Below, one piece after another: positions 1 to 64,000 of a stretch of 64,000 nt of DNA. Made by a program: the position numbers and the translations under genes. Under the pieces are notes generated by a model. It was not told the origin of the DNA, made no database searches, and saw nothing but the letters and a program-made list of their open reading frames with translations. Position 1 is the stretch's first letter. Each line of letters starts with the position of its first letter. This stretch comes from Scatolibacter rhodanostii. Its GTDB lineage: Bacteria; Bacillota; Clostridia; Oscillospirales; Acutalibacteraceae. Location of the stretch: assembly GCF_900197595.1 (NCBI RefSeq), contig NZ_FZLO01000001.1:434001-498000 (forward strand). The letters run 5' to 3'.

Positions 1-2
1 TA

Positions 3-857
3 AAAATACGTCAAAAAATAGAAAATATCTATCCGTTTACTCTATCGGTGAGCACTAGCGACACACATAAGACTTTGTCAGTAGGGCTATATACAGAAGC
101 TGCATTGGCACAAGATTTGCGATTTTCTTTACCAATAAAAGCTAAAAATGAAATCTTGCAGTTTAAAGAATATAAAAATTTACCGTTTTCTTCTCATGCG
201 GAGGACTTACAGACGTTAAGAAAATTCCTGAATACAAACGACATTAGCAGAGCGAAAGATTTAATAAAAAGTATGATGTTGAAATACAAAGAAATATCAG
301 AGTTTGGCATTAGGCATTCCTACGCGTCTATCATTAATGCGATATCGGTTGCTTGCTATAAAAATGGAAATAGTATTTTGACAAGATTGGGTTCTGAAAG
401 TATCAGTGGCTCTATTCTTAACACATTTGAGGATGTAGAGGGAGTTTTTAAAAACCTCCATAATATTATTGCGAATAATATAGAAAATGCTTCACCTGAG
501 AGTGAGAGTGCCGGAGAGATTATGGTTAGAATCCGCCAATATATTGACGCTTCTTTTATGGATAATGAATTGGGGACCAATAAGCTTTCCAAAGAATTTT
601 CTATTTCGCTGGGTTATCTTTCTGCTTCTTACAAAAAAGAACATGGAATTACGATTTCTAAATATATTATTTTTAAAAGAATGGAGTATGCGACTAAATT
701 GCTAAAAGAAACAACCTTTTCGGTCAGTGAGATTGCAGAGACCTGCGGGTTTAATAATTTAAGCTACTTCATGCGATTATTTAAGAATACATATGCGATA
801 ACGCCATCTCAATATCGTGCTAGGTTTGAAAAGAACAAAACTGCAATTGTGTCCTAA
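3..857 (+). CDS. AraC-family transcriptional regulator, C-terminal part (5' truncated by window)
   Basis: The frame stays open to the window edge upstream of a possible GTG at 48, so this is the C-terminal ~285 residues of a longer protein. The last ~100 residues form a double helix-turn-helix AraC DNA-binding domain: a first helix region around SKEFSISLGYLSASYKKE, then FSVSEIAETCGFNNLSYFMR and the closing TPSQYR. The part upstream of the HTH resembles the middle region of YesN-type regulators, which usually carry a membrane-anchored sensor N-terminus; that part is not visible. It sits directly upstream of a sugar ABC transporter and a glycyl-radical enzyme, so it is probably their activator (inference). 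Confidence 0.85.
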   Translation, partial: KIRQKIENIYPFTLSVSTSDTHKTLSVGLYTEAALAQDLRFSLPIKAKNEILQFKEYKNLPFSSHAEDLQTLRKFLNTNDISRAKDLIKSMMLKYKEISEFGIRHSYASIINAISVACYKNGNSILTRLGSESISGSILNTFEDVEGVFKNLHNIIANNIENASPESESAGEIMVRIRQYIDASFMDNELGTNKLSKEFSISLGYLSASYKKEHGITISKYIIFKRMEYATKLLKETTFSVSEIAETCGFNNLSYFMRLFKNTYAITPSQYRARFEKNKTAIVS

Positions 858-882
858 GCGAGTGTCTAAAATTAAAAAGTGC

Positions 883-920
883 AAATTGAGTCAGAAGATA
901 ATTTCTGGCTCAATTTTTTG
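883..920 (+). terminator. Intrinsic terminator after the AraC gene
   Basis: Inverted repeat AAATTGAGTCAGAA / TTCTGGCTCAATTT with one G-U pair, followed by a T run. It separates the regulator gene from the transporter operon. Confidence 0.8.
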
Positions 921-979
921 TCACTAGAATAATTTTTAAAGTAAATAAAATAATGCACAAATTATATTAAAAAAATACA

Positions 980-1008
980 TTGTTTTAGGGTGAAATTACA
1001 TCTATAAT
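980..1008 (+). promoter_or_regulatory. Sigma-A-type promoter of the ABC transporter operon
   Basis: TTGTTT (980-985), 17-nt spacer, TATAAT (1003-1008), about 30 nt upstream of the first permease start. The -35 is a poor match, as expected for an activator-dependent promoter. Confidence 0.6.
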
Positions 1009-1038
1009 TTTAACAAGAGATAAAAGGAGGTCATAAAT

Positions 1039-1998
1039 TTGGTAAGGAATCCGTCAGCAGCAATATCAAAAAAGAAGGAATATGACTATGTGAATAAGAG
1101 TTTGAGAAAAAGAATATGGGAACATAAGGTGCTATATCTCTTTATTTTACCGCTCATCGTGTGGCTGCTTATATTTTGTTATCAGCCAATGTATGGGGCA
1201 ACGCTGGCTTTTAAGGATTTTAAATACAATCTCGGTATAATGGGAAGTCCTTGGGTTGGGTTCAAGCATTTTGAAAAGTTCATCAATTCTCCAGAGTTTT
1301 GGATTGTAATCAAAAATACACTCATTATAAGTTTGATGAAATTAGCAATTTCTTTTCCAGCACCAATTCTATTGGCTCTGTTATTAAATGAAGTTCGCGC
1401 AGCAAAATTCAAACGAGTGATACAGACCATGAGCTATTTGCCAAATTTCGTATCATGGGTTGTCGTGGTTCAAATATTGACAGTCATTTTTTCCCCTTAT
1501 GGCGGCGTCTACAATAATTTGCGCAATATGATGGGACTGGAAAGTCAATTTGTGATGGGTACGAAAGAAAGCTTCTATCCCATTGTAATTTTGTCAGATA
1601 TCTGGAAAAATGCAGGTTGGAATTCGATTATTTATCTTTCTGCATTAACCAGCATCAGCGTTGAGTTATATGAAGCTGCTGAAATTGATGGGGCAGGACG
1701 ATTGAAATCAACCTGGTATATCACACTCCCTGGCATAAAAGAAACCATTGGAATCATGTTCTTGTTTGCTGTTGGCAATATCTTAAATGCGGGCTATGAT
1801 CAAATCTTATTATTGAAACAACCGGCCAATGTTCAGATTTCAGAGATATTAGATACTTATATTTTGAATACCGGTTTAAACTATGGTCGATTTGAATATG
1901 CAACAGCAATTGGTCTTTTTAAGTCCTTGTTTTCGATTTCACTTATGTTTATTGCCAATTTAGTTTGCAAAAAAACCATGGAAGTCAGCTTATGGTAA
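1039..1998 (+). CDS. Carbohydrate ABC transporter permease, LplB/UgpA type
   Basis: Inner permease subunit of a CUT1-type (oligosaccharide/complex sugar) importer, 319 aa. Several hydrophobic segments are visible, the first at about residues 30-50 (LYLFILPLIVWLLIF). The EAA loop is recognisable as YEAAEIDGAGRLKSTWYITL. The family signature near the N-terminus (YQPMYGATLAFKDF) is typical of LplB-like permeases. The start is TTG with AAAGGAGG eight bases upstream. It pairs with the next permease and binding protein. No ATPase gene is in the cluster, so a shared MsmK-like ATPase encoded elsewhere is implied. Confidence 0.9.
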   Translation: MVRNPSAAISKKKEYDYVNKSLRKRIWEHKVLYLFILPLIVWLLIFCYQPMYGATLAFKDFKYNLGIMGSPWVGFKHFEKFINSPEFWIVIKNTLIISLMKLAISFPAPILLALLLNEVRAAKFKRVIQTMSYLPNFVSWVVVVQILTVIFSPYGGVYNNLRNMMGLESQFVMGTKESFYPIVILSDIWKNAGWNSIIYLSALTSISVELYEAAEIDGAGRLKSTWYITLPGIKETIGIMFLFAVGNILNAGYDQILLLKQPANVQISEILDTYILNTGLNYGRFEYATAIGLFKSLFSISLMFIANLVCKKTMEVSLW

Positions 1999-2100
1999 AT
2001 GCACGATGGTTGCTAAACTAAAATAATTTGAGAATATAGCTAGTTTAGAACTTAGTTTTACATAAATGAGCACTTCAGAAATTTCTAGGAAGGTATCGAT

Positions 2101-2988
2101 ATGAAAAAAAGAACGCGGGGACAAAAGATTTTCACAGGGTTTAATTATTTGCTTTTAGGTGTATTTGGATTTATTACATTTTATCCGTTTTGGTATGTAC
2201 TGGTTGCTTCATTAAATACAGGAAGAGATTTTGCAAAGGGTGGTGTGTACTTTTTACCTCGTGAATTTACTCTTCAAAATTATCAAATGGCCTTTCAAGA
2301 TGAAAGAATTTTTACTTCATTAGGCATTTCGGTTTCAAAAACTCTTTTGGGAACAGTGATTAGTCTGCTGGCAGTAGCGCTTCTTGCCTATGCACTTTCC
2401 ATTAAGACTTTACCGGGACGCACGGGGATAACTTTTTTCTTCTTTTTCACAACACTTTTTAGCGGCGGTATGATTCCGTATTATATGCAGCTTCGTACCT
2501 TGGGGCTTACCAATAGTTTTTGGCTCTATATCTGGCCTGCTGTCTATAGCTTTTTCAACTTGGTTTTGATGAGAAGTAATTTTAATAGTATCCCAGAAGA
2601 ACTGAGAGAGTCGGCACACCTTGATGGAGCAGGAGATGTTAGAGTTTTATTCCAGATTTATTTACCGTTATCAAAACCTATTTTAGCTACACTTGCATTA
2701 CTTATTGGTGTTGGGCATTGGAATGACTGGTTCACAGGTGCCTATTATCAGAGCGTGCAGCAACTAAAACCGGCTTCTACTGTTTTACAACAACTTTTGT
2801 CAGAGGCGACAGCAAACCAAACCGTAAAACTTGGGCAAGAAACCACTTTGGGTTCGATGACAAGCTATACATCTCAATCTTTGCAGATGGCTTTTGTAAT
2901 GATTCTAACAATGCCAATTGTCGCAGTTTATCCATTTTTACAAAAATACTATGTTAAGGGAATGATGATCGGTTCTGTTAAGGGATGA
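2101..2988 (+). CDS. Carbohydrate ABC transporter permease, YtcP/UgpE type
   Basis: Second permease subunit, 295 aa, with about six hydrophobic segments and the EAA loop RESAHLDGAGDVRVLFQIYL. The C-terminus (YPFLQKYYVKGMMIGSVKG) is the standard ending of YtcP/LplC permeases. The ATG follows AGGAAGGT. It forms the transmembrane heterodimer with the upstream permease. Confidence 0.92.
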   Translation: MKKRTRGQKIFTGFNYLLLGVFGFITFYPFWYVLVASLNTGRDFAKGGVYFLPREFTLQNYQMAFQDERIFTSLGISVSKTLLGTVISLLAVALLAYALSIKTLPGRTGITFFFFFTTLFSGGMIPYYMQLRTLGLTNSFWLYIWPAVYSFFNLVLMRSNFNSIPEELRESAHLDGAGDVRVLFQIYLPLSKPILATLALLIGVGHWNDWFTGAYYQSVQQLKPASTVLQQLLSEATANQTVKLGQETTLGSMTSYTSQSLQMAFVMILTMPIVAVYPFLQKYYVKGMMIGSVKG

Positions 2989-3021
2989 TCATTCATATAA
3001 AATTTTATTTTGGAGGAGAAT

Positions 3022-4776
3022 ATGTTAAAGAAATTACTGTCTATGAGCCTTTGTACTATTTTAGCGGTATCAGCATTATCCGGTTGTGGCACAGATACAC
3101 CGGGAAGCTCTCAAGCGGAAAGCGGTGAAAAACCAGCTGCGAATGTTTCAGACGTAGAAACAAGCAGTACGTCAGACGGCAAATTTGATGATGTACGTTT
3201 GAAGATGCTTGTATGCTGGAACGGCGGTTTCCCAACAGCAAGTGATCAATACAACAATGACGTAGCTGAAAAAATTCGCGAAGAAACTGGTGTGACGGTA
3301 GAATACGAAGGCATCATGATGAGCGAAACAGAAAAGCTGAACCTGATGTTTGCTTCAGGAGATATGCCTGATATCATCAATGCTCCCTATTGGGGAGGAA
3401 CAAAAGGCGAAACAGCTGTTATTAAAAAAGCGGGTGCTGAAGGACGCTTGATTGATATCAAAGATATGCTTGCAAATTACGAAAATTTGAAAGCAGCTTA
3501 TGAAATTGGAACCATTGGAAGCAAATATTATGAAAATGATATCAATTATCCCGATTTTAATGGCGCTACTTACATTTTACCCCAAGAGGTAGGAGCAGGG
3601 GTAGAAAATGAAACAAACTGGGCTTATGGTGTTTTTGTGCGCGGAGATGTTCCTGAAGCTCTTGGCATTGATGAAAAACAGATTAAGACCACTGAACAAC
3701 TTTATGATTTCTTAGTGAAAGCAAGAGATTATGGCTTTAAAGATGTAAACGGAAATGACTGTATCGTTGCTACTACTTATCATGAAGGCTGGGATAACTC
3801 CGGTTACTACCAGAATTTCAAGCCACACACTTTAACGGGTGATAATGGCTATTTCTTAAATGAAGATAAGAAAGTAGATTATCTTCCATTAACAGAAAAC
3901 TTTGTTGACAAACATCTTTTCCTCTGGAAATTGGTCAATGAAAATATCTTAGATAAAGAAAGTTTCAAACATTCTGATGCTCAAGCAGATGAAAAAGTCG
4001 GTAACGGAACAGCTTTGTTTGCTTCTGCTCAATATGGAACAGTTATAAAATCTACACAGTTAACAGGTCTTTACAACTCAAATCCCGAGATGAGATATAC
4101 TTGGGTAGGCCCGTTAAGTTTTGAAGGCGGAGAAGCTGCCACACAGTTACGTTCAGAAGGCCGAAACGGTTCTCCTGCCATTGTGTTCCCAACAACTTGC
4201 TCCAATATTGATGCAGCCTTAACCTATCTAAACTATGTGAATAGTGAAGAAGGTGCCAAACTTTGCCAATATGGCATTGAGGGTGTTACCTATGAACTGA
4301 ATGACCAAAATCAACCGAGAATGAACGCTGAATGGACAGCAAAGTTTGCAGAAGATAACGAAAAGACAAAAGAAGAGCTAAGAGAATTTGGTGTCGGCTA
4401 TATGTTGGGTCGTGTACTTTGTGCTGATAAGAGAATGTCTTGGTGGGGCGAAAAAGACGCTTTCCAGGCAGAAGCAGAAAATGAATTTGTGAAAGAATAT
4501 AAAGAAGTAAAACCAGTCGAGCAGATTGATGGATATAGCATCGATGGCATAGTGCCAAACTTCGAACGCTATACAGAAGTAAGCGAAATTGCATGGGAAG
4601 GCACCACTGAAAAAGACTATACCGAACGTGCTTATTTTGCCGAAACAGAAGAAGAAGCCAGAAAAATTCTTGAAGACTATCAAGAATATCTTAGAACGGG
4701 TAATGGCGGAGCTTTGCCAGAACTATTAGACTGGATGACAGAGCAGCTTGGTACCAGAGACGATTTTGTATTCTAA
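3022..4776 (+). CDS. Extracellular solute-binding lipoprotein (LplA/family 1 type)
   Basis: Substrate-capture lipoprotein of the preceding permeases. I chose the ATG at 3022 rather than the in-frame TTG at 3010 because GGAGGAG at 3012-3018 lies just upstream of it and the protein then begins with a clean lipoprotein signal (MLKKLLSMSL...LSGCG; lipidated Cys). A Ser/Thr-rich linker of about 30 residues follows, then a ~530-residue binding domain. The 584-aa length and the sequence style (LKMLVCWNGG, FASGDMPDIINA) fit LplA-like proteins that pair with LplB/YtcP permeases. The ligand cannot be read from the sequence; a sugar or sugar-like compound is likely. Confidence 0.9.
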   Translation: MLKKLLSMSLCTILAVSALSGCGTDTPGSSQAESGEKPAANVSDVETSSTSDGKFDDVRLKMLVCWNGGFPTASDQYNNDVAEKIREETGVTVEYEGIMMSETEKLNLMFASGDMPDIINAPYWGGTKGETAVIKKAGAEGRLIDIKDMLANYENLKAAYEIGTIGSKYYENDINYPDFNGATYILPQEVGAGVENETNWAYGVFVRGDVPEALGIDEKQIKTTEQLYDFLVKARDYGFKDVNGNDCIVATTYHEGWDNSGYYQNFKPHTLTGDNGYFLNEDKKVDYLPLTENFVDKHLFLWKLVNENILDKESFKHSDAQADEKVGNGTALFASAQYGTVIKSTQLTGLYNSNPEMRYTWVGPLSFEGGEAATQLRSEGRNGSPAIVFPTTCSNIDAALTYLNYVNSEEGAKLCQYGIEGVTYELNDQNQPRMNAEWTAKFAEDNEKTKEELREFGVGYMLGRVLCADKRMSWWGEKDAFQAEAENEFVKEYKEVKPVEQIDGYSIDGIVPNFERYTEVSEIAWEGTTEKDYTERAYFAETEEEARKILEDYQEYLRTGNGGALPELLDWMTEQLGTRDDFVF

Positions 4777-5078
4777 TTTTAACAAGCTACACGAAAACTT
4801 AAATTAAATGACGATGAAACCTCTAAATGCAGGAATAAACTGCACTTGGAGGTTTCTGCATTTAGTACTAAAATTGGGCATAAATCAATAAAAATAATGC
4901 ATGAATATTCTCTAAATAGTTGATAGAAAAGCAAGCGAGAATCCGATACGATAAGCTTAGAATAGGCGTAGAAAAAATGAAGTGTTACAGGAGGTGGAGA
5001 GGTAATTATCTTAGTATGATTTACGAGATTCTCAACTAAACAACAAGAAAAAGTAATCTGGGTATAAGGGAAAGAGAA
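4777..5078 (+). other. 302-nt intergenic region before the GRE activase
   Basis: Contains two mutually exclusive hairpins. One pairs AAACCTC (4817-4823) with GAGGTTT (4849-4855) and TGCAG with CTGCA inside it. The other pairs CTAAATGCAG (4823-4832) with CTGCATTTAG (4856-4865), a perfect 10-bp repeat. No long T run follows. I see no convincing -35/-10 pair for the activase gene, so read-through from the transporter genes or a non-consensus promoter is possible. No supported ORF is present. Confidence 0.4.
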
Positions 5079-5972
5079 ATGATGTTAACGGCAACCATTT
5101 TTGATATTCAGCCATTTTCAGTCTATGATGGACCCGGAATTCGCACCACGGTATTTCTAAAAGGATGTAATCTAAGATGTAAGTGGTGTCATAATCCCGA
5201 ATCATGGAAAAAAGATCGGCAGCTTTTATTTTATCAAGAAAAGTGCATCAACTGCATGAAATGTTTTGAAGTTTGTCCTCAAAATGCTCATGTCGTAACA
5301 ACGGATGGTCACGAGATTGATAGAAAACTTTGCAATTTGTGCGGTGCATGTACAGATGTTTGTTATGCAGGAGCACTGAAGATTTCCGGGATTAAAATGA
5401 CAGTAGACGAAGTTTTTAAAAGAATCAAGGCAGAAGAAAAGTACTACCAAAACAGCGGTGGGGGTGTTACCTTCTCAGGAGGAGAGCCTCTTTTGCAAAA
5501 AGATTTTTTAAAGGAAATATTGATAAGATGTAAGAACGAGAACATTCATACCGCAGTAGATACAGCAGGCTGTGTGCCTTATTCTTATTTTGAAGAAATT
5601 ACTTCTTATACAGATCTGTTTTTATATGATCTTAAAGCAGCCAGCACGCAGTTACATAAAGAACTGACAGGTTTGGGAAACGAGCCTGTTTTTGAGAACT
5701 TAAAAAAGCTCAGTGACTTAAAAAAAGAAATTATTGTAAGGGTTCCTTGCATAGGTGGCGCCAACTTACATGAGATTGAAAAAATTGCTAAGCTGTTAGA
5801 AAACATTTCGGTAAAGAAAGTAGAACTGCTAGCATATCATCGCATGGGAGAAGCAAAATCGGCAGCGCTATCGCAAGAAAAGGTAACTTTTTCTACGCCA
5901 ACGAAAGAGGAAATGATTGCGCTCAAGCAAAAATTTTTGTACCTTGGCATTCCGATAGAATATCAGGAGTAG
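5079..5972 (+). CDS. Glycyl-radical enzyme activating enzyme (radical SAM, PflA-like with ferredoxin insert)
   Basis: Installs the glycyl radical on the downstream partner by reductive cleavage of S-adenosylmethionine. Radical-SAM motif CNLRCKWC (Cys30, Cys34, Cys37). Next comes a ferredoxin-type insert with two four-Cys sets, CINCMKCFEVC (56-66) and CNLCGACTDVC (85-95), which is typical of GRE activases other than plain PflA. The GGE motif (FSGGEPLL) follows. Length is 297 aa, normal for the family. It lies 91 nt upstream of the GRE gene, in the order activase then enzyme. Confidence 0.95.
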   Translation: MMLTATIFDIQPFSVYDGPGIRTTVFLKGCNLRCKWCHNPESWKKDRQLLFYQEKCINCMKCFEVCPQNAHVVTTDGHEIDRKLCNLCGACTDVCYAGALKISGIKMTVDEVFKRIKAEEKYYQNSGGGVTFSGGEPLLQKDFLKEILIRCKNENIHTAVDTAGCVPYSYFEEITSYTDLFLYDLKAASTQLHKELTGLGNEPVFENLKKLSDLKKEIIVRVPCIGGANLHEIEKIAKLLENISVKKVELLAYHRMGEAKSAALSQEKVTFSTPTKEEMIALKQKFLYLGIPIEYQE

Positions 5973-6024
5973 TTAAGCGTAACAACCACCGGATAAATCA
6001 TAATTTAGATAAAGGGAGGAAACA

Positions 6025-6060
6025 TTGGAATCAGTAACAGCAGATTTCAATGGCAAATGA
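6025..6060 (+). other. 11-codon upstream ORF in frame with the GRE, ended by TGA
   Basis: TTG at 6025 has the best ribosome binding site in the region (AAAGGGAGGA, 6011-6020). It is followed by eleven sense codons (MESVTADFNGK) and TGA at 6058-6060. The GRE ATG at 6064 is three bases after the stop, in the same frame, and has no good Shine-Dalgarno of its own. Translation of the GRE may depend on termination and re-initiation here. A recent nonsense mutation near an original N-terminus is the alternative. Confidence 0.4.
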
Positions 6061-6063
6061 GAA

Positions 6064-8247
6064 ATGAATGATATGAGCAGAAATACCAATATGTCAGAAG
6101 AATATAGACAAAAAATCCAGTCCATGCATGATGAAAAGCTGGCACAAAACAAGATAAAATTAAAGGCCTTTGGCGGTTCGTATGATACGGACGACCACGG
6201 TTTTATCTATGACGAATCATTCAAGTTTGTTCCACAATACCCAGAAAATAAAGACTATCTCTGCGGCAGTAAGAACATAGGAGAAAATCTGGGGCGATTT
6301 CTAAAAGAAATGCCAGCTTATATCTATAAAGATAGCGCATTAGCTGGGGGTTGGTATGGGCGTTTTCAGCATTTTGCTAAGATTGAAATGCCCCAAGAGG
6401 TAGTCCCTGAAAAAATTCGTGATACCCAAAGAAGGTATCATATGTGGGCAAATGGAATTGGTGGCATGAATCATATGGGCCCGGATATCAATGTCGGGCT
6501 TCAGCTAGGACTTTCAGGACTAATGGAGAAAATCAGATATTATCGAGCCTTTAATAATCCTGAAAATACAGACTTCTATGATGGTGAGGAAGCTGTCGTG
6601 CAGGGCATGATAGATTATATGCAGAATCTTGTACAAGAAGCTACAAGACTTAGTCAGCAAGAAAAAAATCCTTACTATAAAGAAAACTATAATACGCTCA
6701 GCGAGATTTGTCAGAAGCTAATTTGTGAAAAACCACAGACTTTTCGTGAAGCCTGCCAGTTTATTGCACTTTTTCAAAGTGTAGACAGAACTTATTTTTT
6801 AGGAGGAGCATTAGGCCAGTTAGATGAAATTTTACGGCCTTATTATGAAAGAGATATAGCAAATGGATTGCTCACAGATGAAGAAGCAGTTTGGATTTTA
6901 GCAAGTCTATTTTATAATGACACGCACTATTCTCAAATCGGGGGAAGACTGCCAGATGGAAGCCGCGACTTGACAAGCAGAGTTTCATTTTTAATTCTTG
7001 AAGCGGCGCATTTGTTGGCGATTCCTTATAATCTAGCAGTCCGTGTTTATGAGGGCATGGACGAAAGTCTGATGAGAAAATCATTGTCGTATATCTTAGA
7101 ATGTGGTAGTGGTCCTTGCTATTCACTTTCAAAAGGTATTGAGGAGGGGTTCATCAAGCAAGGACACCCAGCTGAACTTGCCAGAATGCGTGCGAAAGTG
7201 GGATGCAATTGGGTTGCTTTGCCTGGAATTGAATATCCCCTGCAAGATGTCACAAGAGTAAATATGGCATGGGCGTTTGTAATTGCTATGCAAGATGTGC
7301 AAAAGGAAGAAAGCCCAAGCCTAGACTTGCTATGGGAGCGCTTTGTCTATCATCTAAAAAATATGATTGATTGCATTAAAGAAGGCTATGACGTACATTA
7401 CGAAAATGTTTCTCAATATACACCGGAGATAGTTCTGAACTTATTTTGTCATGGACCAATTGAGCGTGGACTAAATGCAGCACAAGGCGGAGTGGATATA
7501 TTAAATCTAAATATAGACGGCGTAGCTTTAGCAACAGTGGCAGACTCTTTTGCGGCTATCCATCAAAGAGTGGTTCAAGAAGAGAAGTTAAGTTGGAAAG
7601 AGCTTTTTGAAGCGCTTGACAATGACTTTGAGGGAGAAGAAAACATTAGGCTTATGCTCAAGAATATTCCTCGATTTGGTAGCCCTGATTCGCTTTCAAA
7701 GGATTGGGCAGAGAAAATTAGTGCGGCCTATACAGATTTAGTGATTTCTTCACCAACGCCGAAACATCATTTAAAAGTTATTCCGGGATTGTTCTCTCAT
7801 GGGGATATTTATAGACACGGAGAGGATTTGCCCGCAACACCAAATGGCAGAAAAGCAGGCGAAGCAATCTCTCATTCATCTGAACCAGACCCCGGGTTTG
7901 CCAGTGGAATTACTAGTTTTTCACCGACACTGAAAGCAACCGCAGTTGCAGAAGTTCAGCCCGGTTATGGCAACTCAGCACCTCTGCATTTGGATATTGA
8001 CACAAAAATGCTTTCAGGCGAGCAAGGAGTCGAAATTCTTTGTGCATTAATCCATGCGCATGAACAAATGGGTGGCACACTCATTAACTTGAACTGTTTG
8101 TCAAAAGAAAGACTCCTTAGAGCGCATAAAGATCCAGAATCAGAACCTGATTTAGTTGTGCGTGTAACAGGGTATTCAGCATTTTTTGCTTCTCTTTCTA
8201 AAGAATATAGGCAGCAGGTTGTGGATCGTTATTTGACGGTTAAATAG
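6064..8247 (+). CDS. Glycyl-radical enzyme of the pyruvate formate-lyase family, divergent subtype
   Basis: Radical C-C, C-O or C-N bond-cleaving enzyme of 727 aa, shorter than PFL or diol-dehydratase GREs (~760-850). The glycyl-radical loop is RVTGYSAFF near the C-terminus, with Gly703 as the radical site. The thiyl cysteine is most likely Cys381 in VGCNWVALPG. In diol dehydratases, CutC and arylacetate decarboxylases the motif is GCxE, with Glu as base; here Asn-Trp follow the Cys and the Glu is missing. This excludes a simple assignment to those types, and the PFL Cys-Cys pair is absent too. With a sugar transporter and AraC upstream, the substrate is probably an imported carbohydrate derivative (inference). 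Confidence 0.9.
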   Translation: MNDMSRNTNMSEEYRQKIQSMHDEKLAQNKIKLKAFGGSYDTDDHGFIYDESFKFVPQYPENKDYLCGSKNIGENLGRFLKEMPAYIYKDSALAGGWYGRFQHFAKIEMPQEVVPEKIRDTQRRYHMWANGIGGMNHMGPDINVGLQLGLSGLMEKIRYYRAFNNPENTDFYDGEEAVVQGMIDYMQNLVQEATRLSQQEKNPYYKENYNTLSEICQKLICEKPQTFREACQFIALFQSVDRTYFLGGALGQLDEILRPYYERDIANGLLTDEEAVWILASLFYNDTHYSQIGGRLPDGSRDLTSRVSFLILEAAHLLAIPYNLAVRVYEGMDESLMRKSLSYILECGSGPCYSLSKGIEEGFIKQGHPAELARMRAKVGCNWVALPGIEYPLQDVTRVNMAWAFVIAMQDVQKEESPSLDLLWERFVYHLKNMIDCIKEGYDVHYENVSQYTPEIVLNLFCHGPIERGLNAAQGGVDILNLNIDGVALATVADSFAAIHQRVVQEEKLSWKELFEALDNDFEGEENIRLMLKNIPRFGSPDSLSKDWAEKISAAYTDLVISSPTPKHHLKVIPGLFSHGDIYRHGEDLPATPNGRKAGEAISHSSEPDPGFASGITSFSPTLKATAVAEVQPGYGNSAPLHLDIDTKMLSGEQGVEILCALIHAHEQMGGTLINLNCLSKERLLRAHKDPESEPDLVVRVTGYSAFFASLSKEYRQQVVDRYLTVK

Positions 8248-8367
8248 AGTAGATAATAGTTCAGCAATGATTAGCATTGTTGGAAATTTGGATATATTTT
8301 TGATTTGTTTATTTAGAAGGAATAACAAACAAGAATATGTGTGCAATAAAATGGGGGAGATTAATTT

Positions 8368-8420
8368 AAGGGGCTAATGTCTGTGTGTTTGCAGATATTA
8401 GCCCCTTAAAAATTTTGTTT
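8368..8420 (+). terminator. Terminator of the GRE operon
   Basis: 16-bp stem AAGGGGCTAATGTCTG (8368-8383) / CAGATATTAGCCCCTT (8392-8407) with one G-U pair, followed by an AT-rich tail ending in GTTTT. It lies upstream of the next promoter. Confidence 0.75.
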
Positions 8421-8427
8421 TATCAAA

Positions 8428-8456
8428 TCGACAGCGGTTAAAAAATATGATAAAAT
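8428..8456 (+). promoter_or_regulatory. Promoter of the GTPase-nuclease gene
   Basis: TCGACA (8428-8433), 17-nt spacer, TAAAAT (8451-8456), 40 nt upstream of the ATG at 8496. The leader is short, unlike tet(M), which has a long attenuator leader. Confidence 0.55.
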
Positions 8457-8495
8457 AAAAAGAATACTGCATCTAAAGAAGAGGAACTGGGTAAA

Positions 8496-11141
8496 ATGGA
8501 GCATAAACTGACAATAGGTATTCTGGCACATGTTGATGCAGGCAAGACAACTCTGTCAGAGGCGTTGCTTTATACAAGTGGAAAAATTGGGAAACCAGGG
8601 CGTGTAGATAATCAAAATGCTTATTTGGATACGGAACAGCTTGAAAAACAACGAGGAATCACAATTTTTTCTAAACAGGCTGTCTTTGAATGGAAAGACA
8701 AGCAAGTCACTTTGCTGGATACTCCCGGTCATATCGACTTTTCAGCCGAAATGGAGCGTACACTTAGTGTCCTTGACTATGCTGTGCTTGTGATTAGCGC
8801 AGCAGATGGCGTACAAGAACATACTAGAACCGTTTGGCGACTTTTGAAATCTCATGGTGTTCCTGTGTTTTTATTTGTCAATAAAATGGATCAAGCGGGT
8901 GTTTCAAAAGAGCTTGTTTTTAAAGAAATGATACAGAAATTATCTGAAAATATAGTGGATTTTACAGTAGAAAACAATGACAATTTTTTTGAACAACTAG
9001 CACTTTGTGACGAAGAATTATTAAAACTGTACCTAACCAGCGGGAATATCACGGAAAAAAGCATTGCGAAGTCGATTCAAAAACGTAAAGTTTTTCCTTG
9101 CTTTTTTGGTTCTGCATTAAAGTTAACTGGTATACAAGAGTTTATGGAAGCTCTTTCTCGCTACACGCACGTGACCGCCTATCCAAACGATTTTGGGGCC
9201 AAAGTGTTTAAAATCACACGGGATGAACAAGGAAATCGTCTAACGCATATGAAAATTACCGGAGGAATTCTGAAAGTTAAAGACAGTTTAACTTTTGATT
9301 CGCTGTCTGAAAAGGTGAATCAAATTCGCATTTATTCGGGGCAAAGATATGAAACAGTCGGCGAGGTTAGCGCTGGCACCATATGCGCTGTGACAGGTTT
9401 GACAGAAAGTCAGGCCGGCATAGGAATTGGCAAAGAAAAAAGTGTGCTATTTCCGGCACCTGTGCTAGAACCGGTCCTTTCTTATCGAATTTTTCTGCCT
9501 GAAAACTGTGATCCCGCTGTTATCATGCCAAAACTTCGTCAGCTTGAAGAAGAAGAACCAGCGCTTCACCTCATTTGGGACGAGCAGCTTCATGAGATTC
9601 AAGCGCAGCTGATGGGAGAAGTGCAAACGGAGATTTTAAAGAGCTTGATTTTAGAGCGATTTGGCGTAGTGGTATCTTTTGGGGAGGGAAACATCGTTTA
9701 TAAAGAAACGATTCAAAATAAAGTTGAAGGAGTAGGACACTTTGAGCCGTTGCGCCATTATGCAGAGGTGCATTTGATTATAGAACCCGCTGTGCAAGGC
9801 AGTGGCCTGCTATTTGAAAGTCAATGCAGTGAAGATTTATTGGCAAAAAACTGGCAAAGGCTAGTGATGACACATTTAAAAGAAAAGAGCCATAAGGGTG
9901 TTTTAGCAGGATTTCCGATTACTGACATGAAAATTATATTGGCAAGTGGTAGAGCTCATAATAAACATACCGAGGGCGGTGACTTTCGAGAGGCAACCTA
10001 TCGTGCCGTTCGTCAAGGCTTAAAGTCGGCAAAATCTGTGCTGCTAGAGCCGTATTATGCGTTTGAATTAGATATTCCCGAGAACAATCTAGGCAGAGCA
10101 ATCAGTGATATTGAAAAGCTTCATGGCACTTTTGAAATATCGCATACCCGCGATAATAGAGTTGTTATTACCGGAAAAGCGCCTGTTTCCACTATGCGCA
10201 ACTATAATCAAGAGGTAATCGCTTATACAAGAGGACAAGGGAGATTGTTTTGCAATTTGTCAGGGTATGAGCCTTGCCATAATGAGCAAGAAGTCGTTGG
10301 CGAAATAGGATATGACTCTGAACGAGATTTGGAGAATCCTACAGGCTCAATTTTTTGTGCCCATGGCGCCGGTTATTTTGTGGAATGGAATCATGTACAG
10401 GAACATATGCACCTTGCAAGCAGTTTGGCGATAGAAAAGGCGGCAGAAAGCCAAATAGAAACCGATATTAGCAATGATTCTGAAAAATGGATAAGTCCTG
10501 AAGAGATTCAAGCAATATTGCAGAAAAGCGTCTATGCCAATAAGGGCAAGAAATCCGTGTGGAAAAATAATTCATCACAGGTTCAAGAATATCCTCGATT
10601 TCAAGGTGCAAAAACGCCTAAGATAAAGAAGAAAAAATATTTATTAGTTGATGGCTACAATATTATTCATGCTTGGCCGGAACTCTATGAATTGCTGGAA
10701 AGTGGAAACATGGAAGGAGCACGCATGAAGTTGTTGGATATACTGGGAAATTACCAATCTATCTCACAGCAAACAATTATATTGGTCTTCGACGCCTATA
10801 GAGTACAAAATCATCAAGAAGAATCTTTTAAACACGCAGGTGTAGTGGTGGTATATACCAAAGAGGCTCAAACAGCCGACCAGTATATTGAAAAATTTGC
10901 CTACGACCATCAAAAAGATTACCACATCACAGTGGCAACGTCTGATGGGTTACAGCAAATTATTACAAGAGGAGCAGGATGTGAATTGCTCTCTGCCCGT
11001 GGCCTAAAAGCAGAAATTGATAGCGCAACGATTCAAATGCGGGAAGATTATGAGAAAATTAAAACCATTGAGCGAAATTTTTTGGGTGATTTCATTTCTG
11101 AACAAGAAAAAGAATCTATTAAGCAGTGGCTTGAAGAATAA
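8496..11141 (+). CDS. TetM/EF-G-like translational GTPase fused to a C-terminal YacP/Rae1-type NYN nuclease domain
   Basis: 881 aa. Residues ~1-650 are a ribosomal-protection-type GTPase: P-loop AHVDAGKTT (11-19), DTPGH (75-79), NKMD (129-132), then EF-G domains II-V. The domain-IV loop that carries YSPVSTPADF in TetM reads SGRAHNKHTEGGDFR here (484-498), so tetracycline protection should not be assumed. Residues ~712-881 are a NYN/PIN-like domain beginning YLLVDGYNIIHAW, with Asp719 and Asn722 in the acidic active-site motif, and later VFDAYR and TADQYIEKFA. This matches YacP/Rae1, which in Bacillus subtilis is a ribosome-dependent mRNA endonuclease (family knowledge). A ribosome-targeting GTPase coupled to A-site mRNA cleavage is my inference. 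Monocistronic. Confidence 0.88.
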   Translation: MEHKLTIGILAHVDAGKTTLSEALLYTSGKIGKPGRVDNQNAYLDTEQLEKQRGITIFSKQAVFEWKDKQVTLLDTPGHIDFSAEMERTLSVLDYAVLVISAADGVQEHTRTVWRLLKSHGVPVFLFVNKMDQAGVSKELVFKEMIQKLSENIVDFTVENNDNFFEQLALCDEELLKLYLTSGNITEKSIAKSIQKRKVFPCFFGSALKLTGIQEFMEALSRYTHVTAYPNDFGAKVFKITRDEQGNRLTHMKITGGILKVKDSLTFDSLSEKVNQIRIYSGQRYETVGEVSAGTICAVTGLTESQAGIGIGKEKSVLFPAPVLEPVLSYRIFLPENCDPAVIMPKLRQLEEEEPALHLIWDEQLHEIQAQLMGEVQTEILKSLILERFGVVVSFGEGNIVYKETIQNKVEGVGHFEPLRHYAEVHLIIEPAVQGSGLLFESQCSEDLLAKNWQRLVMTHLKEKSHKGVLAGFPITDMKIILASGRAHNKHTEGGDFREATYRAVRQGLKSAKSVLLEPYYAFELDIPENNLGRAISDIEKLHGTFEISHTRDNRVVITGKAPVSTMRNYNQEVIAYTRGQGRLFCNLSGYEPCHNEQEVVGEIGYDSERDLENPTGSIFCAHGAGYFVEWNHVQEHMHLASSLAIEKAAESQIETDISNDSEKWISPEEIQAILQKSVYANKGKKSVWKNNSSQVQEYPRFQGAKTPKIKKKKYLLVDGYNIIHAWPELYELLESGNMEGARMKLLDILGNYQSISQQTIILVFDAYRVQNHQEESFKHAGVVVVYTKEAQTADQYIEKFAYDHQKDYHITVATSDGLQQIITRGAGCELLSARGLKAEIDSATIQMREDYEKIKTIERNFLGDFISEQEKESIKQWLEE

Positions 11142-11157
11142 ATGATTTGAGAAATTT

Positions 11158-11207
11158 AAAAAAGCCGATATGTCTTCTTTAATCAAGGAAGATATATCGG
11201 CTTTTTT
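11158..11207. terminator. Bidirectional terminator between convergent genes
   Basis: 20-bp stem starting AAAAAAGCCGATATG on the left (11158-11177) and ending ATATCGGCTTTTTT on the right (11188-11207). A and T runs on both sides serve the GTPase gene on + and the MFS gene on -. Confidence 0.85.
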
Positions 11208-11236
11208 ATAGTTAAAGACATTATGAGATTAGTGGA

Positions 11237-12424
11237 TCAAGCTTTGATTTTTGGCGTTTTCTTCATAAGCAATATGCCAAAAATGAGAAGAACAGGGAAT
11301 AGGATACCTGACAAAATCCCGGTTTTAAGGTTGTTGTTTGCAGCGCTTGAAACAAAACCAACAAGAGTAGGGCCTACCGAACAACCTAAATCACCCGCCA
11401 GTGCAAGAAAAGCAAACATTGCAGTTCCGCCACCTTTTATAGAGGCGGAGGCAATACTGAAAGAACCGGGCCATAAAATACCCACAGACAAACCGCAAAT
11501 TCCACATCCGATAAGGCCTAGAATAGGTAGAGGGGATAAGGAAATGACTAAATAAGAAAACACACAGAGAATAGAACTGTAAACCATGAATTTCTCTAGA
11601 TTGATTTTTTCCCCGTATTTGCCATAAATGAGCCTAGCTAAACCCATCATAACCGCAAAAAACATAGGTCCAGCTAAATCGCCCACAGTTTTAGTAACTT
11701 GCAATCCTTGTTCTGCAAAGGTAGAGGCCCATTGGCTAACAGCCTGTTCGCTCGCGCCGGCGCAAACCATTAAAAGCATTAATATCCAGAAAATTTTATT
11801 TTGGATAAGAGCTTTAATAGTGAAAGTAGCTTCGTTTTCATCTACCAAAGAAGCAATAGGTACTTTAGTAAAGATAAAAGTATTGATAATGGGAATTGAT
11901 GCCCATAATAGTGCCAGTATTTTCCAGTTAACAATACCAAATAGCGAGAAATAAATCGTTGAAATCAAAACGACGCCAACTTGTCCCCAGCAATAAAAAG
12001 AATGCAGTAGGCTCATGGTTTTTTCTTTGTTGTCACTTGGGCAGGCCTCTACCGTAGGGCTAATCAGTACTTCCAATAAGCCTCCACCTGCAGCATAGAC
12101 CATAACAGCAACTAATAGACCTACAAATGGATCGGCAAATAATTCCGGTAAAAAAGTTAAAGAGATTAGACCTATGGCAGATAAGATATGAGCCATTACA
12201 AGGGCAGGACGATACCCGATTTTATCAATGAATCCAGCAGAAATGAAATCTACAACAAGTTGTAAACCAAAATTAAGGGTAATTAGCATGGTGATTTTAG
12301 TCAGAGGAATATCATAAGTCTTTTGGAAGGTTAAGAAAAGGAGAGGAGCAAAGTTGTTAACAATTGCTTGCACAATATAACCTGTAAAACAGGCGTATAT
12401 TGTTTTTTGGTAATTAGGTTTCAT
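11237..12424 (-). CDS. MFS transporter (sugar/FucP-like permease family)
   Basis: 395 aa with about 12 hydrophobic segments. I place the start at the ATG ending at 12424 (MKPNYQKTIYACF), preceded by GGAGG; the longer open frame upstream lacks a ribosome binding site. Recognisable MFS features are DFISAGFIDKIGYRPA after the second membrane segment and a repeat-like Gly-rich stretch around GLIGCGICGLSVGILWPGS. Proteins of this form in Clostridia are usually annotated as fucose-permease-like. The nearby rhamnulokinase and fucosidase genes are compatible with sugar transport, but the substrate is unproven. It stands alone between a terminator and the tRNA genes. Confidence 0.85.
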   Translation of the reverse strand: MKPNYQKTIYACFTGYIVQAIVNNFAPLLFLTFQKTYDIPLTKITMLITLNFGLQLVVDFISAGFIDKIGYRPALVMAHILSAIGLISLTFLPELFADPFVGLLVAVMVYAAGGGLLEVLISPTVEACPSDNKEKTMSLLHSFYCWGQVGVVLISTIYFSLFGIVNWKILALLWASIPIINTFIFTKVPIASLVDENEATFTIKALIQNKIFWILMLLMVCAGASEQAVSQWASTFAEQGLQVTKTVGDLAGPMFFAVMMGLARLIYGKYGEKINLEKFMVYSSILCVFSYLVISLSPLPILGLIGCGICGLSVGILWPGSFSIASASIKGGGTAMFAFLALAGDLGCSVGPTLVGFVSSAANNNLKTGILSGILFPVLLIFGILLMKKTPKIKA

Positions 12425-12570
12425 CAAGAGCCTCCGTGGTTGCATTGAGCAAGTGTAGTTTATGCTGTAGTCATTAAAAAGGTGAGAATATTCTATTATG
12501 TTATCAGAAATTATATCTGCAGATAGAAAAAGCCCTGATAAACACAATGTTCATCAGGGCTTCTAAATAT

Positions 12571-12645
12571 TGGCTGGGCCGGTGGGATTCGAACACACGC
12601 GTGATGGAGTCAAAGTCCATTGCCTTACCGCTTGGCTACGGCCCA
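12571..12645 (-). tRNA. tRNA-Gln (anticodon TTG)
   Basis: Reading the minus strand, the acceptor TGGGCCG pairs with CGGCCCA and encoded GCCA follows. The U1-A72 pair is typical of Gln tRNAs. D arm GCCAAGCGGTAAGGC; anticodon stem-loop ATGGA-CTTTGAC-TCCAT, anticodon TTG. The T stem GTGTG/CCCAC contains one T-C mismatch (position 52-62). Confidence 0.93.
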
Positions 12646-12687
12646 TTATTTAAGCACGAAGCAAAGACCTCGTGCTTTTTTTAAAAG

Positions 12688-12765
12688 TGGGGTGGAAGAT
12701 GGGATTCGAACCCACGATCTCCAGTGCCACAAACTGGCGCTTTAACCGACTAAGCTACATCCACC
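12688..12765 (-). tRNA. tRNA-His (anticodon GTG)
   Basis: Minus strand: an extra G(-1) faces C73, acceptor GTGGATG/CTTCCAC with a U6-U67 mismatch, anticodon stem-loop CCAGT-TTGTGGC-ACTGG with anticodon GTG, T arm GTGGG-TTCGAAT-CCCAT, and encoded CCA. It is transcribed ahead of tRNA-Gln. Confidence 0.94.
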
Positions 12766-12796
12766 ATATTTTGTCACTCGTTTAAGCGACTTACAC

Positions 12797-12825
12797 AGTA
12801 TAGCAAAAAAAACCTTTTTTGGCAA
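12797..12825 (-). promoter_or_regulatory. Promoter of the tRNA-His/tRNA-Gln unit
   Basis: On the minus strand TTGCCA (12825-12820), 17-nt spacer, TATACT (12802-12797), about 32 nt upstream of tRNA-His. Confidence 0.7.
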
Positions 12826-12975
12826 GTCCTTTTTTTGATTTTTTGGTAAAAATATTGTGGAAGAAAAAAGAGGTATTTTGTGCAAACATCTGAAAACATA
12901 CTATATAATTGCCTTTTTAGTGAAAAATATACGCTTAAACAGCAGAAAAGCAATAACACTTTTTTATAAAGAATA

Positions 12976-13022
12976 AAAACCAGAACAAAGGCTTTTGTAT
13001 CTTAAGCGCTTGTTCTGATTTT
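12976..13022 (-). terminator. Terminator of the S1-domain gene
   Basis: Inverted repeat AAAACCAGAACAA (12976-12988) / TTGTTCTGATTTT (13010-13022). In the minus orientation it is followed by T-rich sequence just after the S1 gene stop. Confidence 0.7.
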
Positions 13023-13032
13023 AAACTCATTA

Positions 13033-13974
13033 CTAAATTTTTGCAAATGATTCTGTGAAATCAGTAAAAATTTCTTTTTCGCATTCAGGAGGAGAGTATG
13101 TAAATTTGTCAATATGCTGGTCAAGGAAAAAATATTGAGGCATATGAGGTTTTTGTGTCTCCGCTTCAAGCGTTTCAATGATAATCAATTTAATTTTCAT
13201 TTTAGAGGGTAAAATACTTTTAATAAAAACAGTAGCTCTTTGACCAGGTACTACACCTGCTTTAAGTTCAGCTAACCCAGCTAGGTTAGGGGTCAATTCT
13301 ACAAAAATGCCATAGCTTTCGACACTTCTTACGATACCAGAGACGGTTTCTCCTGCTGAGAAATGTTCCGCGTTTTCTTTCCATGTGCCAAGCAGTTCTT
13401 TATGGGAAAGAGTAATTCTTCCTTTTTCAGAAGATTTTACAATAGCTTTAAAATACATTCCGGGTAAAAAACGCTCGCTTGGATGTTCAATGCGAGACAC
13501 AGAGATGGAATCAATGGGCAAAAGAGCAACAATGCCGCAGCCAATGTCGGCAAATACACCAAAAGCTTCTAAATGAGTTACTTTTGCATCAATGACATCA
13601 CCCAGTGCAAGTTGAGAGATGTATTCATCTTTGCATTTCTGCTGTACTTCACGGCGAGAGAGAATGGCCATTGCTTCGCCTTTTTCTGTACGTATAAATT
13701 CCTTAATGACAAAGCATACTGGATGGTTTACACGAGATAAAATAGCAATATCCCTCATGGTACCTTCTTTAATCCCTAATGCGCCCTCTTCTCGGGGAAT
13801 AATACCTTTCATGCACAATAAATCCACCACTAAATTGTGTTTGCTGTCACACATAACCGCACGAGCTTCTAAGATTTTACCAGACTGACAAGCATCGGCA
13901 AGGTTTGCCTCAGAAATGAAAGCGTTTTGGTTTTCAGGGGTGTCGATTAGTCTTCCTTCCGGATAGAAGTTCAT
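13033..13974 (-). CDS. S1 RNA-binding-domain protein (RpsA-like, three OB folds)
   Basis: 313 aa. Three S1/OB-fold units can be traced: a degenerate one in the first third (EARAVMCDSKHNLVVDL), a clear second (GDVIDAKVTHLEAFGVFAD) and a clear third (GETVSGIVRSVESYGIFVE). The spacing resembles short ribosomal-S1 homologues of Clostridia rather than full-length S1. It probably binds mRNA or associates with the ribosome. The ATG ending at 13974 has AAGGAGGT upstream. Monocistronic, with its own terminator. Confidence 0.85.
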   Translation of the reverse strand: MNFYPEGRLIDTPENQNAFISEANLADACQSGKILEARAVMCDSKHNLVVDLLCMKGIIPREEGALGIKEGTMRDIAILSRVNHPVCFVIKEFIRTEKGEAMAILSRREVQQKCKDEYISQLALGDVIDAKVTHLEAFGVFADIGCGIVALLPIDSISVSRIEHPSERFLPGMYFKAIVKSSEKGRITLSHKELLGTWKENAEHFSAGETVSGIVRSVESYGIFVELTPNLAGLAELKAGVVPGQRATVFIKSILPSKMKIKLIIIETLEAETQKPHMPQYFFLDQHIDKFTYSPPECEKEIFTDFTESFAKI

Positions 13975-14140
13975 TTTTCTACCTCCTTGTTATTATCCCA
14001 AAAATTGATTTTGGCTAGACCTTTTTATATCCCAAATATATGAACAAAAGATACAGAAAAGAACTCACTTCTTCTATTGAATAATCTTCAATTTTGTTAT
14101 ACAATTAAACTTAATTTTGAAAATGAAAGGACGTAATGAT

Positions 14141-14992
14141 TTGAAAAAAATATTGAGCTTGGCCTTGGCAATGCTTATGACGGCAACATTTGCCGGCTGT
14201 GGCGCGTCACAAAAATCGGGAGATAATAAAGCTGGGAACGTGCTTGAAACGGCCGATCAGCTAGTGGAAGCAAAAGACTTAGTTCCTGCTAAAACAGATA
14301 AAAAAGTAGGATACCAGTTGGAAGACCCTGAAAAAGGAGAAGAAATTGCTGTTGTTACACTAGAAAACGGAAAGTCCTTTAAGATTCGATTTTTCCCAAA
14401 TGAAGCCCCTAAGACTGTCTATAATTTTAAAAAGCATGCAATTGATGGCTACTATAATGGACTCACTTTTCACCGTGTTATTTCAAATTTTATGATTCAG
14501 GGCGGAGACCCTAATGGTAATGGAACAGGTGGAACCAGTGTGTGGGATGGTAGCTTTGAAGATGAATTCAGCAAGAATTTAATCAATATTAACGGTTCAA
14601 TCTCCATGGCAAATAGCGGACAAAACACGAACGGCAGTCAGTTTTTCATTAATAATACGCAGACTAGCGGAGATATCAATTGGGATATGTACCAGCAGTA
14701 TTATGATCTTCTAGAGTCTGACCCGAATACGTTTATGCAGTATACAGGCCGAAAAGGTTGGCTGGATATGAAAAATGCAGGTGATGACTATAAAGAGCTT
14801 TATAATACAAATGGCGGTAACCCCACTTTAGATGGAGGATATACCACTGACGCCATAGGCCACACAGTGTTTGCGCAAGTCTTTGAGGGAATGGATGTTG
14901 TTACTGAAATCTCTAATGTACCAACAGGTGAGTCAGATGTTCCCATTGAGCCTGTTGTTATTCAATCAATAGAGATTGTTGTATATGAATGA
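14141..14992 (+). CDS. Peptidyl-prolyl cis-trans isomerase lipoprotein (cyclophilin type)
   Basis: Extracytoplasmic foldase, 283 aa from the TTG at 14141, chosen for AAAGGACG at 14126-14133; an in-frame ATG at 14123 is the alternative. Lipoprotein signal [12 protein letters not shown]...FAGCG with the lipidated Cys, then a linker, then a cyclophilin domain: [54 protein letters not shown]. An insertion of about 60 residues (around [20 protein letters not shown]) lies between the QFFI strand and the [14 protein letters not shown] motif and lengthens the domain. Confidence 0.92.
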
Positions 14993-15024
14993 TAAAGAAA
15001 TTTTAGAAGTAGAATAGTAAAGTT

Positions 15025-15067
15025 AAAACTTGGCACCACTCATTTATGAATGGTGCCAAGTTTTTTA
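15025..15067 (+). terminator. Terminator after the cyclophilin gene
   Basis: Perfect 14-bp stem AAAACTTGGCACCA / TGGTGCCAAGTTTT followed by TT. Confidence 0.85.
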
Positions 15068-15170
15068 TTTAAAATATGTAATTTCAATAGATTTTGCCAT
15101 ATAAATATACTATAATATATTTAATTTTATTGTAGCAAGTAAAAAGGGGATTAGTAAAGGAGTGGTTTTA

Positions 15171-16574
15171 ATGCGATATTATCTTGCGATAGATATTGGA
15201 GCATCTAGTGGGAGACATATTTTAGGTTGGGTTGAAAACGGCAAGATTAAAATTAAGGAGGTATACCGTTTTGACAATGTAAATTTTCAGCAGAATGGGT
15301 ATTTGGTTTGGGATACAAAAGCACTTTTTAAACATATTTTAAATGGAATGAAGCAATGTAAAGAACAGGGTAAAGTACCAGAGACAGTTGCTATTGACAC
15401 ATGGGGCGTTGACTATGTGCTGCTAGATGAAAAGGGTGAGGCATTGTCAGAAGCTGTGTGTTATCGTGACAAACGCACAAAGGAGGGTATCAAACAGGTT
15501 GAGGATATCTTGCCCTTTACTTCACTATATCAAATAGCTGGCATTCAGAATAATGCATTTAACACAGTCTATCAACTTATGGCAGAGAAACTGAAGCGCC
15601 CCGAAATGTTGCTGAAGGCAAAGCAGATATTGATGTTGCCAGCTTATTTCAACTATTTACTGACAGGTGAATGTAAAAATGAGTATACGCATGCAACAAC
15701 TACTTCGCTTGTCAATGCGAAAACAAAAACGTGGGATTCTTCGTTACTGAAAGCACTGGGATTTCCAGAAACAATTTTTGGGAAGCTTTATCAGCCTGGC
15801 ACCCTCGTAGGAAACTTGCTAGATGAAGTGCAGAAAGAAGTAGGATTTGACTGTTCGGTTATGTTAGCGGCCAGCCATGACACTGCTAGCGCTTATCTCT
15901 CAGTTCCGGCCAATAATGAAAGTGCCGCTTATCTGTCAAGCGGCACATGGAGTCTCTTAGGTACTGAAATAGAAGAACCAATTTTGTCAGAAGAAGCTCT
16001 AAAAGCAAATTTCAGCAACGAGGGTGGATTTAACTATCGCTATCGTTTCTTACAAAATATCATGGGGTTATGGCTTATCCAAAGTATACGCAGAAGCTTT
16101 GACAAAAAATACAGCTTTGCAGAACTTGAAATATTTGCTCGTCAAGAGGCTGATTTTGCAAGTATCATAGATGCCAATGATAACCGGTTCTTGAACCCTG
16201 AAAATATGATTGAAGAAGTTAAGCTGGCCTGTCACGAAAGTGGTCAAGCGGTTCCTGAAAACATTGGGCAATTGGTTCAGTGTGTCTATCAAAGTCTTGC
16301 TCAGTGTTATGCCAAAGCGGTTAAAGGACTTTCTGTCATAACAAACAAAATTTACACAGATATACATATTGTAGGGGGCGGTAGTAAAGATACTTACCTC
16401 AATCAACTGACTGCAAATTGCACAGGGTTACCTATTCATGCAGGACCTACCGAAGGAACGGTTATCGGCAATCTGATTTGTCAGATGATTGCCGCACAAG
16501 AATATAGCACCCTTGCAGAAGCGCGCCATGCAGTAAGAGAAAGTTTTGAAATCAAGACATATTTGCCCCAGTAA
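15171..16574 (+). CDS. rhaB: Rhamnulokinase
   Basis: Phosphorylates L-rhamnulose to L-rhamnulose 1-phosphate in rhamnose catabolism. FGGY-type kinase of 467 aa with the N-terminal ATPase motif AIDIGASSGRHILGW, AIDTWGVDYVLLDEKG, the catalytic-region HDTASAYL and the C-terminal HIVGGGSKDTYLNQLTANCTG. The start is the ATG at 15171 with TAAAGGAG upstream; an in-frame GTG at 15162 overlaps that site and is unlikely. It stands alone: no rhaA or rhaD is next to it. Confidence 0.93.
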   Translation: MRYYLAIDIGASSGRHILGWVENGKIKIKEVYRFDNVNFQQNGYLVWDTKALFKHILNGMKQCKEQGKVPETVAIDTWGVDYVLLDEKGEALSEAVCYRDKRTKEGIKQVEDILPFTSLYQIAGIQNNAFNTVYQLMAEKLKRPEMLLKAKQILMLPAYFNYLLTGECKNEYTHATTTSLVNAKTKTWDSSLLKALGFPETIFGKLYQPGTLVGNLLDEVQKEVGFDCSVMLAASHDTASAYLSVPANNESAAYLSSGTWSLLGTEIEEPILSEEALKANFSNEGGFNYRYRFLQNIMGLWLIQSIRRSFDKKYSFAELEIFARQEADFASIIDANDNRFLNPENMIEEVKLACHESGQAVPENIGQLVQCVYQSLAQCYAKAVKGLSVITNKIYTDIHIVGGGSKDTYLNQLTANCTGLPIHAGPTEGTVIGNLICQMIAAQEYSTLAEARHAVRESFEIKTYLPQ

Positions 16575-16641
16575 TTGCATGCTTTTATAGATACGGTCTT
16601 CCGCCAATGTTCAGGTATAGTTGCTAACTTTTTTCAGTATT

Positions 16642-17511
16642 TTATTCTAGAGCAAATCCGAAATAATTCTTTGCCCAATCAGAGTTTTTTTGCAGGAAGG
16701 GGATGGTTTTTTCATTCTCAAGCCATTTTATCATAGAGAATGGCTCTGTTCCTGAAGTGCGAAGAAAAGCTTCTGTACATGTTGTATGAGGAAGAAGCAG
16801 AGGCAAGAGAGACTCTAGCTGATTCTTGGAAAGTGAACTTTCTGTTATTTGCAAGATAGAATCAGACGAATAACAACATAAATATCCTCCCAACGCTTGA
16901 AGAATGAGCCCCCCGCTGCGAAGATATTCTGTATAAGCATACTGTTCATAGGCTTTATCAAATCGCACAGATTGGTAAAACCCAGAGAGATATTTGGTGC
17001 GCATTCGATAGAATTCAGAAAAAGGGCAATCTTTCATAGCCGGTTCTTCCATGACAGTACGGTCATCCACTATTAATTTTGTGGTAGAAGCAGAAGAAAA
17101 ACAGGTATAGCCAAGCTTAGCGTACATGGCAAAAAGAGGTTGAGTTGCCGGCACAAGCAGACAAAATTGCTTGTGCCGTTCTTTTGTAATACGACTGCAT
17201 TCTTGCTCTAAAGAGCGCATATAACCTTTACCTCGATAGGCGGGCAAAGTGGCAACGGCATAGATATAATACCCTGAATAGCTACCAAAAGGAGAGTGTA
17301 GCCTTGCGGGAATCATAGTAAGCATAGCCGCAGCTTCGCCCTGATTCAATAAGATGAGCGTGGAATCTTGTCCATGAATACCATTAAAAAAGGCATCAAT
17401 TGCCTCATCCATATCTTCAAAACAAACTTTCCACATTTTTTTAAGTGCAGGAATATCTTCAGGACGAGAGAATCGAATCTCTTCCGTTTTAATTTTTGAG
17501 AACGGCTTCAT
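16642..17511 (-). CDS. GNAT-family N-acetyltransferase (Eis-like N-terminal domain)
   Basis: 289 aa. The acetyl-CoA-binding motif is visible as AVATLPAYRGKGYMRSLEQE (about residues 86-105), preceded by the usual strand-helix pattern RPEDIPALKKMWKVCFED. The C-terminal ~150 residues resemble the second GNAT/SCP2-like half of Eis-type proteins. The gene overlaps the end of the DUF2156 gene by 23 nt, so the two are probably translationally coupled. Substrate unknown. Confidence 0.8.
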   Translation of the reverse strand: MKPFSKIKTEEIRFSRPEDIPALKKMWKVCFEDMDEAIDAFFNGIHGQDSTLILLNQGEAAAMLTMIPARLHSPFGSYSGYYIYAVATLPAYRGKGYMRSLEQECSRITKERHKQFCLLVPATQPLFAMYAKLGYTCFSSASTTKLIVDDRTVMEEPAMKDCPFSEFYRMRTKYLSGFYQSVRFDKAYEQYAYTEYLRSGGLILQALGGYLCCYSSDSILQITESSLSKNQLESLLPLLLPHTTCTEAFLRTSGTEPFSMIKWLENEKTIPFLQKNSDWAKNYFGFALE

Positions 17512-18376
17512 ATTTATCCAGAAGAATCACCGGGCGATAAGATAGTTTAGCTTTTCGAAGTCCGGGAACTCCCAAATCCTCCTCTCTGTTTACATAGGTA
17601 TAATCTTTGGCATAATAGCGTACAAATTCACGGTTAATAATGGGATAGGCGCCCTGAATATCACTAAACGTTTTTTCAATGTGGACAACAAAAGTATCGT
17701 CGGTCAGCGGCTCGCCGATTGAAAAAGCAATTACATCTTTTTCAAGACGGATAAGTCCACCTTTTAGATTCAGCGTATCCATGTTATTGAGGGCAAGTTG
17801 AACCGCTTTTAGTTCTTTCTGTTTTTCTGGGTCGTCCTTGCAATTGTTCATTTGACACCATTTCACGGTCATCTCTTGACATTCTTTGATGTTATCTTCC
17901 GTAATAGGTTCAAATTGCCATACAGGGTGATTAGCTAGGAAATTGTTTATATGATTTCTCTTGGCACTCAGTTTTTTTCCGGTAAGGTTGCTTAGGCTTT
18001 CAGCACTATAAATGTAATCGGAGTAGGCTCTATCAGCCGAAAATTCAAATTTCCCAGGGAACATTTCTTCTAATGCAGCAGGTGCGCCTTCACAAAGTCC
18101 TCTAAGTCTAAAAGGAAAACCCTCTTCGTCAGCATATTTCATTAATTTTTCAATGATAGGCTTGGGGGTTCCATCTCCAATAGGAAAAGAAAAGCTATGA
18201 GAATGAGCCGATTTTGCTACAAAAAAACCATCAACATTTGCAATTTGCGTGTGATATTGCTCGTGCCATATATAAAGATTGGCGAATGAGAATTCGCAGC
18301 TTCTAAATTGGTTGATTTTATAAAGCGGGTCTATCCATTTTTTATCTTCTAATAATACATTTCTAAATTCCAGCAT
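17489..18376 (-). CDS. DUF2156 protein (LPG-synthase C-terminal-like acyl/aminoacyl transferase fold)
   Basis: 295 aa, recognisable as a phosphatidylglycerol-lysyltransferase C-terminal-like domain: FSFANLYIWHEQY, LSAKRNHINNFL, then the second GNAT-like half with YPIINREFVRYY and EEDLGVPGLRKAKLSYRP. No membrane segments are present, so it is a soluble relative rather than an MprF flippase. First gene of a two-gene unit with the GNAT protein; function unknown. Confidence 0.8.
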   Translation of the reverse strand: MLEFRNVLLEDKKWIDPLYKINQFRSCEFSFANLYIWHEQYHTQIANVDGFFVAKSAHSHSFSFPIGDGTPKPIIEKLMKYADEEGFPFRLRGLCEGAPAALEEMFPGKFEFSADRAYSDYIYSAESLSNLTGKKLSAKRNHINNFLANHPVWQFEPITEDNIKECQEMTVKWCQMNNCKDDPEKQKELKAVQLALNNMDTLNLKGGLIRLEKDVIAFSIGEPLTDDTFVVHIEKTFSDIQGAYPIINREFVRYYAKDYTYVNREEDLGVPGLRKAKLSYRPVILLDKYEAVLKN

Positions 18377-18716
18377 TTTTAACGATGCTCCTTTAATTAT
18401 TGGTTGTGATAGGTTCTATAGTGATAAAAATAAAAAATTCTAACAATTTTTATTCTTACCTTCTATAGTCTACCTAATTTATGCAAATTCTGCAACTTTA
18501 TTATCATTTGTTTTCATCTTGTTCTTAAATTAAGAAAGTATGACTTGGTAAAGAACTTTATTTTTTACTAGTCTTTTGAGGTATATACTACAAATTTTAT
18601 TATTTTTGTGAAAAGAATTGCAAAACCACAATTTGTGAGATAGAATGAGGAAGGAGTTGGACTGTTAGAATTTGTTATAATTAGAAAACAAATGGTTTAC
18701 AGAGAGGAATACTTTT
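18377..18716. other. 340-nt divergent intergenic region
   Basis: Lies between the DUF2156 gene (-) and the fucosidase gene (+). It contains the + strand promoter listed separately at 18618-18646 and a small symmetric CACAA-TT-TGTG element at 18627-18637 within its spacer. No supported ORF or RNA gene. Confidence 0.5.
18618..18646 (+). promoter_or_regulatory. Promoter of the fucosidase operon
   Basis: TTGCAA (18618-18623), 17-nt spacer, TAGAAT (18641-18646). The leader is about 65 nt. The spacer holds a CACAAATTGTG-like symmetric element that could be an operator. Confidence 0.55.
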
Positions 18717-20204
18717 ATGAACTTAGAACAAGAAAAATTATACTTGCAAGAAATTGACAGAGTAATTGAAAAAGGACCTTACCATGCAGATTGGCAGTCT
18801 TTAAGTAATATGCAGGTACCAAAATGGTTTCCCAAAGCTAAATTTGGCATTTTCATTCATTGGGGAATTTACAGCGTTATTGCTCATGCCAACGAGTGGT
18901 ATCCACGCAATATGTATCGAAAAGATACGGAAGAATGGAACTATCACAGAAATACATATGGCGATCACAAAGAGTTTGGTTATAAAGATTTTATTCCCCT
19001 TTTTCAAGCGGAGAAATTTAATCCTGACGAGTGGGCAGAGCTGATAAAGGAATCGGGTGCCCAATACGTTTTCCCTGTGGCAGAACATCATGATGGATTT
19101 CAAATGTACCGCAGTGAAATCTCAAAATTTAACGCCTATGAAATGGGTCCTAAACGTGATCTTTTAGGTGAAATGAAAGTGTCCTTTGAAAAGCAAGGGA
19201 TTGAGTTCTGCACGTCCTCACATCGTGCCGAGCATTGGTTCTTTTTAGGGCACGGCAAAGAATTTGACAGCGATGTGAAAGAACCTCTTAAAAAAGGTGA
19301 TTTTTATTGGCCGTCGATGGCAGAATCACCAGATGATCACGCACTGCGCAGTGAACCATACCCAACAGAAGAATATGTAACAGATTGGCTTTTGCGAACT
19401 TGTGAGATTATCGATCGTTATCAGCCCTCGCTACTTTATTTTGATTGGTGGATTCAGCATGAAGCATTTAAAGAACCGCTAAAAAAATTGGCTGCTTATT
19501 ATTATAATCGAGGAAAAGAATGGGGCAAAGATGTTTCCATATGCTATAAATTTGATGCGATGATGTTTGGCAGTGGCATTGTGGATGTAGAAAGAAGTAA
19601 GATGTCAGAAGTAAAACCTTTTGTTTGGCAGACAGATACCGCAATCGCAAAAAATTCGTGGTGCTATACTGATTCATTGCTGTACAAAAGCAGCTATCAA
19701 ATTATTTGCAATTTTATTGATATCATCAGCAAAAATGGCAATCTGCTTTTGAATGTAGGGCCTAAGGGCGATGGTTCAATTGCACCTGAAGATAAGCAGA
19801 TTTTACAAGATATTGGTACATGGATGAAGCAAAATGCAGAAGCAATTTATGACAGCAAGCCATGGCGCATACCCTCGGAGGGAACAGCCACAGAGCAGGC
19901 AAAAGGAGAACTTGCTGACGGCGAAGATGTACCTTATACAGCAGAAGATATGCGTTTTACAACCTCAGGTGATAGTATTTATGCCTTTGTCATGAAATAT
20001 CCGGAAGATGGGAAAGTTCTCATTCATTCCATGGCTAATTCAGAAAAGCATAATTCGTCTTCTTTTTATGGATTGATTAAAAATGTAGAAATATTGGGCT
20101 TTGATGAGAAGCCTGACGTGCTAAGAGATGATGATGGTTTGCACATCACAACCAGCACAGTAAAGAGCGATTTGCCTGTTGTTATTAAAGTGACAACGGT
20201 TTAA
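18717..20204 (+). CDS. Alpha-L-fucosidase, GH29, cytoplasmic
   Basis: Hydrolyses terminal alpha-linked L-fucose. 495 aa, no signal peptide, so it acts on imported oligosaccharides. GH29 hallmarks: KFGIFIHWGIYSV near the N-terminus, VFPVAEHHDGFQMY, and LLYFDWWI where Asp243 is the expected catalytic nucleophile, then NGNLLLNVGPKGDG before the C-terminal beta-sandwich. First gene of an operon with an Ldh-family dehydrogenase and a GH42 enzyme, consistent with degradation of fucosylated galactosides. Confidence 0.93.
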   Translation: MNLEQEKLYLQEIDRVIEKGPYHADWQSLSNMQVPKWFPKAKFGIFIHWGIYSVIAHANEWYPRNMYRKDTEEWNYHRNTYGDHKEFGYKDFIPLFQAEKFNPDEWAELIKESGAQYVFPVAEHHDGFQMYRSEISKFNAYEMGPKRDLLGEMKVSFEKQGIEFCTSSHRAEHWFFLGHGKEFDSDVKEPLKKGDFYWPSMAESPDDHALRSEPYPTEEYVTDWLLRTCEIIDRYQPSLLYFDWWIQHEAFKEPLKKLAAYYYNRGKEWGKDVSICYKFDAMMFGSGIVDVERSKMSEVKPFVWQTDTAIAKNSWCYTDSLLYKSSYQIICNFIDIISKNGNLLLNVGPKGDGSIAPEDKQILQDIGTWMKQNAEAIYDSKPWRIPSEGTATEQAKGELADGEDVPYTAEDMRFTTSGDSIYAFVMKYPEDGKVLIHSMANSEKHNSSSFYGLIKNVEILGFDEKPDVLRDDDGLHITTSTVKSDLPVVIKVTTV

Positions 20205-20246
20205 TTTCGAAATAGTCTATACAATAAAAATAAAGGGGAGAGTGCA

Positions 20247-21359
20247 ATGACAGTGAAATCAAATATCGTAGATTGGGAAACCATTACCAACTTTGTAACA
20301 GATGCTTTTGTGGGATACGGAATCCCAAGAGCAGATGCAGAAATCTGTGCAGATGTACTGCTGGAATCCGATAAACGGGGAATCGAATCCCACGGTGTGA
20401 ACCGATTCAAACCAATTTATCTTGACCGAATTAAAGCAGGGATTCAACATCCGGTTACGAACTTTGAAGTTGTGAGAGAAACAGCTACAACAGCGGTTGT
20501 CGATGGGCATGACGGTATGGGGCAAGTGATTGGCAAGCGTTCTATGCAAATGGCGATTGATAAGGCAAAAAAATACGGCATGGGCATGGTTGCCGTTCGA
20601 AATTCTACCCATTACGGCATTGCGGGTTATTATGCCACGATGGCAACCAAAGCAGGCTGCATTGGTATTACAGGAACGAATGCAAGACCGTCCATTGCAC
20701 CGACCTTTGGCGTCGAAAATATGCTGGGGACCAATCCGTTGACATTTGGTATGCCAACAGATGAGGATTTCCCTTTTGTTCTTGATTGCGCAACTTCCAT
20801 TACACAAAGAGGACGTGTGGAGTATTATGCACGTAACCACAAACCAACTCCGGCAGGATTGGTTATTGGGCGCGATGGTACTTCAAAAACAGATTCTGAC
20901 GAGATATTATCAGCTTTGAACAAAGGAGATGCGGCTCTGTTGCCATTAGGGGGAGCCGGAGAAGAATTGGGTGGCTATAAGGGCTATGGTTATGCGACTG
21001 TGGTAGAGATTCTTTCAGCCGCTTTGCAGCAAGGCAATTTCTTACTATCTCTCACGGGTATCGGTGAAAAAGGCGAAAAGCTTCCCTATCATCTAGGACA
21101 TTTCTTTATTGCCATTGATACAGAAGCTTTCTGTGGATTAGAATCTTTCAAGAAAACCTGTGGAGACATTTTGCGTGAGCTGAGAGCCTCTCAAAAAGCA
21201 CCTGGCAGCAGTCATATTTTTACAGCAGGTGAAAAGGAATATTTGGTCTGGCAAGAGAGAAAAGAGAGTGGTGTACCTATTAATGAAGCAGTACAAAAAG
21301 AAATGATTCAAATACGAGATGAACTAAAACTTTCACAATATCAATTTCCGTTTGAATAA
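20247..21359 (+). CDS. Ldh-family NAD(P)-dependent 2-hydroxyacid dehydrogenase
   Basis: 370 aa of the malate/L-sulfolactate/ureidoglycolate dehydrogenase fold (not the classical Rossmann LDH). Signatures: ESHGVNRF (catalytic His region), AVRNSTHYGIAGYY, GTNPLTFGMP and the Gly-rich LPLGGAGEELGGYKGYG. It lies 42 nt after the fucosidase and 51 nt before the GH42 gene, so it is probably co-transcribed. A role in oxidising or reducing a sugar-derived hydroxyacid is plausible; the substrate cannot be assigned. Confidence 0.88.
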   Translation: MTVKSNIVDWETITNFVTDAFVGYGIPRADAEICADVLLESDKRGIESHGVNRFKPIYLDRIKAGIQHPVTNFEVVRETATTAVVDGHDGMGQVIGKRSMQMAIDKAKKYGMGMVAVRNSTHYGIAGYYATMATKAGCIGITGTNARPSIAPTFGVENMLGTNPLTFGMPTDEDFPFVLDCATSITQRGRVEYYARNHKPTPAGLVIGRDGTSKTDSDEILSALNKGDAALLPLGGAGEELGGYKGYGYATVVEILSAALQQGNFLLSLTGIGEKGEKLPYHLGHFFIAIDTEAFCGLESFKKTCGDILRELRASQKAPGSSHIFTAGEKEYLVWQERKESGVPINEAVQKEMIQIRDELKLSQYQFPFE

Positions 21360-21410
21360 GAATAATTTTAGCTTGGCGCCCATATTTTATAGCAAAAGTG
21401 AGGAAAGAAA

Positions 21411-23384
21411 ATGCAAATCTTTTTCGGAGCAGATTATTACCCCGAACATTGGCCAGAAGAAAGATGGGAAACGGATGCTGAACTCATGGAGGAAATGGGT
21501 TTAAACGTCGTGAGAATGGCAGAGTTTTCGTGGACAAAAATGGAACCTAGACTAGGAGAATTCCATTTTGAGTGGTTAGATAAAGCGATTGAACTGTTAG
21601 GTAAACATGGCGTTAAAACGGTATTGGGAACACCAACAGCGACACCGCCAGCTTGGATTATAGAAAAAAATCCTGAGATATTTCCGGTTGACTCACACAG
21701 CATTCGACGTGGGTTTGGCGGTCGCCATCATGATTGTCAATCCAATGAGACTTATCGTATGCATATTAAACGCTTTGTGACAGCGATGGCAGAGCATTTT
21801 AAGGATAATGCCAATGTTATTGGTTGGCAGATTGATAATGAGTTCGGTAACAGCCATGAAGATTTTTGTATGTGTGAATCATGCCAAGCTCATTTTCAGA
21901 GCTGGCTCAAAGAAAAGTATCAAACTATCGAGAATCTAAATCGTGAGTGGGGCACCTGTTTTTGGAGTCAGGATTATGATAAGTTTGAGCAAATTCCTGC
22001 GCCAAAACTTACGGCAGCGGGGGAGAACCCCTCTGCTATGCTAGATTGGAAAAGATTTTGCTCTGATTTAATTGTTGACTTTCAGCAAGTTCAAATTGAC
22101 ATTATCAGAGAAAAATGTTCAAATCACTTCATCACACACAATTTTATGGGGTTTGCCGACAAAGTAAACTATTTTGATTTAGGTAGAAATCTTGATTTTA
22201 TTTCTCACGATCAATATCCAGGTGGCTTTTTCAGAGAAGATGCACAAGAAAAAGAAGAAAGATTGGCATCTACATTAGATTTAATGCGGGGAACCAAAAA
22301 TCAGAGTTTCTGGATCATGGAGCAGCAGGCAGGCGTTACGGGTTGGCAAATTATGGGGCGAGCCCCAAAACCAGGTCAACTAGCCATGTGGGCTTTTCAA
22401 AGCATTGCACACGGAGCAGATACTGTGGTGTTTTTCCGTTGGAGAACTTGCACGGTGGGCACAGAGCAATATTGGCATGGCATTTTGCCGCATAGTGGAA
22501 AGCCAAGCAGACGATATTATGAATTGAAGGATTTCATTGCTAAAATGGCTCCAATTATGAAAGATATACAAGGAGCTATGCCTAAAAATGAAGTGGCAAT
22601 TGTCTATTCGTATGATCAAAAATATGCTTTCAAAATTCAGCCTCATCATCGTGAATTACAATATGTCGACCAAGTTAATCGATATTATGAAGCGTTTTAC
22701 CATCAAAATATAGGTGTTGATTTTGTGCCTGATACCGCAGATTTTAGTCAGTATCAATTAGTAGTAGCACCTTTGCAGTATATTATGACACCCGAGCTGG
22801 AAGAAAAATATAAAGCTTATGTAAAAAACGGTGGCAGATTAATTTTAACCATGCGTACAGGTGTAAAAAACAAAAACAATGTCTGTATGAGTGAGGATGA
22901 TTTGCCGGGAAAACTCTCTGATTTGTTAGGAATAAAAATTGCGGATTACGACTGTCTCACTGATGTTAATGTTTCGATTTGCTGGGGAGAAAAGTGCTTT
23001 GAGGGTAGAAAATGGAGCGATATGATTGAACCTTCTACTGCAGAAACATTAGCGACATATGGTTCTGAATATTATAAAGGAATGTCTGCCATCACAGTGA
23101 ATCAATTCGGAGCAGGTAAGGCTTATTATGTTGGAACTGAACCTGACGAAGCTCTGATGCAACACCTATCAGAATTTATAGTGCAAGAGCTGAGCTTGAA
23201 TCGCTTAGGCTATGCAGAAAAGGGCGTGGAATTTGCAGAACGTTCTACTGAAAATGCAGATTACCTCTTTGTCATGAACCATACCGATCAAAAACAAAAG
23301 CTTTCTGTTGAAGGCAATTGGAAACCAGTGTTGGATCAAAAGTCAGAACTATTGCCGTTTGATTTCAATATCTTTAAAAAGTAA
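21411..23384 (+). CDS. Beta-galactosidase, GH42
   Basis: Cleaves beta-galactosides in the cytoplasm; 657 aa, no signal peptide. GH42 pattern: GADYYPEHWPEERW at the N-terminus, acid/base in WQIDNEFG (Glu144), and nucleophile in FWIMEQQAG (Glu304). The Zn-type Cys set CMCESCQAH follows the acid/base, as in many GH42 trimers. The C-terminal trimerisation and beta-domains are present and the length is normal. Third gene of the fucosidase operon; the AAAGTGAGGAAAG upstream is a fair ribosome binding site. Confidence 0.94.
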   Translation: MQIFFGADYYPEHWPEERWETDAELMEEMGLNVVRMAEFSWTKMEPRLGEFHFEWLDKAIELLGKHGVKTVLGTPTATPPAWIIEKNPEIFPVDSHSIRRGFGGRHHDCQSNETYRMHIKRFVTAMAEHFKDNANVIGWQIDNEFGNSHEDFCMCESCQAHFQSWLKEKYQTIENLNREWGTCFWSQDYDKFEQIPAPKLTAAGENPSAMLDWKRFCSDLIVDFQQVQIDIIREKCSNHFITHNFMGFADKVNYFDLGRNLDFISHDQYPGGFFREDAQEKEERLASTLDLMRGTKNQSFWIMEQQAGVTGWQIMGRAPKPGQLAMWAFQSIAHGADTVVFFRWRTCTVGTEQYWHGILPHSGKPSRRYYELKDFIAKMAPIMKDIQGAMPKNEVAIVYSYDQKYAFKIQPHHRELQYVDQVNRYYEAFYHQNIGVDFVPDTADFSQYQLVVAPLQYIMTPELEEKYKAYVKNGGRLILTMRTGVKNKNNVCMSEDDLPGKLSDLLGIKIADYDCLTDVNVSICWGEKCFEGRKWSDMIEPSTAETLATYGSEYYKGMSAITVNQFGAGKAYYVGTEPDEALMQHLSEFIVQELSLNRLGYAEKGVEFAERSTENADYLFVMNHTDQKQKLSVEGNWKPVLDQKSELLPFDFNIFKK

Positions 23385-23402
23385 GAATTTATACTTTTAA
23401 AA

Positions 23403-23438
23403 AGAGAGTATCTACCATTTAATAGGTAGGTACTCTCT
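23403..23438. terminator. Hairpin between convergent GH42 and folA genes
   Basis: 14-bp stem AGAGAGTATCTACC / GGTAGGTACTCTCT with one G-U pair. The flanking T and A runs are modest, so termination may be partial. Confidence 0.6.
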
Positions 23439-23458
23439 TCTGTATACTCATAATAAAT

Positions 23459-23965
23459 TTAAATCGATAAAGGGTTTTTGTTTTCGTAAGTACAGATGGT
23501 AAATGTGATCTCTTTTTCTGTTATTGGCTCTGTGCTGTCGGCTAAAACCCAGTTTGGATCGTTATCTAAATTAGGAAAAAAGCGGTCTGCTGGAACATCT
23601 TTTTGTACTTTGGTGATAAAGGCTTGGTGGCAATAAGGCAAAAACTGTTTGTAGATGGATTCTCCGCCGATGATATAAACCGAGTCAGAATCATAGCCGG
23701 TAGCAAGATCGGGCAAAAGTTCTTCCATACTATGGTAAAGGAGAGTGCCTTCGGGGGCAGAATCCAAATGACGAGAAAGAACAATATTCATTCGATTTGG
23801 TAAAGGTTTAGAACCGGGTAAGGATTTTAAGGTACTATGTCCCATAACAACGACATTTCCCATCGTTTTTGCTTTAAAAAAAGCCATATCAGAGGGAAGA
23901 TGAAACAGCAATTTGTTGTCTTTGCCAATTCCCCAATTTTCACTGACAGATAAAATACAGTTCAT
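23459..23965 (-). CDS. folA: Dihydrofolate reductase
   Basis: Reduces dihydrofolate to tetrahydrofolate with NADPH. 168 aa, standard length. Motifs: ENWGIGKDNKLLFHLPSDM (substrate site with Asp), VVMGHSTLKSLP (NADPH-binding Gly-His), VYIIGGESIYKQFL. It starts 11 nt after thyA and is preceded by AAGGAGAG, forming a thyA-folA pair that regenerates the folate oxidised by thymidylate synthase. Confidence 0.95.
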   Translation of the reverse strand: MNCILSVSENWGIGKDNKLLFHLPSDMAFFKAKTMGNVVVMGHSTLKSLPGSKPLPNRMNIVLSRHLDSAPEGTLLYHSMEELLPDLATGYDSDSVYIIGGESIYKQFLPYCHQAFITKVQKDVPADRFFPNLDNDPNWVLADSTEPITEKEITFTICTYENKNPLSI

Positions 23966-23976
23966 AAAAACTCTCC

Positions 23977-24807
23977 TTATATAGCGACAGGGATTTTTTC
24001 TTTAAAAGGATGATATTCATAGTTTTCAAGTTGGAAGTCATCCACAGTGAAAGCGTAAAAATCTTTAACATCTGGATTCATGCGGAATGTGGCCGCGGGC
24101 AGAGGAGGTAAAGTGAGCAGTTTCTCAACAATCGGGATATGACGATCATAAATATGAGCATCGGCAATTACATGGACAAATTCTCCGGGGATTAGACCGC
24201 TTACCTGTGCCAACATATGAACCAGCACAGCGTATTGTGTAACGTTCCAAGCGTTTGCAACCAGCATATCTTGAGAGCGTTGATTCAATATGGCACAAAG
24301 TCGGTTGCCGCTGACGTTTAAGGTTAAGCTATAAGCACAGGGGTAGAGGTTCATTTCAGACAAATCTTGGTGCACATAAATATTGGTCATCATTCTGCGA
24401 GAGGCTGGATTATTCTTCAAATCATATAGCAGTCGATCTACTTGATCAAACATACCTTCTTTATATTTGTGTTTGACAGAAAGTTGATAGCCATATGCTT
24501 TTCCAATTGTGCCGTCTTCACCAGCCCAAGAATCCCAAATATGGCTATTTAAGTCAGCAATTTTGTTTGATTTTTTTTGCCAAATCCAAAGCATTTCATC
24601 AATAGCAGCTCGAAAATTAACTTTTCGCAGAGTAGAAGTTGGAAATTCTTTTTGCAAATCATAACGATTAATTACGGCAAAAGATTTTATGGTGTGAGCC
24701 GATTCACCGTCAAGCCATTTCGGACGAACTTCTTGGTTGGTGTCCCATGCGCCAGAAGACAAAATTTGTTTGCAATTTTCAGCAAACTGAACATCAAAAT
24801 AACTCAT
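23977..24807 (-). CDS. thyA: Thymidylate synthase
   Basis: Converts dUMP to dTMP with methylene-tetrahydrofolate. 276 aa. Catalytic Cys157 in NLYPCAYSL, followed by LNQRSQDMLVANAWNVTQYA and VIADAHIYDRHI. I use the second ATG (24807) because GAGGA immediately abuts the first ATG at 24813 but is correctly spaced for the second. It diverges slightly from E. coli-type ThyA and resembles the Firmicute long form. Confidence 0.95.
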   Translation of the reverse strand: MSYFDVQFAENCKQILSSGAWDTNQEVRPKWLDGESAHTIKSFAVINRYDLQKEFPTSTLRKVNFRAAIDEMLWIWQKKSNKIADLNSHIWDSWAGEDGTIGKAYGYQLSVKHKYKEGMFDQVDRLLYDLKNNPASRRMMTNIYVHQDLSEMNLYPCAYSLTLNVSGNRLCAILNQRSQDMLVANAWNVTQYAVLVHMLAQVSGLIPGEFVHVIADAHIYDRHIPIVEKLLTLPPLPAATFRMNPDVKDFYAFTVDDFQLENYEYHPFKEKIPVAI

Positions 24808-25076
24808 TATCATTCCTCAAATCTAAAATAATTTTATATTATCACATGAATAAGTAAGTAATAGCGGTAAGTGTTTCTATAAAAGCTATTCTATATGTAA
24901 TTATATATTAGCTCTGCTAAAAAGACAACCCTAGAGATAAATCTTAAAAACGACAATGGATGTGATAGAAATTTTAGAAAAGCATTTAAATTTGAAGAAA
25001 TAGAGAAATCACTATACAAGTCATCGTTAATGTATTAAAATAGCTTTATATAAAGCTGAAATAAGGAGCGTGTACT

Positions 25077-25640
25077 GTGAACGAAACATTAAAAGCAATT
25101 GAAAACCGTTATTCTTGCCGAGATTTTAAACCAGAAATGCTCTCTGAGGAAGTATTGCAAGCGATTGCCAAAGCGGCTGTGCAAGCTCCCAGCGCTATGA
25201 ATCGTCAACCTTGGCGGATTGTGGTAGTTAAGGATCAAGAATTAATGCAAGAGATAGAACAAGAAGGGCTCAAAACGCTTTCTGATATGGAAGATAAGTC
25301 TGCCTATAATCGAATTATGGAGCGAGGCGGCAAATTATTTTATGGTGCACCTAGCATGATTGTTGTGCCAATTGATTCGGCAGAATATGCAAGTGCAATG
25401 CTAGACTGCGGAATTGTTTGCCAGAATATTGTTTTGGCAGCAGAATCTCTGGGCGTGGGCAGTGTGATTTGCGGACTTTTGAGAACAGCATTTGCGAAAG
25501 AAGAACGAGCAAAAGAATGGGCTGCGCGCTTGAAATTTCCAGAAGGATATGTGCTAGGCTGTTCTGTTCTGCTGGGATATGCCAATACGTCCAAACAACC
25601 CCATGAGCCAGATATAGAAAAGATTGTAGTTTTAGAATAA
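25077..25640 (+). CDS. Nitroreductase-family flavoprotein
   Basis: 187 aa FMN-dependent NAD(P)H oxidoreductase. N-terminal ENRYSCRDFKPEMLSEEVLQ and AVQAPSAMNRQPWRIVVV (FMN phosphate and ring contacts) are typical, as is the DCGIVCQNIVLAAESLGVGS helix. GTG start with AAGGAG upstream. Monocistronic; physiological substrate unknown. Confidence 0.9.
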   Translation: MNETLKAIENRYSCRDFKPEMLSEEVLQAIAKAAVQAPSAMNRQPWRIVVVKDQELMQEIEQEGLKTLSDMEDKSAYNRIMERGGKLFYGAPSMIVVPIDSAEYASAMLDCGIVCQNIVLAAESLGVGSVICGLLRTAFAKEERAKEWAARLKFPEGYVLGCSVLLGYANTSKQPHEPDIEKIVVLE

Positions 25641-25720
25641 GGATAAAACGAAGAAGAAGTGATTTCAACAAAACGACAATTGCTTCTTCTTTAATAAATT
25701 AAATAATTTTATTTTATAGG

Positions 25721-25749
25721 TTGACAAAGTGAAAAGAAAAGAGTATTAT
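25721..25749 (+). promoter_or_regulatory. Promoter of the cold-shock gene
   Basis: TTGACA (25721-25726), 17-nt spacer, TATTAT (25744-25749). Transcription should begin near 25756, giving a 5' leader of about 120 nt. Confidence 0.8.
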
Positions 25750-25779
25750 ATTGGTATATTCTTAAATGCGCTTGTGTCT

Positions 25780-25838
25780 CACATGTTTTTGTAAGTCATT
25801 AACTCGTTTTTATGATTTACAAAAACATGTGTTTTTTT
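25780..25838 (+). terminator. Intrinsic terminator inside the csp 5' leader (putative attenuator)
   Basis: 20-bp stem starting CACATGTTTTTGTAAG (25780-25799) and ending TTACAAAAACATGTG (25812-25831), one G-U pair, 12-nt loop, then seven T (25832-25838). It lies between the csp promoter and its ORF, so transcripts must read through it. Confidence 0.75.
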
Positions 25839-25879
25839 GTGTGTTTAGGCATTACAACATAATTTAGGAGGTACCAATA

Positions 25880-26092
25880 ATGAATACTGGTACAGTAAAA
25901 TGGTTTAATGCAGACAAAGGTTTCGGCTTTATTTCTAACGACGATAACAGCGGAGATGTTTTTGTACATTTCTCAGCAATCGTTAGCGAAGGATTTAAAA
26001 CTTTAGACGAAGGTCAAAAAGTTACTTTCGACACAGAGCAAGACCCTAAGGATAGCAGAAAACTTCGTGCTATAAACGTTAATCGAGCATAA
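25880..26092 (+). CDS. Cold-shock protein (CspA family)
   Basis: 70 aa single cold-shock domain. RNP1 KGFGFIS and RNP2 VFVHFSAI are intact, and the N-terminus [12 protein letters not shown] is canonical. An RNA chaperone that melts secondary structure and can act as an antiterminator (family knowledge). AGGAGGT precedes the ATG. A perfect promoter and a terminator-like leader precede it, and a DEAD-box helicase gene follows, so this is a cold-response neighbourhood. Confidence 0.97.
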
Positions 26093-26099
26093 TTATCCT

Positions 26100-26136
26100 A
26101 AATCCGCAGGGCTAATAAGGCTCTGCGGATTTTTGT
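26100..26136 (+). terminator. Terminator after csp
   Basis: Stem AAATCCGCAG / CTGCGGATTT with an inner GGC/GCC extension, followed by TTG TTTTG. Confidence 0.8.
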
Positions 26137-26239
26137 TTTGTGAACTTTTAGGCTATCTTGAGAATAAAATAGTATTTTTATGCTCTGGAGAGAACATCCT
26201 TAATAGAGAGATATAGTAGAATAGGAGATTGAAAGAACT

Positions 26240-27586
26240 TTGGATTTTAATCAATATGATTTATCGGCAGAAATGCTGCGTAGTTTAGAAAAAATGAAAT
26301 TTGCAGAACCTACACCCGTGCAGGCAGAAACGATTTTGCCTATGCTTGAGAAGCACGATTTATTGGTTCAATCACCGACAGGCAGCGGAAAAACAGCGGC
26401 TTTTGGCATTCCTGTTATAGAGGCAATTAACCCAAAAAACAGAAATGTGCAGGCTGTTATTTTATGCCCTACTCGCGAACTTGCTTTGCAGACCACTACG
26501 GTATTGCATAACCTCTCGACGTATAAACACAATGTGAGAATCATCACACTATACGGCGGCGAACAAATCGGAAAACAGATTTCCGCTTTGCGCAAACAAC
26601 CTCAAATTATTGTGGCAACACCAGGACGTTTAATTGATCATATTCAGCGTCGTACCGTAAAGCTAGACCAGACTGAGGTTGTCGTTTTAGATGAAGCAGA
26701 CCGTATGTTAGATATGGGATTTCGTGATGATATGAAGGCTATTCTAGACCAAGTACCATCTCAAAGACAAACGGTGCTGTTTTCTGCAACGCTGTCAACT
26801 GAAATTTGCCAAATTGCAGAGTCCTATCAAACCGAGGCACAAGTTATCAAAATTAAACCTGATTTCCGCAAAGTGGATTTGATCAAGCAGTTCTATACAG
26901 AAGTACCCATTGGCGGCAAAGTGCCTGTTTTAGAGACTTTCTTAAAAGAACAAAGTGAAAATCAGGTATTGGTTTTTGTAGGAACAAAATCAATGGCGGA
27001 TAAACTTTCTGAAACATTGGTGGATTCTGGACTTCATGCAGAAGCTCTTCACGGTGGGTTAAAGCAAACACAGCGTGACCGTGTTATGCGACGTTTTCGT
27101 CAAGGTATGACTCGTGTACTGATTGCAACAGATGTAGCGGCGAGAGGCATTGATGTCAACGATATGGGCGCAGTTATCAACTTTGATATTCCTGCAACTA
27201 GTGACGATTATGTGCATCGCATTGGTAGAACCGGCAGAGCAAATCATTCAGGAACTGCCTATACACTTTTGTATATCAAAGAACGCAGACAATTGCAAAT
27301 GATTATGCGTGAAACCAAGGCTATCATTAACCAGCGTCATGTTGAGGGTGTTGTAGCAACTGCTCCAGCCGCAGCTCACAAAAGACCGGCAGCAAGACGG
27401 AATAATACTAATGGTGCAAAACCATTTGCCGCACGTAACAAGACAGGAAAGCAAAGCAGACCGGCTGGACAAGAAAAATCAGCATCAGCGGCTAAAACAG
27501 ATAAGCCCGCAAAAAGAAAAAATTATGGCGAGAAAAAGAAAACTCCTTACTGGAAGAACCGAAAACGCCAGCACGAAGTAGCGTAA
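26240..27586 (+). CDS. DEAD-box ATP-dependent RNA helicase (CshA/DeaD-like)
   Basis: 448 aa, both RecA domains complete: Q motif region FAEPTPVQAETILPML, Walker A SPTGSGKTAA, PTRELALQ, TPGRLIDH, DEADRMLDMGF, SAT, VLIATDVAARGID, HRIGRTGRA. The C-terminal ~80 residues are basic and low-complexity (Lys/Arg/Ala-rich), probably an RNA-binding tail; the RNA-binding domain of full DeaD/CsdA is lacking. TTG start, AGGAGA about 12 nt upstream. It is likely needed for ribosome assembly or mRNA turnover in the cold. Confidence 0.94.
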   Translation: MDFNQYDLSAEMLRSLEKMKFAEPTPVQAETILPMLEKHDLLVQSPTGSGKTAAFGIPVIEAINPKNRNVQAVILCPTRELALQTTTVLHNLSTYKHNVRIITLYGGEQIGKQISALRKQPQIIVATPGRLIDHIQRRTVKLDQTEVVVLDEADRMLDMGFRDDMKAILDQVPSQRQTVLFSATLSTEICQIAESYQTEAQVIKIKPDFRKVDLIKQFYTEVPIGGKVPVLETFLKEQSENQVLVFVGTKSMADKLSETLVDSGLHAEALHGGLKQTQRDRVMRRFRQGMTRVLIATDVAARGIDVNDMGAVINFDIPATSDDYVHRIGRTGRANHSGTAYTLLYIKERRQLQMIMRETKAIINQRHVEGVVATAPAAAHKRPAARRNNTNGAKPFAARNKTGKQSRPAGQEKSASAAKTDKPAKRKNYGEKKKTPYWKNRKRQHEVA

Positions 27587-27618
27587 CATTATTGCCATAG
27601 CATATAAAATTATAATGA

Positions 27619-27661
27619 AAAACCAGCCATCTAATCAACTAGATAGTTGGTTTTATTTTTT
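27619..27661 (+). terminator. Terminator after the helicase gene
   Basis: Stem AAAACCA...ATCTA / TAGAT...TGGTTTT with a central bulge, followed by ATTTTTTT. Confidence 0.7.
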
Positions 27662-27882
27662 TGAGTAATATGGATTGTAACTTAGCAAAAACAGAATATG
27701 TTCATTTTGTGCTACTAAATTGATACCTAGCATAAGACGGAGGATAAAGAAGGGTAACCTTTGAGAACGAGAGCTGTGTCAAGCATTGTAAAATAAAAAT
27801 ATAGTTAATAAGCTTTTTTAAAGAAAAAAGTGAAAAAGTGTGATATGATATATCAATAAACAAGTTAAATAAGGAGCATTCT

Positions 27883-28884
27883 ATGAATTACCGCATTCCC
27901 ATTCCGCAAGTGGAAGAATTTTTGCCAGAACGCTATCCTTGCTATCGTGTAAAGGAAAAGCATATTCTAGACGGAAATTTAGATAAGAGTTTTTGGGCAA
28001 ATGCCCCGTTTACAAATGAATTTGTAGATATTAGAGGGAGCATTGGCCCTAAACCGCGTTTTCAGACCAGAGCAAAAATACTTTGGGATGACGATGCACT
28101 TTATTTCGGCGCAGAGCTTTTGGGTGACGAGATTTGGGCAACTGTAACTAAGCATGATGATGTTATCTTTATGGATAATGATTTTGAAATTTTTATCGAC
28201 CCTGATAATGACACACATAACTACTGTGAATTTGAAGTAAACGCATTGAATACAACATGGGATTTGCTCTTGACACGTTCTTATCGTGATGGTGGTTTGC
28301 CTATCAATAGCTTTGATATGAAAGGTTTAAAGTCCGCAGTTAAAGTTGTGGGGGATGTGAATAACCCCAACGCTGAAAACAAGAAGTGGTCAGTTGAAGT
28401 AGTGATTCCACTTACCTCTATTATAGAGTGTAATGGAAAAGAGCAAAAGCGACCAAAAGTAGGTGATTTCTGGAGATTTAATTTTTCTAGAGTGCACTGG
28501 GCAGTTGATGTTGTTGACGGAAAATATCAAAAAAGAATGGATGAAAACGGAAAACCTTTGCCTGAAGATAACTGGGTTTGGTCTCCTATGGGTCTTGTGA
28601 ATATGCATTATCCCGAGCTTTGGGGATATGTATTCTTTTGCGACAGAGAAGAGAGTTGCCCTGATTTACCTCAAGATGAAAACCTCAAGTGGGAAATGAG
28701 AAAGATTTATTATCAACTCCATGCTTGCTATGATGAACATGGATTTTTTAACCGTGAATTAGTCAAAAATTCTATTTCAGCGGAAATTTATACAACAAAA
28801 AACAGTTTCGAAATTATTTCTCCAGCTTCAAAAGGGGGATTTTGGGTGTTGCATTCCAACAGTGAATTGCTTTATAAAAGATAA
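27883..28884 (+). CDS. Carbohydrate-binding family 9-like protein
   Basis: 333 aa. A DOMON/CBM9-like domain occupies the first ~240 residues: LDGNLDKSFWANAPFT, RAKILWDDDALYFGAELL, DNDFEIFIDPDNDTHNYCEF, FWRFNFSRVHWAVD, NWVWSPMGLVNMHYPELWGY. These are the markers of the CBM9-like family. No signal peptide is present, which is common for this group. It may bind intracellular glycans or be an accessory domain of sugar metabolism; there is no catalytic motif I can name. Monocistronic. Confidence 0.85.
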   Translation: MNYRIPIPQVEEFLPERYPCYRVKEKHILDGNLDKSFWANAPFTNEFVDIRGSIGPKPRFQTRAKILWDDDALYFGAELLGDEIWATVTKHDDVIFMDNDFEIFIDPDNDTHNYCEFEVNALNTTWDLLLTRSYRDGGLPINSFDMKGLKSAVKVVGDVNNPNAENKKWSVEVVIPLTSIIECNGKEQKRPKVGDFWRFNFSRVHWAVDVVDGKYQKRMDENGKPLPEDNWVWSPMGLVNMHYPELWGYVFFCDREESCPDLPQDENLKWEMRKIYYQLHACYDEHGFFNRELVKNSISAEIYTTKNSFEIISPASKGGFWVLHSNSELLYKR

Positions 28885-28963
28885 AATGACAAAACTAACC
28901 TATATAAGGATTCATTATCACGCTGTAACATTTTAAAGTTGATTACTAACAGTATAAAAACAA

Positions 28964-28999
28964 AAAAGCTAGGTGCACATTATTTTGCACCTAGCTTTT
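28964..28999. terminator. Bidirectional terminator between the CBM9-like and metQ genes
   Basis: Perfect 14-bp stem AAAAGCTAGGTGCA / TGCACCTAGCTTTT, with A and T runs on either side. Confidence 0.85.
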
Positions 29000-29018
29000 C
29001 TATAGTTAGATATAGTTG

Positions 29019-29915
29019 TTATTTAGTAGCAACAACAGCACCTTTATAAGTGTCTGCGATGAACTGGCTGATTTCATCACTCTTGAGAACGTCAACTAAT
29101 GCTTTGATGTCCTCGCGATTTTCATCACCTTCACGCACGGCAATTACGTTCACATAAGCAGTGGCCGCAAGAGAATCACTGGATTCTGTGGCGATAGCAT
29201 CTTCAATTTTCAGGTTGTTAGAAAGGGCGTAGTTGCCGTTAATAACGGCCATGTCAACATCTTGCAAAGTACGAGCAGTTTGAACAGCCTCTACTTCTTG
29301 AATAACCAAGTTCTTAGGATTCTCGACAATATCAATTTGTGTTGCGGTAATGCCGGCGTCTTCCTTCAACTTAATCAAACCTAAATCTTGCAGAAGAAGA
29401 AGAGCACGAGCTTCATTGGTTGTGTCATTAGGAACCGCAATGGTAGCACCATCTTGCAAATCATCTAAAGATGAGGTTTTGCCGGCAAAAAGGCCGAATG
29501 GTTCATAATGAATTTCAGCGGCAGAAGCAAGGTGCGTGCCATGCTCTTCATTAAAGTTGTTTAGATAGGTGATGTGTTGGAAATAGTTAGCATCCAAGTC
29601 TTTGCTTTCGAGAGCAAGGTTTGGCTGAATATAGTCGGTGAATTCGACGATTTCAAGCTCATAGCCTTTTTCTTTTAGCAACTCATTGGCTTTGGCTAAA
29701 ATTTCGGCATGTGGGGTAACAGAAGCACCAATTTTAAGTTTTTTGAGTTCTGTTGCATTTTCAGAAGCAGAGCTGTCAGTGTTGGCAGCGGTAGAAGAAG
29801 TAGCTTTGCTCTCAGCTGTGGAACTGGATTTGTCTGCCTTGTTGTCGCTTGAGCAGCCAGCCAAAATACCGGCAGCAAGAACGGCGACTAAGAGAGTGGA
29901 AAATAGTTTTTTCAT
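29019..29915 (-). CDS. metQ: Methionine ABC transporter substrate-binding lipoprotein
   Basis: NlpA/MetQ family, 298 aa. The start is the ATG ending at 29915 with GGAGGT upstream; the longer open frame has no ribosome binding site. Lipobox ILAGCSSD, Ser/Thr-rich linker, then LKIGASVTPHAEILAKANE, FTDYIQPNLALESKDLDANYF, AVPNDTTNEARALLLL, all typical of D/L-methionine-binding MetQ. Last gene of a metN-metI-metQ operon. Methionine is the usual ligand; other members bind dipeptides. Confidence 0.93.
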   Translation of the reverse strand: MKKLFSTLLVAVLAAGILAGCSSDNKADKSSSTAESKATSSTAANTDSSASENATELKKLKIGASVTPHAEILAKANELLKEKGYELEIVEFTDYIQPNLALESKDLDANYFQHITYLNNFNEEHGTHLASAAEIHYEPFGLFAGKTSSLDDLQDGATIAVPNDTTNEARALLLLQDLGLIKLKEDAGITATQIDIVENPKNLVIQEVEAVQTARTLQDVDMAVINGNYALSNNLKIEDAIATESSDSLAATAYVNVIAVREGDENREDIKALVDVLKSDEISQFIADTYKGAVVATK

Positions 29916-29943
29916 AATTAACCTCCATGAATGTAATATATAT

Positions 29944-30606
29944 TTAAGATTTACGCTTGTCACTAACACCTGCTATGCGCATACCGATTTCTTGGAAAAT
30001 CTGAACAAGAATAATTAGCAGGATAATAGTAATTAGCATGATATCTCCTTGGTTACGATTGTAGCCATAATTAATAGCGATAGTACCAAGTCCGCCGCCA
30101 CCCATGACACCAGCAGAAGCCGAATAGCCTAAGATAGTCGTGACAGCTATGGTCGCTCCGTTAATCAGGGAAGGGACAGCTTCTGGCAGCATGACTTTGA
30201 AAATAATCTCAAAGTTCGAAGCCCCCATAGAATGTGCGGCTTCAATAATACCTCGGTCAATTTCTAACAAAGAGGATTCAACCATGCGAGCAACAAAAGG
30301 TGTGGCTGCTAAAACTAATGGAACAATCGTAGCTTTTGAACCTAGCTGTGTGCCCATAATAAGACGAGTGAGCGGCGTAACCGAAATCATCAAAATTAAA
30401 AAGGGAATAGAGCGAGTAATGTTGACGATGATATCCAAGATTTTGAAAAGAACAGGCTGTGGACGAATGCCGTCTTTACCGCTCATCACTAAGATAATCC
30501 CTAAGGGTGTACCAAAAATATAGGCAAATATGGTAGATAAGATGGTCATGTAGAAGCTTTCCCAGATTCCAATAAGCAAGACTTTAGTCATTGGATTATC
30601 CCACAT
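29944..30606 (-). CDS. metI: Methionine ABC transporter permease
   Basis: 220 aa with five hydrophobic segments and the MetI EAA loop EAAHSMGASNFEIIFKVMLP. The N-terminal GIWESFYMTILSTIFAYIFG is characteristic. Overlaps the 3' end of metN by 11 nt. Forms the membrane dimer of the MetNIQ importer. Confidence 0.95.
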   Translation of the reverse strand: MWDNPMTKVLLIGIWESFYMTILSTIFAYIFGTPLGIILVMSGKDGIRPQPVLFKILDIIVNITRSIPFLILMISVTPLTRLIMGTQLGSKATIVPLVLAATPFVARMVESSLLEIDRGIIEAAHSMGASNFEIIFKVMLPEAVPSLINGATIAVTTILGYSASAGVMGGGGLGTIAINYGYNRNQGDIMLITIILLIILVQIFQEIGMRIAGVSDKRKS

Positions 30607-31621
30607 AGTCAGTCACCTCCTCAACAGTTAACTCTCGTGAACGAAGATACCGTAGCATGTTTTCTTGCAAAGTTTTGCTTTGAGGAACTTGAATGACGAT
30701 TTGTCCAAAAGCCTTGCCGTCAATGTTTTTTGTGTCGGCAAACATAATGTTAACCGGTGTTTTGAACTCCAAAACCATATTGGCAACCACGGGTTCAAAA
30801 GATGAATTTCCATCAAAGACAATTCGATAATAGCTAAAGTCGCCGTGAGAAGAAAACACCTCACGCTGATGTCCTTCAGGGAAAACCAATTTTTGAGCAG
30901 CTAGTGTTTGCGGACGGGAGAAGATGTCCTCTACAAAACCGACCTCTGCAATTTGGCTTTGGTCAATAATAGCAACCCGATTGCAAATTTGCTCGATAAC
31001 ACTCATCTCATGGGTAATAATGACGACGGTAATGCCAAGACGTTGATTGATATCTTTTAATAGAGCAAGGATTGAAGCGGTTGTGGTAGGATCTAAAGCA
31101 CTGGTGGCTTCGTCACAAAGCAAGACTTTGGGGTTAGAAGCTAGTGCCCTTGCAATGGCAATTCTCTGTTTTTGCCCACCAGATAGTTGACTGGGATAAG
31201 ATTTTGCCCGATCTGAAAGGCCAACGAGTTCCAATAGCTCTTTTGCCCGTTCTTTGGCGGCTTTTTTGCTTATACCACTAATTTCAAGAGGAAAACAAAT
31301 ATTACTTTCAGCCGTACGCTGCATTAAAAGGTTAAATTGTTGAAAAATCATCCCCATAGATCGGCGAACTTTTTGCAGTTGCTTATTGTTCAACCGTGCA
31401 ATGTCCTGTCCTTCAAGAAAGACCTGTCCCGAAGTAGGGCGCTCTAAAAGATTCATACACCGTACCAAGGTGCTTTTTCCGGCTCCACTCATGCCGATTA
31501 TTCCAAAAATATCTCCTTGCTGAATTTGCAAATTAATATTTTTCAAGGCACTTACAGAACCATTTTTTGTCTGAAAGGTCTTCTCAAGTTCTTTAATTTC
31601 GATAATGGGTTGTGAAGTCAC
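30596..31621 (-). CDS. metN: Methionine ABC transporter ATP-binding protein with C-terminal regulatory domain
   Basis: 341 aa. Walker A GMSGAGKST, Q loop, LSGGQKQR signature, LLCDEATSALD Walker B, H loop ITHEM. The C-terminal ~100 residues (FDGNSSFEPVVANMVLEF onward) form the NIL/ACT-like domain that in E. coli MetN binds methionine and mediates trans-inhibition (family knowledge). First gene of the operon, preceded by AAAGGAGG. Confidence 0.95.
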   Translation of the reverse strand: MTSQPIIEIKELEKTFQTKNGSVSALKNINLQIQQGDIFGIIGMSGAGKSTLVRCMNLLERPTSGQVFLEGQDIARLNNKQLQKVRRSMGMIFQQFNLLMQRTAESNICFPLEISGISKKAAKERAKELLELVGLSDRAKSYPSQLSGGQKQRIAIARALASNPKVLLCDEATSALDPTTTASILALLKDINQRLGITVVIITHEMSVIEQICNRVAIIDQSQIAEVGFVEDIFSRPQTLAAQKLVFPEGHQREVFSSHGDFSYYRIVFDGNSSFEPVVANMVLEFKTPVNIMFADTKNIDGKAFGQIVIQVPQSKTLQENMLRYLRSRELTVEEVTDYVG

Positions 31622-31648
31622 AAAATTCCCTCCTTTTTTACATAACCT

Positions 31649-31666
31649 ATTTAGTATATACTAAAT
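31649..31666. promoter_or_regulatory. Perfect 18-bp palindrome in the metNIQ leader (putative operator)
   Basis: ATTTAGTATATACTAAAT is its own reverse complement. It sits about 28-45 nt upstream of the metN start and well downstream of the promoter, a position suited to a roadblock repressor site. The regulator is unknown. Confidence 0.55.
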
Positions 31667-31753
31667 GTGAGGGTTAGTAAAGTCAGTTTTAGACAAGGAA
31701 AGAGTAAATTGAAAAGAAATTTATCTCGTTAATCTATGAATAGATTGATATTT

Positions 31754-31782
31754 ATTATAGTTCTGGGTGACTTGTTTGTCAA
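31754..31782 (-). promoter_or_regulatory. Promoter of metNIQ
   Basis: On the minus strand TTGACA (31782-31777), 17-nt spacer, TATAAT (31759-31754): perfect consensus. Confidence 0.85.
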
Positions 31783-31914
31783 TCTTATTTTCATATAAAT
31801 CATATAGGTTTTATGTATTGATAACTATTGGTTTTATGAATGGCTAGTTTACACAATTTTTTTCAATTTTGCTGTTCAATTCAAGGATTTATTTCTACAA
31901 AAAGAAAAGTGAAC

Positions 31915-31943
31915 TGGACAAAGCTTCGTTTTTCGGATAAAAT
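31915..31943 (+). promoter_or_regulatory. Promoter of the alpha/beta hydrolase gene
   Basis: TGGACA (31915-31920), 17-nt spacer, TAAAAT (31938-31943), 36 nt upstream of the ATG. Confidence 0.65.
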
Positions 31944-31979
31944 GTAAGAATAATCTTTGCAATAATAGGAGAAATCGTA

Positions 31980-32636
31980 ATGAAAATAGAAGTAAATAGT
32001 ATTCAACTGGCATATGAAAAATCCGGTCAAGGGACGCCAATACTTCTTTTACATGGCAATGGGGGCGACCATCATATATTTGACACACTTGCCTTAAAAC
32101 TGCAGAATGAATTTACTGTTTATGCCGTAGACAGTCGAAATCATGGAGAAAGCAGTAAAACAGAAGAATATGGCTATGAAACTATGGCAGAAGATATCGC
32201 GGCCATGATTGAAAGCTTGCAACTAAAAAATATAGCGGTTGTCGGCTTTAGTGATGGAGCTATTCTAGCGTTGCTATTGGCAATAAAGCATCCGGGTCTA
32301 ATCCACAAAATGGCACTGTTGGGTGTGAATTTGAAACCAACTGATTTTATAGAAGAAATCTATCAAGAATTGCGGGAAATGTACGAAAAATCAAAAGAAC
32401 CGCTCCTAAAACTCATGCTTGAGCAACCAAACATTGAACTTGAAGAAGTGAAAAATGTGGATATTCCCACCCTAGTGGTGGCTGGTGAGCACGATGTTTT
32501 TAAACCGGTTATGTTTGAGAAACTTGCTCATGCACTTCCAAACGGAGAGCTTTTAATTATGAAGGGTCATGAGCATGAGACTTATCTTGAAGAAAAGGAT
32601 ATATTATATCCAGACTTGCTTGCTTTCCTGAAATGA
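31980..32636 (+). CDS. Alpha/beta-fold hydrolase
   Basis: 218 aa. Oxyanion-hole motif HGNGGD, nucleophile elbow GFSDG (Ser), acid in GEHD and His in KGHEHE, so the catalytic triad is complete. Short cap region. AATAGGAGA precedes the ATG. It is a single-gene unit upstream of the polyamine leader; substrate unknown. Confidence 0.88.
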   Translation: MKIEVNSIQLAYEKSGQGTPILLLHGNGGDHHIFDTLALKLQNEFTVYAVDSRNHGESSKTEEYGYETMAEDIAAMIESLQLKNIAVVGFSDGAILALLLAIKHPGLIHKMALLGVNLKPTDFIEEIYQELREMYEKSKEPLLKLMLEQPNIELEEVKNVDIPTLVVAGEHDVFKPVMFEKLAHALPNGELLIMKGHEHETYLEEKDILYPDLLAFLK

Positions 32637-32651
32637 AATTTTTAAAATAGC

Positions 32652-32680
32652 TTGACAGTTATTTTAGATTTCGCTATAAT
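32652..32680 (+). promoter_or_regulatory. Promoter of the polyamine operon
   Basis: TTGACA (32652-32657), 17-nt spacer, TATAAT (32675-32680): perfect consensus, immediately after the hydrolase gene. Confidence 0.88.
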
Positions 32681-33023
32681 ACGTTGTGTCATGTGATATG
32701 AGTTCGCAGAGTATCTCATGCAAATATTTTATCTGACCACCCTTTACAGGGTCGAGGCCATACGGACAGCCGGGTCAACTGCCGATTGGCGGCATATTGC
32801 TGCCATTATTGATTGAGTTAAAAGCTCAATTTTATAAGTTGGTTACTTTATAACCGATGTGCATTTGCGTGCATAACTTGTAAAACGGTCAATAAGAGTG
32901 GTAAAAGTAAGTATTTGCTATATAGACTCTCATCAAAACTCATTTCTCTATAACTCTATCTACTTCTGAAATTTGGGAAGTTGACAGGATGACAACTACA
33001 AAATGAGTATTCTGAAACCTTTT

Positions 33024-33060
33024 ACGAGCGATGTGCTTTTGCGCAACGCTCGTTTTTTTA
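33024..33060 (+). terminator. Intrinsic terminator in the polyamine leader (attenuator)
   Basis: ACGAGCG (33024-33030) / CGCTCGT (33047-33053), with GTGC/GCGC pairing inside the loop and seven T (33053-33059). It is enclosed by a second inverted repeat TATTCTGAAA (33008-33017) / TTTCAGAATA (33062-33071). Ends 28 nt before the speD start. Confidence 0.82.
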
Positions 33061-33087
33061 TTTTCAGAATATGAGGAGATTTGTTGT

Positions 33088-33846
33088 ATGGGGGAAAAAT
33101 TAAAGCTATATGGGTTTAATAATCTAACAAAATCACTGAGTTTCAATATATATGATGTTTGTTATGCCAAAACGGCCAGAGAGTTGCAAGACTATATCGA
33201 TTATATTGATGAACAATATAATTCAGAAAGATTGACGAATATTCTGACTACGCTGACAGATATGATTGGAGCCACTGTCCTCAATATTGCCAGACAGGAT
33301 TATGACCCCCAAGGAGCCTCGGTTACGCTTTTAATTGCTGAGGGTTCTATGCGCCCTGCCGGCGAAACACAAGTTGGACATTTAGACAAGAGTCATGTGA
33401 CCGTTCACACTTATCCGGAATATCACCCTGAAACCTGTTTAGCAACTTTTCGTGTAGATATTGATGTGGCAACCTGCGGAGAAATCACACCACTTTCTAC
33501 GTTAGACTATCTAATCGGCTCGTTCGACTCCGATATTATCACGATGGATTACCGCGTGAGAGGGTTTACCCGAGACGTAAACGGCAAAAAATTGTTTATG
33601 GATCATGAAGTAGCATCCATTCAGGAGTACATTGCCGCAGAAACTTTACAAAAGTATGATGCGGTTGATATCAATGTATATGGTGCCAATTTGTTCCATA
33701 CTAAAATGATGCTAAAAGAAATTGAACTGCGAAATTACTTATTTAAAACGGATGTCTATGAACTTCCGCCGCAATCAAGGTTAGAAATTATGAGTAACTT
33801 GCGCAAAGAAATGATAGAAATTTTCAGCGGAAGAAATATCTATTAA
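33088..33846 (+). CDS. speD: S-adenosylmethionine decarboxylase proenzyme (E. coli SpeD type)
   Basis: Makes decarboxylated SAM, the aminopropyl donor. 252 aa. The start is the ATG at 33088 with ATGAGGAG upstream; the longer frame would begin inside the terminator hairpin. Autocleavage to the pyruvoyl enzyme should occur before Ser102 in [33 protein letters not shown] and [11 protein letters not shown] match the large E. coli-type class, not the short Bacillus SpeH class. First gene of a six-gene polyamine operon. Confidence 0.95.
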
Positions 33847-33860
33847 AAGGGGAGAAGTTC

Positions 33861-35315
33861 ATGTCGTTATCACAAGAACGTGCGCCTATTTATGAAGCGT
33901 TACAGGCATTCGGAAAGAAAAGAGTCGTCCCCTTTGATGTACCGGGACATAAGCGCGGCAGAGGGAATCCCGAGCTGGCAATGCTTTTGGGCGAAAACTG
34001 CGTGCAGATGGACGTCAATTCAATGAAACCACTAGACAATCTTTGCCATCCTGTGTCGGTTATTCGTGAAGCAGAAGAGCTTGCAGCCGAAGCATTTGGT
34101 GCGGCACACGCTTTTCTGATGGTTGGAGGCACGACATCTGCTGTGCAAGCGATGGTACTTTCTTCTGTCAAGCAAGGAGAAAAGATTATTTTACCCCGTA
34201 ACGTACATCGTAGTGTCATGGGAGCACTGGTTTTATGCGGTGCCATTCCTGTTTATGTTGATCCTGCCTGTGATGAGCGCTTGGGAATTCCTCTAGGAAT
34301 GCGTGTTAAAGATGTCGAGCAAGCGATTCAAATGCATCCCGAAGCTAAAGCGGTTTTAGTCAATAATCCTACTTATTATGGAATTTGCTCTGATTTGCGT
34401 GCGATTGTTAAGCTTGCCCATGACAACGGAATGTTATGTCTGGCTGATGAGGCTCATGGAACACACTTTTATTTTGCAGAGGGATTGCCTGTTTCTGCTA
34501 TGGCAGCGGGAGCTGATATGGCTGCAGTGTCTATGCATAAATCAGGCGGCAGTTTAACACAAAGCTCCATTATGTTGATTGGTTCAGCTGTATCTGAAGG
34601 ATACGTTAGGCAGTTCATCAATTTGACACAAACCACTAGCGCTTCCTATCTTCTGCTTTCTAGCTTGGATATTTCTAGACGGAATCTGGCATTACGTGGA
34701 AAAGAAGCTTTTGCAGAAGTGATAAAGATGGCAGATTATGCTCGTGAAGAAATCAATGCAATAGGCGGTTATTACGCTTTTTCCCAAGAATTGATAAATG
34801 GCGACAGTATTTATGATGTAGACGTGACAAAGTTATCTGTCAATACATTGGAAATCGGTTTGGCAGGCATTGAGGTCTATGACTTACTCCGTGATGAATA
34901 TGACATCCAAATCGAGTTCGGTGATTTGGGGAATATATTAGCCTATCTTTCCATTGGAGACCGTTTGCGTGATATTGAGAGACTTGTCAGTGCACTGGCA
35001 GAAATCAAACGCCGTTTTGGGCAACAGAAGGCCAGCATGATGCGCCAAGAATATATAGAACCCGAAGTCGTCACATCTCCGCAGAAAGCTTTTTATGCCG
35101 AGAAAGAACTGCTCCCAATTGAGCAAACGAATGGATATGTATGCGCCGAATTTGTGATGTGTTATCCACCGGGCATTCCGGTTCTAACGCCGGGAGAGCG
35201 AATTACGACTAAAATACTTGAGTATATTGACTATGCAAAAAGAAAGGGATGTAGCTTAACAGGCCCTGAAGATGCAAACATTGAAAAATTAAACGTTTTG
35301 AAAGGAGAAGCCTAG
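33861..35315 (+). CDS. speA: Arginine decarboxylase, aspartate-aminotransferase fold (Orn/Lys/Arg decarboxylase family)
   Basis: PLP enzyme of 484 aa, the short Bacillus SpeA-like form. N-terminal VPFDVPGHKRGRG is the family hallmark; the PLP Lys is Lys227 in SMHKSGGSLTQSS. C-terminal ECVYPPGIP-type motif reads CYPPGIPVLTPGE. Because agmatinase follows in the same operon, arginine is the most likely substrate (arginine to agmatine). Lysine decarboxylases share the fold and cannot be excluded by sequence alone. Confidence 0.88.
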   Translation: MSLSQERAPIYEALQAFGKKRVVPFDVPGHKRGRGNPELAMLLGENCVQMDVNSMKPLDNLCHPVSVIREAEELAAEAFGAAHAFLMVGGTTSAVQAMVLSSVKQGEKIILPRNVHRSVMGALVLCGAIPVYVDPACDERLGIPLGMRVKDVEQAIQMHPEAKAVLVNNPTYYGICSDLRAIVKLAHDNGMLCLADEAHGTHFYFAEGLPVSAMAAGADMAAVSMHKSGGSLTQSSIMLIGSAVSEGYVRQFINLTQTTSASYLLLSSLDISRRNLALRGKEAFAEVIKMADYAREEINAIGGYYAFSQELINGDSIYDVDVTKLSVNTLEIGLAGIEVYDLLRDEYDIQIEFGDLGNILAYLSIGDRLRDIERLVSALAEIKRRFGQQKASMMRQEYIEPEVVTSPQKAFYAEKELLPIEQTNGYVCAEFVMCYPPGIPVLTPGERITTKILEYIDYAKRKGCSLTGPEDANIEKLNVLKGEA

Positions 35316-35316
35316 A

Positions 35317-36168
35317 ATGGAATTTTGGTTCTCAGAAAATCATACAAAGAATGTAAAGTTTTCTATCCGTGTTGACAAACAGATTTATAGTGGGCAAAGT
35401 GAATTTCAGCGAATCGACGTATTTGAATCCCCTGATTTTGGCCGATTTTTAACTTTAGACGGTTTTATGATGTTGACGGAAAAAGATGAATTTATCTATC
35501 ATGAAATGATTACTCATGTACCAATGGCGGTTCATCCTCATGTCAAGAAAGTATTGGTGATTGGTGCAGGTGACGGCGGTGTGATTCGAGAATTGGTGCA
35601 ATACCCTGAAATCGAGAAAATCGACATGGTTGAAATTGACCCTCAAGTTGTCGCTGTTTGCAAGGAATATCTTCCTCTGACATCATGCAGCTTAGATGAC
35701 CCTAGACTTACCATTCACTATGCTGATGGTCTGCGTTTTGTGCGCTCTTGCGAAAACCAATATGACTTGATTATTGTAGATTCCACCGACCCTTTTGGTC
35801 CCGGAGAGGGACTTTTTACCAAGGAGTTTTACGGAAACTGCTATAAAGCATTGAAAGACGACGGCATTTTGATTAATCAGCACGAGAGCCCTTTTTATGA
35901 TGAAGATGCAGCAGCTTGTCAGCGTGCCCATAAGAACATTGTGCAGTCGTTTCCTATCAGTCGTGTTTATCAAGCACATATTCCCACCTATCCGTCTGGT
36001 CATTGGCTGTTTGGATTCGCCTCAAAAAAATATCATCCGCTGAAAGATTTAGATGAAACAAGGTGGCAAGGCAGAGGGCTTTCCTGCCGCTATTACACCA
36101 CAACCTTGCACAAAGGTGCATTTTATATTCCTGCCTATGTAGAGGAGATGCTCAAAGATGTTGAATAA
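35317..36168 (+). CDS. speE: Spermidine synthase (aminopropyltransferase)
   Basis: Transfers aminopropyl from decarboxylated SAM to putrescine. 283 aa, Rossmann-type methyltransferase-like fold: LVIGAGDGGVIREL, MVEIDPQVV, LIIVDSTDPFGPGEGLFT (catalytic Asp and substrate loop), HESPFYD. Starts one base after speA stops and overlaps speB by 11 nt. Acceptor specificity (putrescine, agmatine or spermidine) cannot be fixed from sequence. Confidence 0.93.
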   Translation: MEFWFSENHTKNVKFSIRVDKQIYSGQSEFQRIDVFESPDFGRFLTLDGFMMLTEKDEFIYHEMITHVPMAVHPHVKKVLVIGAGDGGVIRELVQYPEIEKIDMVEIDPQVVAVCKEYLPLTSCSLDDPRLTIHYADGLRFVRSCENQYDLIIVDSTDPFGPGEGLFTKEFYGNCYKALKDDGILINQHESPFYDEDAAACQRAHKNIVQSFPISRVYQAHIPTYPSGHWLFGFASKKYHPLKDLDETRWQGRGLSCRYYTTTLHKGAFYIPAYVEEMLKDVE

Positions 36169-37012
36169 GAATATCGAAACATTCATGGCGTGTGATAAGG
36201 AGTATGACGAAGCAACAACAGTCTTGTTTGGAACACCTTTTGACTCTACCACGTCCTATCGACCCGGCACACGTTTTGGTCCAAGTACCATTCGTGCCCA
36301 ATCTTATGGAATAGAAACATACAGCCCCTATCAAGATTTAGATTTGGAAGATATAGCGGTGATGGATAGCGGCGATATTGAGCTTTGTATCGGTGACACA
36401 CAAAAAGTATTAAAACAAATCGAAGACCGCACAGCACAAATTCTTGCAGACGGCAAACGGCCTTTTATGATTGGCGGAGAGCACTTGGTAACGTTAGGAG
36501 CGTTTCGTGCCATACACGAACAATATCCTGAAGTTCATATTGTTCATTTTGATGCTCATGCGGATTTGCGAGAAGATTATTTAGGCGTAAAGCTTTCTCA
36601 CGCTTGTGTGTTGCGTCGCTGCTGGGAGTTTACAGGAGATAATCGAATCTTCCAGTTTGGTATTCGTTCGGGTGATAAAGAAGAATTTTTGTGGGGAAAA
36701 GAGCATGTTTCTACCAATCGATTTAACTTAGATACACTAGAAGAAACATTGGAAAGATTAAAAGACAAGCCAATCTACTTTACGGTAGATTTAGATATAC
36801 TTGACCCTTCTATATTTCCGGGGACAGGAACACCTGAACCGGGTGGGGTTTCGTTTGAAGAACTGCGAAAAGCAGTCACGCTTGTCTGTCAGCAGGCAAA
36901 TATAGTAGGCTGTGATGTAAACGAGCTTAGCCCACATTATGATCAAAGCGGTGTATCAGCCATTGTGGCATGCAAAATTATTCGAGAAATGTTATTGGCG
37001 CTAAGAGCGTAA
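36158..37012 (+). CDS. speB: Agmatinase (ureohydrolase family)
   Basis: Hydrolyses agmatine to putrescine and urea. 284 aa with the binuclear Mn ligands in GGEHL, HFDAHADLRE and FTVDLDILDPS, plus GTGTPEPGG. Overlaps the end of speE, so translation is coupled. Completes the arginine to agmatine to putrescine branch with the decarboxylase two genes upstream. Confidence 0.94.
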   Translation: MLNKNIETFMACDKEYDEATTVLFGTPFDSTTSYRPGTRFGPSTIRAQSYGIETYSPYQDLDLEDIAVMDSGDIELCIGDTQKVLKQIEDRTAQILADGKRPFMIGGEHLVTLGAFRAIHEQYPEVHIVHFDAHADLREDYLGVKLSHACVLRRCWEFTGDNRIFQFGIRSGDKEEFLWGKEHVSTNRFNLDTLEETLERLKDKPIYFTVDLDILDPSIFPGTGTPEPGGVSFEELRKAVTLVCQQANIVGCDVNELSPHYDQSGVSAIVACKIIREMLLALRA

Positions 37013-37024
37013 AAGGAGGACAAA

Positions 37025-38284
37025 ATGAGTAAAGTATTAGTAATAGGTTGTGGCGGTGTTGCTTCAGTAGCGATTCAGAAATGTTGCCAGAATAGCGAAG
37101 TTTTTACAGAAATCTGTATTGCTAGTCGTACCGTTTCAAAATGTGATGATTTAAAAGAAAAACTTGCTGGTAAGACAGCAACTAAAATTACAACAGAACA
37201 GGTCAATGCTGATAGTTTTGACGAATTAGTGGCATTGATTGAGAAAGTTAAACCAGACTTAGTAATGAACATTGCTTTGCCTTATCAGGATTTAACAATT
37301 ATGGATGCCTGTTTGGCCTGCAAAGTAAATTATATGGATACTGCCAACTATGAGCCGGAAGATTTAACTGATCCTGATTGGCGTGCACAATATGAAGAAC
37401 GCTGTAAAGTAAAAGGCTTTTCGGCCTACTTTGATTATTCTTGGCAGTGGGCCTATAAAAAGAAGTTTGAAGATGCAGGATTAACGGCACTGCTTGGCAG
37501 TGGGTTTGATCCTGGTGTTACACAAGCTTATTGTGCCTACGCACAAAAACATTTATTTGACAGCATTGATACTATTGATATTTTAGACTGCAACGGCGGC
37601 GACCATGGCTATCCATTTGCCACTAACTTTAACCCTGAAATTAATTTGCGAGAAGTCTCAGCAGCCGGCTCCTATTGGGAAAACGGAAAATGGGTGGAAG
37701 TTGAACCTATGAGCATAAAGAGAGAATACGATTTCAAGCAAGTTGGGCAAAAGGACATGTATGTATTGCACCACGAAGAAATTGAATCGTTGGCGGAAAA
37801 TATTCCGGGTGTAAAGCGAATTCGCTTTTTTATGACATTTGGTCAAAGCTATCTTACACACATGAACTGCCTAGAAAATGTAGGAATGCTCTCTACTGAA
37901 CCAATTAATTTTGAGGGAAATCAAATTGTTCCGATACAATTTCTGAAAGATTTATTACCAGATCCAGCTTCTTTAGGACCCAGAACAGTAGGCAAAACCA
38001 ACATTGGGTGTATTTTTACAGGTAAGAAAGATGGTAAAGAAAAAACAGAATACATCTATAATATTTGCGACCATCAGGAATGCTATCGTGAGGTTGGTTC
38101 ACAGGCGATTTCTTATACTACCGGTGTGCCGGCAATGATTGGCGCTATGATGCTGCTGACTAAACAATGGGATAAAGCCGGTGTTTATACAGTTGAAGAG
38201 TTTGATCCGGACCCTTATATGGACGCACTGAACGAGTGGGGACTACCTTGGGAAGTGGACCATGCACCTACCTTGGTGGAGTAA
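37025..38284 (+). CDS. Carboxynorspermidine/carboxyspermidine dehydrogenase (saccharopine dehydrogenase family)
   Basis: 419 aa. N-terminal Rossmann VLVIGCGGVASVAIQKCCQN; later NIALPYQDLTIMDACL and GFDPGVTQAYCAYAQKH. This is the CASDH branch of the LYS9/saccharopine dehydrogenase family, which condenses aspartate semialdehyde with putrescine or diaminopropane (family knowledge). The next gene encodes the matching decarboxylase, which supports the call over saccharopine dehydrogenase. AAAGGAGG upstream. Confidence 0.92.
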   Translation: MSKVLVIGCGGVASVAIQKCCQNSEVFTEICIASRTVSKCDDLKEKLAGKTATKITTEQVNADSFDELVALIEKVKPDLVMNIALPYQDLTIMDACLACKVNYMDTANYEPEDLTDPDWRAQYEERCKVKGFSAYFDYSWQWAYKKKFEDAGLTALLGSGFDPGVTQAYCAYAQKHLFDSIDTIDILDCNGGDHGYPFATNFNPEINLREVSAAGSYWENGKWVEVEPMSIKREYDFKQVGQKDMYVLHHEEIESLAENIPGVKRIRFFMTFGQSYLTHMNCLENVGMLSTEPINFEGNQIVPIQFLKDLLPDPASLGPRTVGKTNIGCIFTGKKDGKEKTEYIYNICDHQECYREVGSQAISYTTGVPAMIGAMMLLTKQWDKAGVYTVEEFDPDPYMDALNEWGLPWEVDHAPTLVE

Positions 38285-38288
38285 GGCC

Positions 38289-39413
38289 ATGACAAATGAT
38301 TTTCGTACACCTTATTTTTTAGTGGAAGAAGAACTTCTTGTAAGAAACTTAAAGATTTTGAAGTCAGTGTCAGATGTGACAGGATGCAAAATTTTATTAG
38401 CGCAAAAAGCTTTTTCAATGTATGCCACTTACCCACTTTTGGCGCAGTATTTAGACGGCACAACGGCAAGTGGCTTGCATGAAGCAAAGTTGGGGGCAGA
38501 AGAGTTTGGCAAAGAAACCCATGTATTTTCACCGGCCTATCGAGAAGATGAGTTTGAAGAATTGTTACAATACGCAGACCACTTTTCGTTCAACTCACCA
38601 TCTCAAGTTAAGCAATTTGCGCAGAGAGCCAGAGAACTAGGTAAGTCGGTTGGCCTTCGTTTAAATCCGGAGTGTTCTACGCAAGAGGGACATGATATTT
38701 ATGACCCTTGTGCATTTGGTTCACGCTTGGGGACAACACTTGCGCAATTCGATGAAAGTATTCTGCCTTTACTAGATGGGTTGCATTTTCACACACTTTG
38801 CGAACAGGATTCGGATGCACTCGAAGTTACAGTCACCGCGGTTGAAGAAAGGTTTGGGAAATATCTTCATGGGATGAAATGGCTCAATTTGGGTGGTGGA
38901 CATCACATTACAAAAGCTGGGTATAACTTAGAAAGATTAATCGGTATCATTCAGCATTTGCAGAAAACCTATCAGTTGCAAGTCTATTTAGAGCCGGGAG
39001 AAGCAGTGGTTTTAAATGCTGGATTTTTGGTGACAAAAGTGCTGGATGTCGTGCATAACGGCATAGATATTGCAATCTTAGATACATCAGCGGCTTGTCA
39101 TATGCCAGATGTATTGGAAATGCCTTATCTGCCGCCGCTGCAAAAAGCAGGGAAAGTAGACGAGAAGGCTTTCACCTTTCGTCTAGCAGGACCGACCTGT
39201 TTAACAGGAGACGTAATTGGTGATTACTCTTTTGATGGACCGCTTAAAATCGGCGATACACTTGTATTTGAAGACATGGCGCTATATACCATGGTAAAAA
39301 CGAATACCTTTAATGGGATGAATCTTCCAAGCATTGTATATCGCAGACAAGATAAAACCCAGCAGTTAATCCGCTCCTTTTCCTATGAAGATTTTAAAAC
39401 AAGACTTTCATAA
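38289..39413 (+). CDS. nspC: Carboxynorspermidine/carboxyspermidine decarboxylase
   Basis: Alanine-racemase-fold PLP decarboxylase of 374 aa. PLP Lys40 in LLAQKAFSMYATYP; LHFHTLCEQ, LNLGGGHHIT, YLEPGEAVV and GPTCLTGDVIGDY are all diagnostic. The start is the ATG at 38289, four bases after the dehydrogenase stop; the longer frame would overlap that gene. It decarboxylates carboxyspermidine to spermidine and closes the second spermidine route in this operon. Confidence 0.94.
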   Translation: MTNDFRTPYFLVEEELLVRNLKILKSVSDVTGCKILLAQKAFSMYATYPLLAQYLDGTTASGLHEAKLGAEEFGKETHVFSPAYREDEFEELLQYADHFSFNSPSQVKQFAQRARELGKSVGLRLNPECSTQEGHDIYDPCAFGSRLGTTLAQFDESILPLLDGLHFHTLCEQDSDALEVTVTAVEERFGKYLHGMKWLNLGGGHHITKAGYNLERLIGIIQHLQKTYQLQVYLEPGEAVVLNAGFLVTKVLDVVHNGIDIAILDTSAACHMPDVLEMPYLPPLQKAGKVDEKAFTFRLAGPTCLTGDVIGDYSFDGPLKIGDTLVFEDMALYTMVKTNTFNGMNLPSIVYRRQDKTQQLIRSFSYEDFKTRLS

Positions 39414-39495
39414 ATTTCCAGACAGAGAATAATAATTAGTACACAGTACCGTTAAATTTAGTTCAAGCGTGAGAAAGAGGAGCAAAAGAGCATCA

Positions 39496-41151
39496 ATGAA
39501 ATATAAGAAAATGAAGAAGGCGTTTTTTGTTACACTATTCATCATGTTATTTGTGATGAGTGCAGTTCCGGCTTTTGCCGAGGAAGATGGTATCCCATCT
39601 ATTAAGGTTGATGTCAATCTTAATAGTGATGGTTCGGCGGTCATAACGGAGATATGGGATATTCACAATGTTTATGATGGAACAGAATATTATAAAGCAA
39701 TAGAAAATACCGAAACTATGCAGGTACATTCTCTGCGAGTGTGGGATGAATCTGGAATAGAATATCAAAACCTGGCAAACTGGAACACCAAGCTTACTCG
39801 AGAAGAAAAGCAGGGTAAAAGTGGCATTCTAAAAACAAAAAAGGGATATGAATTATGCTGGGGTATCGGAGATTACGGTAATCGTCAATATACCATTCAA
39901 TATACTATTGACGGCTTAGTAAAGAATTATGGTGATTATGCCGGTTTTTATCACCAGTTTATCTCTGACCTTTCCAGTACACCAGAATCAGGTAGTGTTC
40001 AACTTCAAATGGAAAATACGGTATTGTCAGCGGGTAACGCCAGAATTTGGGGTTATGGCTATGAGGGAGAAGTTAAAATTGGGAATAATGGTACATTAAT
40101 TGCCTTTTCTAATGGTGAAGTGGAGGCTCTAAATTTGCTTTGCCGTTTTGATAAGAACTTATTTCCCACAGCTATGCGGGCAGATATAAGTTTTGAAGAG
40201 CTGCACGATCAAGCAGAAGATGAAAATTCTGACTTGCCTGCTATTATTCTTATCAGCGCACTTGTGGGCGGTTTTTCTATTTTTGTAGGATTAATGGCTT
40301 TCTTTACTTCTCGACATAAGCTTTCAGACGGAACGGTAGTACGCATTCCTTCTGAAAAGAAAATCGAATCAAATAGTATCGTTCCGTTTGGCGGAAACAT
40401 TCCCGTTGTCTTCGCTTTAATGAAAATGCTGCGCAGGGACATTTCTCTCCAAAACAGTATGAGTGCCTATCTAATTCGCTGGCAAAAAGAAGGCTATATA
40501 AAAATGGAAGAAAGCGAAAAAGTCTCTGGTTCGGGAAAGATAAAAAAAGAAGATGCTATCATTTTTATAGCACACAAAGAGCCAATCCAACCTATAGAAC
40601 AGTCTCTCTATACCATATTGAAAAAGAAAGCAAATGCCGATGGAATTCTTTGGTCATCTGCCATTGAGAAGTTTGCTGAAAAACTCTATAAAAAGCTTGA
40701 AAAGTGGACAGAAGAAGTCGGTCAGCTGGGCGAGGATGAGTTGATTCATCGTAATATTGCTGTGAAAAACGAAAAAGGCAAGCTACTATTTACAGCTTCT
40801 GGATTCGATCAGGCGGTTAGATTGCTAGGCTTCCAGAAATATCTAAAAGAAATACGTAATCCCACTGAAGATAGAAATGTACCTAGAGAGCTTTGGGGTG
40901 ACTATCTCATTTTTGCAATTTTGTTTGGCATAGGTGAAAAAACATTAAAAGCCTTTAAAGCGTTAGATCCTGCTTATTTTGATACTTTCTCAGGATATTA
41001 CGGTTGCAATCCGTATCAAATGATTTATATGATGAATATGATAAATCATTTTTCAAGCTCTGCCGCACCTGATATGGGTGGAACAGGAGGTTCATCCAGT
41101 ATATCAGCTGGTGGTGGATTCTCTGGTGGCGGTGGCGGCGGAAGTCGCTAA
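39496..41151 (+). CDS. DUF2207-family membrane protein
   Basis: 551 aa from the ATG at 39496 (AGAGGAG upstream, slightly long spacing; ATG at 39511 is also possible). Signal peptide KKAFFVTLFIMLFVMSAVPA ending AFA, then an extracellular beta-rich region (~30-250), one membrane segment at about AIILISALVGGFSIFVGLMA, and a cytoplasmic region that ends in the family's Gly tail GGGFSGGGGGGSR. Usual DUF2207 proteins have more than one TM after the beta domain; here only one is obvious. Function unknown. Not part of the polyamine operon by spacing. Confidence 0.85.
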   Translation: MKYKKMKKAFFVTLFIMLFVMSAVPAFAEEDGIPSIKVDVNLNSDGSAVITEIWDIHNVYDGTEYYKAIENTETMQVHSLRVWDESGIEYQNLANWNTKLTREEKQGKSGILKTKKGYELCWGIGDYGNRQYTIQYTIDGLVKNYGDYAGFYHQFISDLSSTPESGSVQLQMENTVLSAGNARIWGYGYEGEVKIGNNGTLIAFSNGEVEALNLLCRFDKNLFPTAMRADISFEELHDQAEDENSDLPAIILISALVGGFSIFVGLMAFFTSRHKLSDGTVVRIPSEKKIESNSIVPFGGNIPVVFALMKMLRRDISLQNSMSAYLIRWQKEGYIKMEESEKVSGSGKIKKEDAIIFIAHKEPIQPIEQSLYTILKKKANADGILWSSAIEKFAEKLYKKLEKWTEEVGQLGEDELIHRNIAVKNEKGKLLFTASGFDQAVRLLGFQKYLKEIRNPTEDRNVPRELWGDYLIFAILFGIGEKTLKAFKALDPAYFDTFSGYYGCNPYQMIYMMNMINHFSSSAAPDMGGTGGSSSISAGGGFSGGGGGGSR

Positions 41152-41275
41152 TGAAACTTGCCTATCTAACCGTTTATAGAAGAAAAAGCATACGTTTTGG
41201 GTTGTTTGTGTTATTGCAATAGTCGTGACATAAATAACGTAATAAATGTTATTTGGATTTAACTAGTGATACAAC

Positions 41276-41315
41276 AAAAGCTTACTACCTATTATCCATT
41301 AGGTAGTAAGCTTTT
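41276..41315. terminator. Bidirectional terminator between DUF2207 and CAP-domain genes
   Basis: Perfect 16-bp stem AAAAGCTTACTACCTA / TAGGTAGTAAGCTTTT. Confidence 0.85.
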
Positions 41316-41365
41316 CATATTTAATAGGTATGAATCAAATCTAAAAAATAAAGGTCTGAATAAAA

Positions 41366-42403
41366 TTAGCCAATGAATTGTTGTGTCCAGTAGTTGCCGT
41401 CAGCAACATATCCTACACCAATTTGCGTGAAAGAAGCGTTCAAAATATTGGCGCGGTGTCCAGAAGAATTCATCCAGCCTTCCATAACAGCTTCAGGGGT
41501 TGAATAGCCCATAGCAATGTTTTCTCCGGCAGCACGATAACTAATGCCAAAAGAAGTCAGCATATCAAATGGTGAGCCGTAGGTAGGGCTGGTATGAGCA
41601 AAATAGTTATTGTCGTGCATATCCTGAGATTTTGCTCTCGCAACATTAGAAACATCTTGATTCAAAGTTAAGGGGGAAAGTCCGTTAGCTGCACGTTGTT
41701 CATTAACTAAGACAACTACTTGCTCTTCAAAGCTCAAATTATCTACATTTTGATTGTCTGGAATAGAGGGAGTGCTGCTCTCTACAGGTTCTGGCGTAGC
41801 AGGTGTGCTATTATCGGGTGTAGGAGTAGGTGTGCTGTTTGTTGGGCAAGAAGAAGTTGTATTTTCACAGCCTGGTAGGCAAACACCAAATCTTTTTAGG
41901 TATTCAGTGCATTCCGGAGAGTTGTTTGTACAAGCTTTTCCTTCTACATTGCATTCAGGTACATTTTGCAGTTGCTCACCTGTGTTACAATCCTTAATAT
42001 CAGCAGATGGTTTTTCAGCTTGAGAAGCTGTACTGCTTTCTTCTTTTGTGTCAGTATTTGTTTCTACTGCACTTGGAATGGTGCTGTTTTCATTAGCAGC
42101 AATACTAGATTCACTGCTACTAGCAGAAGAAGGTAGTGTGCTGTTTTGAGCGTTATCCTTTGTGGTTGGATTTGTGCTGACATCACCTGTTTTAGATGAG
42201 GTATCAGCTTCATCTTTTACAGGAGAGGAAGAACTGTTAGAAGCACTGCTTAGGTTGTTTTCAGTGCTTGATAAAGTCTGATTTTCCTCGGGTAAAGCAT
42301 TGGGTGAAGAGCTGCAGGCGGATGCAATCACCATAATGCCGGGGATAAGTAGTGTTAAAACTATGACAGATATGACGTGTGGCTTTTTATTGGATTTTCT
42401 CAT
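41366..42403 (-). CDS. CAP-domain (SCP/PR1, YkwD-like) lipoprotein with Cys-rich and Ser/Thr-rich linker
   Basis: 345 aa. Lipoprotein signal with lipobox IASACSSS, a ~90-residue Ser/Thr/Asn-rich linker, then a Cys-rich segment (about residues 135-190) with motifs DCNTGEQLQNVPEC, CTNNSPEC, GVCLPGC and SSC, a Pro/Thr spacer, and a C-terminal CAP domain: LVNEQRAANGLSPL, AKSQDMHDNNYFAHTSP, AGENIAMGYSTPEAVMEGWM, SSGHRANIL, GVGYVADGNYWTQQF. Surface-exposed; bacterial CAP proteins are of poorly known function. GGAGGTG lies upstream of the start. Confidence 0.88.
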   Translation of the reverse strand: MRKSNKKPHVISVIVLTLLIPGIMVIASACSSSPNALPEENQTLSSTENNLSSASNSSSSPVKDEADTSSKTGDVSTNPTTKDNAQNSTLPSSASSSESSIAANENSTIPSAVETNTDTKEESSTASQAEKPSADIKDCNTGEQLQNVPECNVEGKACTNNSPECTEYLKRFGVCLPGCENTTSSCPTNSTPTPTPDNSTPATPEPVESSTPSIPDNQNVDNLSFEEQVVVLVNEQRAANGLSPLTLNQDVSNVARAKSQDMHDNNYFAHTSPTYGSPFDMLTSFGISYRAAGENIAMGYSTPEAVMEGWMNSSGHRANILNASFTQIGVGYVADGNYWTQQFIG

Positions 42404-42582
42404 ATTGTCACCTCCTAGCTACTCATTGTAATACTTTTGTAATTTTTATCAAGCTGTAATTTTTTCCAAGCTTTCCAATGATCTTCAGATTAGGCAAGAT
42501 GAAGTAATGAGAAAAGTGGAAGGGGGTTAAATAGATGACCCTTGTGTAGGGAGAGAATAAAGTGAAGTAAAAGAGCTATATC

Positions 42583-42612
42583 TTGTATAAACAGTGCAGT
42601 GTATGCTATACT
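42583..42612 (+). promoter_or_regulatory. Promoter of the AraC-lipoprotein gene with operator-like repeat
   Basis: TTGTAT (42583-42588), 18-nt spacer, extended TGC TATACT (-10 at 42607-42612). Directly downstream is TAACT-TTGGTT-AGTTA (42613-42628), an inverted repeat over the start site that could bind a repressor or the AraC protein itself. Confidence 0.6.
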
Positions 42613-42668
42613 TAACTTTGGTTAGTTATATCTAATTAAAAACAGGACTGCTATAAAAGGAGTTGCGA

Positions 42669-44657
42669 ATGAACAACCTTTATGAAAGAGATGAAAAGCT
42701 CTCTCAAGAAAATATTGCCAGCGCTATCCGAATTTGGAACAGTGCGTCAGTTTCCCTGTTAGATATCCGTCATAATCTAATTTCATCTGAAGAAGCTTTG
42801 CGAGAGTATCGCTTACCAACTAGTGCATTTCTATATACAAGCAATGGTAGAGCAGAGGTGCTCTTGGGCGATAAGCCTCATCAGGTTGACCGATTTGGTT
42901 TATTTCATGCAGGAAAAGGAACAGAACTGTCGATTTACCCTCGATGTGATTGGCTGGAATATTATATGGTACTATATAAAGCAGAGGAATCACCCTTTTA
43001 TAAGCGAGAAGAGATAAAACGGCTGGAGCAAGTAAATCCATTTCGGCAGGAATATGGTTTTACGCCTACTAACCCGTTGTTTTTTGCCGAACAGCTCCGA
43101 AAGATGTATGAAAAATGGAAAGGGCCGACACAATTAAATTTGTTTTATGGAAAAGCTGCTTTTTATCAGTTAATCTATGAAATTTATGAAGAATTGGATA
43201 AAGGTAGCGTACAAATATTAGAACCAGATATGATTGCAATAGCTCAACAATATATAGACAAGCATTATAGCACGGCAGTATCTATTCAAGAAATGCGTGA
43301 ACAGTTGGGTATCAGTAATTCTCATTTTCATCGATTGTTTACAGCGCGAACAGGGCAGAGTCCTCAAGAATATCTCATAGCTAAAAGGCTTTCTGCTGCT
43401 AAACGATATTTAGCAGAGACAAATTGCACGCTTCGAGAAATTGCTGTAAAATCCGGTTTTTCAGATGAGCTCAGTTTAATGCGTATGTTTAAAAAGCATG
43501 TGCGAATGAGTACAACAGAGTACAGGGACATTTGTACATACCAAATGGGAAATTCGTCCATAGAAAAATTGATACCTTTTCCCTATAATGAGGAAGGTCG
43601 AGTTAGCACAGACAAACTCAAAGGAAAAGGAGCAACTTATATGTTCAATCAAATGAAGAATAAGACAGTAATGGCAGCGGCTTTGTCCGTGGTTATGCTG
43701 CTTTCAGCTTGTGGTACAGTACCGGCTAATACAAGTGAAGCGAGTTCTGCACGGGCTTCAGCTGTGAGCAGCCAAATGACAGAAAATGAGGAAAACACGT
43801 CTGTAGAAGAAAGTACAAGAACAATTAACACCATAATGGGTGAAGTAGAGGTACCAACGAATCCACAAAGAATTGTTGCCAGTGGATTTTGGGTAGGCGA
43901 TATTTTAGCATTTGGAAAAGAGCCTATCGGTATTCAAGATTTTTATGTGAATACAAGTCCGTGGTCTGATCAGGCAAAAAATATTACAGTATTGGAGAAA
44001 TGGGAGCCCGAACATATCATGGCACTAGAACCTGATTTAATTATAACAGGAGCATTTGGTGGCAAAGCTGATGACTACGAAGAACTTAGCAAAATTGCGC
44101 CTACTGTTGCCTTTGATTGGGACGACGAACCTGAGACACGTCTTCCACTGATGGCACAGGCATTAGGGCTTGAGGCAGCTGACGGAGAGGCTCTAGTAAA
44201 CGAATACAATCAAAAAATTGAAAATTATAGGAAACAACTAAAAGAAACAGGTATATTAGACAAGACTATTACTGTTTTTCGAAACGATGGTCTTGTAGAA
44301 GATGGGTTAGAACTAGGCGGCGAAATAGGCTGGGGTGGCGAAGTCGTATATGGTTTATTCGACATGAAAATGCCTGAATCGGTAAAAAGACTAAAAGAAT
44401 CATCAGACTCAAGCATTTCGAATGTTTCTTATGAAGTGGTTCCAGAGCTTTGCGGAGATTATATCCTTATGAATCAGAGTGATGTTGAGCTTATTAAGCA
44501 GTTAGATGATAATGCCATTTGGCAGTCTATTCCTGCAGTGCAAAATGGAAATGTGATCGTTGTTGAACCAGGAAAAGTATATTTCCCTGATATCATTACA
44601 GATACTTATAAATTGGAAATAATTTCAGAAGCTCTCTTGTCCTTGGCTAATAAATAG
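42669..44657 (+). CDS. AraC-family regulator fused in frame to a siderophore-binding (FepB/FhuD-type) lipoprotein
   Basis: 662 aa from the ATG at 42669 (AAAGGAG upstream; the TTG at 42663 is less likely). N-terminal ~190 residues: cupin-like AraC sensor region; ~190-290: AraC HTH (VSIQEMREQLGISNSHFHRL and TLREIAVKSGFSDELSLMRM). After a ~35-residue linker a complete lipoprotein begins: signal MKNKTVMAAALSVVMLLSAC with lipid Cys348, Ser/Thr linker, then a helical-backbone binding protein (NPQRIVASGFWVGDILAFG, EPDLIITGAFGG, TKLEIISEALL-like end). In B. subtilis Btr a similar fusion lacks a signal peptide. Here the second half also has its own start (see next feature). Confidence 0.85.
   Translation: MNNLYERDEKLSQENIASAIRIWNSASVSLLDIRHNLISSEEALREYRLPTSAFLYTSNGRAEVLLGDKPHQVDRFGLFHAGKGTELSIYPRCDWLEYYMVLYKAEESPFYKREEIKRLEQVNPFRQEYGFTPTNPLFFAEQLRKMYEKWKGPTQLNLFYGKAAFYQLIYEIYEELDKGSVQILEPDMIAIAQQYIDKHYSTAVSIQEMREQLGISNSHFHRLFTARTGQSPQEYLIAKRLSAAKRYLAETNCTLREIAVKSGFSDELSLMRMFKKHVRMSTTEYRDICTYQMGNSSIEKLIPFPYNEEGRVSTDKLKGKGATYMFNQMKNKTVMAAALSVVMLLSACGTVPANTSEASSARASAVSSQMTENEENTSVEESTRTINTIMGEVEVPTNPQRIVASGFWVGDILAFGKEPIGIQDFYVNTSPWSDQAKNITVLEKWEPEHIMALEPDLIITGAFGGKADDYEELSKIAPTVAFDWDDEPETRLPLMAQALGLEAADGEALVNEYNQKIENYRKQLKETGILDKTITVFRNDGLVEDGLELGGEIGWGGEVVYGLFDMKMPESVKRLKESSDSSISNVSYEVVPELCGDYILMNQSDVELIKQLDDNAIWQSIPAVQNGNVIVVEPGKVYFPDIITDTYKLEIISEALLSLANK
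43641..44657 (+). CDS. Internal translation unit: iron-siderophore ABC transporter substrate-binding lipoprotein
   Basis: ATG at 43641 lies within the fusion ORF, in frame, and has an ideal ribosome binding site (AAAAGGAG, 43625-43632, 8-nt spacing). Independent initiation gives a 338-aa lipoprotein (lipobox LLSACG, Cys24) of the FecB/FepB family. This would allow a secreted lipoprotein to be made apart from the cytoplasmic regulator. No permease or ATPase is adjacent. Confidence 0.7.
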   Translation: MFNQMKNKTVMAAALSVVMLLSACGTVPANTSEASSARASAVSSQMTENEENTSVEESTRTINTIMGEVEVPTNPQRIVASGFWVGDILAFGKEPIGIQDFYVNTSPWSDQAKNITVLEKWEPEHIMALEPDLIITGAFGGKADDYEELSKIAPTVAFDWDDEPETRLPLMAQALGLEAADGEALVNEYNQKIENYRKQLKETGILDKTITVFRNDGLVEDGLELGGEIGWGGEVVYGLFDMKMPESVKRLKESSDSSISNVSYEVVPELCGDYILMNQSDVELIKQLDDNAIWQSIPAVQNGNVIVVEPGKVYFPDIITDTYKLEIISEALLSLANK

Positions 44658-44707
44658 TAATATTGTATTAAATCAAGGCAAACTTTTTTTATAAAATATT
44701 GCTAGCT

Positions 44708-44754
44708 AAAAACTTCGACATTATATCCTCTATGGATTACGTCGAAGTTTTTTA
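44708..44754. terminator. Bidirectional terminator after the AraC-lipoprotein gene
   Basis: 12-bp stem AAAAACTTCGAC / GTCGAAGTTTTT with inner TATCC/GGATT-type pairing; A and T runs on both sides. Confidence 0.8.
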
Positions 44755-44767
44755 GTTATTATTTATA

Positions 44768-45757
44768 CTAATTATTTCTGTTCTTCACTTTAGATAGAAA
44801 TTCTTGTTCTGACATATGTGAACAACGCACAGCATCGCAGATGGCTTCTGAAAGTACCGAAGCGGCAAGTGCACCCACCATACTGATATCGGCTTTTAGG
44901 TCTTTCCCGATAGATACAGCATAAATGGTGTCGCCATCTGCCATCGTACCGACAGGATAGATACAACGCCCAAAGGCGGCTCTCGCCATAGAAGCAACTT
45001 TACTCATATCTGCTTGTGAAAAATCAGCATTTGTGATGATGATGCCTAATGTGGTATTTTGTCTTGTGTTCAAAGAAAGAGGAGAAGTATACACTTCGCT
45101 TTCAGCACTGATATAGTGGGTGCGCTCTTTGTTCATCATTCCTGCTACTTTTTGACCTGTCTTATAGTCATGTATATCACCGAGTGCGTTGACAACTGCG
45201 ATGGCAGCCATTTTTAAATCTCCAATTTGCACAGCATAATAACCAATGCCAGATTTTTCTCCCTGTGAAATATCACCCACTTTCCCCACGACCGCACCTG
45301 TTCCAGCACCAATTATGCCTGATATAGGGTTGTTCTTTTCAGAATCTTGGCAGGCTTTATAACCCATTTCAGCACTAGGAAAAATAGCAGGTTTTCCAAT
45401 CGAAAGATCAAAAATGCAAGATTGACAAACAAGAGGAACAAAGCTACCTGAGGTGTAATAGCCCATTTTATGTTCTTGCAAATATTGCATAACACCGGTT
45501 GAAGCGGCCAGACCATAGGCAGAGCCGCCTGACAGCACAATAGCATTCAGCATATCGGATTCATTTGCCAATGGAGAAAGTAGATGCGTTTCACGAGAGG
45601 CAGGTCCGCCACCGCTGATATCAATTCCACCAGAGCAGGGTTTATCAAAGATAACAACGGTTACGCCCGTCATCCCTTCGTAATCTTGTGCATTTCCAAT
45701 TCTAACTCCGTCGATATCGGTTATTTTAATTTCTTCCCAGCTGTTATTGCTTGTCAT
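44768..45757 (-). CDS. P1-family peptidase (DmpA/peptidase family S58)
   Basis: 329 aa from the ATG ending at 45757, which has AGGAGGT upstream; the longer open frame lacks one. N-terminal-nucleophile hydrolase that self-cleaves. ITDIDGVRIGNAQDYEGMTG, GISGGGPASRETHLL-like DISGGGPASRETHLL, VLSGGSAYGLAASTGV and the cleavage-region NTTLGIIITNAD are all present. Known members are D-amino-acid or beta-peptidyl aminopeptidases. Substrate here unknown. Divergent from the Cys-leader operon. Confidence 0.92.
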   Translation of the reverse strand: MTSNNSWEEIKITDIDGVRIGNAQDYEGMTGVTVVIFDKPCSGGIDISGGGPASRETHLLSPLANESDMLNAIVLSGGSAYGLAASTGVMQYLQEHKMGYYTSGSFVPLVCQSCIFDLSIGKPAIFPSAEMGYKACQDSEKNNPISGIIGAGTGAVVGKVGDISQGEKSGIGYYAVQIGDLKMAAIAVVNALGDIHDYKTGQKVAGMMNKERTHYISAESEVYTSPLSLNTRQNTTLGIIITNADFSQADMSKVASMARAAFGRCIYPVGTMADGDTIYAVSIGKDLKADISMVGALAASVLSEAICDAVRCSHMSEQEFLSKVKNRNN

Positions 45758-45832
45758 AAAAACCTCCTGCGGTTTGTGTGGTATCACGTCATGCAAATAG
45801 AAAATAAAATGTGGCCTATTTACAAATTTTAG

Positions 45833-45861
45833 TTGACACTCGAAATTGTTTATGATAGTAT
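45833..45861 (+). promoter_or_regulatory. Promoter of the first Cys-leader operon
   Basis: TTGACA (45833-45838), 17-nt spacer, TAGTAT (45856-45861). Start expected near 45868, about 45 nt before the leader ORF. Confidence 0.8.
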
Positions 45862-45911
45862 TCATATTATAACGATAGATTTAATATGAATCAATAGGGA
45901 GAGCGATATTT

Positions 45912-46040
45912 ATGAAGAATTTTCTAAATATGTGTATGGCTAATTGTAACGCATCGGTTTCATGTCCGATGTGTATTTTTGCATGTCTAGAAATCTGTAC
46001 TCCGCCCCCTGATGATTATTGTGAATTTTATTGTCTGTGA
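45912..46040 (+). CDS. Cys-rich 42-aa leader peptide (putative cysteine attenuator)
   Basis: ATG at 45912 with AGGGAGAG about 10 nt upstream; 42 codons then TGA. The peptide has eight Cys (positions 8, 12, 18, 21, 25, 29, 37, 41), all TGT, plus four Met. Sequence blocks: MKNFLNMCMANCNASVSC, PMCIFACLEICTPPP, DDYCEFYCL. No signal peptide and no maturation genes nearby. It is followed 20 nt later by a 21-bp intrinsic terminator and then the transporter operon. The coding region contains an internal hairpin CGCATCGG (45940-45947) / CCGATGTG (45956-45963). This arrangement is that of an amino-acid-biosynthesis attenuator, with Cys as the sensed amino acid (inference). Confidence 0.75.
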   Translation: MKNFLNMCMANCNASVSCPMCIFACLEICTPPPDDYCEFYCL

Positions 46041-46059
46041 AGTTGTGACGCATATTATG

Positions 46060-46111
46060 CAAGCAAAAAGCAGTCCGTAAGATTTACGGACTGCTTTTTG
46101 CTTGTTTTTTT
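46060..46111 (+). terminator. Intrinsic terminator after the Cys-rich leader (attenuator)
   Basis: Perfect 21-bp stem: left arm 46060-46080 (CAAGCAAAAAGCAGTCCG...), 3-nt loop, right arm 46084-46104, then seven T (46105-46111). The structural genes begin 13 nt later. TTTTTGC in the leader ORF (45966-45972) could pair with GCAAAAA of the left arm (46063-46069), the only antiterminator-like pairing I can see. Confidence 0.88.
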
Positions 46112-46123
46112 AGGAGGTATAAT

Positions 46124-46831
46124 TTGGAATTATGGTTATGGTTTGATCTTGGATATACGCTTGTTCATACGCAGCGAGAAAACTTATTTCAAGAAGTGCT
46201 GCACGAATTTCAAATCCAGCGTAGTCTACAAGATGTTAAAAAAAGCTTTTACCTAAGCGACAAATATTTTTTTCGAATGTGTCCGGGTGTGCTTTCTCAT
46301 CCAACAGAAAAAGATATGCTGAAATATTTTCGATGTCTATGCTCATTTTTGGAGATAGAAAATGATATAAGAATTTGGCAAGCATTTTCTTCTTTATCCA
46401 CAAAACAAACAAGAAAATGGTTTGCTTTTCAAGACACAGTTCCCGTTTTAAAAGAATTACAAAAAGACTATCATCTTGGCATCATTTCAAATTGGGATGC
46501 TTCTGCACGAGATGTGCTGAAGCAAAACGAACTTACCAAATATTTTGATGAAATTCTCATTTCATCCGAGGTCGGTGTTGAAAAACCAAATAGAAAGATT
46601 TTTGAGTTAGCACAGCAGCAATCAGGTGCACAATCAAACGCATGTTTATACATCGGGGATAACTATTATGATGATTATAGAGGCAGTACAAAACTTGGTT
46701 GGCAGTGTATTTTGTTAGATTCATTTCAAGGTGAGGGAATTTCAGAAGTACGAGATGCTACTATTTTAGGTTCATTGACAGAATTATTAAACTATTTATT
46801 AAAAAATAATCTTCCTACTGAAAGAGGTTAA
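46124..46831 (+). CDS. HAD-superfamily hydrolase
   Basis: 235 aa. Motif I FDLGYTLV (nucleophile Asp), motif II LGIISNWD, motif III Lys in GVEKPNRKIF, motif IV YIGDNYYDDYRGS. TTG start with AGGAGG six bases away, directly after the terminator. Only 4 nt separate it from the binding-protein gene, so it is the first structural gene of the attenuated operon. Phosphatase or dehalogenase-like; substrate unknown. Confidence 0.9.
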   Translation: MELWLWFDLGYTLVHTQRENLFQEVLHEFQIQRSLQDVKKSFYLSDKYFFRMCPGVLSHPTEKDMLKYFRCLCSFLEIENDIRIWQAFSSLSTKQTRKWFAFQDTVPVLKELQKDYHLGIISNWDASARDVLKQNELTKYFDEILISSEVGVEKPNRKIFELAQQQSGAQSNACLYIGDNYYDDYRGSTKLGWQCILLDSFQGEGISEVRDATILGSLTELLNYLLKNNLPTERG

Positions 46832-46835
46832 TACC

Positions 46836-48392
46836 ATGAAAAAATTATCTTTTATTCTAGTTTTTGCCACTCTATTTACCCTTGTTTTAACAGCTTGCTC
46901 GCCATCAGCTCAAGAATCGAAAGCCTCAACGCCTGAAAGTGAGAAACCGTCTTCTCAAGCGGAGACGGTATCGTCCGACACAACTACCGAAGAAGTAAAA
47001 GAGCTAAGATGGGGCTCTACAACAGAGCCAGTTACACTTGACCCACTGAATGCAGGGAATTCAGCAGATGGCAGAAGTATCTTATTCAACGTTTTTGAAG
47101 GACTTGTCAAACCTGACACAGACGGAAATCTACAGCCCGCTTTAGCAGAAAGTTATCAGGTGGAAGAAGGTGGACTCAAATATACTTTTCCGATTCGCAC
47201 TGGTGTCAAATTTCATAATGGAGCTACCTTAACAGCAGAAGACGTTGTCTATTCGTTGGAGATAGCGAAAGAGCAGGGTTTCACCGGACTAGATCAGATT
47301 GATACGATTATCGCAGATGGCAATACAGTTGTGATTACTTTAACTGCGCCAGATACTTATTTTTTACCATTTCTAACGGTGGGAGTCGTGCCAAAAGACT
47401 ATACCGACCGAGAGAATAAGCCGATTGGCACAGGACCCTTTTCGCTTGAAAGCTATACCCCTCAACAAAACATTGTACTCGTTAAAAATAAGGACTATTG
47501 GAATACCGAGCTTCCAAAGCTTGACAAGGTGACAATTCAATTTGTCAGCGATACAAACGCTCTTTTGACAGCGGTTCAAGGCGGAAATATTGATGGAGCC
47601 AGTATTATTGACTATTCACAGTTGCAACAGCTTGATGCCAATGAATATTCCTATATTGAAAGCCAGTCAGCCTCTGTGCAACTTCTTGCATTGAATAACA
47701 GCTATGGTCCGCTTGCAGATGTAAAGGTTCGTCAGGCAATCTCCTATGCTGTTGATAAAACGGAGATTATTGACACCGCTTTTTATGGCTTTGGTACACC
47801 GTCAGGCACACCGATTATTCCGGGTCTGAAAACCTATTTTAACAGTGAAGTGACCGATGCTTATCAAGCTGATATTGACAAAGCCAAACAATTGCTGACT
47901 GAAGCCGGCTATGGTGATGGATTTGATTTGGAAATTACGGTTTCTTCTAACTATACCATGCACCTTGATACCGCACAGGTCATCATCAATCAGCTCGCAA
48001 AAATTGGTGTCAATGCAACTATAGCGCAGGTCGATTGGGCAACTTGGCTAGAGCAGGTTTATTCAGGTCGTCAGTATCAGTCTACCATTATATCTATCGA
48101 CGGAAACCTCGCTCCTTCCAGTTTTCTCAGCAGATATCGCTCAGATGCTAAGAATAACTTCATCAACTTCAGCAATGCAGAGTTCGACACACAATTTGAT
48201 ATCGGTTCCGCCACATTAGAAGAAAGCGAAAGAATTGAAGCCTATAACAAGGCGCAACAGATTTTGTCTGACAACGCAGCCAGCGTATACATTCAAGATA
48301 TCAACAGCTTTAACGTATTGCGCAAGGACTTTTCAGGAGCGGTTGATTATCCACTTTATGTGTTCGATTTCTCCACCATTACAAAGAATTAG
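46836..48392 (+). CDS. Peptide/glutathione/nickel-type ABC transporter substrate-binding lipoprotein (SBP_bac_5)
   Basis: 518 aa. Lipoprotein signal LSFILVFATLFTLVLTAC with lipid Cys, then the family-5 binding fold: LRWGSTTEPVTLDPLNAG, LFNVFEGLVKPDTDGNLQPA, FHNGATLTAEDVVYSLE, DVKVRQAISYAVDKTEII, AKQLLTEAGYGDGFDL. Family members bind oligopeptides, dipeptides, glutathione, nickel chelates or opines. The Cys-rich leader upstream suggests a sulfur-containing ligand such as a Cys peptide or glutathione (inference). Confidence 0.92.
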   Translation: MKKLSFILVFATLFTLVLTACSPSAQESKASTPESEKPSSQAETVSSDTTTEEVKELRWGSTTEPVTLDPLNAGNSADGRSILFNVFEGLVKPDTDGNLQPALAESYQVEEGGLKYTFPIRTGVKFHNGATLTAEDVVYSLEIAKEQGFTGLDQIDTIIADGNTVVITLTAPDTYFLPFLTVGVVPKDYTDRENKPIGTGPFSLESYTPQQNIVLVKNKDYWNTELPKLDKVTIQFVSDTNALLTAVQGGNIDGASIIDYSQLQQLDANEYSYIESQSASVQLLALNNSYGPLADVKVRQAISYAVDKTEIIDTAFYGFGTPSGTPIIPGLKTYFNSEVTDAYQADIDKAKQLLTEAGYGDGFDLEITVSSNYTMHLDTAQVIINQLAKIGVNATIAQVDWATWLEQVYSGRQYQSTIISIDGNLAPSSFLSRYRSDAKNNFINFSNAEFDTQFDIGSATLEESERIEAYNKAQQILSDNAASVYIQDINSFNVLRKDFSGAVDYPLYVFDFSTITKN

Positions 48393-48402
48393 GTAACCAA
48401 AA

Positions 48403-49344
48403 ATGAAAGCAATTTTAAAGAGAATAGGAATTACTGTTTTAACCCTTCTTCTTGTTTCTTTGCTTGCTTTTACCGCATTCCATATTTTGCCCGGTGACCC
48501 TGCCAGTTTGATTCTTGGCACGGAGGGTACACCGGAGCAATTGGAGGCATTGAGAGAAGAGTTGGGTGTGAATCGTCCGCTATGGCAACAATATTTTAGC
48601 TGGATTAGTGGCTTGTTTACCGGTCAACTTGGAAACTCTATCCGTTATCATACTCCTATTACAGCGTTGATAGCAGATAGGCTTCCCATCACCTTTACAT
48701 TGTCTGTGCTAGCAATTATTTTAGTCTTGATCATTTCTTTTCCACTAGCCTTACTGGCAGCCAGAAAAGAAAATGGAATCATTGATAAAGTGGTTTCAGC
48801 AGGCAATATTTTGGGGATGTCAACGCCAGATTTTTTTACAGGTATTGTTTTTATATGGCTTTTCGGACTTGTTCTTAAATGGTTTACACCGGGCAAATAT
48901 ATTGGCTATCAAGAAAATATCGGTGAATTTGTTCAATACCTAATTTTTCCTGCATTGGCAATTGCAATTCCTGCCAGTGCCATGGTCACTCATTTTCTGC
49001 GTTCCTCGCTCATACAAGAGCTACAAGCAGACTATGTACGCACCGCTTACAGCAGAGGAGCAAGTAAAGGCTGGGTTTTAACACGGCATGCACTGAAAAA
49101 CGCCATGCTTCCGGCTGTTACCATGCTCGGAATTATCGTGGGTTCTGTTTTTTCAGGAAGTATCATCATTGAAAAGGTTTTTACCATTCCGGGAGTTGGG
49201 CAACTATTGATTTCTTCTATTACTTCCCGCGATTTGCCTCTTGTGCAAACTTTGGTGGTTTATATCGCAGGGATCGTAGTTATAGCCAACAGTTTGGTGG
49301 ATATTGTTATACAGATTATTGATCCACGTATTCGAATAAAGTGA
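48403..49344 (+). CDS. Peptide-type ABC transporter permease (DppB/GsiC/NikB family)
   Basis: 313 aa, six hydrophobic segments. N-terminal AFHILPGDPASLILG (the conserved pre-TM2 motif), EAA loop YVRTAYSRGASKGWVLTRHA, and C-terminal VQIIDPRIRIK ending are canonical for DppB. Starts 10 nt after the binding-protein stop. Confidence 0.95.
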   Translation: MKAILKRIGITVLTLLLVSLLAFTAFHILPGDPASLILGTEGTPEQLEALREELGVNRPLWQQYFSWISGLFTGQLGNSIRYHTPITALIADRLPITFTLSVLAIILVLIISFPLALLAARKENGIIDKVVSAGNILGMSTPDFFTGIVFIWLFGLVLKWFTPGKYIGYQENIGEFVQYLIFPALAIAIPASAMVTHFLRSSLIQELQADYVRTAYSRGASKGWVLTRHALKNAMLPAVTMLGIIVGSVFSGSIIIEKVFTIPGVGQLLISSITSRDLPLVQTLVVYIAGIVVIANSLVDIVIQIIDPRIRIK

Positions 49345-49353
49345 GGTGAGTTT

Positions 49354-50151
49354 ATGGTAAAAAAGAAAGATTTAAGAATCGGCATTATAATTGCTTCTGT
49401 CATTATTTTGCTGTCAATTATCAGTGTATTTTACTTGCCTTATGATATCAACGAAATGAATACGCAGGAGAGGTTTTTACCACCTAGCTTCACCCATTGG
49501 TTTGGTACTGATAATTTTGGAAGAGATATTTTTAGTCGCGTGATTGCAGGTGCAAAATATACCTTGTCGGTGGCATTTGCATCTGTGTTTATCGGCGTAA
49601 CTCTTGGGGCACTATTGGGACTAACAGCAGGATATTTCGGCGGCATCGTCAGCGAAATTGTTATGCGTGTTATGGATGCGCTCAATTCTTTTCCGGGAAT
49701 TCTGCTTTCACTGATGATGGTTGCTTTGCTGAAAAATGGTCAATTCACAGTTATTCTGGCACTGTCTATTCTTTTTGTACCATTTTTCACCCGTATTATC
49801 CGCAGCGGGACATTGCAGCAGAAGTCACGGGACTATGTAAAAATTGCACAGTTGCAAGGCGTGTCAAGCTTTAGAATTATTTTGGTGCACATTTTTCCTA
49901 ACTTAATTCCATCGCTGTTTTCAGCGGTCGTCATTGGATTTTCCAATGCCATTTTATCTGAAGCCAGTTTGAGCTATCTTGGTTTGGGCATACAGCCGCC
50001 TCTGCCAAGCTGGGGCAGAATGCTGTCTGAATCGCAGACATTTCTTTTGAATGCACCGTGGTGCGCCTTGGCACCAGGAATTGTCATCGTATTAACGATT
50101 GTTAGCTTTCAATTGATAGGAGGTGGATTATCACATGAAGCCTCTGCTTAA
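49354..50151 (+). CDS. Peptide-type ABC transporter permease (DppC/GsiD/NikC family)
   Basis: 265 aa. FGTDNFGRDIFSRVIAGAK is the diagnostic DppC motif, followed by five hydrophobic segments and the EAA loop YVKIAQLQGVSSFRIILVHIFPN, with SYLGLGIQPPLPSWGRML near the end. The C-terminus overlaps the next ATPase gene by 17 nt. Confidence 0.95.
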   Translation: MVKKKDLRIGIIIASVIILLSIISVFYLPYDINEMNTQERFLPPSFTHWFGTDNFGRDIFSRVIAGAKYTLSVAFASVFIGVTLGALLGLTAGYFGGIVSEIVMRVMDALNSFPGILLSLMMVALLKNGQFTVILALSILFVPFFTRIIRSGTLQQKSRDYVKIAQLQGVSSFRIILVHIFPNLIPSLFSAVVIGFSNAILSEASLSYLGLGIQPPLPSWGRMLSESQTFLLNAPWCALAPGIVIVLTIVSFQLIGGGLSHEASA

Positions 50152-51127
50152 AGCACAAAATTTGACAGTAGCTGTTCGTAAGGGAAAGAAATGGATAACG
50201 GTCGTTGACCATATTAATTTTGATATTAAACAAGGAGAAATTATTGGGATTGTCGGAGAATCGGGATGTGGTAAAACCCTCACGGCCTTATCAATTATGG
50301 GTCTTTTAGGCGCTCATGCCAAAATTGCAGAGGGAGAATTATTGTTTAAAACCGTTGATTTACAAGCAATTAGCCGCCAAGAAAAACAAAGACTGATGGG
50401 TTATGAAATTGCTATGGTTTTTCAAGAGCCAATGACAGCATTAAATCCCTTGATGAAAATCGGTGAACAATTAGCAGAACCGCTTCGACTACACGGCATA
50501 ACAGATCGCAAAATGATTCATGATAAAGTAATAGAGATTCTGCATGAAGTGGAATTATCGGAACCGGAAAGGCTTATGCAGGCCTATCCGCACCAGCTAT
50601 CTGGTGGTATGCGTCAGAGGGTGATGATTGCGGCAGCAGTAATATGCCGTCCTAAGCTTTTAATTGCCGATGAAGCCACGACTGCCTTAGACGTGACAGT
50701 GCAAGCACAAATCTTGCAGCTACTGAAAAAACTAAATCAAACCATGGGTTTGTCAATTTTGTTCATCTCCCACGATCTAGGTGTAATTCGCGCAATATGC
50801 GACAAGGTTATGGTCATGTACGCCGGAAAGATAGTGGAACAGGGAAGTGTCGGCAACATTTTTTATCACCCTCTGCACGAATACACAAAGGGTTTGTTTG
50901 GTGCGATTGCTGTTCCGGAAAAGAAAGGTCTTCCACTATCGAATATTCCGGGAAAAGTGCCGGCAGTTGGAGAAAAGCGATTAGGGTGTCCTTTTGCTCT
51001 TCGTTGCCCAAAGGTTCAGGATATTTGCCTGTCTGCGTTTCCTTCTGAAATTGCATTGGGTGAAAATCATAGTGTGAACTGTGCTTTAGTAGAGGCAGAC
51101 CGTGAGGTGGAATATGTCCAAATATGA
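50135..51127 (+). CDS. Peptide-type ABC transporter ATP-binding protein (DppD family)
   Basis: 330 aa from the ATG at 50135 (AGGAGGTGG upstream). Walker A GESGCGKTL, Q loop MVFQEPMTALNP, LSGGMRQR signature, Walker B LLIADEATTALDV, H loop ISHDL. The C-terminal region carries the oligopeptide-transporter Cys motif GCPFALRCPKVQDIC, which binds an Fe-S cluster in some members (family knowledge). Overlaps the next ATPase gene by 14 nt. Confidence 0.95.
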   Translation: MKPLLKAQNLTVAVRKGKKWITVVDHINFDIKQGEIIGIVGESGCGKTLTALSIMGLLGAHAKIAEGELLFKTVDLQAISRQEKQRLMGYEIAMVFQEPMTALNPLMKIGEQLAEPLRLHGITDRKMIHDKVIEILHEVELSEPERLMQAYPHQLSGGMRQRVMIAAAVICRPKLLIADEATTALDVTVQAQILQLLKKLNQTMGLSILFISHDLGVIRAICDKVMVMYAGKIVEQGSVGNIFYHPLHEYTKGLFGAIAVPEKKGLPLSNIPGKVPAVGEKRLGCPFALRCPKVQDICLSAFPSEIALGENHSVNCALVEADREVEYVQI

Positions 51128-51875
51128 AACGGTATTAGAGGTAAAACAGGTATCAAATAGTTATAAAGGCAAGCTTGAAAAGAAGGTTTTAAAAGATATA
51201 AATTTTAAGATTCACAAGGGAGAAATCTTTGGGTTAGTGGGCGAAAGTGGAAGTGGAAAATCCACCTTAGCGAATGCTGTTTTAGGTATTATCGACTATA
51301 ACGGAGAAATATTGATTGGCGGTAAAAACAGAAAAGATTATAATAGACGAGAGTTGTCAAAGCAAGTGCAAGCCGTATTTCAAGACCCGACGGCTTCTTT
51401 GAATCCTGCAAAAAAGGTGGGCTGGCTTTTAGAAGAACCGCTGCGTGTTCATAAAAGAGGAAGCGTATCGGAACGAATTCGCCGTGTGGATGAAATGCTG
51501 GAGCTGATTGGGTTAGATACAACTTATAAAAAAAGAAGAATAAATGAACTCAGCGGTGGACAAAAGCAAAGAATCTGCATCGGTATTGCCCTTATGCTAG
51601 AACCAGATTTGCTCATTGCTGATGAGGCGACCAGCGCATTGGATGTGTCGGTGGGTGCACAAATCTTAAATCTTTTCAAAGAACTTAATGAAAGACTGAA
51701 TACTTCGATGCTTTTTATTTCACATAATCTCAATGTGGTTTATTGGCTCTGCGACCGAATAGCAGTCATGTCTTCTGGAGAGATTGTGGAATGCGGAGAG
51801 GCGCAGAACATCTACTATTCTCCCGAACATGAATATACGCAAGCACTGCTAAGTTCCATACCAAAACTTTCGTAG
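51114..51875 (+). CDS. Peptide-type ABC transporter ATP-binding protein (DppF family, short form)
   Basis: 253 aa. Walker A GESGSGKST, VFQDPTASLNPAKKVGWLLEEPL, LSGGQKQRI, LLIADEATSALDV, ISHNL. It lacks the C-terminal oligopeptide Cys motif of typical ~320-aa DppF, as in GsiA/NikE-like short forms. Start chosen at 51114 for GAGGTGG upstream. Second ATPase of the heterodimer with DppD. Confidence 0.93.
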   Translation: MSKYETVLEVKQVSNSYKGKLEKKVLKDINFKIHKGEIFGLVGESGSGKSTLANAVLGIIDYNGEILIGGKNRKDYNRRELSKQVQAVFQDPTASLNPAKKVGWLLEEPLRVHKRGSVSERIRRVDEMLELIGLDTTYKKRRINELSGGQKQRICIGIALMLEPDLLIADEATSALDVSVGAQILNLFKELNERLNTSMLFISHNLNVVYWLCDRIAVMSSGEIVECGEAQNIYYSPEHEYTQALLSSIPKLS

Positions 51876-51901
51876 TTATCACAGCACAAGGAGGAAACGG
51901 C

Positions 51902-52756
51902 ATGTCATTTTACAAAACAGAAAAACTAGAAAAAGATTTGTATAAAATTGTTGATATACTGTCAGAAGAACTATTTCCGATTCAAGTGTTTCTTGTGATA
52001 GGCAAAGAGAGGGCAGCCTTGATAGATACAGGTATCGGAATTGGCAGCATTAAAGAAGAAGTGGAAAAAATCACACAACTGCCAATTATCGTATTGCATA
52101 CTCACGGACACTTGGACCATGTGGGAGGGGATAGGTGGTTTTCAGAACTCTATCTGCATCCACAAGAATATGTTTATTCGCAAGAGGAGGCCACTGAGCT
52201 GACACCGGTTAAACAAGAAATCCTGCTAAGGCTAACAAATGATGCTGCTTTGCTTGATGCAGCCGCCAATAAAATACAGCCTAATCCAAATCTACGCTAT
52301 CTTTCGGTGAAGGAAGGAGACCACTTTGATTTAGGTGGTGTAATTTTAAAGACAGTTGAAATATCAGGGCATACGAAAGGGTCAATTGCTTTTGTGTCAC
52401 AAGACGGACGCTTTGCTTTTACCGGAGACGGTATTGCAGATATTCATTGGTTTGACGAAGATGATGAATTCAACACAATAGAAGCTTTCTTAGAAACCCT
52501 AAATCATTTTGAGAAGTTTGCAAAAAATAACAAGCAAATTTATGCTTCCCATTTAAAAAATCCCTTTACCCCAGAACTAGTACACCAGCTTCAAACTGCA
52601 GCAAATAATATTTTGAATGGTTCAATAGATGACATCGAAAAAGCAGACTATCTTTTTTTAAAACACGGATACTTATATGCCCATAGGGTGGGAAATGCAT
52701 GTATCTACTACAAGAAAGAGAACATTTATAAAAAGCAGGGTAGTAAGTGGAAATAG
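51902..52756 (+). CDS. MBL-fold metallo-hydrolase (glyoxalase II-like)
   Basis: 284 aa. Zn-binding motif HGHLDH (68-73), a later His in EISGHTKGSIAF and Asp in TGDGIADIHW, then ASHLKNPFTPEL. AAGGAGG precedes the ATG and the gene lies 26 nt after DppF, so it probably belongs to the same operon. It could hydrolyse a thioester or a sulfur-containing import product, given the leader; that is speculation. Confidence 0.88.
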   Translation: MSFYKTEKLEKDLYKIVDILSEELFPIQVFLVIGKERAALIDTGIGIGSIKEEVEKITQLPIIVLHTHGHLDHVGGDRWFSELYLHPQEYVYSQEEATELTPVKQEILLRLTNDAALLDAAANKIQPNPNLRYLSVKEGDHFDLGGVILKTVEISGHTKGSIAFVSQDGRFAFTGDGIADIHWFDEDDEFNTIEAFLETLNHFEKFAKNNKQIYASHLKNPFTPELVHQLQTAANNILNGSIDDIEKADYLFLKHGYLYAHRVGNACIYYKKENIYKKQGSKWK

Positions 52757-52799
52757 CCAATAAAATATTTTGTGAATTTGCGTGTTCAGGGGAGAAAAA

Positions 52800-53228
52800 A
52801 TGAAGATATCTACAAAAGGAAGATACGCATTAGCTTCCGCTATTATAATGGCGAGGCATTATGACGGCCAAAAATATATAACGCTAACGAGTATAGCAGA
52901 TGAACTCGGGTTGTCTAAAATTTATATGGAGCATGTTTTTTCTCTTTTAAGAAGAGAAAATGTGGTTTTAGCGGTCAAAGGGGCAGGGGGAGGCTATCGC
53001 TTAGCGTATCCTCCTTCTCAATTAACCGTGTTTGAGATTCTTTTTGCAGCAGAAAACAGCATGTTTGGTCCCACAGAAGAAACTGTTTCTCAAACAGCAG
53101 GAAATATTGAAAGCGTTATGCAAAAATATGTTTTTGATTATCTTGATGATAACATTCATTCGATATTGCGACAAATCACTTTAGAAAACCTACTAAGCCA
53201 AGCAGATAAAAAAGAGGAATCTTTTTAA
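52800..53228 (+). CDS. Rrf2-family transcriptional regulator (CymR-like)
   Basis: 142 aa. Winged-HTH MKISTKGRYALASAIIMA, ITLTSIADELGLSKIYMEHV, LRRENVVLAVKGAGGGYRLA. There is no Cys in the protein, so it cannot be an Fe-S IscR/NsrR sensor. This fits the CymR branch, which in Bacillus works with CysK to repress cysteine genes (family knowledge). Start at 52800 with GGGGAGA upstream. Position between two Cys-leader operons supports a sulfur role (inference). Confidence 0.88.
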   Translation: MKISTKGRYALASAIIMARHYDGQKYITLTSIADELGLSKIYMEHVFSLLRRENVVLAVKGAGGGYRLAYPPSQLTVFEILFAAENSMFGPTEETVSQTAGNIESVMQKYVFDYLDDNIHSILRQITLENLLSQADKKEESF

Positions 53229-53425
53229 TGCCACCATGCCCCATAAAATTTATTTTCAATTTTAAGCAGTAAAAGTAATATTGTTTTTGTTGCTTTTTAT
53301 AGTAATTTTAAAGATAAAACATACTAAACATATAAGGCATGCTTATAAAAAAGGGAGAAGTATACTACATTAAGAATTCATATTTCAGAATATATCCCAA
53401 AGTATTTTTTTCGCCTTAAATTGAA

Positions 53426-53454
53426 TTGACATTTTAAAATTCAAATCATATAAT
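53426..53454 (+). promoter_or_regulatory. Promoter of the second Cys-leader operon
   Basis: TTGACA (53426-53431), 17-nt spacer, TATAAT (53449-53454): perfect consensus. Start expected near 53461. An AT-rich inverted repeat ATATTTCAGAATAT lies about 30 nt upstream of the -35 and may be a CymR-type site. Confidence 0.88.
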
Positions 53455-53497
53455 AACCGTAAGATTAATATGATTAAGTATAGAAAGGAGAACAACA

Positions 53498-53596
53498 ATG
53501 AGAAACAATATCAACGCAAATAAAATAATGATGGCGATGGGCAACTGTTGTATGCTCTGTTGTTCTATACCCAAATTTAATATTCAAAGCGGATGA
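53498..53596 (+). CDS. Cys/Met-rich 32-aa leader peptide (putative cysteine attenuator)
   Basis: ATG at 53498 with AGAAAGGAG seven bases upstream; 32 codons then TGA. MRNNINANKIMMAMGNCC, MLCC, SIPKFNIQSG. Four Cys codons cluster as TGT TGT ATG CTC TGT TGT (53546-53563), and four further Met codons follow the start. A T-rich intrinsic terminator begins 19 nt after the stop, and the mccB gene follows. Too short for usual gene calls. The reading as a ribosome-mediated attenuator for sulfur amino acids is inference, strengthened by the parallel leader at 45912. Confidence 0.75.
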   Translation: MRNNINANKIMMAMGNCCMLCCSIPKFNIQSG

Positions 53597-53614
53597 ACAT
53601 ATCTTTTACATGCT

Positions 53615-53659
53615 AAAAAGCAGTTGGGAGATGATTATCCCGACTGCTTTTTTATTTTA
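53615..53659 (+). terminator. Intrinsic terminator after the second Cys-rich leader (attenuator)
   Basis: 15-bp stem AAAAAGCAGTTGGGA (53615-53629) / TCCCGACTGCTTTTT (53638-53652) with one G-U pair, 8-nt loop, T-rich tail. CCCAA (53570-53574) can pair with TTGGG of the left arm (53624-53628), and CTTTT (53603-53607) with AAAAG (53616-53620); both would compete with the terminator. Confidence 0.85.
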
Positions 53660-53751
53660 TCACAACAATTTTGAACTAACTTTTTCCGCGCTTTATTCCT
53701 TTGTGAGTAAGAAACAAAAATAATTCTAAGATATAGCAAGGGGTTTTATAG

Positions 53752-54909
53752 ATGAAACATTATCAAAAGATAGAATCTTCTCTAATTCATGGTGGGATTT
53801 ATGGCGATGAGCGCACAGGCGCTGTTAACATTCCCATTTATCAAACTTCGACTTATCAGCAAGACGGTTTGGGTAAAATGCGGGGGTATGAATATTCTCG
53901 CACAGGAAACCCAACAAGAGAATCTCTGGAATCTCTCATAGCAGAGCTTGAAAAGGGAGAAGCTGGATTTGCTTTTGCTTCTGGAATGGCGGCAATTACA
54001 GCCGTACTAACTTTACTGAAAACAGGTGATAGGGTTGTGATTTCCAGTAATGTGTATGGTGGAACCTTCCGGGTATTGGATAAAATATTCCAATCATTTG
54101 GTATCAATTATACCATTGCCGATACGAGCAATTTAGAGGAACTAAGTCACGCGCTTACAGCAGATGTAAAAATGCTTTTAATCGAGAGTCCTGCCAATCC
54201 ACTGTTAACGGTTACTGATATTGAAGCAGTTTCATTTTTGACAAGAGAAAAAAATATTTTGCTGGTGGTAGATAATACCTTTATGACTCCCTATCTTCAG
54301 CGCCCATTAGAATTGGGAGCAGACATTGTTCTACATTCAGCCACCAAATATTTAGGTGGACACAGCGATTTAATTGCTGGATTGGTGATTGTTAAAACAC
54401 AGAAACTGGCAGAAAAGTTGCATTTCATTCAAAATGCCACAGGTGGAATTTTGCAGCCATTTGATTCATTCCTTTTAATCCGCAGCATTAAGTCACTAGG
54501 CGTTCGAATGCAAAGGCATGTGGAGAATGCAGAGATTATAGCCGATTGGCTAAATAAAAATGAGGCTGTTGCTTCCGTGTACTACCCTGGTTTACCAACT
54601 GCCCAAGGATATGAAATCAATAGAAAGCAAGCCAAAAATGCAGGAGCAATGATTTCTTTTGAGTTAACAGCTGAGTATGATATCAAAAAATTCTTTGAAA
54701 AGCTAAAATTAGTGGCACTAGCTGAAAGTCTTGGGGGAGTAGAATCGCTGGTTTGTCATCCTTCTTCTATGACACATGCTTCTATTCCCAAAGAAATTCG
54801 AGAACGAGTGGGCATCACCGAGAATTTAATTCGACTCTCAGTGGGTATTGAACATATTGACGACTTAATTCATGATTTACATTCAGCGATTGAGGGGTCA
54901 AAAAAATGA
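53752..54909 (+). CDS. mccB: Cystathionine gamma-lyase/synthase-type trans-sulfuration enzyme
   Basis: 385 aa Cys/Met-metabolism PLP enzyme. IPIYQTSTYQQDGLG, YEYSRTGNPTRESLE, ASGMAAI, VDNTFMTPYLQRPLELGAD, LHSATKYLGGHSDLIAG (PLP Lys), SLGGVESLVCHPSSMTHA. The coupling to a cystathionine-synthase-like gene by a 4-nt overlap points to the reverse trans-sulfuration pair MccA/MccB (homocysteine to cysteine). Cystathionine gamma-synthase activity is the alternative. Confidence 0.9.
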   Translation: MKHYQKIESSLIHGGIYGDERTGAVNIPIYQTSTYQQDGLGKMRGYEYSRTGNPTRESLESLIAELEKGEAGFAFASGMAAITAVLTLLKTGDRVVISSNVYGGTFRVLDKIFQSFGINYTIADTSNLEELSHALTADVKMLLIESPANPLLTVTDIEAVSFLTREKNILLVVDNTFMTPYLQRPLELGADIVLHSATKYLGGHSDLIAGLVIVKTQKLAEKLHFIQNATGGILQPFDSFLLIRSIKSLGVRMQRHVENAEIIADWLNKNEAVASVYYPGLPTAQGYEINRKQAKNAGAMISFELTAEYDIKKFFEKLKLVALAESLGGVESLVCHPSSMTHASIPKEIRERVGITENLIRLSVGIEHIDDLIHDLHSAIEGSKK

Positions 54910-55814
54910 GTTTATACGCTTCTATGCAAGATTTGGTCGGTAATACTCCCATGGTGACTCTGTCACATTGCGGATTTTCAAGTCAGTTGAAAGTCTATGC
55001 AAAGTTAGAATTCTATAATCCTGCCGGAAGTGTAAAAGATAGAATCGGTCAATACATGATTGCCGATGCAGAAAAAAAGGGATTGCTTAAACCAGGCAGC
55101 ACAATTATTGAAGCTACCGCAGGAAACACAGGTCTTGGTATTGCCTTTGCAGCTCTTAACAAAGGATATCAGTTGCTTTTCGTTGTGCCTACAAAATTTT
55201 CTCAAGAAAAGCAAACGCTGATGAAAGCTTTGGGAGCTGAAATTATAAATACACCTTTGGAAGAAGGTATGCTAGGGGCGGCTAAGAAAGCTGAGGCACT
55301 AAGAAACGAAAATCCAAATTCGATAACGTTGGAGCAATTTAAGAATGCCAGCAACCCCCTGGCACATTACGAAACAACAGGCCCTGAGATTTATGACGAT
55401 TTAAATGGTAACATTGATTTTGTTGTGGCAGGCGCAGGCAGTGGAGGAACTTTTTCAGGAATCATGCAATATTTAAAAGAAAAAAATCCTGCCATAAAAG
55501 GTGTGTTAGCTGATCCGGTAGGTTCCACCATGGGTGGCGGTGAGCACGCAAACTACGACATCGAAGGAATAGGAAATGATTTCATTGCTGAAACCATGGA
55601 TATGAATCTGGTTGATCGTGTAATTAAAGTGAATGATGCACAGGCATATGAAGAAGTTCGCTTGTTGGCGAAAAAGGAGGGGATCATTGCTGGTTTATCT
55701 TCAGGGGCAGCCTTAGCAGCAGTGCGAATTCTGCAGAAAGATGCAGTTGGAAATATCGTTGTTGTTTTTGCAGATAGAGGCGAGCGATATTTCAGCAAGA
55801 ATATTTTTGGATGA
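54906..55814 (+). CDS. mccA: Cysteine synthase / cystathionine beta-synthase-type PLP enzyme
   Basis: 302 aa. LVGNTPMVTLSHC, YNPAGSVKDRIGQYMI (PLP Lys), EATAGNTGLGIAFAA, VAGAGSGGTFSGIMQYLKE, GLSSGAALAA. Type-II fold without a C-terminal CBS domain. In Bacillus the MccA homologue makes cystathionine from O-acetylserine and homocysteine. Plain CysK activity cannot be ruled out. ATG overlaps the mccB stop (ATGA). Confidence 0.9.
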   Translation: MSLYASMQDLVGNTPMVTLSHCGFSSQLKVYAKLEFYNPAGSVKDRIGQYMIADAEKKGLLKPGSTIIEATAGNTGLGIAFAALNKGYQLLFVVPTKFSQEKQTLMKALGAEIINTPLEEGMLGAAKKAEALRNENPNSITLEQFKNASNPLAHYETTGPEIYDDLNGNIDFVVAGAGSGGTFSGIMQYLKEKNPAIKGVLADPVGSTMGGGEHANYDIEGIGNDFIAETMDMNLVDRVIKVNDAQAYEEVRLLAKKEGIIAGLSSGAALAAVRILQKDAVGNIVVVFADRGERYFSKNIFG

Positions 55815-55992
55815 ACAAGAACACTCTGACAAAGGAGATGAACAAAATTAGATGTCTATCAATTCCTAAACCAATGAGACAGATAAAATGAAAAAAGTGC
55901 TGCTCGGATTTGGTCTTTTGGATAGTGCTAGGCTAGTAAGTCCTTTTAAGTACTAAACTTAAAATAAAAGAACAATAAGAAAGGGTTTGAAC

Positions 55993-57327
55993 ATGGAACG
56001 AAAAGAATATACAGCAGCTAAAAATTATACCCTGTTTTCTTTTACAGGTGTGCCGCAAAAAGAATATAGACCGATATATATTGAAAAAGCAGACAACATT
56101 TATGTATGGGACGAAAACGGAAAAGAATACATTGACCTTGGCTCACAATTAGTTAATGTCAACATCGGCTTTGGCAATCAAAATATTATCAAAGCTATTC
56201 AACACCAAGTGGAAACCCTTGCCTACGTTGCCCCAAAGCACTCCTATGAACAACGTGGAGAATTGGGTGAGATTCTAATTGAAGAAATCGCTCCGAAAAA
56301 TATGCAGAAAGCATTTTTCACATTGGGCGGCTCAGATGCCAATGAGTTTGCCATCCGTATTGCCAAGACTGTCACTGGACGTGACAAAATATTTTCGAAG
56401 TATGAGTCTTATCACGGTGCAACCTATGGAGCAGGAAGCTTGACCGGAGAACCTGACAGAGCTTCTCTTTTTCCAACTATACCAGGATTTATAAAATATC
56501 AGGCGCCCCATCTCTATCATTATGATATTGAGTTTGCCACAGAAGAAGAAGCGACAGCGCATTTTCTCAAAAGGCTTCAATATCAGTTCGAGATGGAGGG
56601 TCCAGATAAAATAGCCGCTTTTTTTATAGAGTCTGTGACAGGAAGTAATGGAGTGTATTTATACCCCAAAGGCTACCTAAAAGGGGTTAGAGAGTTGTGC
56701 ACCAAATACGGAATTTTGATGGTTTGCGACGAGGTTATGTCAGGATTTCTCCGTTGCGGAGAATGGTTTGCGTGCCAAAAAGAAGGCATAGAACCTGACA
56801 TCATCACTTTTGCCAAAGGTGTGAACAGCAGTTATGCGCCGCTTGGCGGGGTGCTCATCAGCAAAGAAATTTCAGAGTACTTTGACAACAATCCTTTTGC
56901 AACAGGCTTAACCTATAATGCGCATCCACTTGGTGTAGCCGCTGCTATTGCTTGTATCAGGGAGTACCAGCGTTTAGATATTAAGACACACGTCAATCAG
57001 CTTGCACCTATCTTGACAGAACAATTAAACTGGTTGAAAGAGAAACATATCTCAATCGGTGATGTACGCTCTACCGGCTTATTTGGTGCAATTGAGTTTT
57101 CACAAAACCGTGAAACACATGCCAAAATCAGCACAGACAAAGAAGGCCGGCCTTTCTTGCAGCAAATGCTGTTGGTCTTGAGAGAATATGGCTTGCTCAC
57201 ATTTGGGCAAGGTTCTACAATTCTGTTTGCACCTCCACTAATTACAACAGAAGAGCAGTTGAACGAAATTATAACAAGGCTTGACAAAGCAATTGAATAT
57301 GTCGATGACATTGTAAATTCAATCTAA
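55993..57327 (+). CDS. Class-III aminotransferase (aspartate/omega-aminotransferase family)
   Basis: 444 aa. YVWDENGKEYIDLGSQLVNV (the SQLVNVNIGF block recalls taurine:pyruvate-type enzymes), YESYHGATYGAGSLTG, MVCDEVMSGFLRCGEWFA, IITFAKGVNSSYAPLGGVLI (PLP Lys), FATGLTYNAHPLGVAAA. Start at 55993 with GAAAGGG upstream. It sits inside a run of sulfur amino-acid genes, so a sulfur-containing amine or amino acid is a plausible amino donor (inference). The gap to mccA is 178 nt, enough for a separate promoter, although I see no clear one. Confidence 0.85.
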   Translation: MERKEYTAAKNYTLFSFTGVPQKEYRPIYIEKADNIYVWDENGKEYIDLGSQLVNVNIGFGNQNIIKAIQHQVETLAYVAPKHSYEQRGELGEILIEEIAPKNMQKAFFTLGGSDANEFAIRIAKTVTGRDKIFSKYESYHGATYGAGSLTGEPDRASLFPTIPGFIKYQAPHLYHYDIEFATEEEATAHFLKRLQYQFEMEGPDKIAAFFIESVTGSNGVYLYPKGYLKGVRELCTKYGILMVCDEVMSGFLRCGEWFACQKEGIEPDIITFAKGVNSSYAPLGGVLISKEISEYFDNNPFATGLTYNAHPLGVAAAIACIREYQRLDIKTHVNQLAPILTEQLNWLKEKHISIGDVRSTGLFGAIEFSQNRETHAKISTDKEGRPFLQQMLLVLREYGLLTFGQGSTILFAPPLITTEEQLNEIITRLDKAIEYVDDIVNSI

Positions 57328-57365
57328 ATAGTAAATAAATTAAGAGAAAGAATAGGTGATTTGAA

Positions 57366-57923
57366 ATGGCAAGAGTAAATTTAGTGCAATATGAAGAGAC
57401 AGAGGGAAAAATTAAAGAGGCGTTTGACGCTCAAATTGCAAAAAGCGGAAGTGTAACTAACATGAAGAAAGCACTTCTCAACGACATTGATGTTTATGAT
57501 TCGTACCTAACTTGGTATCCGCTCTATAGCAGAGTAAACGAAATCGTTGGTAACCGTGCAGCGGTCATCTTTGCCCATGCAATTTCCACAACAAACAACT
57601 GCCTGCTTTGCTCTTTATTTTTCATCAGTGATTTAAAAGCATTGGGTGAAGACCCAAATTCTTTTGAACTCAATGAAAAAGAAGAACTGCTTTCACAACT
57701 TGGACAGCAGATTGTAAAAGATCCTTCTAATGTCAGCGATGAACTTTTTGTAAGATTAAAAGAAAACTTCACAGATCAAGAAATTGTCGTTTTGGTTGGG
57801 TTTGCCGGTCAAATGATTGCCACCAATAATTTTAATTCAGTTTTAAAAGTGGATGTAGACCAACGTTTAGTGCCAATCATCGAAGATTTTAAGCCTGCCA
57901 CATGGCGTGAAAATTTGCAATAA
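57366..57923 (+). CDS. AhpD-like carboxymuconolactone decarboxylase-fold protein
   Basis: 185 aa. The CxxC pair is Cys79-Cys82 in ISTTNNCLLCSLFFI. In AhpD and peroxidase-related members a His follows the second Cys by three residues; here it is replaced by Phe, so the proton-relay site is incomplete. Probable thiol-disulfide or peroxide-related role. Between the aminotransferase (38 nt) and metY (12 nt), hence co-transcribed. Confidence 0.82.
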   Translation: MARVNLVQYEETEGKIKEAFDAQIAKSGSVTNMKKALLNDIDVYDSYLTWYPLYSRVNEIVGNRAAVIFAHAISTTNNCLLCSLFFISDLKALGEDPNSFELNEKEELLSQLGQQIVKDPSNVSDELFVRLKENFTDQEIVVLVGFAGQMIATNNFNSVLKVDVDQRLVPIIEDFKPATWRENLQ

Positions 57924-57935
57924 GAGGTGAGATAA

Positions 57936-59243
57936 ATGGCAGAGCCAACTTATCATTTTGATACACTGAAAATTCATGCAGGATATAATCCGGCAGACCA
58001 CAATTATGCAGTGTCTGTTCCAATCTATCAAACGGCTGCCTATGAACTAGGTAGTGTTGCCCGTTCAGATGATTTGTTTTCTTTCAATTCAGAAGATTCT
58101 GTATATACAAGACTATCTAACCCTACCATTACCATTTTAGAAAAACGCATTGCAGAGCTGCATGGAGCTACAGGTGCGATTGCATTAGCTTCAGGTATGG
58201 CAGCAGTCTCTTATGCACTTTTAAACGTGGTGGGGGGGAGTGGACGAATTTTAACCACGCCGCGCCTTTATGGTGGTACGATAGACAGTTTTGGGCAGGT
58301 ATATAAAGAATTCGGTATTGAGGTTGATTTGGTAGAAGATTCAGACAGTGTAGATTCTTTTGAAAAAGCCATTCGAGCTGATACAAAAGCAATTTTTGTG
58401 GAAAGCATAACGAATCCTAATGCTACTGTGACTGACTTGGAGCCAGTTGCAGATCTTGCCCATAAATATAACATTCCGCTGCTTGTGGATAACACAGTAG
58501 CCACACCCTACTTACTGAATCCATTTGATTATGGGGCAGATATTATTGTGTACTCGGCCACGAAAGCATTGACAGGTCATGGCAATGCCATTGCAGGCTT
58601 AGTAGTCGAAAACAATCAATTCAACTGGGCCAATGGGAAATTCCCTCAGTTTGAAGAAAAGCTCTATTCGCTGCGAGATATTGATGATAGACAGCGTTCT
58701 GTGCTAGAGGTTTTTTCAAAGATTCCATTTACGGGCAGAATCCGTGCACTTTATTTAAATTATTTAGGTGCAGCTCTGTCTCCTTTTAATGCGTATTTAG
58801 TGCTGATTGGTCTAGAAACACTTTCTGAAAGAATAGAAAAGCAAGTTTCTAACTCTAAAAAAGTAATTCGCTTTTTAGAAAATCGAAGAGAAGTGCTTTG
58901 GATAAAACATCCTGAAGCAAAAGAGAACCCGTATCGTGATTTAGCAAAGAAATATCTACCCAAAGGTAGTGGTGGCATTTTTTCGTTTGGACTTTCTGGA
59001 ACAGCAGAACAGCGAAGAAATTTTATAGAAGGCGTAAAAGTTTTTAGCTATCAGGCAAATATAGGAGATGCCCGTTCGCTGATTATCAATCCGTCCCGAA
59101 CCACTCACACTGAACTAGATGAAGAACAGCAAAGATTAGCTGATATCGTTCCTGAAACGATTCGTCTCTCTATTGGGTTAGAAAACGCAGAAGATTTAAT
59201 TGCTGATTTAGATCAGGCATTTGAGCTTGCTTTTCAAAAATGA
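57936..59243 (+). CDS. metY: O-acetylhomoserine sulfhydrylase (aminocarboxypropyltransferase)
   Basis: 435 aa, the long form typical of MetY. FDTLKIHAGYNPADHNYAVS, VPIYQTAAYELGS, YTRLSNPTITILEKRIAELH, ASGMAAVSYALLNV, VDNTVATPYLLNPFDYGAD, VYSATKALTGHGNAIAGLVV (PLP Lys), SLIINPSRTTHTEL. Makes homocysteine from O-acetylhomoserine and sulfide. Together with the mcc pair it would interconvert sulfide, homocysteine and cysteine. Last gene of the second Cys-leader operon. Confidence 0.93.
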   Translation: MAEPTYHFDTLKIHAGYNPADHNYAVSVPIYQTAAYELGSVARSDDLFSFNSEDSVYTRLSNPTITILEKRIAELHGATGAIALASGMAAVSYALLNVVGGSGRILTTPRLYGGTIDSFGQVYKEFGIEVDLVEDSDSVDSFEKAIRADTKAIFVESITNPNATVTDLEPVADLAHKYNIPLLVDNTVATPYLLNPFDYGADIIVYSATKALTGHGNAIAGLVVENNQFNWANGKFPQFEEKLYSLRDIDDRQRSVLEVFSKIPFTGRIRALYLNYLGAALSPFNAYLVLIGLETLSERIEKQVSNSKKVIRFLENRREVLWIKHPEAKENPYRDLAKKYLPKGSGGIFSFGLSGTAEQRRNFIEGVKVFSYQANIGDARSLIINPSRTTHTELDEEQQRLADIVPETIRLSIGLENAEDLIADLDQAFELAFQK

Positions 59244-59443
59244 AATAGTGACATCGTTATAGATTTTTTGGTAAGGCTAAGCATAATTAGCCAATAAAAA
59301 AGTAGGATTTTCATGTGTGCTTTTTGCTCATGAATTTTCTGCTTTTTCATTTTTTATTTGTCTTTGTGGATAAAAATCACTTCTTACCAAGTAGATAAAT
59401 ATGTGTTTCGATATTCTTTTGCTACACAAAGGCGACAATATCT

Positions 59444-59451
59444 GCTATAAT
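59444..59451 (+). promoter_or_regulatory. Extended -10 promoter of the LytTR two-component operon
   Basis: TGC TATAAT (TG at 59443-59444, -10 at 59446-59451). No good -35 at 17 nt. About 50 nt upstream of the response-regulator start. Confidence 0.5.
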
Positions 59452-59504
59452 AATAGCGTGTTTTTAAATAGATTCCCTATAATTCAGTAGAATTGGAGCA
59501 AGGC

Positions 59505-60218
59505 ATGTACCGAGTTGTTTTATGTGAGGATGAAGAAATATTTTTACAGGCCCAAGAAAAAACTTGTAGAAATATTCTTGAAAAACTAAATATAGACTAT
59601 CAAATTGCTATATTCTCTAGTAGCACTGATTTTCTTCATGCCTTTTTTGACCAAGGCATGAGATATGATTTATTGTTACTCGATATAATAATGGATGATG
59701 TAAATGGTATAACTCTTGCCAAAGAGATACGAAAGAAAGATACCTCAGCTGCCATTATTTTTATTACGTCAAGCAGCGAGTACGCTCTACAAGGATATGA
59801 CGTTAAGGCTCTTCATTATCTAATGAAACCTTTAAATGAAGATATCCTTACCCAGATAATAGAAGAAGATTACAATAACCGGTTCAAAATGGATTATTTA
59901 GTGTTGGAATCAGATTTAGGAAAAATGAGAGTAGCCTTAAAAGAGATTGTCTGCGCTGAAACAATTGGACGAAGAGTGAAAATTACACTTATGCAGAATC
60001 AGACTGCTTATTTCTATGGCACACTAACTGATTTTTTAACCGAGCTGCCTCATGATATATTTATACGCTGTCACCAGTCATATGCTGTCAATATTTCAAA
60101 TATTCGCGAGCTTACCCGACAAGATGCCATTACTTTTAACGAACAGCAGATACCGGTCAGCCGCACATTTTTTAAACAAGTAAAACAAGCATTTTTACAG
60201 AAGATGCGAGAACAATAA
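59505..60218 (+). CDS. LytTR-family response regulator
   Basis: 237 aa. Receiver domain: MYRVVLCEDEE (acidic pocket), phospho-acceptor Asp60 in LLLLDIIMDD, FITSSSEYALQGYDVKALHYLMKP (Thr and Lys). LytTR DNA-binding domain from about residue 140: VCAETIGRRVKITL, YFYGTLTDFLTELP, FIRCHQSYAVNISNI. Start at 59505 with GGAG upstream rather than the in-frame TTG at 59493. Pairs with the next gene as an AgrA/AgrC-like system. Confidence 0.93.
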   Translation: MYRVVLCEDEEIFLQAQEKTCRNILEKLNIDYQIAIFSSSTDFLHAFFDQGMRYDLLLLDIIMDDVNGITLAKEIRKKDTSAAIIFITSSSEYALQGYDVKALHYLMKPLNEDILTQIIEEDYNNRFKMDYLVLESDLGKMRVALKEIVCAETIGRRVKITLMQNQTAYFYGTLTDFLTELPHDIFIRCHQSYAVNISNIRELTRQDAITFNEQQIPVSRTFFKQVKQAFLQKMREQ

Positions 60219-60256
60219 GCCTATTTGTGAGTAGATATAAATGCGGAGGCAAAAGA

Positions 60257-62092
60257 ATGAGAAGTCAGACCAGTGGTTGGAGAAGAGAATGCAAAAAAGC
60301 TTTTTCGTGGAGTCTTTTAGCGGCAATTCTTTGCGGATTGCTACTGCTGACATTCGCTGTTTTCTATTTTACCTCATACTCACATCCATATATGAATAAG
60401 AATATGGCTGATATTTCAGATAACTGGCAATATTATATTGGCTCACAAGGTTCAAAGCAGAAGATGTCAGTGCTTCAACAAGTAGATGTTCCTGCAAATG
60501 AAACCTTGACAGTGACTCGCCCATTAAAAGAATCTTTTCAAAACGCTGCATTGATGCTAAAAAGCAATCATCAACGCTTACGGGTCTATTTAGACGATCA
60601 TTTGATTTTTGAAAGTCCCTATGACCCCAATGTAAAAAACCCTGGCATGGGTTTGCATTTTATTCTGTTGCCGGAAAACTACTTAGAAAAATTACTGCGT
60701 ATTGAAATAACATCGCCATATGCAGCCTATTCCGGCGCGCCTTACAGTGTTTATCTTGGAGATATTCCTTCGCTAGAAGCGTATGGATGGTTTAGCCGCT
60801 CTTTACCGCACAAACTCCTAATGGTGTGCTGCCTGGCAGCAGGCGCTTTTATGATGGGGCTTGCTATAGTTGGAAGAAGACATAATCCGGATTGGTGGGG
60901 CAACTTTAGCTTTGGTGTTTTCTCTGTCTTGTTTGGTTTCTATTTTCCCAGCGGTGATGCAGTTGCCTATCAACTGTTGTCGCCTGTTTTGGTTTCGCAA
61001 GTTAGTATTGGTTTATATTATTTATATCCTATACCATTGATGCTATATTTTTATTCTCAGTTTAGACATTTTCGCAAAGCTTTTTTACCGGCAGTCGTTC
61101 TGATGTCGGTGTTTTCTGCTACAGCATTTAGTCTGCAGATACTGGGTGTTTTGGATTTTCCTGAATTACTCAGTGTGTACAATCCTCTCTACATACTTTC
61201 TTCGATTTATCTGATTATATTGGGCTTTGCACAGATAAAAAAAGGCGGACGGTTTATACGCTTCACTATCCCGTGGTTAACACTCGTATTCTTAATTTCT
61301 ATGCAGAGCTTAATATCATTTTACACAACCCGTGTCAAGCAAGATGAAACACTGTACGAAATGGCTATTTTTACATTAATTTTGGTGGTATGGCTCTACA
61401 ATGTCCAAGAATATTTGCGTATTAGAGCGCAAGAACAACATGCAATATTGGAATTGCGTACGCAAAACAAACTTATTTTGCAAAGTTATCAGAATACCAC
61501 AAAACATCTAGATGAAGTGGCTGCTATCCGCCATGAAATGAAAAATCATATCGCTGCTATGCAGATTCTCATGGAAAACGACGAATATAAAGAAACTACA
61601 GAGTATCTTTTACAGCTGTCAAGACAACAAGAACAGGTACCACAGGTACAATATTGTGAACACTATTTGCTGAATGCTATACTTAACGTGTATTTGTTCA
61701 AGCTCAGAGAGAGCGGTGTTAAAATATCGGCTGATATTTCTGTTGCAAAGGAGTTAAACATTCCCGCTGACGATTTAAGCAGCCTTGTCATGAACATTTT
61801 AGACAACGCCTCAGAGGCTCTTGCCAGAATGGGAGATGATGTGGAAAAATGGCTGGAACTAAATATTCGCACAAAGAATCCGTATCTATACATTTTCTGC
61901 AAAAACCCAAAATCAAACTCTATTGAAGAAAGTGAAGGGGGATATATTTCTTCTAAACAAGACAAGATGGGGCATGGTTATGGCTTAAAAGTTATTCGCA
62001 AAATTGTAGAGAAACATGATGGTTTGCTGGATATTGACTATACAGAAAGCTTCTATTCTATCGAGGTGGCCGTAAAAGAGATTACGAAGTGA
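60257..62092 (+). CDS. Sensor histidine kinase, GHKL type, with 7TM-DISM-like N-terminus
   Basis: 611 aa from the ATG at 60257 (GCGGAGGC upstream). One TM near the N-terminus (SLLAAILCGLLLLTFAVFYF), an extracytoplasmic beta domain (~45-200), seven hydrophobic segments (~210-400), a short coiled coil, the H-box IRHEMKNHIAAMQ and the ATPase N-box LVMNILDNASEAL with GHGYGLKVIRKIVEKH. The AgrC-like GHKL core matches LytTR partners. The ligand is probably extracellular and unknown. Confidence 0.92.
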   Translation: MRSQTSGWRRECKKAFSWSLLAAILCGLLLLTFAVFYFTSYSHPYMNKNMADISDNWQYYIGSQGSKQKMSVLQQVDVPANETLTVTRPLKESFQNAALMLKSNHQRLRVYLDDHLIFESPYDPNVKNPGMGLHFILLPENYLEKLLRIEITSPYAAYSGAPYSVYLGDIPSLEAYGWFSRSLPHKLLMVCCLAAGAFMMGLAIVGRRHNPDWWGNFSFGVFSVLFGFYFPSGDAVAYQLLSPVLVSQVSIGLYYLYPIPLMLYFYSQFRHFRKAFLPAVVLMSVFSATAFSLQILGVLDFPELLSVYNPLYILSSIYLIILGFAQIKKGGRFIRFTIPWLTLVFLISMQSLISFYTTRVKQDETLYEMAIFTLILVVWLYNVQEYLRIRAQEQHAILELRTQNKLILQSYQNTTKHLDEVAAIRHEMKNHIAAMQILMENDEYKETTEYLLQLSRQQEQVPQVQYCEHYLLNAILNVYLFKLRESGVKISADISVAKELNIPADDLSSLVMNILDNASEALARMGDDVEKWLELNIRTKNPYLYIFCKNPKSNSIEESEGGYISSKQDKMGHGYGLKVIRKIVEKHDGLLDIDYTESFYSIEVAVKEITK

Positions 62093-62396
62093 TTGTTGGG
62101 TTACCTCAGTAAGTATATTAAATCGGAAGAACTTTTCTTCCGATTTTTTCTCTGTTTAAATGTAATCGCAAAAATACTGCCAATTTTGTTCGTTTTCTTA
62201 CCAGTTTTGCAACTGACCTTGCTATTTATTCGTATTCTTATATAAAATAATATACAGTGTACTTACTTTGCTTATTTCTATAAAGAACGTTAAAAGCGAA
62301 CAATAGCTTTATAGAAATTGATCGGTGTGTTATGGTTGGAAAATAAACTCACTGGTTGTGACAACTTTGGCCAACCATCATTTGAGGAGGAGTTTT
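62093..62396 (+). other. 304-nt region between the histidine kinase and the surface-protein gene
   Basis: Contains a terminator (62121-62149, listed separately). It also holds a perfect 11-bp inverted repeat TTTCTATAAAG (62275-62285) / CTTTATAGAAA (62307-62317) with a 21-nt spacer, and a further pair ATGGTTGG (62332-62339) / CCAACCAT (62371-62378) enclosing GTTG-TGA-CAAC just before the ribosome binding site. No clear -35/-10 pair and no ORF. Confidence 0.55.
62121..62149 (+). terminator. Terminator of the two-component operon
   Basis: 10-bp stem AATCGGAAGA / TCTTCCGATT, 5-nt loop, six T. Confidence 0.85.
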
Positions 62397-64000
62397 ATGT
62401 ACAGAAAAAAGGCAGTAAAGAGAATATTATCTTTTGCATTGACGGTTCTTTTAGCAATAACGATGTTTCCACAAACGGTACTTGCTGAGGGTGAAGATGC
62501 TTCTCTCACAGCAGCCATAAGTGGCGAAATTACTGGCTTTGAGCCGCTAGTAGAGAGCGTCCAAAACCAAACCATATCACTTGGCATTCTGTGGGAGGAA
62601 CTAACGTTACCAAATACACTAATAGCTACAGTAAAGACGGCGGAATCTTTACCACAAGCAGAAAATGTGGATAATGACGTTGAGAATAGTTCACAGCAAG
62701 TAGTGTCTGTCACATGGTCGTCAGAACCGGAATACATACCGGAAACACCGAATCAATATGTTTTTACGCCCGTGTTGGGCGAGGGTTATACGCTTGCAAA
62801 GGGTATTATTTTGCCGGCAATTTCCATCACTACCGTGCAGGAGAAAACAGACACGCAGGTGGACAAAAAAGAAGCCATTGTTTCCATTGTCACGGATTCT
62901 AACGAACCGCTTCATCTAAATGAGGGGCAAGCCATAACAAACGATGATTTACTTACCGGTGTCACAGCAGAAGATGAAAACGGCGAATCGATTGAGGTGA
63001 CTGTTCAGAATATGGGCGAACTTGATTTGGAGAATCCTGTGCCAAAAGAGGATTCTGCCCCCTATGTCATCACCTATGCGGCAGAACATCCTGTGAGCCA
63101 AGAGGTTTTCACAGCCACACGAGAAGTGTATGTTACGGCAACCATCATGCCCCTTTCAGCCATAGTACCTATGACCAGCACAACCAACATCATTGACGTC
63201 AGCGACAGCGCAACCCCCTCGGGTGACGGCTGGACATATGCAGACGGTGTGTTCACTGTCACAGGGGATGTGACCATCACAGGCACAACCACCACAAACC
63301 GCATCAAAGTGGCAAGCGGTGCAAGCGTGAATATCACGCTAAACGACGCCGATATTCAAGTGTCAGAGTATTATATCTGTGCGTTTGATATGACCACTGC
63401 AACGGTCAACCTGACACTTGAAGGCAGCAATACGCTCAAAAGCGGTGCTTTTAGAGCAGGTCTGGAAGTACCAACAGGTGCTACGCTGCTTCTTCACGGC
63501 ACGGGTACTTTATCTGCCACGGGCGGTACCTTTAGTGCAGGAATCGGCAGCAGCTTCTACGACGGCACCGACAGCGGCAACATCACCATCACAGGCGGCA
63601 CAGTCATCGCCACGGGTAATCTCGGCGGTGCAGGCATCGGCGGCGGCTACTACGACAATGGCGGCAATATCATCATAACAGGCGGTGATATCAATGCAAA
63701 AGGCGGTGACGCTCACGATGATTCCTATGGCGGTGGTGCAGGCATTGGCGGCGGTGGTGCTGGTGTGATCGGAAACTCGCCACCCTCGGGAAACATCACC
63801 ATAACGGGCAGTGCCAATGTGATTGCCCTCGGAGGGAATAGTCAAAATGCTGGCGGAGGTTCAGGCATCGGTTCAGGAGGAAGCACTAACGAGTTCCGTG
63901 GAATAACTAGTACCTCAGGTTCTGTTGATTCTATCATTATCAACACGACAGGAGCATACATAGCAGCAGGTGGTCAGGGTGTGAACGGCAGAAACGGTGC
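62397..64000 (+). CDS. Large secreted Gly/Thr-rich surface protein, N-terminal part (runs off the window)
   Basis: Open from ATG 62397 (TTTGAGGAGGAG upstream) to the window end, at least 534 codons, so it is cut by the edge. Signal peptide KRILSFALTVLLAITMFPQT ending VLA. An Ig-like/Pro-rich region follows (VTWSSEPEYIPETPNQYVF, FTPVLGEGYTLAKGIILPA is a recurrent clostridial surface motif), then from about residue 260 a repetitive Gly/Thr region with units such as NITITGGTVIATG, GGAGIGGGYYDNG and GAGIGGGGAG that looks like a beta-solenoid. GC content rises clearly in that part. Probably cell-wall associated or secreted; it may be controlled by the adjacent LytTR system. Confidence 0.85.
   Translation, partial: MYRKKAVKRILSFALTVLLAITMFPQTVLAEGEDASLTAAISGEITGFEPLVESVQNQTISLGILWEELTLPNTLIATVKTAESLPQAENVDNDVENSSQQVVSVTWSSEPEYIPETPNQYVFTPVLGEGYTLAKGIILPAISITTVQEKTDTQVDKKEAIVSIVTDSNEPLHLNEGQAITNDDLLTGVTAEDENGESIEVTVQNMGELDLENPVPKEDSAPYVITYAAEHPVSQEVFTATREVYVTATIMPLSAIVPMTSTTNIIDVSDSATPSGDGWTYADGVFTVTGDVTITGTTTTNRIKVASGASVNITLNDADIQVSEYYICAFDMTTATVNLTLEGSNTLKSGAFRAGLEVPTGATLLLHGTGTLSATGGTFSAGIGSSFYDGTDSGNITITGGTVIATGNLGGAGIGGGYYDNGGNIIITGGDINAKGGDAHDDSYGGGAGIGGGGAGVIGNSPPSGNITITGSANVIALGGNSQNAGGGSGIGSGGSTNEFRGITSTSGSVDSIIINTTGAYIAAGGQGVNGRNG

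Follow-up and report, generated by a model that had tools for sequence, protein, structure and literature searches.

A predicted cysteine-codon leader switch upstream of mccB-mccA in Scatolibacter rhodanostii, with similar leaders before mccB runs in many Clostridia

Organization of the locus

In the window (the whole 64,000-nucleotide stretch of Scatolibacter rhodanostii DNA that was analysed), we found that an Rrf2-family regulator gene, a short leader with a promoter and a terminator, and the genes mccB and mccA follow one another on the forward strand, and that another Cys-rich leader lies further upstream. The features are as follows.

45912-46040, forward strand: the other Cys-rich leader (leader 1), 8 Cys in 42 amino acids, followed by a HAD gene and a run of SBP_bac_5 ABC-transporter genes
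46059-46105, forward strand: terminator of leader 1, at least 20 pairs
52782-53228, forward strand: Rrf2-family regulator gene, upstream of the leader; its matches to the CymR and IscR equivalog models score under the model cut-offs
53426-53454, forward strand: sigma-70-type promoter TTGACA-17-TATAAT, matching at 12 of 12 positions
53465-53477, forward strand: operator-like box TTAATATGATTAA between the -10 element and the leader, with a similar box at 45881-45893
53484-53490, forward strand: Shine-Dalgarno sequence AAAGGAG of the leader, 7 nt before the ATG at 53498, read from the sequence
53498-53596, forward strand: leader peptide ORF, 32 codons plus stop, peptide MRNNINANKIMMAMGNCCMLCCSIPKFNIQSG
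53546-53563, forward strand: TGT TGT ATG CTC TGT TGT, a stall site proposed from the sequence and from the Cys clusters of relatives
53602-53631, forward strand: proposed antiterminator hairpin (TCTTTTA/TGCT paired to AGCA/TGGGAGA), part of the best fold computed for fragments lacking the terminator right arm
53615-53652, forward strand: intrinsic terminator hairpin of 15 pairs followed by a T-rich tract
53752-54909, forward strand: mccB (PF01053; best NCBIfam match cystathionine gamma-lyase/homocysteine desulfhydrase at 557.6 bits, under the cut-off of 594)
54906-55814, forward strand: mccA, a cysK-type PALP enzyme gene that overlaps mccB by 4 bases

The product of mccB is an MccB-type PLP enzyme of Cys/Met metabolism, and the next gene encodes a PALP enzyme of the MccA/CysK type. 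By homology the two enzymes would convert homocysteine to cysteine; their exact substrates are presumed, because the best NCBIfam names score below the curated cut-offs. The promoter is as perfect as the original prediction had described it, ranks at the top of the 53 promoter-like sites listed for 45000-60000, and has TTGACA and TATAAT at the aligned position in both orthologous leaders considered below.

The leader that had been predicted downstream of this promoter (AAAGGAG, then 32 codons with four clustered Cys codons and several Met) is present as described: its Cys codons lie at 53546-53551 and 53558-53563, it has four Met besides the start, and it ends at the stop codon 53594-53596. 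When we searched both strands of the window for Shine-Dalgarno-started ORFs of 10-70 amino acids with at least four Cys, a CC pair among them, and a nearby terminator, it was the sole ORF found; similar leaders occur in loci L206 (4637) and L205. The predicted 15-bp terminator is likewise borne out, and the segment 53606-53655 folds with -22.9 kcal/mol (z -7.5), a value as good as which was reached in 0 of 200 shuffles. Three features of a leader-peptide attenuator are found here in the sequence: between promoter and operon there is a short ORF with a ribosome site, which we presume to be translated, its clustered codons are those for the amino acid of the operon and are kept in relatives, and an intrinsic terminator separates the leader ORF from the first gene.

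The best fold before the terminator right arm exists pairs TCTTTTA (53602-53608) with TGGGAGA (53625-53631) and TGCT with AGCA, and the fragments that contain this antiterminator have energies of -8.7 and -11.4 kcal/mol. CCCAA at 53570 and CTTTT at 53603 had each been put forward as a candidate antiterminator; both are at these positions, and CTTTT takes part in the best computed fold, whereas a CCCAA:TTGGG antiterminator is absent from it. The antiterminator of the window can form, but its duplex is not in excess of shuffles for the window sequence alone (p about 0.2), and the duplex test on the window group (the window and two orthologues) gave p values of 0.206, 0.689 and 0.571. The three-sequence alignment of this group, which holds too few sequences for covariation, has no two-sided change in the antiterminator, and an apparent compensatory change between the window and L205 turned out to be a register shift, the alignment being without such a change.

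Leader 1 at 45912, with which the original prediction had compared this leader, exists and differs from it in sequence, so that only the design is common to both. Behind leader 1, the HAD gene and the SBP_bac_5-type transporter run are followed by a metallo-hydrolase gene and then by the Rrf2 gene. As a guess, the transporter could carry a peptide or conjugate that contains cysteine. For its solute-binding protein, two relatives of 41% identity were found among 148 genomes, and neither has a Cys-cluster leader in the flank examined.

We also compared the leaders with catalogued RNAs. At gathering score, no Rfam family (SAM/S-box included) lies over the window leader and no T-box (RF00230) matches in the window; elsewhere T-boxes are common, with 11 matches in the window's genome and at least one match in 94 of the 98 genomes searched, its own included. 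At the same score, no family lies on the leaders in 79 of the 80 named mccB loci surveyed below (the best 80 of at least 582 matches, with L066 excluded) or on the leaders of L013, L205 and L206. Loci L080 and L095 have a T-box 0.9-1.2 kb upstream of mccB. A match to SpF59 (ldcC RNA, RF02440; 69.6 bits) is present in the window at 32734-32785.

Survey of related mccB loci

Similarity searches with the DNA of the 326-base leader region returned, besides itself, only short matches (26-37 bases, in 4 of the 148 genomes), which we read and judged to be chance. Because plain DNA similarity does not recover the leader, mccB orthologues were collected, and a rule (Shine-Dalgarno sequence, 10-70 codons, at least four Cys including CC, terminator near) was applied to whole loci of 4-7 kb. 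Among the named mccB loci, which are the best 80 of at least 582 matches, a Cys-cluster leader with terminator is present on the sense strand in 36, as compared to 1 on the antisense strand and 0, 1 and 1 in three dinucleotide shuffles; the same rule written for each of the other 19 amino acids finds at most 11 of these 80 (by Leu and Ser). The remaining 44 of the best 80, in which the operon start is not always in view, gave no leader by the rule. Examples are the leaders of Ruminococcus bromii (L031, ..NNCCCIACC..) and R. flavefaciens (L043, ..MCCCCCM..), and a leader of the form MKCMCCCM..IRC recurs in several Clostridiales. Some leader-bearing records are named otherwise, for example as Fibrobacter or Spirochaetes MAGs, assignments that are putative.

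In the window's own family, MccB was found at E up to 1e-115 in 28 of the 398 genomes searched and is at least 63% identical in 22 of these 28; a Cys leader lies upstream, by eye or by rule, in 18 of the 22. The terminator rule is satisfied in 10 of the 18 leaders, and a hairpin is visible in the sequence of several others. In the other four genomes (G163, G296, G357 and, at a contig edge, G430) there is no leader in the stretch read. The match between leader codons and pathway that had been noted for the window is therefore one that many relatives share with different sequences (36 of the best 80 of at least 582 named loci; 18 of 22 family genomes). The leader is not a property of all cysteine genes, since 0 of the 24 upstream flanks examined at cysK-like loci of relatives contain a Cys leader and terminator. 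Leaders precede mccB-mccA, or an LCM-methyltransferase gene, alone or together with metK or luxS, that is followed by mccB; some precede mccB-mccA followed by an ABC ATPase gene, which is MetN-type in L073. A tree of 107 MccB proteins built with FastTree requires no fewer than 21 changes of leader label, as compared to a shuffled mean of 34.4 (the label 'none' includes loci with the operon start out of view), and hence leaders follow lineages but have been gained or lost several times.

From these loci we assembled 65 leaders: 41 (rule hits and L013, found by eye), 22 (21 picked by eye and leader 1), and those of L205 and L206. Left out were L006 (the window), L007 (the same leader as L148; G090 is absent), L105 (an uncertain long ORF) and the antisense match in L067. 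Two pairs are identical (L039 and L146, L101 and L124), leaving 63 distinct peptides. A terminator follows 53 of the 65 by rule, of which that of L136 is doubtful, falling inside the next listed ORF; the 12 of 65 leaders without one were excluded from the pairing tests. Leader 1 went into this count, and into the folding and duplex tests, with its start shifted to 45913, and its rows in them are invalid.

RNA pairing across leader groups

We sorted the leaders into groups by eye and measured the duplex that the sequence following the Cys codons makes with the left arm of the terminator. In 15 leader groups, taken as group medians and without the window group and leader 1, this duplex is stronger than in shuffles (p 6e-6). 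In several groups the terminator right arm is copied shortly behind the Cys codons, where the copy can pair with the left arm; such copies are ACAGGCGG, CCGGGC and GTATTCTGC in three unrelated groups. A count of upstream pairing in minimum-free-energy folds (44 of 53) was dropped as evidence after a shuffle control, and the paired fraction of the left arm with a ribosome placed at the Cys codons, 0.665, is hardly above the 0.597 (sd 0.029) of shuffles.

Covariance analysis in related Clostridia had been suggested as a check of the window leader. In the Ruminococcus group, where covariation was computed for 7 of 11 members (L055 was omitted, and L033, L058 and L059 were out of register in the first alignment), the antiterminator is paired in 90.9% of the cells of the alignment. 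Two of its pairs, and likewise two pairs of the terminator, differ on both sides, and one such pair falls in the same left-arm column in both structures. The antiterminator values were reached by 9 (cells paired), 45 (pairs changed), 9 (cells changed) and 7 (covariation score) of 500 shuffles; the number of pair types was reached by 489 of 500, and 76.6% of cells remain paired when the partner is moved by two columns. A separate group of ten leaders keeps its pairing in 97.8% of cells, as compared to at most 44.4% when slid, with no two-sided changes. Two-sided changes are thus seen in the Ruminococcus group and are absent from the group of ten and the window group. The duplex test supports antiterminator pairing for the class of leaders, and covariation supports it for the Ruminococcus group.

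The same tests bear on a reading in which stalling at the Cys codons is right but the signal takes another route, be it the stalled ribosome itself, Rho and coupling, or control of mccB translation. The window antiterminator, being no stronger than chance, would fit this, as would the cysteine leaders of mycobacteria, which are described as lacking a conserved terminator (PMC1262725) and termed translation attenuation (PMC13236596). The strong intrinsic terminator here, its recurrence by rule behind 53 of 65 collected leaders, and the significant pairing at the class level speak against it, and we regard such a route as unlikely.

Orthologous leaders and the Rrf2 neighbour

The closest MccB orthologues, with 76% identity, are in G365 and G228. 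In G228 the leader MANRKSFAAMNCTLMGMQSSCILCCAMCQYDTLSG and its terminator stand directly before a MetN-type (NIL-domain) ATPase gene, which is followed on the same strand by genes for a permease, an NlpA lipoprotein, an M20 peptidase, LuxS and an ABC ATPase, one unassigned gene, a second NlpA lipoprotein gene and then mccB, about 7 kb downstream. The G365 leader is MANRKSTAAATNCTLMGMQSFCIPCCAMCQYDTPSG, and the ORF sizes are similar to those of the G228 run. This longer gene run rules out a simple metN-I-Q-mccB operon in the closest orthologues. Window, G228 and G365 have in common the promoter, the clustered Cys codons and a GCAGTYGGGA/TCCCGRCTGC terminator core, and in all three a predicted competing hairpin sets in one to five bases behind the stop codon. 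Loss of the Cys codons with the terminator kept, which the original prediction had named as grounds for refutation, was looked for and not seen in the two orthologous leaders, each of which carries five Cys codons. A 51%-identical Rrf2 relative occupies the same place, just upstream of the leader, in both genomes. From the shared module and Rrf2 neighbour in front of different first genes, it seems that the module travels with the Rrf2 gene and serves different first genes.

The position of this gene, directly upstream of the leader in the window, G228 and G365, raises the alternative that the adjacent Rrf2/CymR-like protein regulates at the promoter and that leader and terminator are incidental. 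The similar box after both -10 elements of the window's leaders would agree with this: TTAATATGAWTMA behind both leader promoters is a candidate Rrf2 operator, and the boxes at 53465-53477 and 45881-45893 are the only matches in the window with 0 or 1 mismatch to a pattern that was drawn from these two sites. Nevertheless, Cys enrichment in the leaders is far above shuffles, a Cys leader with terminator occurs among 24 family Rrf2 loci only in the window, G228 and G365, and both controls can coexist. We consider it very unlikely that the leader is incidental. A stretch resembling TTAATATGAWTMA also occurs on the reverse strand of L024, where it precedes a cystathionine-synthase-like paralogue in the genome of the window.

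Methionine codons and other leader types

To the Cys clusters the leaders add Met: it makes up 6.8% of leader residues as compared to 2.5% in a control set of 1,622 other Shine-Dalgarno-started small ORFs with fewer than three Cys, taken from both strands of these loci and including genes. Three or more internal Met are found in 28 of the 63 distinct leaders, and the window leader has four; both figures would suit leaders that read the sulfur amino acids Cys and Met jointly and not Cys alone. However, internal Met is absent from 12 of the 63, and induction by Met shortage would be odd, because mccB-mccA use methionine-derived homocysteine, except where a methionine-type transporter follows. 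We consider joint reading rather unlikely.

The codon pair CGA-TGT/TGC is present in 26 of 63 distinct leaders (e.g. L073 2810, L046 1880 and L062 2634) and is separated from the stop by at most four codons in 22. Of the Arg codons that precede a Cys codon, 26 of 32 are CGA, as compared to 48 of 1,135 Arg codons in mccB genes. All 26 leaders belong to three groups (12, 11 and 3), so the pair represents few independent events, and the window leader is without it. We can only guess at its role: it might be a slow codon near the stop or act in the RNA, for instance as a pause signal for polymerase. Another leader type, in which Met and Cys are both abundant, ends CGA ATG TGA; in L069 it precedes a gene for a Cys-rich lipoprotein-like product and then, by eye, a sulfonate-type binding-protein-like gene. 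These leaders may belong to a large uncatalogued clostridial attenuator class that senses sulfur amino acids through two codon stations, an opening Cys(/Met) cluster and a CGA-Cys timing pair. At the second station a rare Arg codon beside a hungry codon near the leader end would hold the ribosome and so time terminator formation, with CGA-Cys in three leader groups and CGA-Met in the other leader type. We offer this two-station scheme tentatively and think it improbable as it stands.

In L069, the small lipoprotein-like gene (6270-6506) encodes the Cys pairs DCCKE, DCCKN and DCCAG. On the reverse strand of L018 (G048:C15), a Met-containing leader MVNRTDNMMAMRASESMWNGNTPNCHALI with a terminator lies before another Cys/Met PLP gene, and this is a possible methionine leader.

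Cys-rich small peptides exist, and a Cys-rich lipoprotein-like gene stands behind one related leader, which could suggest that the product of the small ORF is itself functional, as a metal-binding or modified Cys-rich peptide, with no leader role. Against this, the peptides of different groups look unrelated outside the Cys cluster, and the RNA pairing regions of several groups fall on the codons that follow the cluster. A peptide function of this kind is, to us, hardly credible.

Discussion

We conclude that the leader of the window is very probably a ribosome-mediated transcription attenuator that reads charged Cys-tRNA, and that it probably turns mccB-mccA on only when cysteine is scarce. 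RNA polymerase would start behind the promoter at 53426-53454, and a ribosome would begin the 32-codon leader. With enough cysteine, the ribosome would reach the stop codon at 53594-53596 and cover the beginning of the antiterminator that follows it closely; the 15-pair terminator would form and transcription would end near 53655. When cysteine is short, the ribosome would stall at the four Cys codons at 53546-53563. The ribosome footprint extends about 13 bases from the A site, and with the first Cys codon in the A site the RNA from about 53559 onward would be free. The antiterminator at 53602-53631 may then form first and occupy the left arm of the terminator, and polymerase would continue into mccB-mccA. 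We infer leader translation, stalling, read-through and the particular antiterminator of the window; the sequence parts, the Cys clusters, the link of the leaders with mccB runs across the class and the pairing at the class level are observations.

Comparable principles have been described in other bacteria. In Actinobacteria and mycobacteria, short ORFs with Cys runs precede cysteine genes and have no conserved terminator (PMC1262725, Seliverstov 2005), and mycobacterial polycysteine attenuators are presented as translation attenuation, cited to Canestrari 2020 (PMC13236596). These leaders are alike in having runs of Cys codons before cysteine genes and in being read as cysteine-responsive. 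In contrast, the mycobacterial ones are described as leaderless and without a conserved terminator, whereas here, mostly in Clostridia, a Shine-Dalgarno-led ORF is followed by a strong intrinsic terminator; with both of these present, the window leader falls outside the definition of the mycobacterial leaderless small ORFs. The uORFC-8-2 motif before cysS in Rhodobacterales, for which ribosome-mediated attenuation is predicted (PMC8632094), resembles the leaders described here in its Cys codons in tandem, its stems and a U run like that of a terminator, but it is one conserved motif of alphaproteobacteria before a cysteinyl-tRNA synthetase gene, whereas many unrelated leaders stand before mccB runs here. 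The window leader, whose gene is mccB, lies outside that definition too.

A functional parallel is the known T-box control of the reverse transsulfuration (methionine-to-cysteine) operon in Clostridium: a cysteine T-box precedes ubiG-mccBA-luxS in Clostridium perfringens and its relatives (PMC2940859). Pathway, operon type, cysteine signal and premature termination agree with those here; in that system tRNA is read directly and without a translated leader. Leader peptides with codons for the regulated amino acid are also described for other amino acids and in other organisms, namely the His leader that replaces T-boxes before hisS/hisZ in bacilli (PMC2965389) and LeuL, TrpL and MetL of Campylobacter jejuni (PMC3847290). 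Searching by title and abstract, we found no report of cysteine-codon leaders in Clostridia in the literature searched, which lacked most subscription journals. The principle is known, and the clostridial class of Cys leaders appears to be a new, widespread variant of it.

A translated Cys-codon leader, instead of a T-box, appears to be used in many Clostridia, strains of Ruminococcus bromii and R. flavefaciens among them, although T-boxes occur elsewhere in the genomes of the window's relatives. Their many differently built solutions to one switch form a natural set in gut and rumen bacteria and, speculatively, may bear on how cysteine supply sets the sulfur metabolism of these bacteria.
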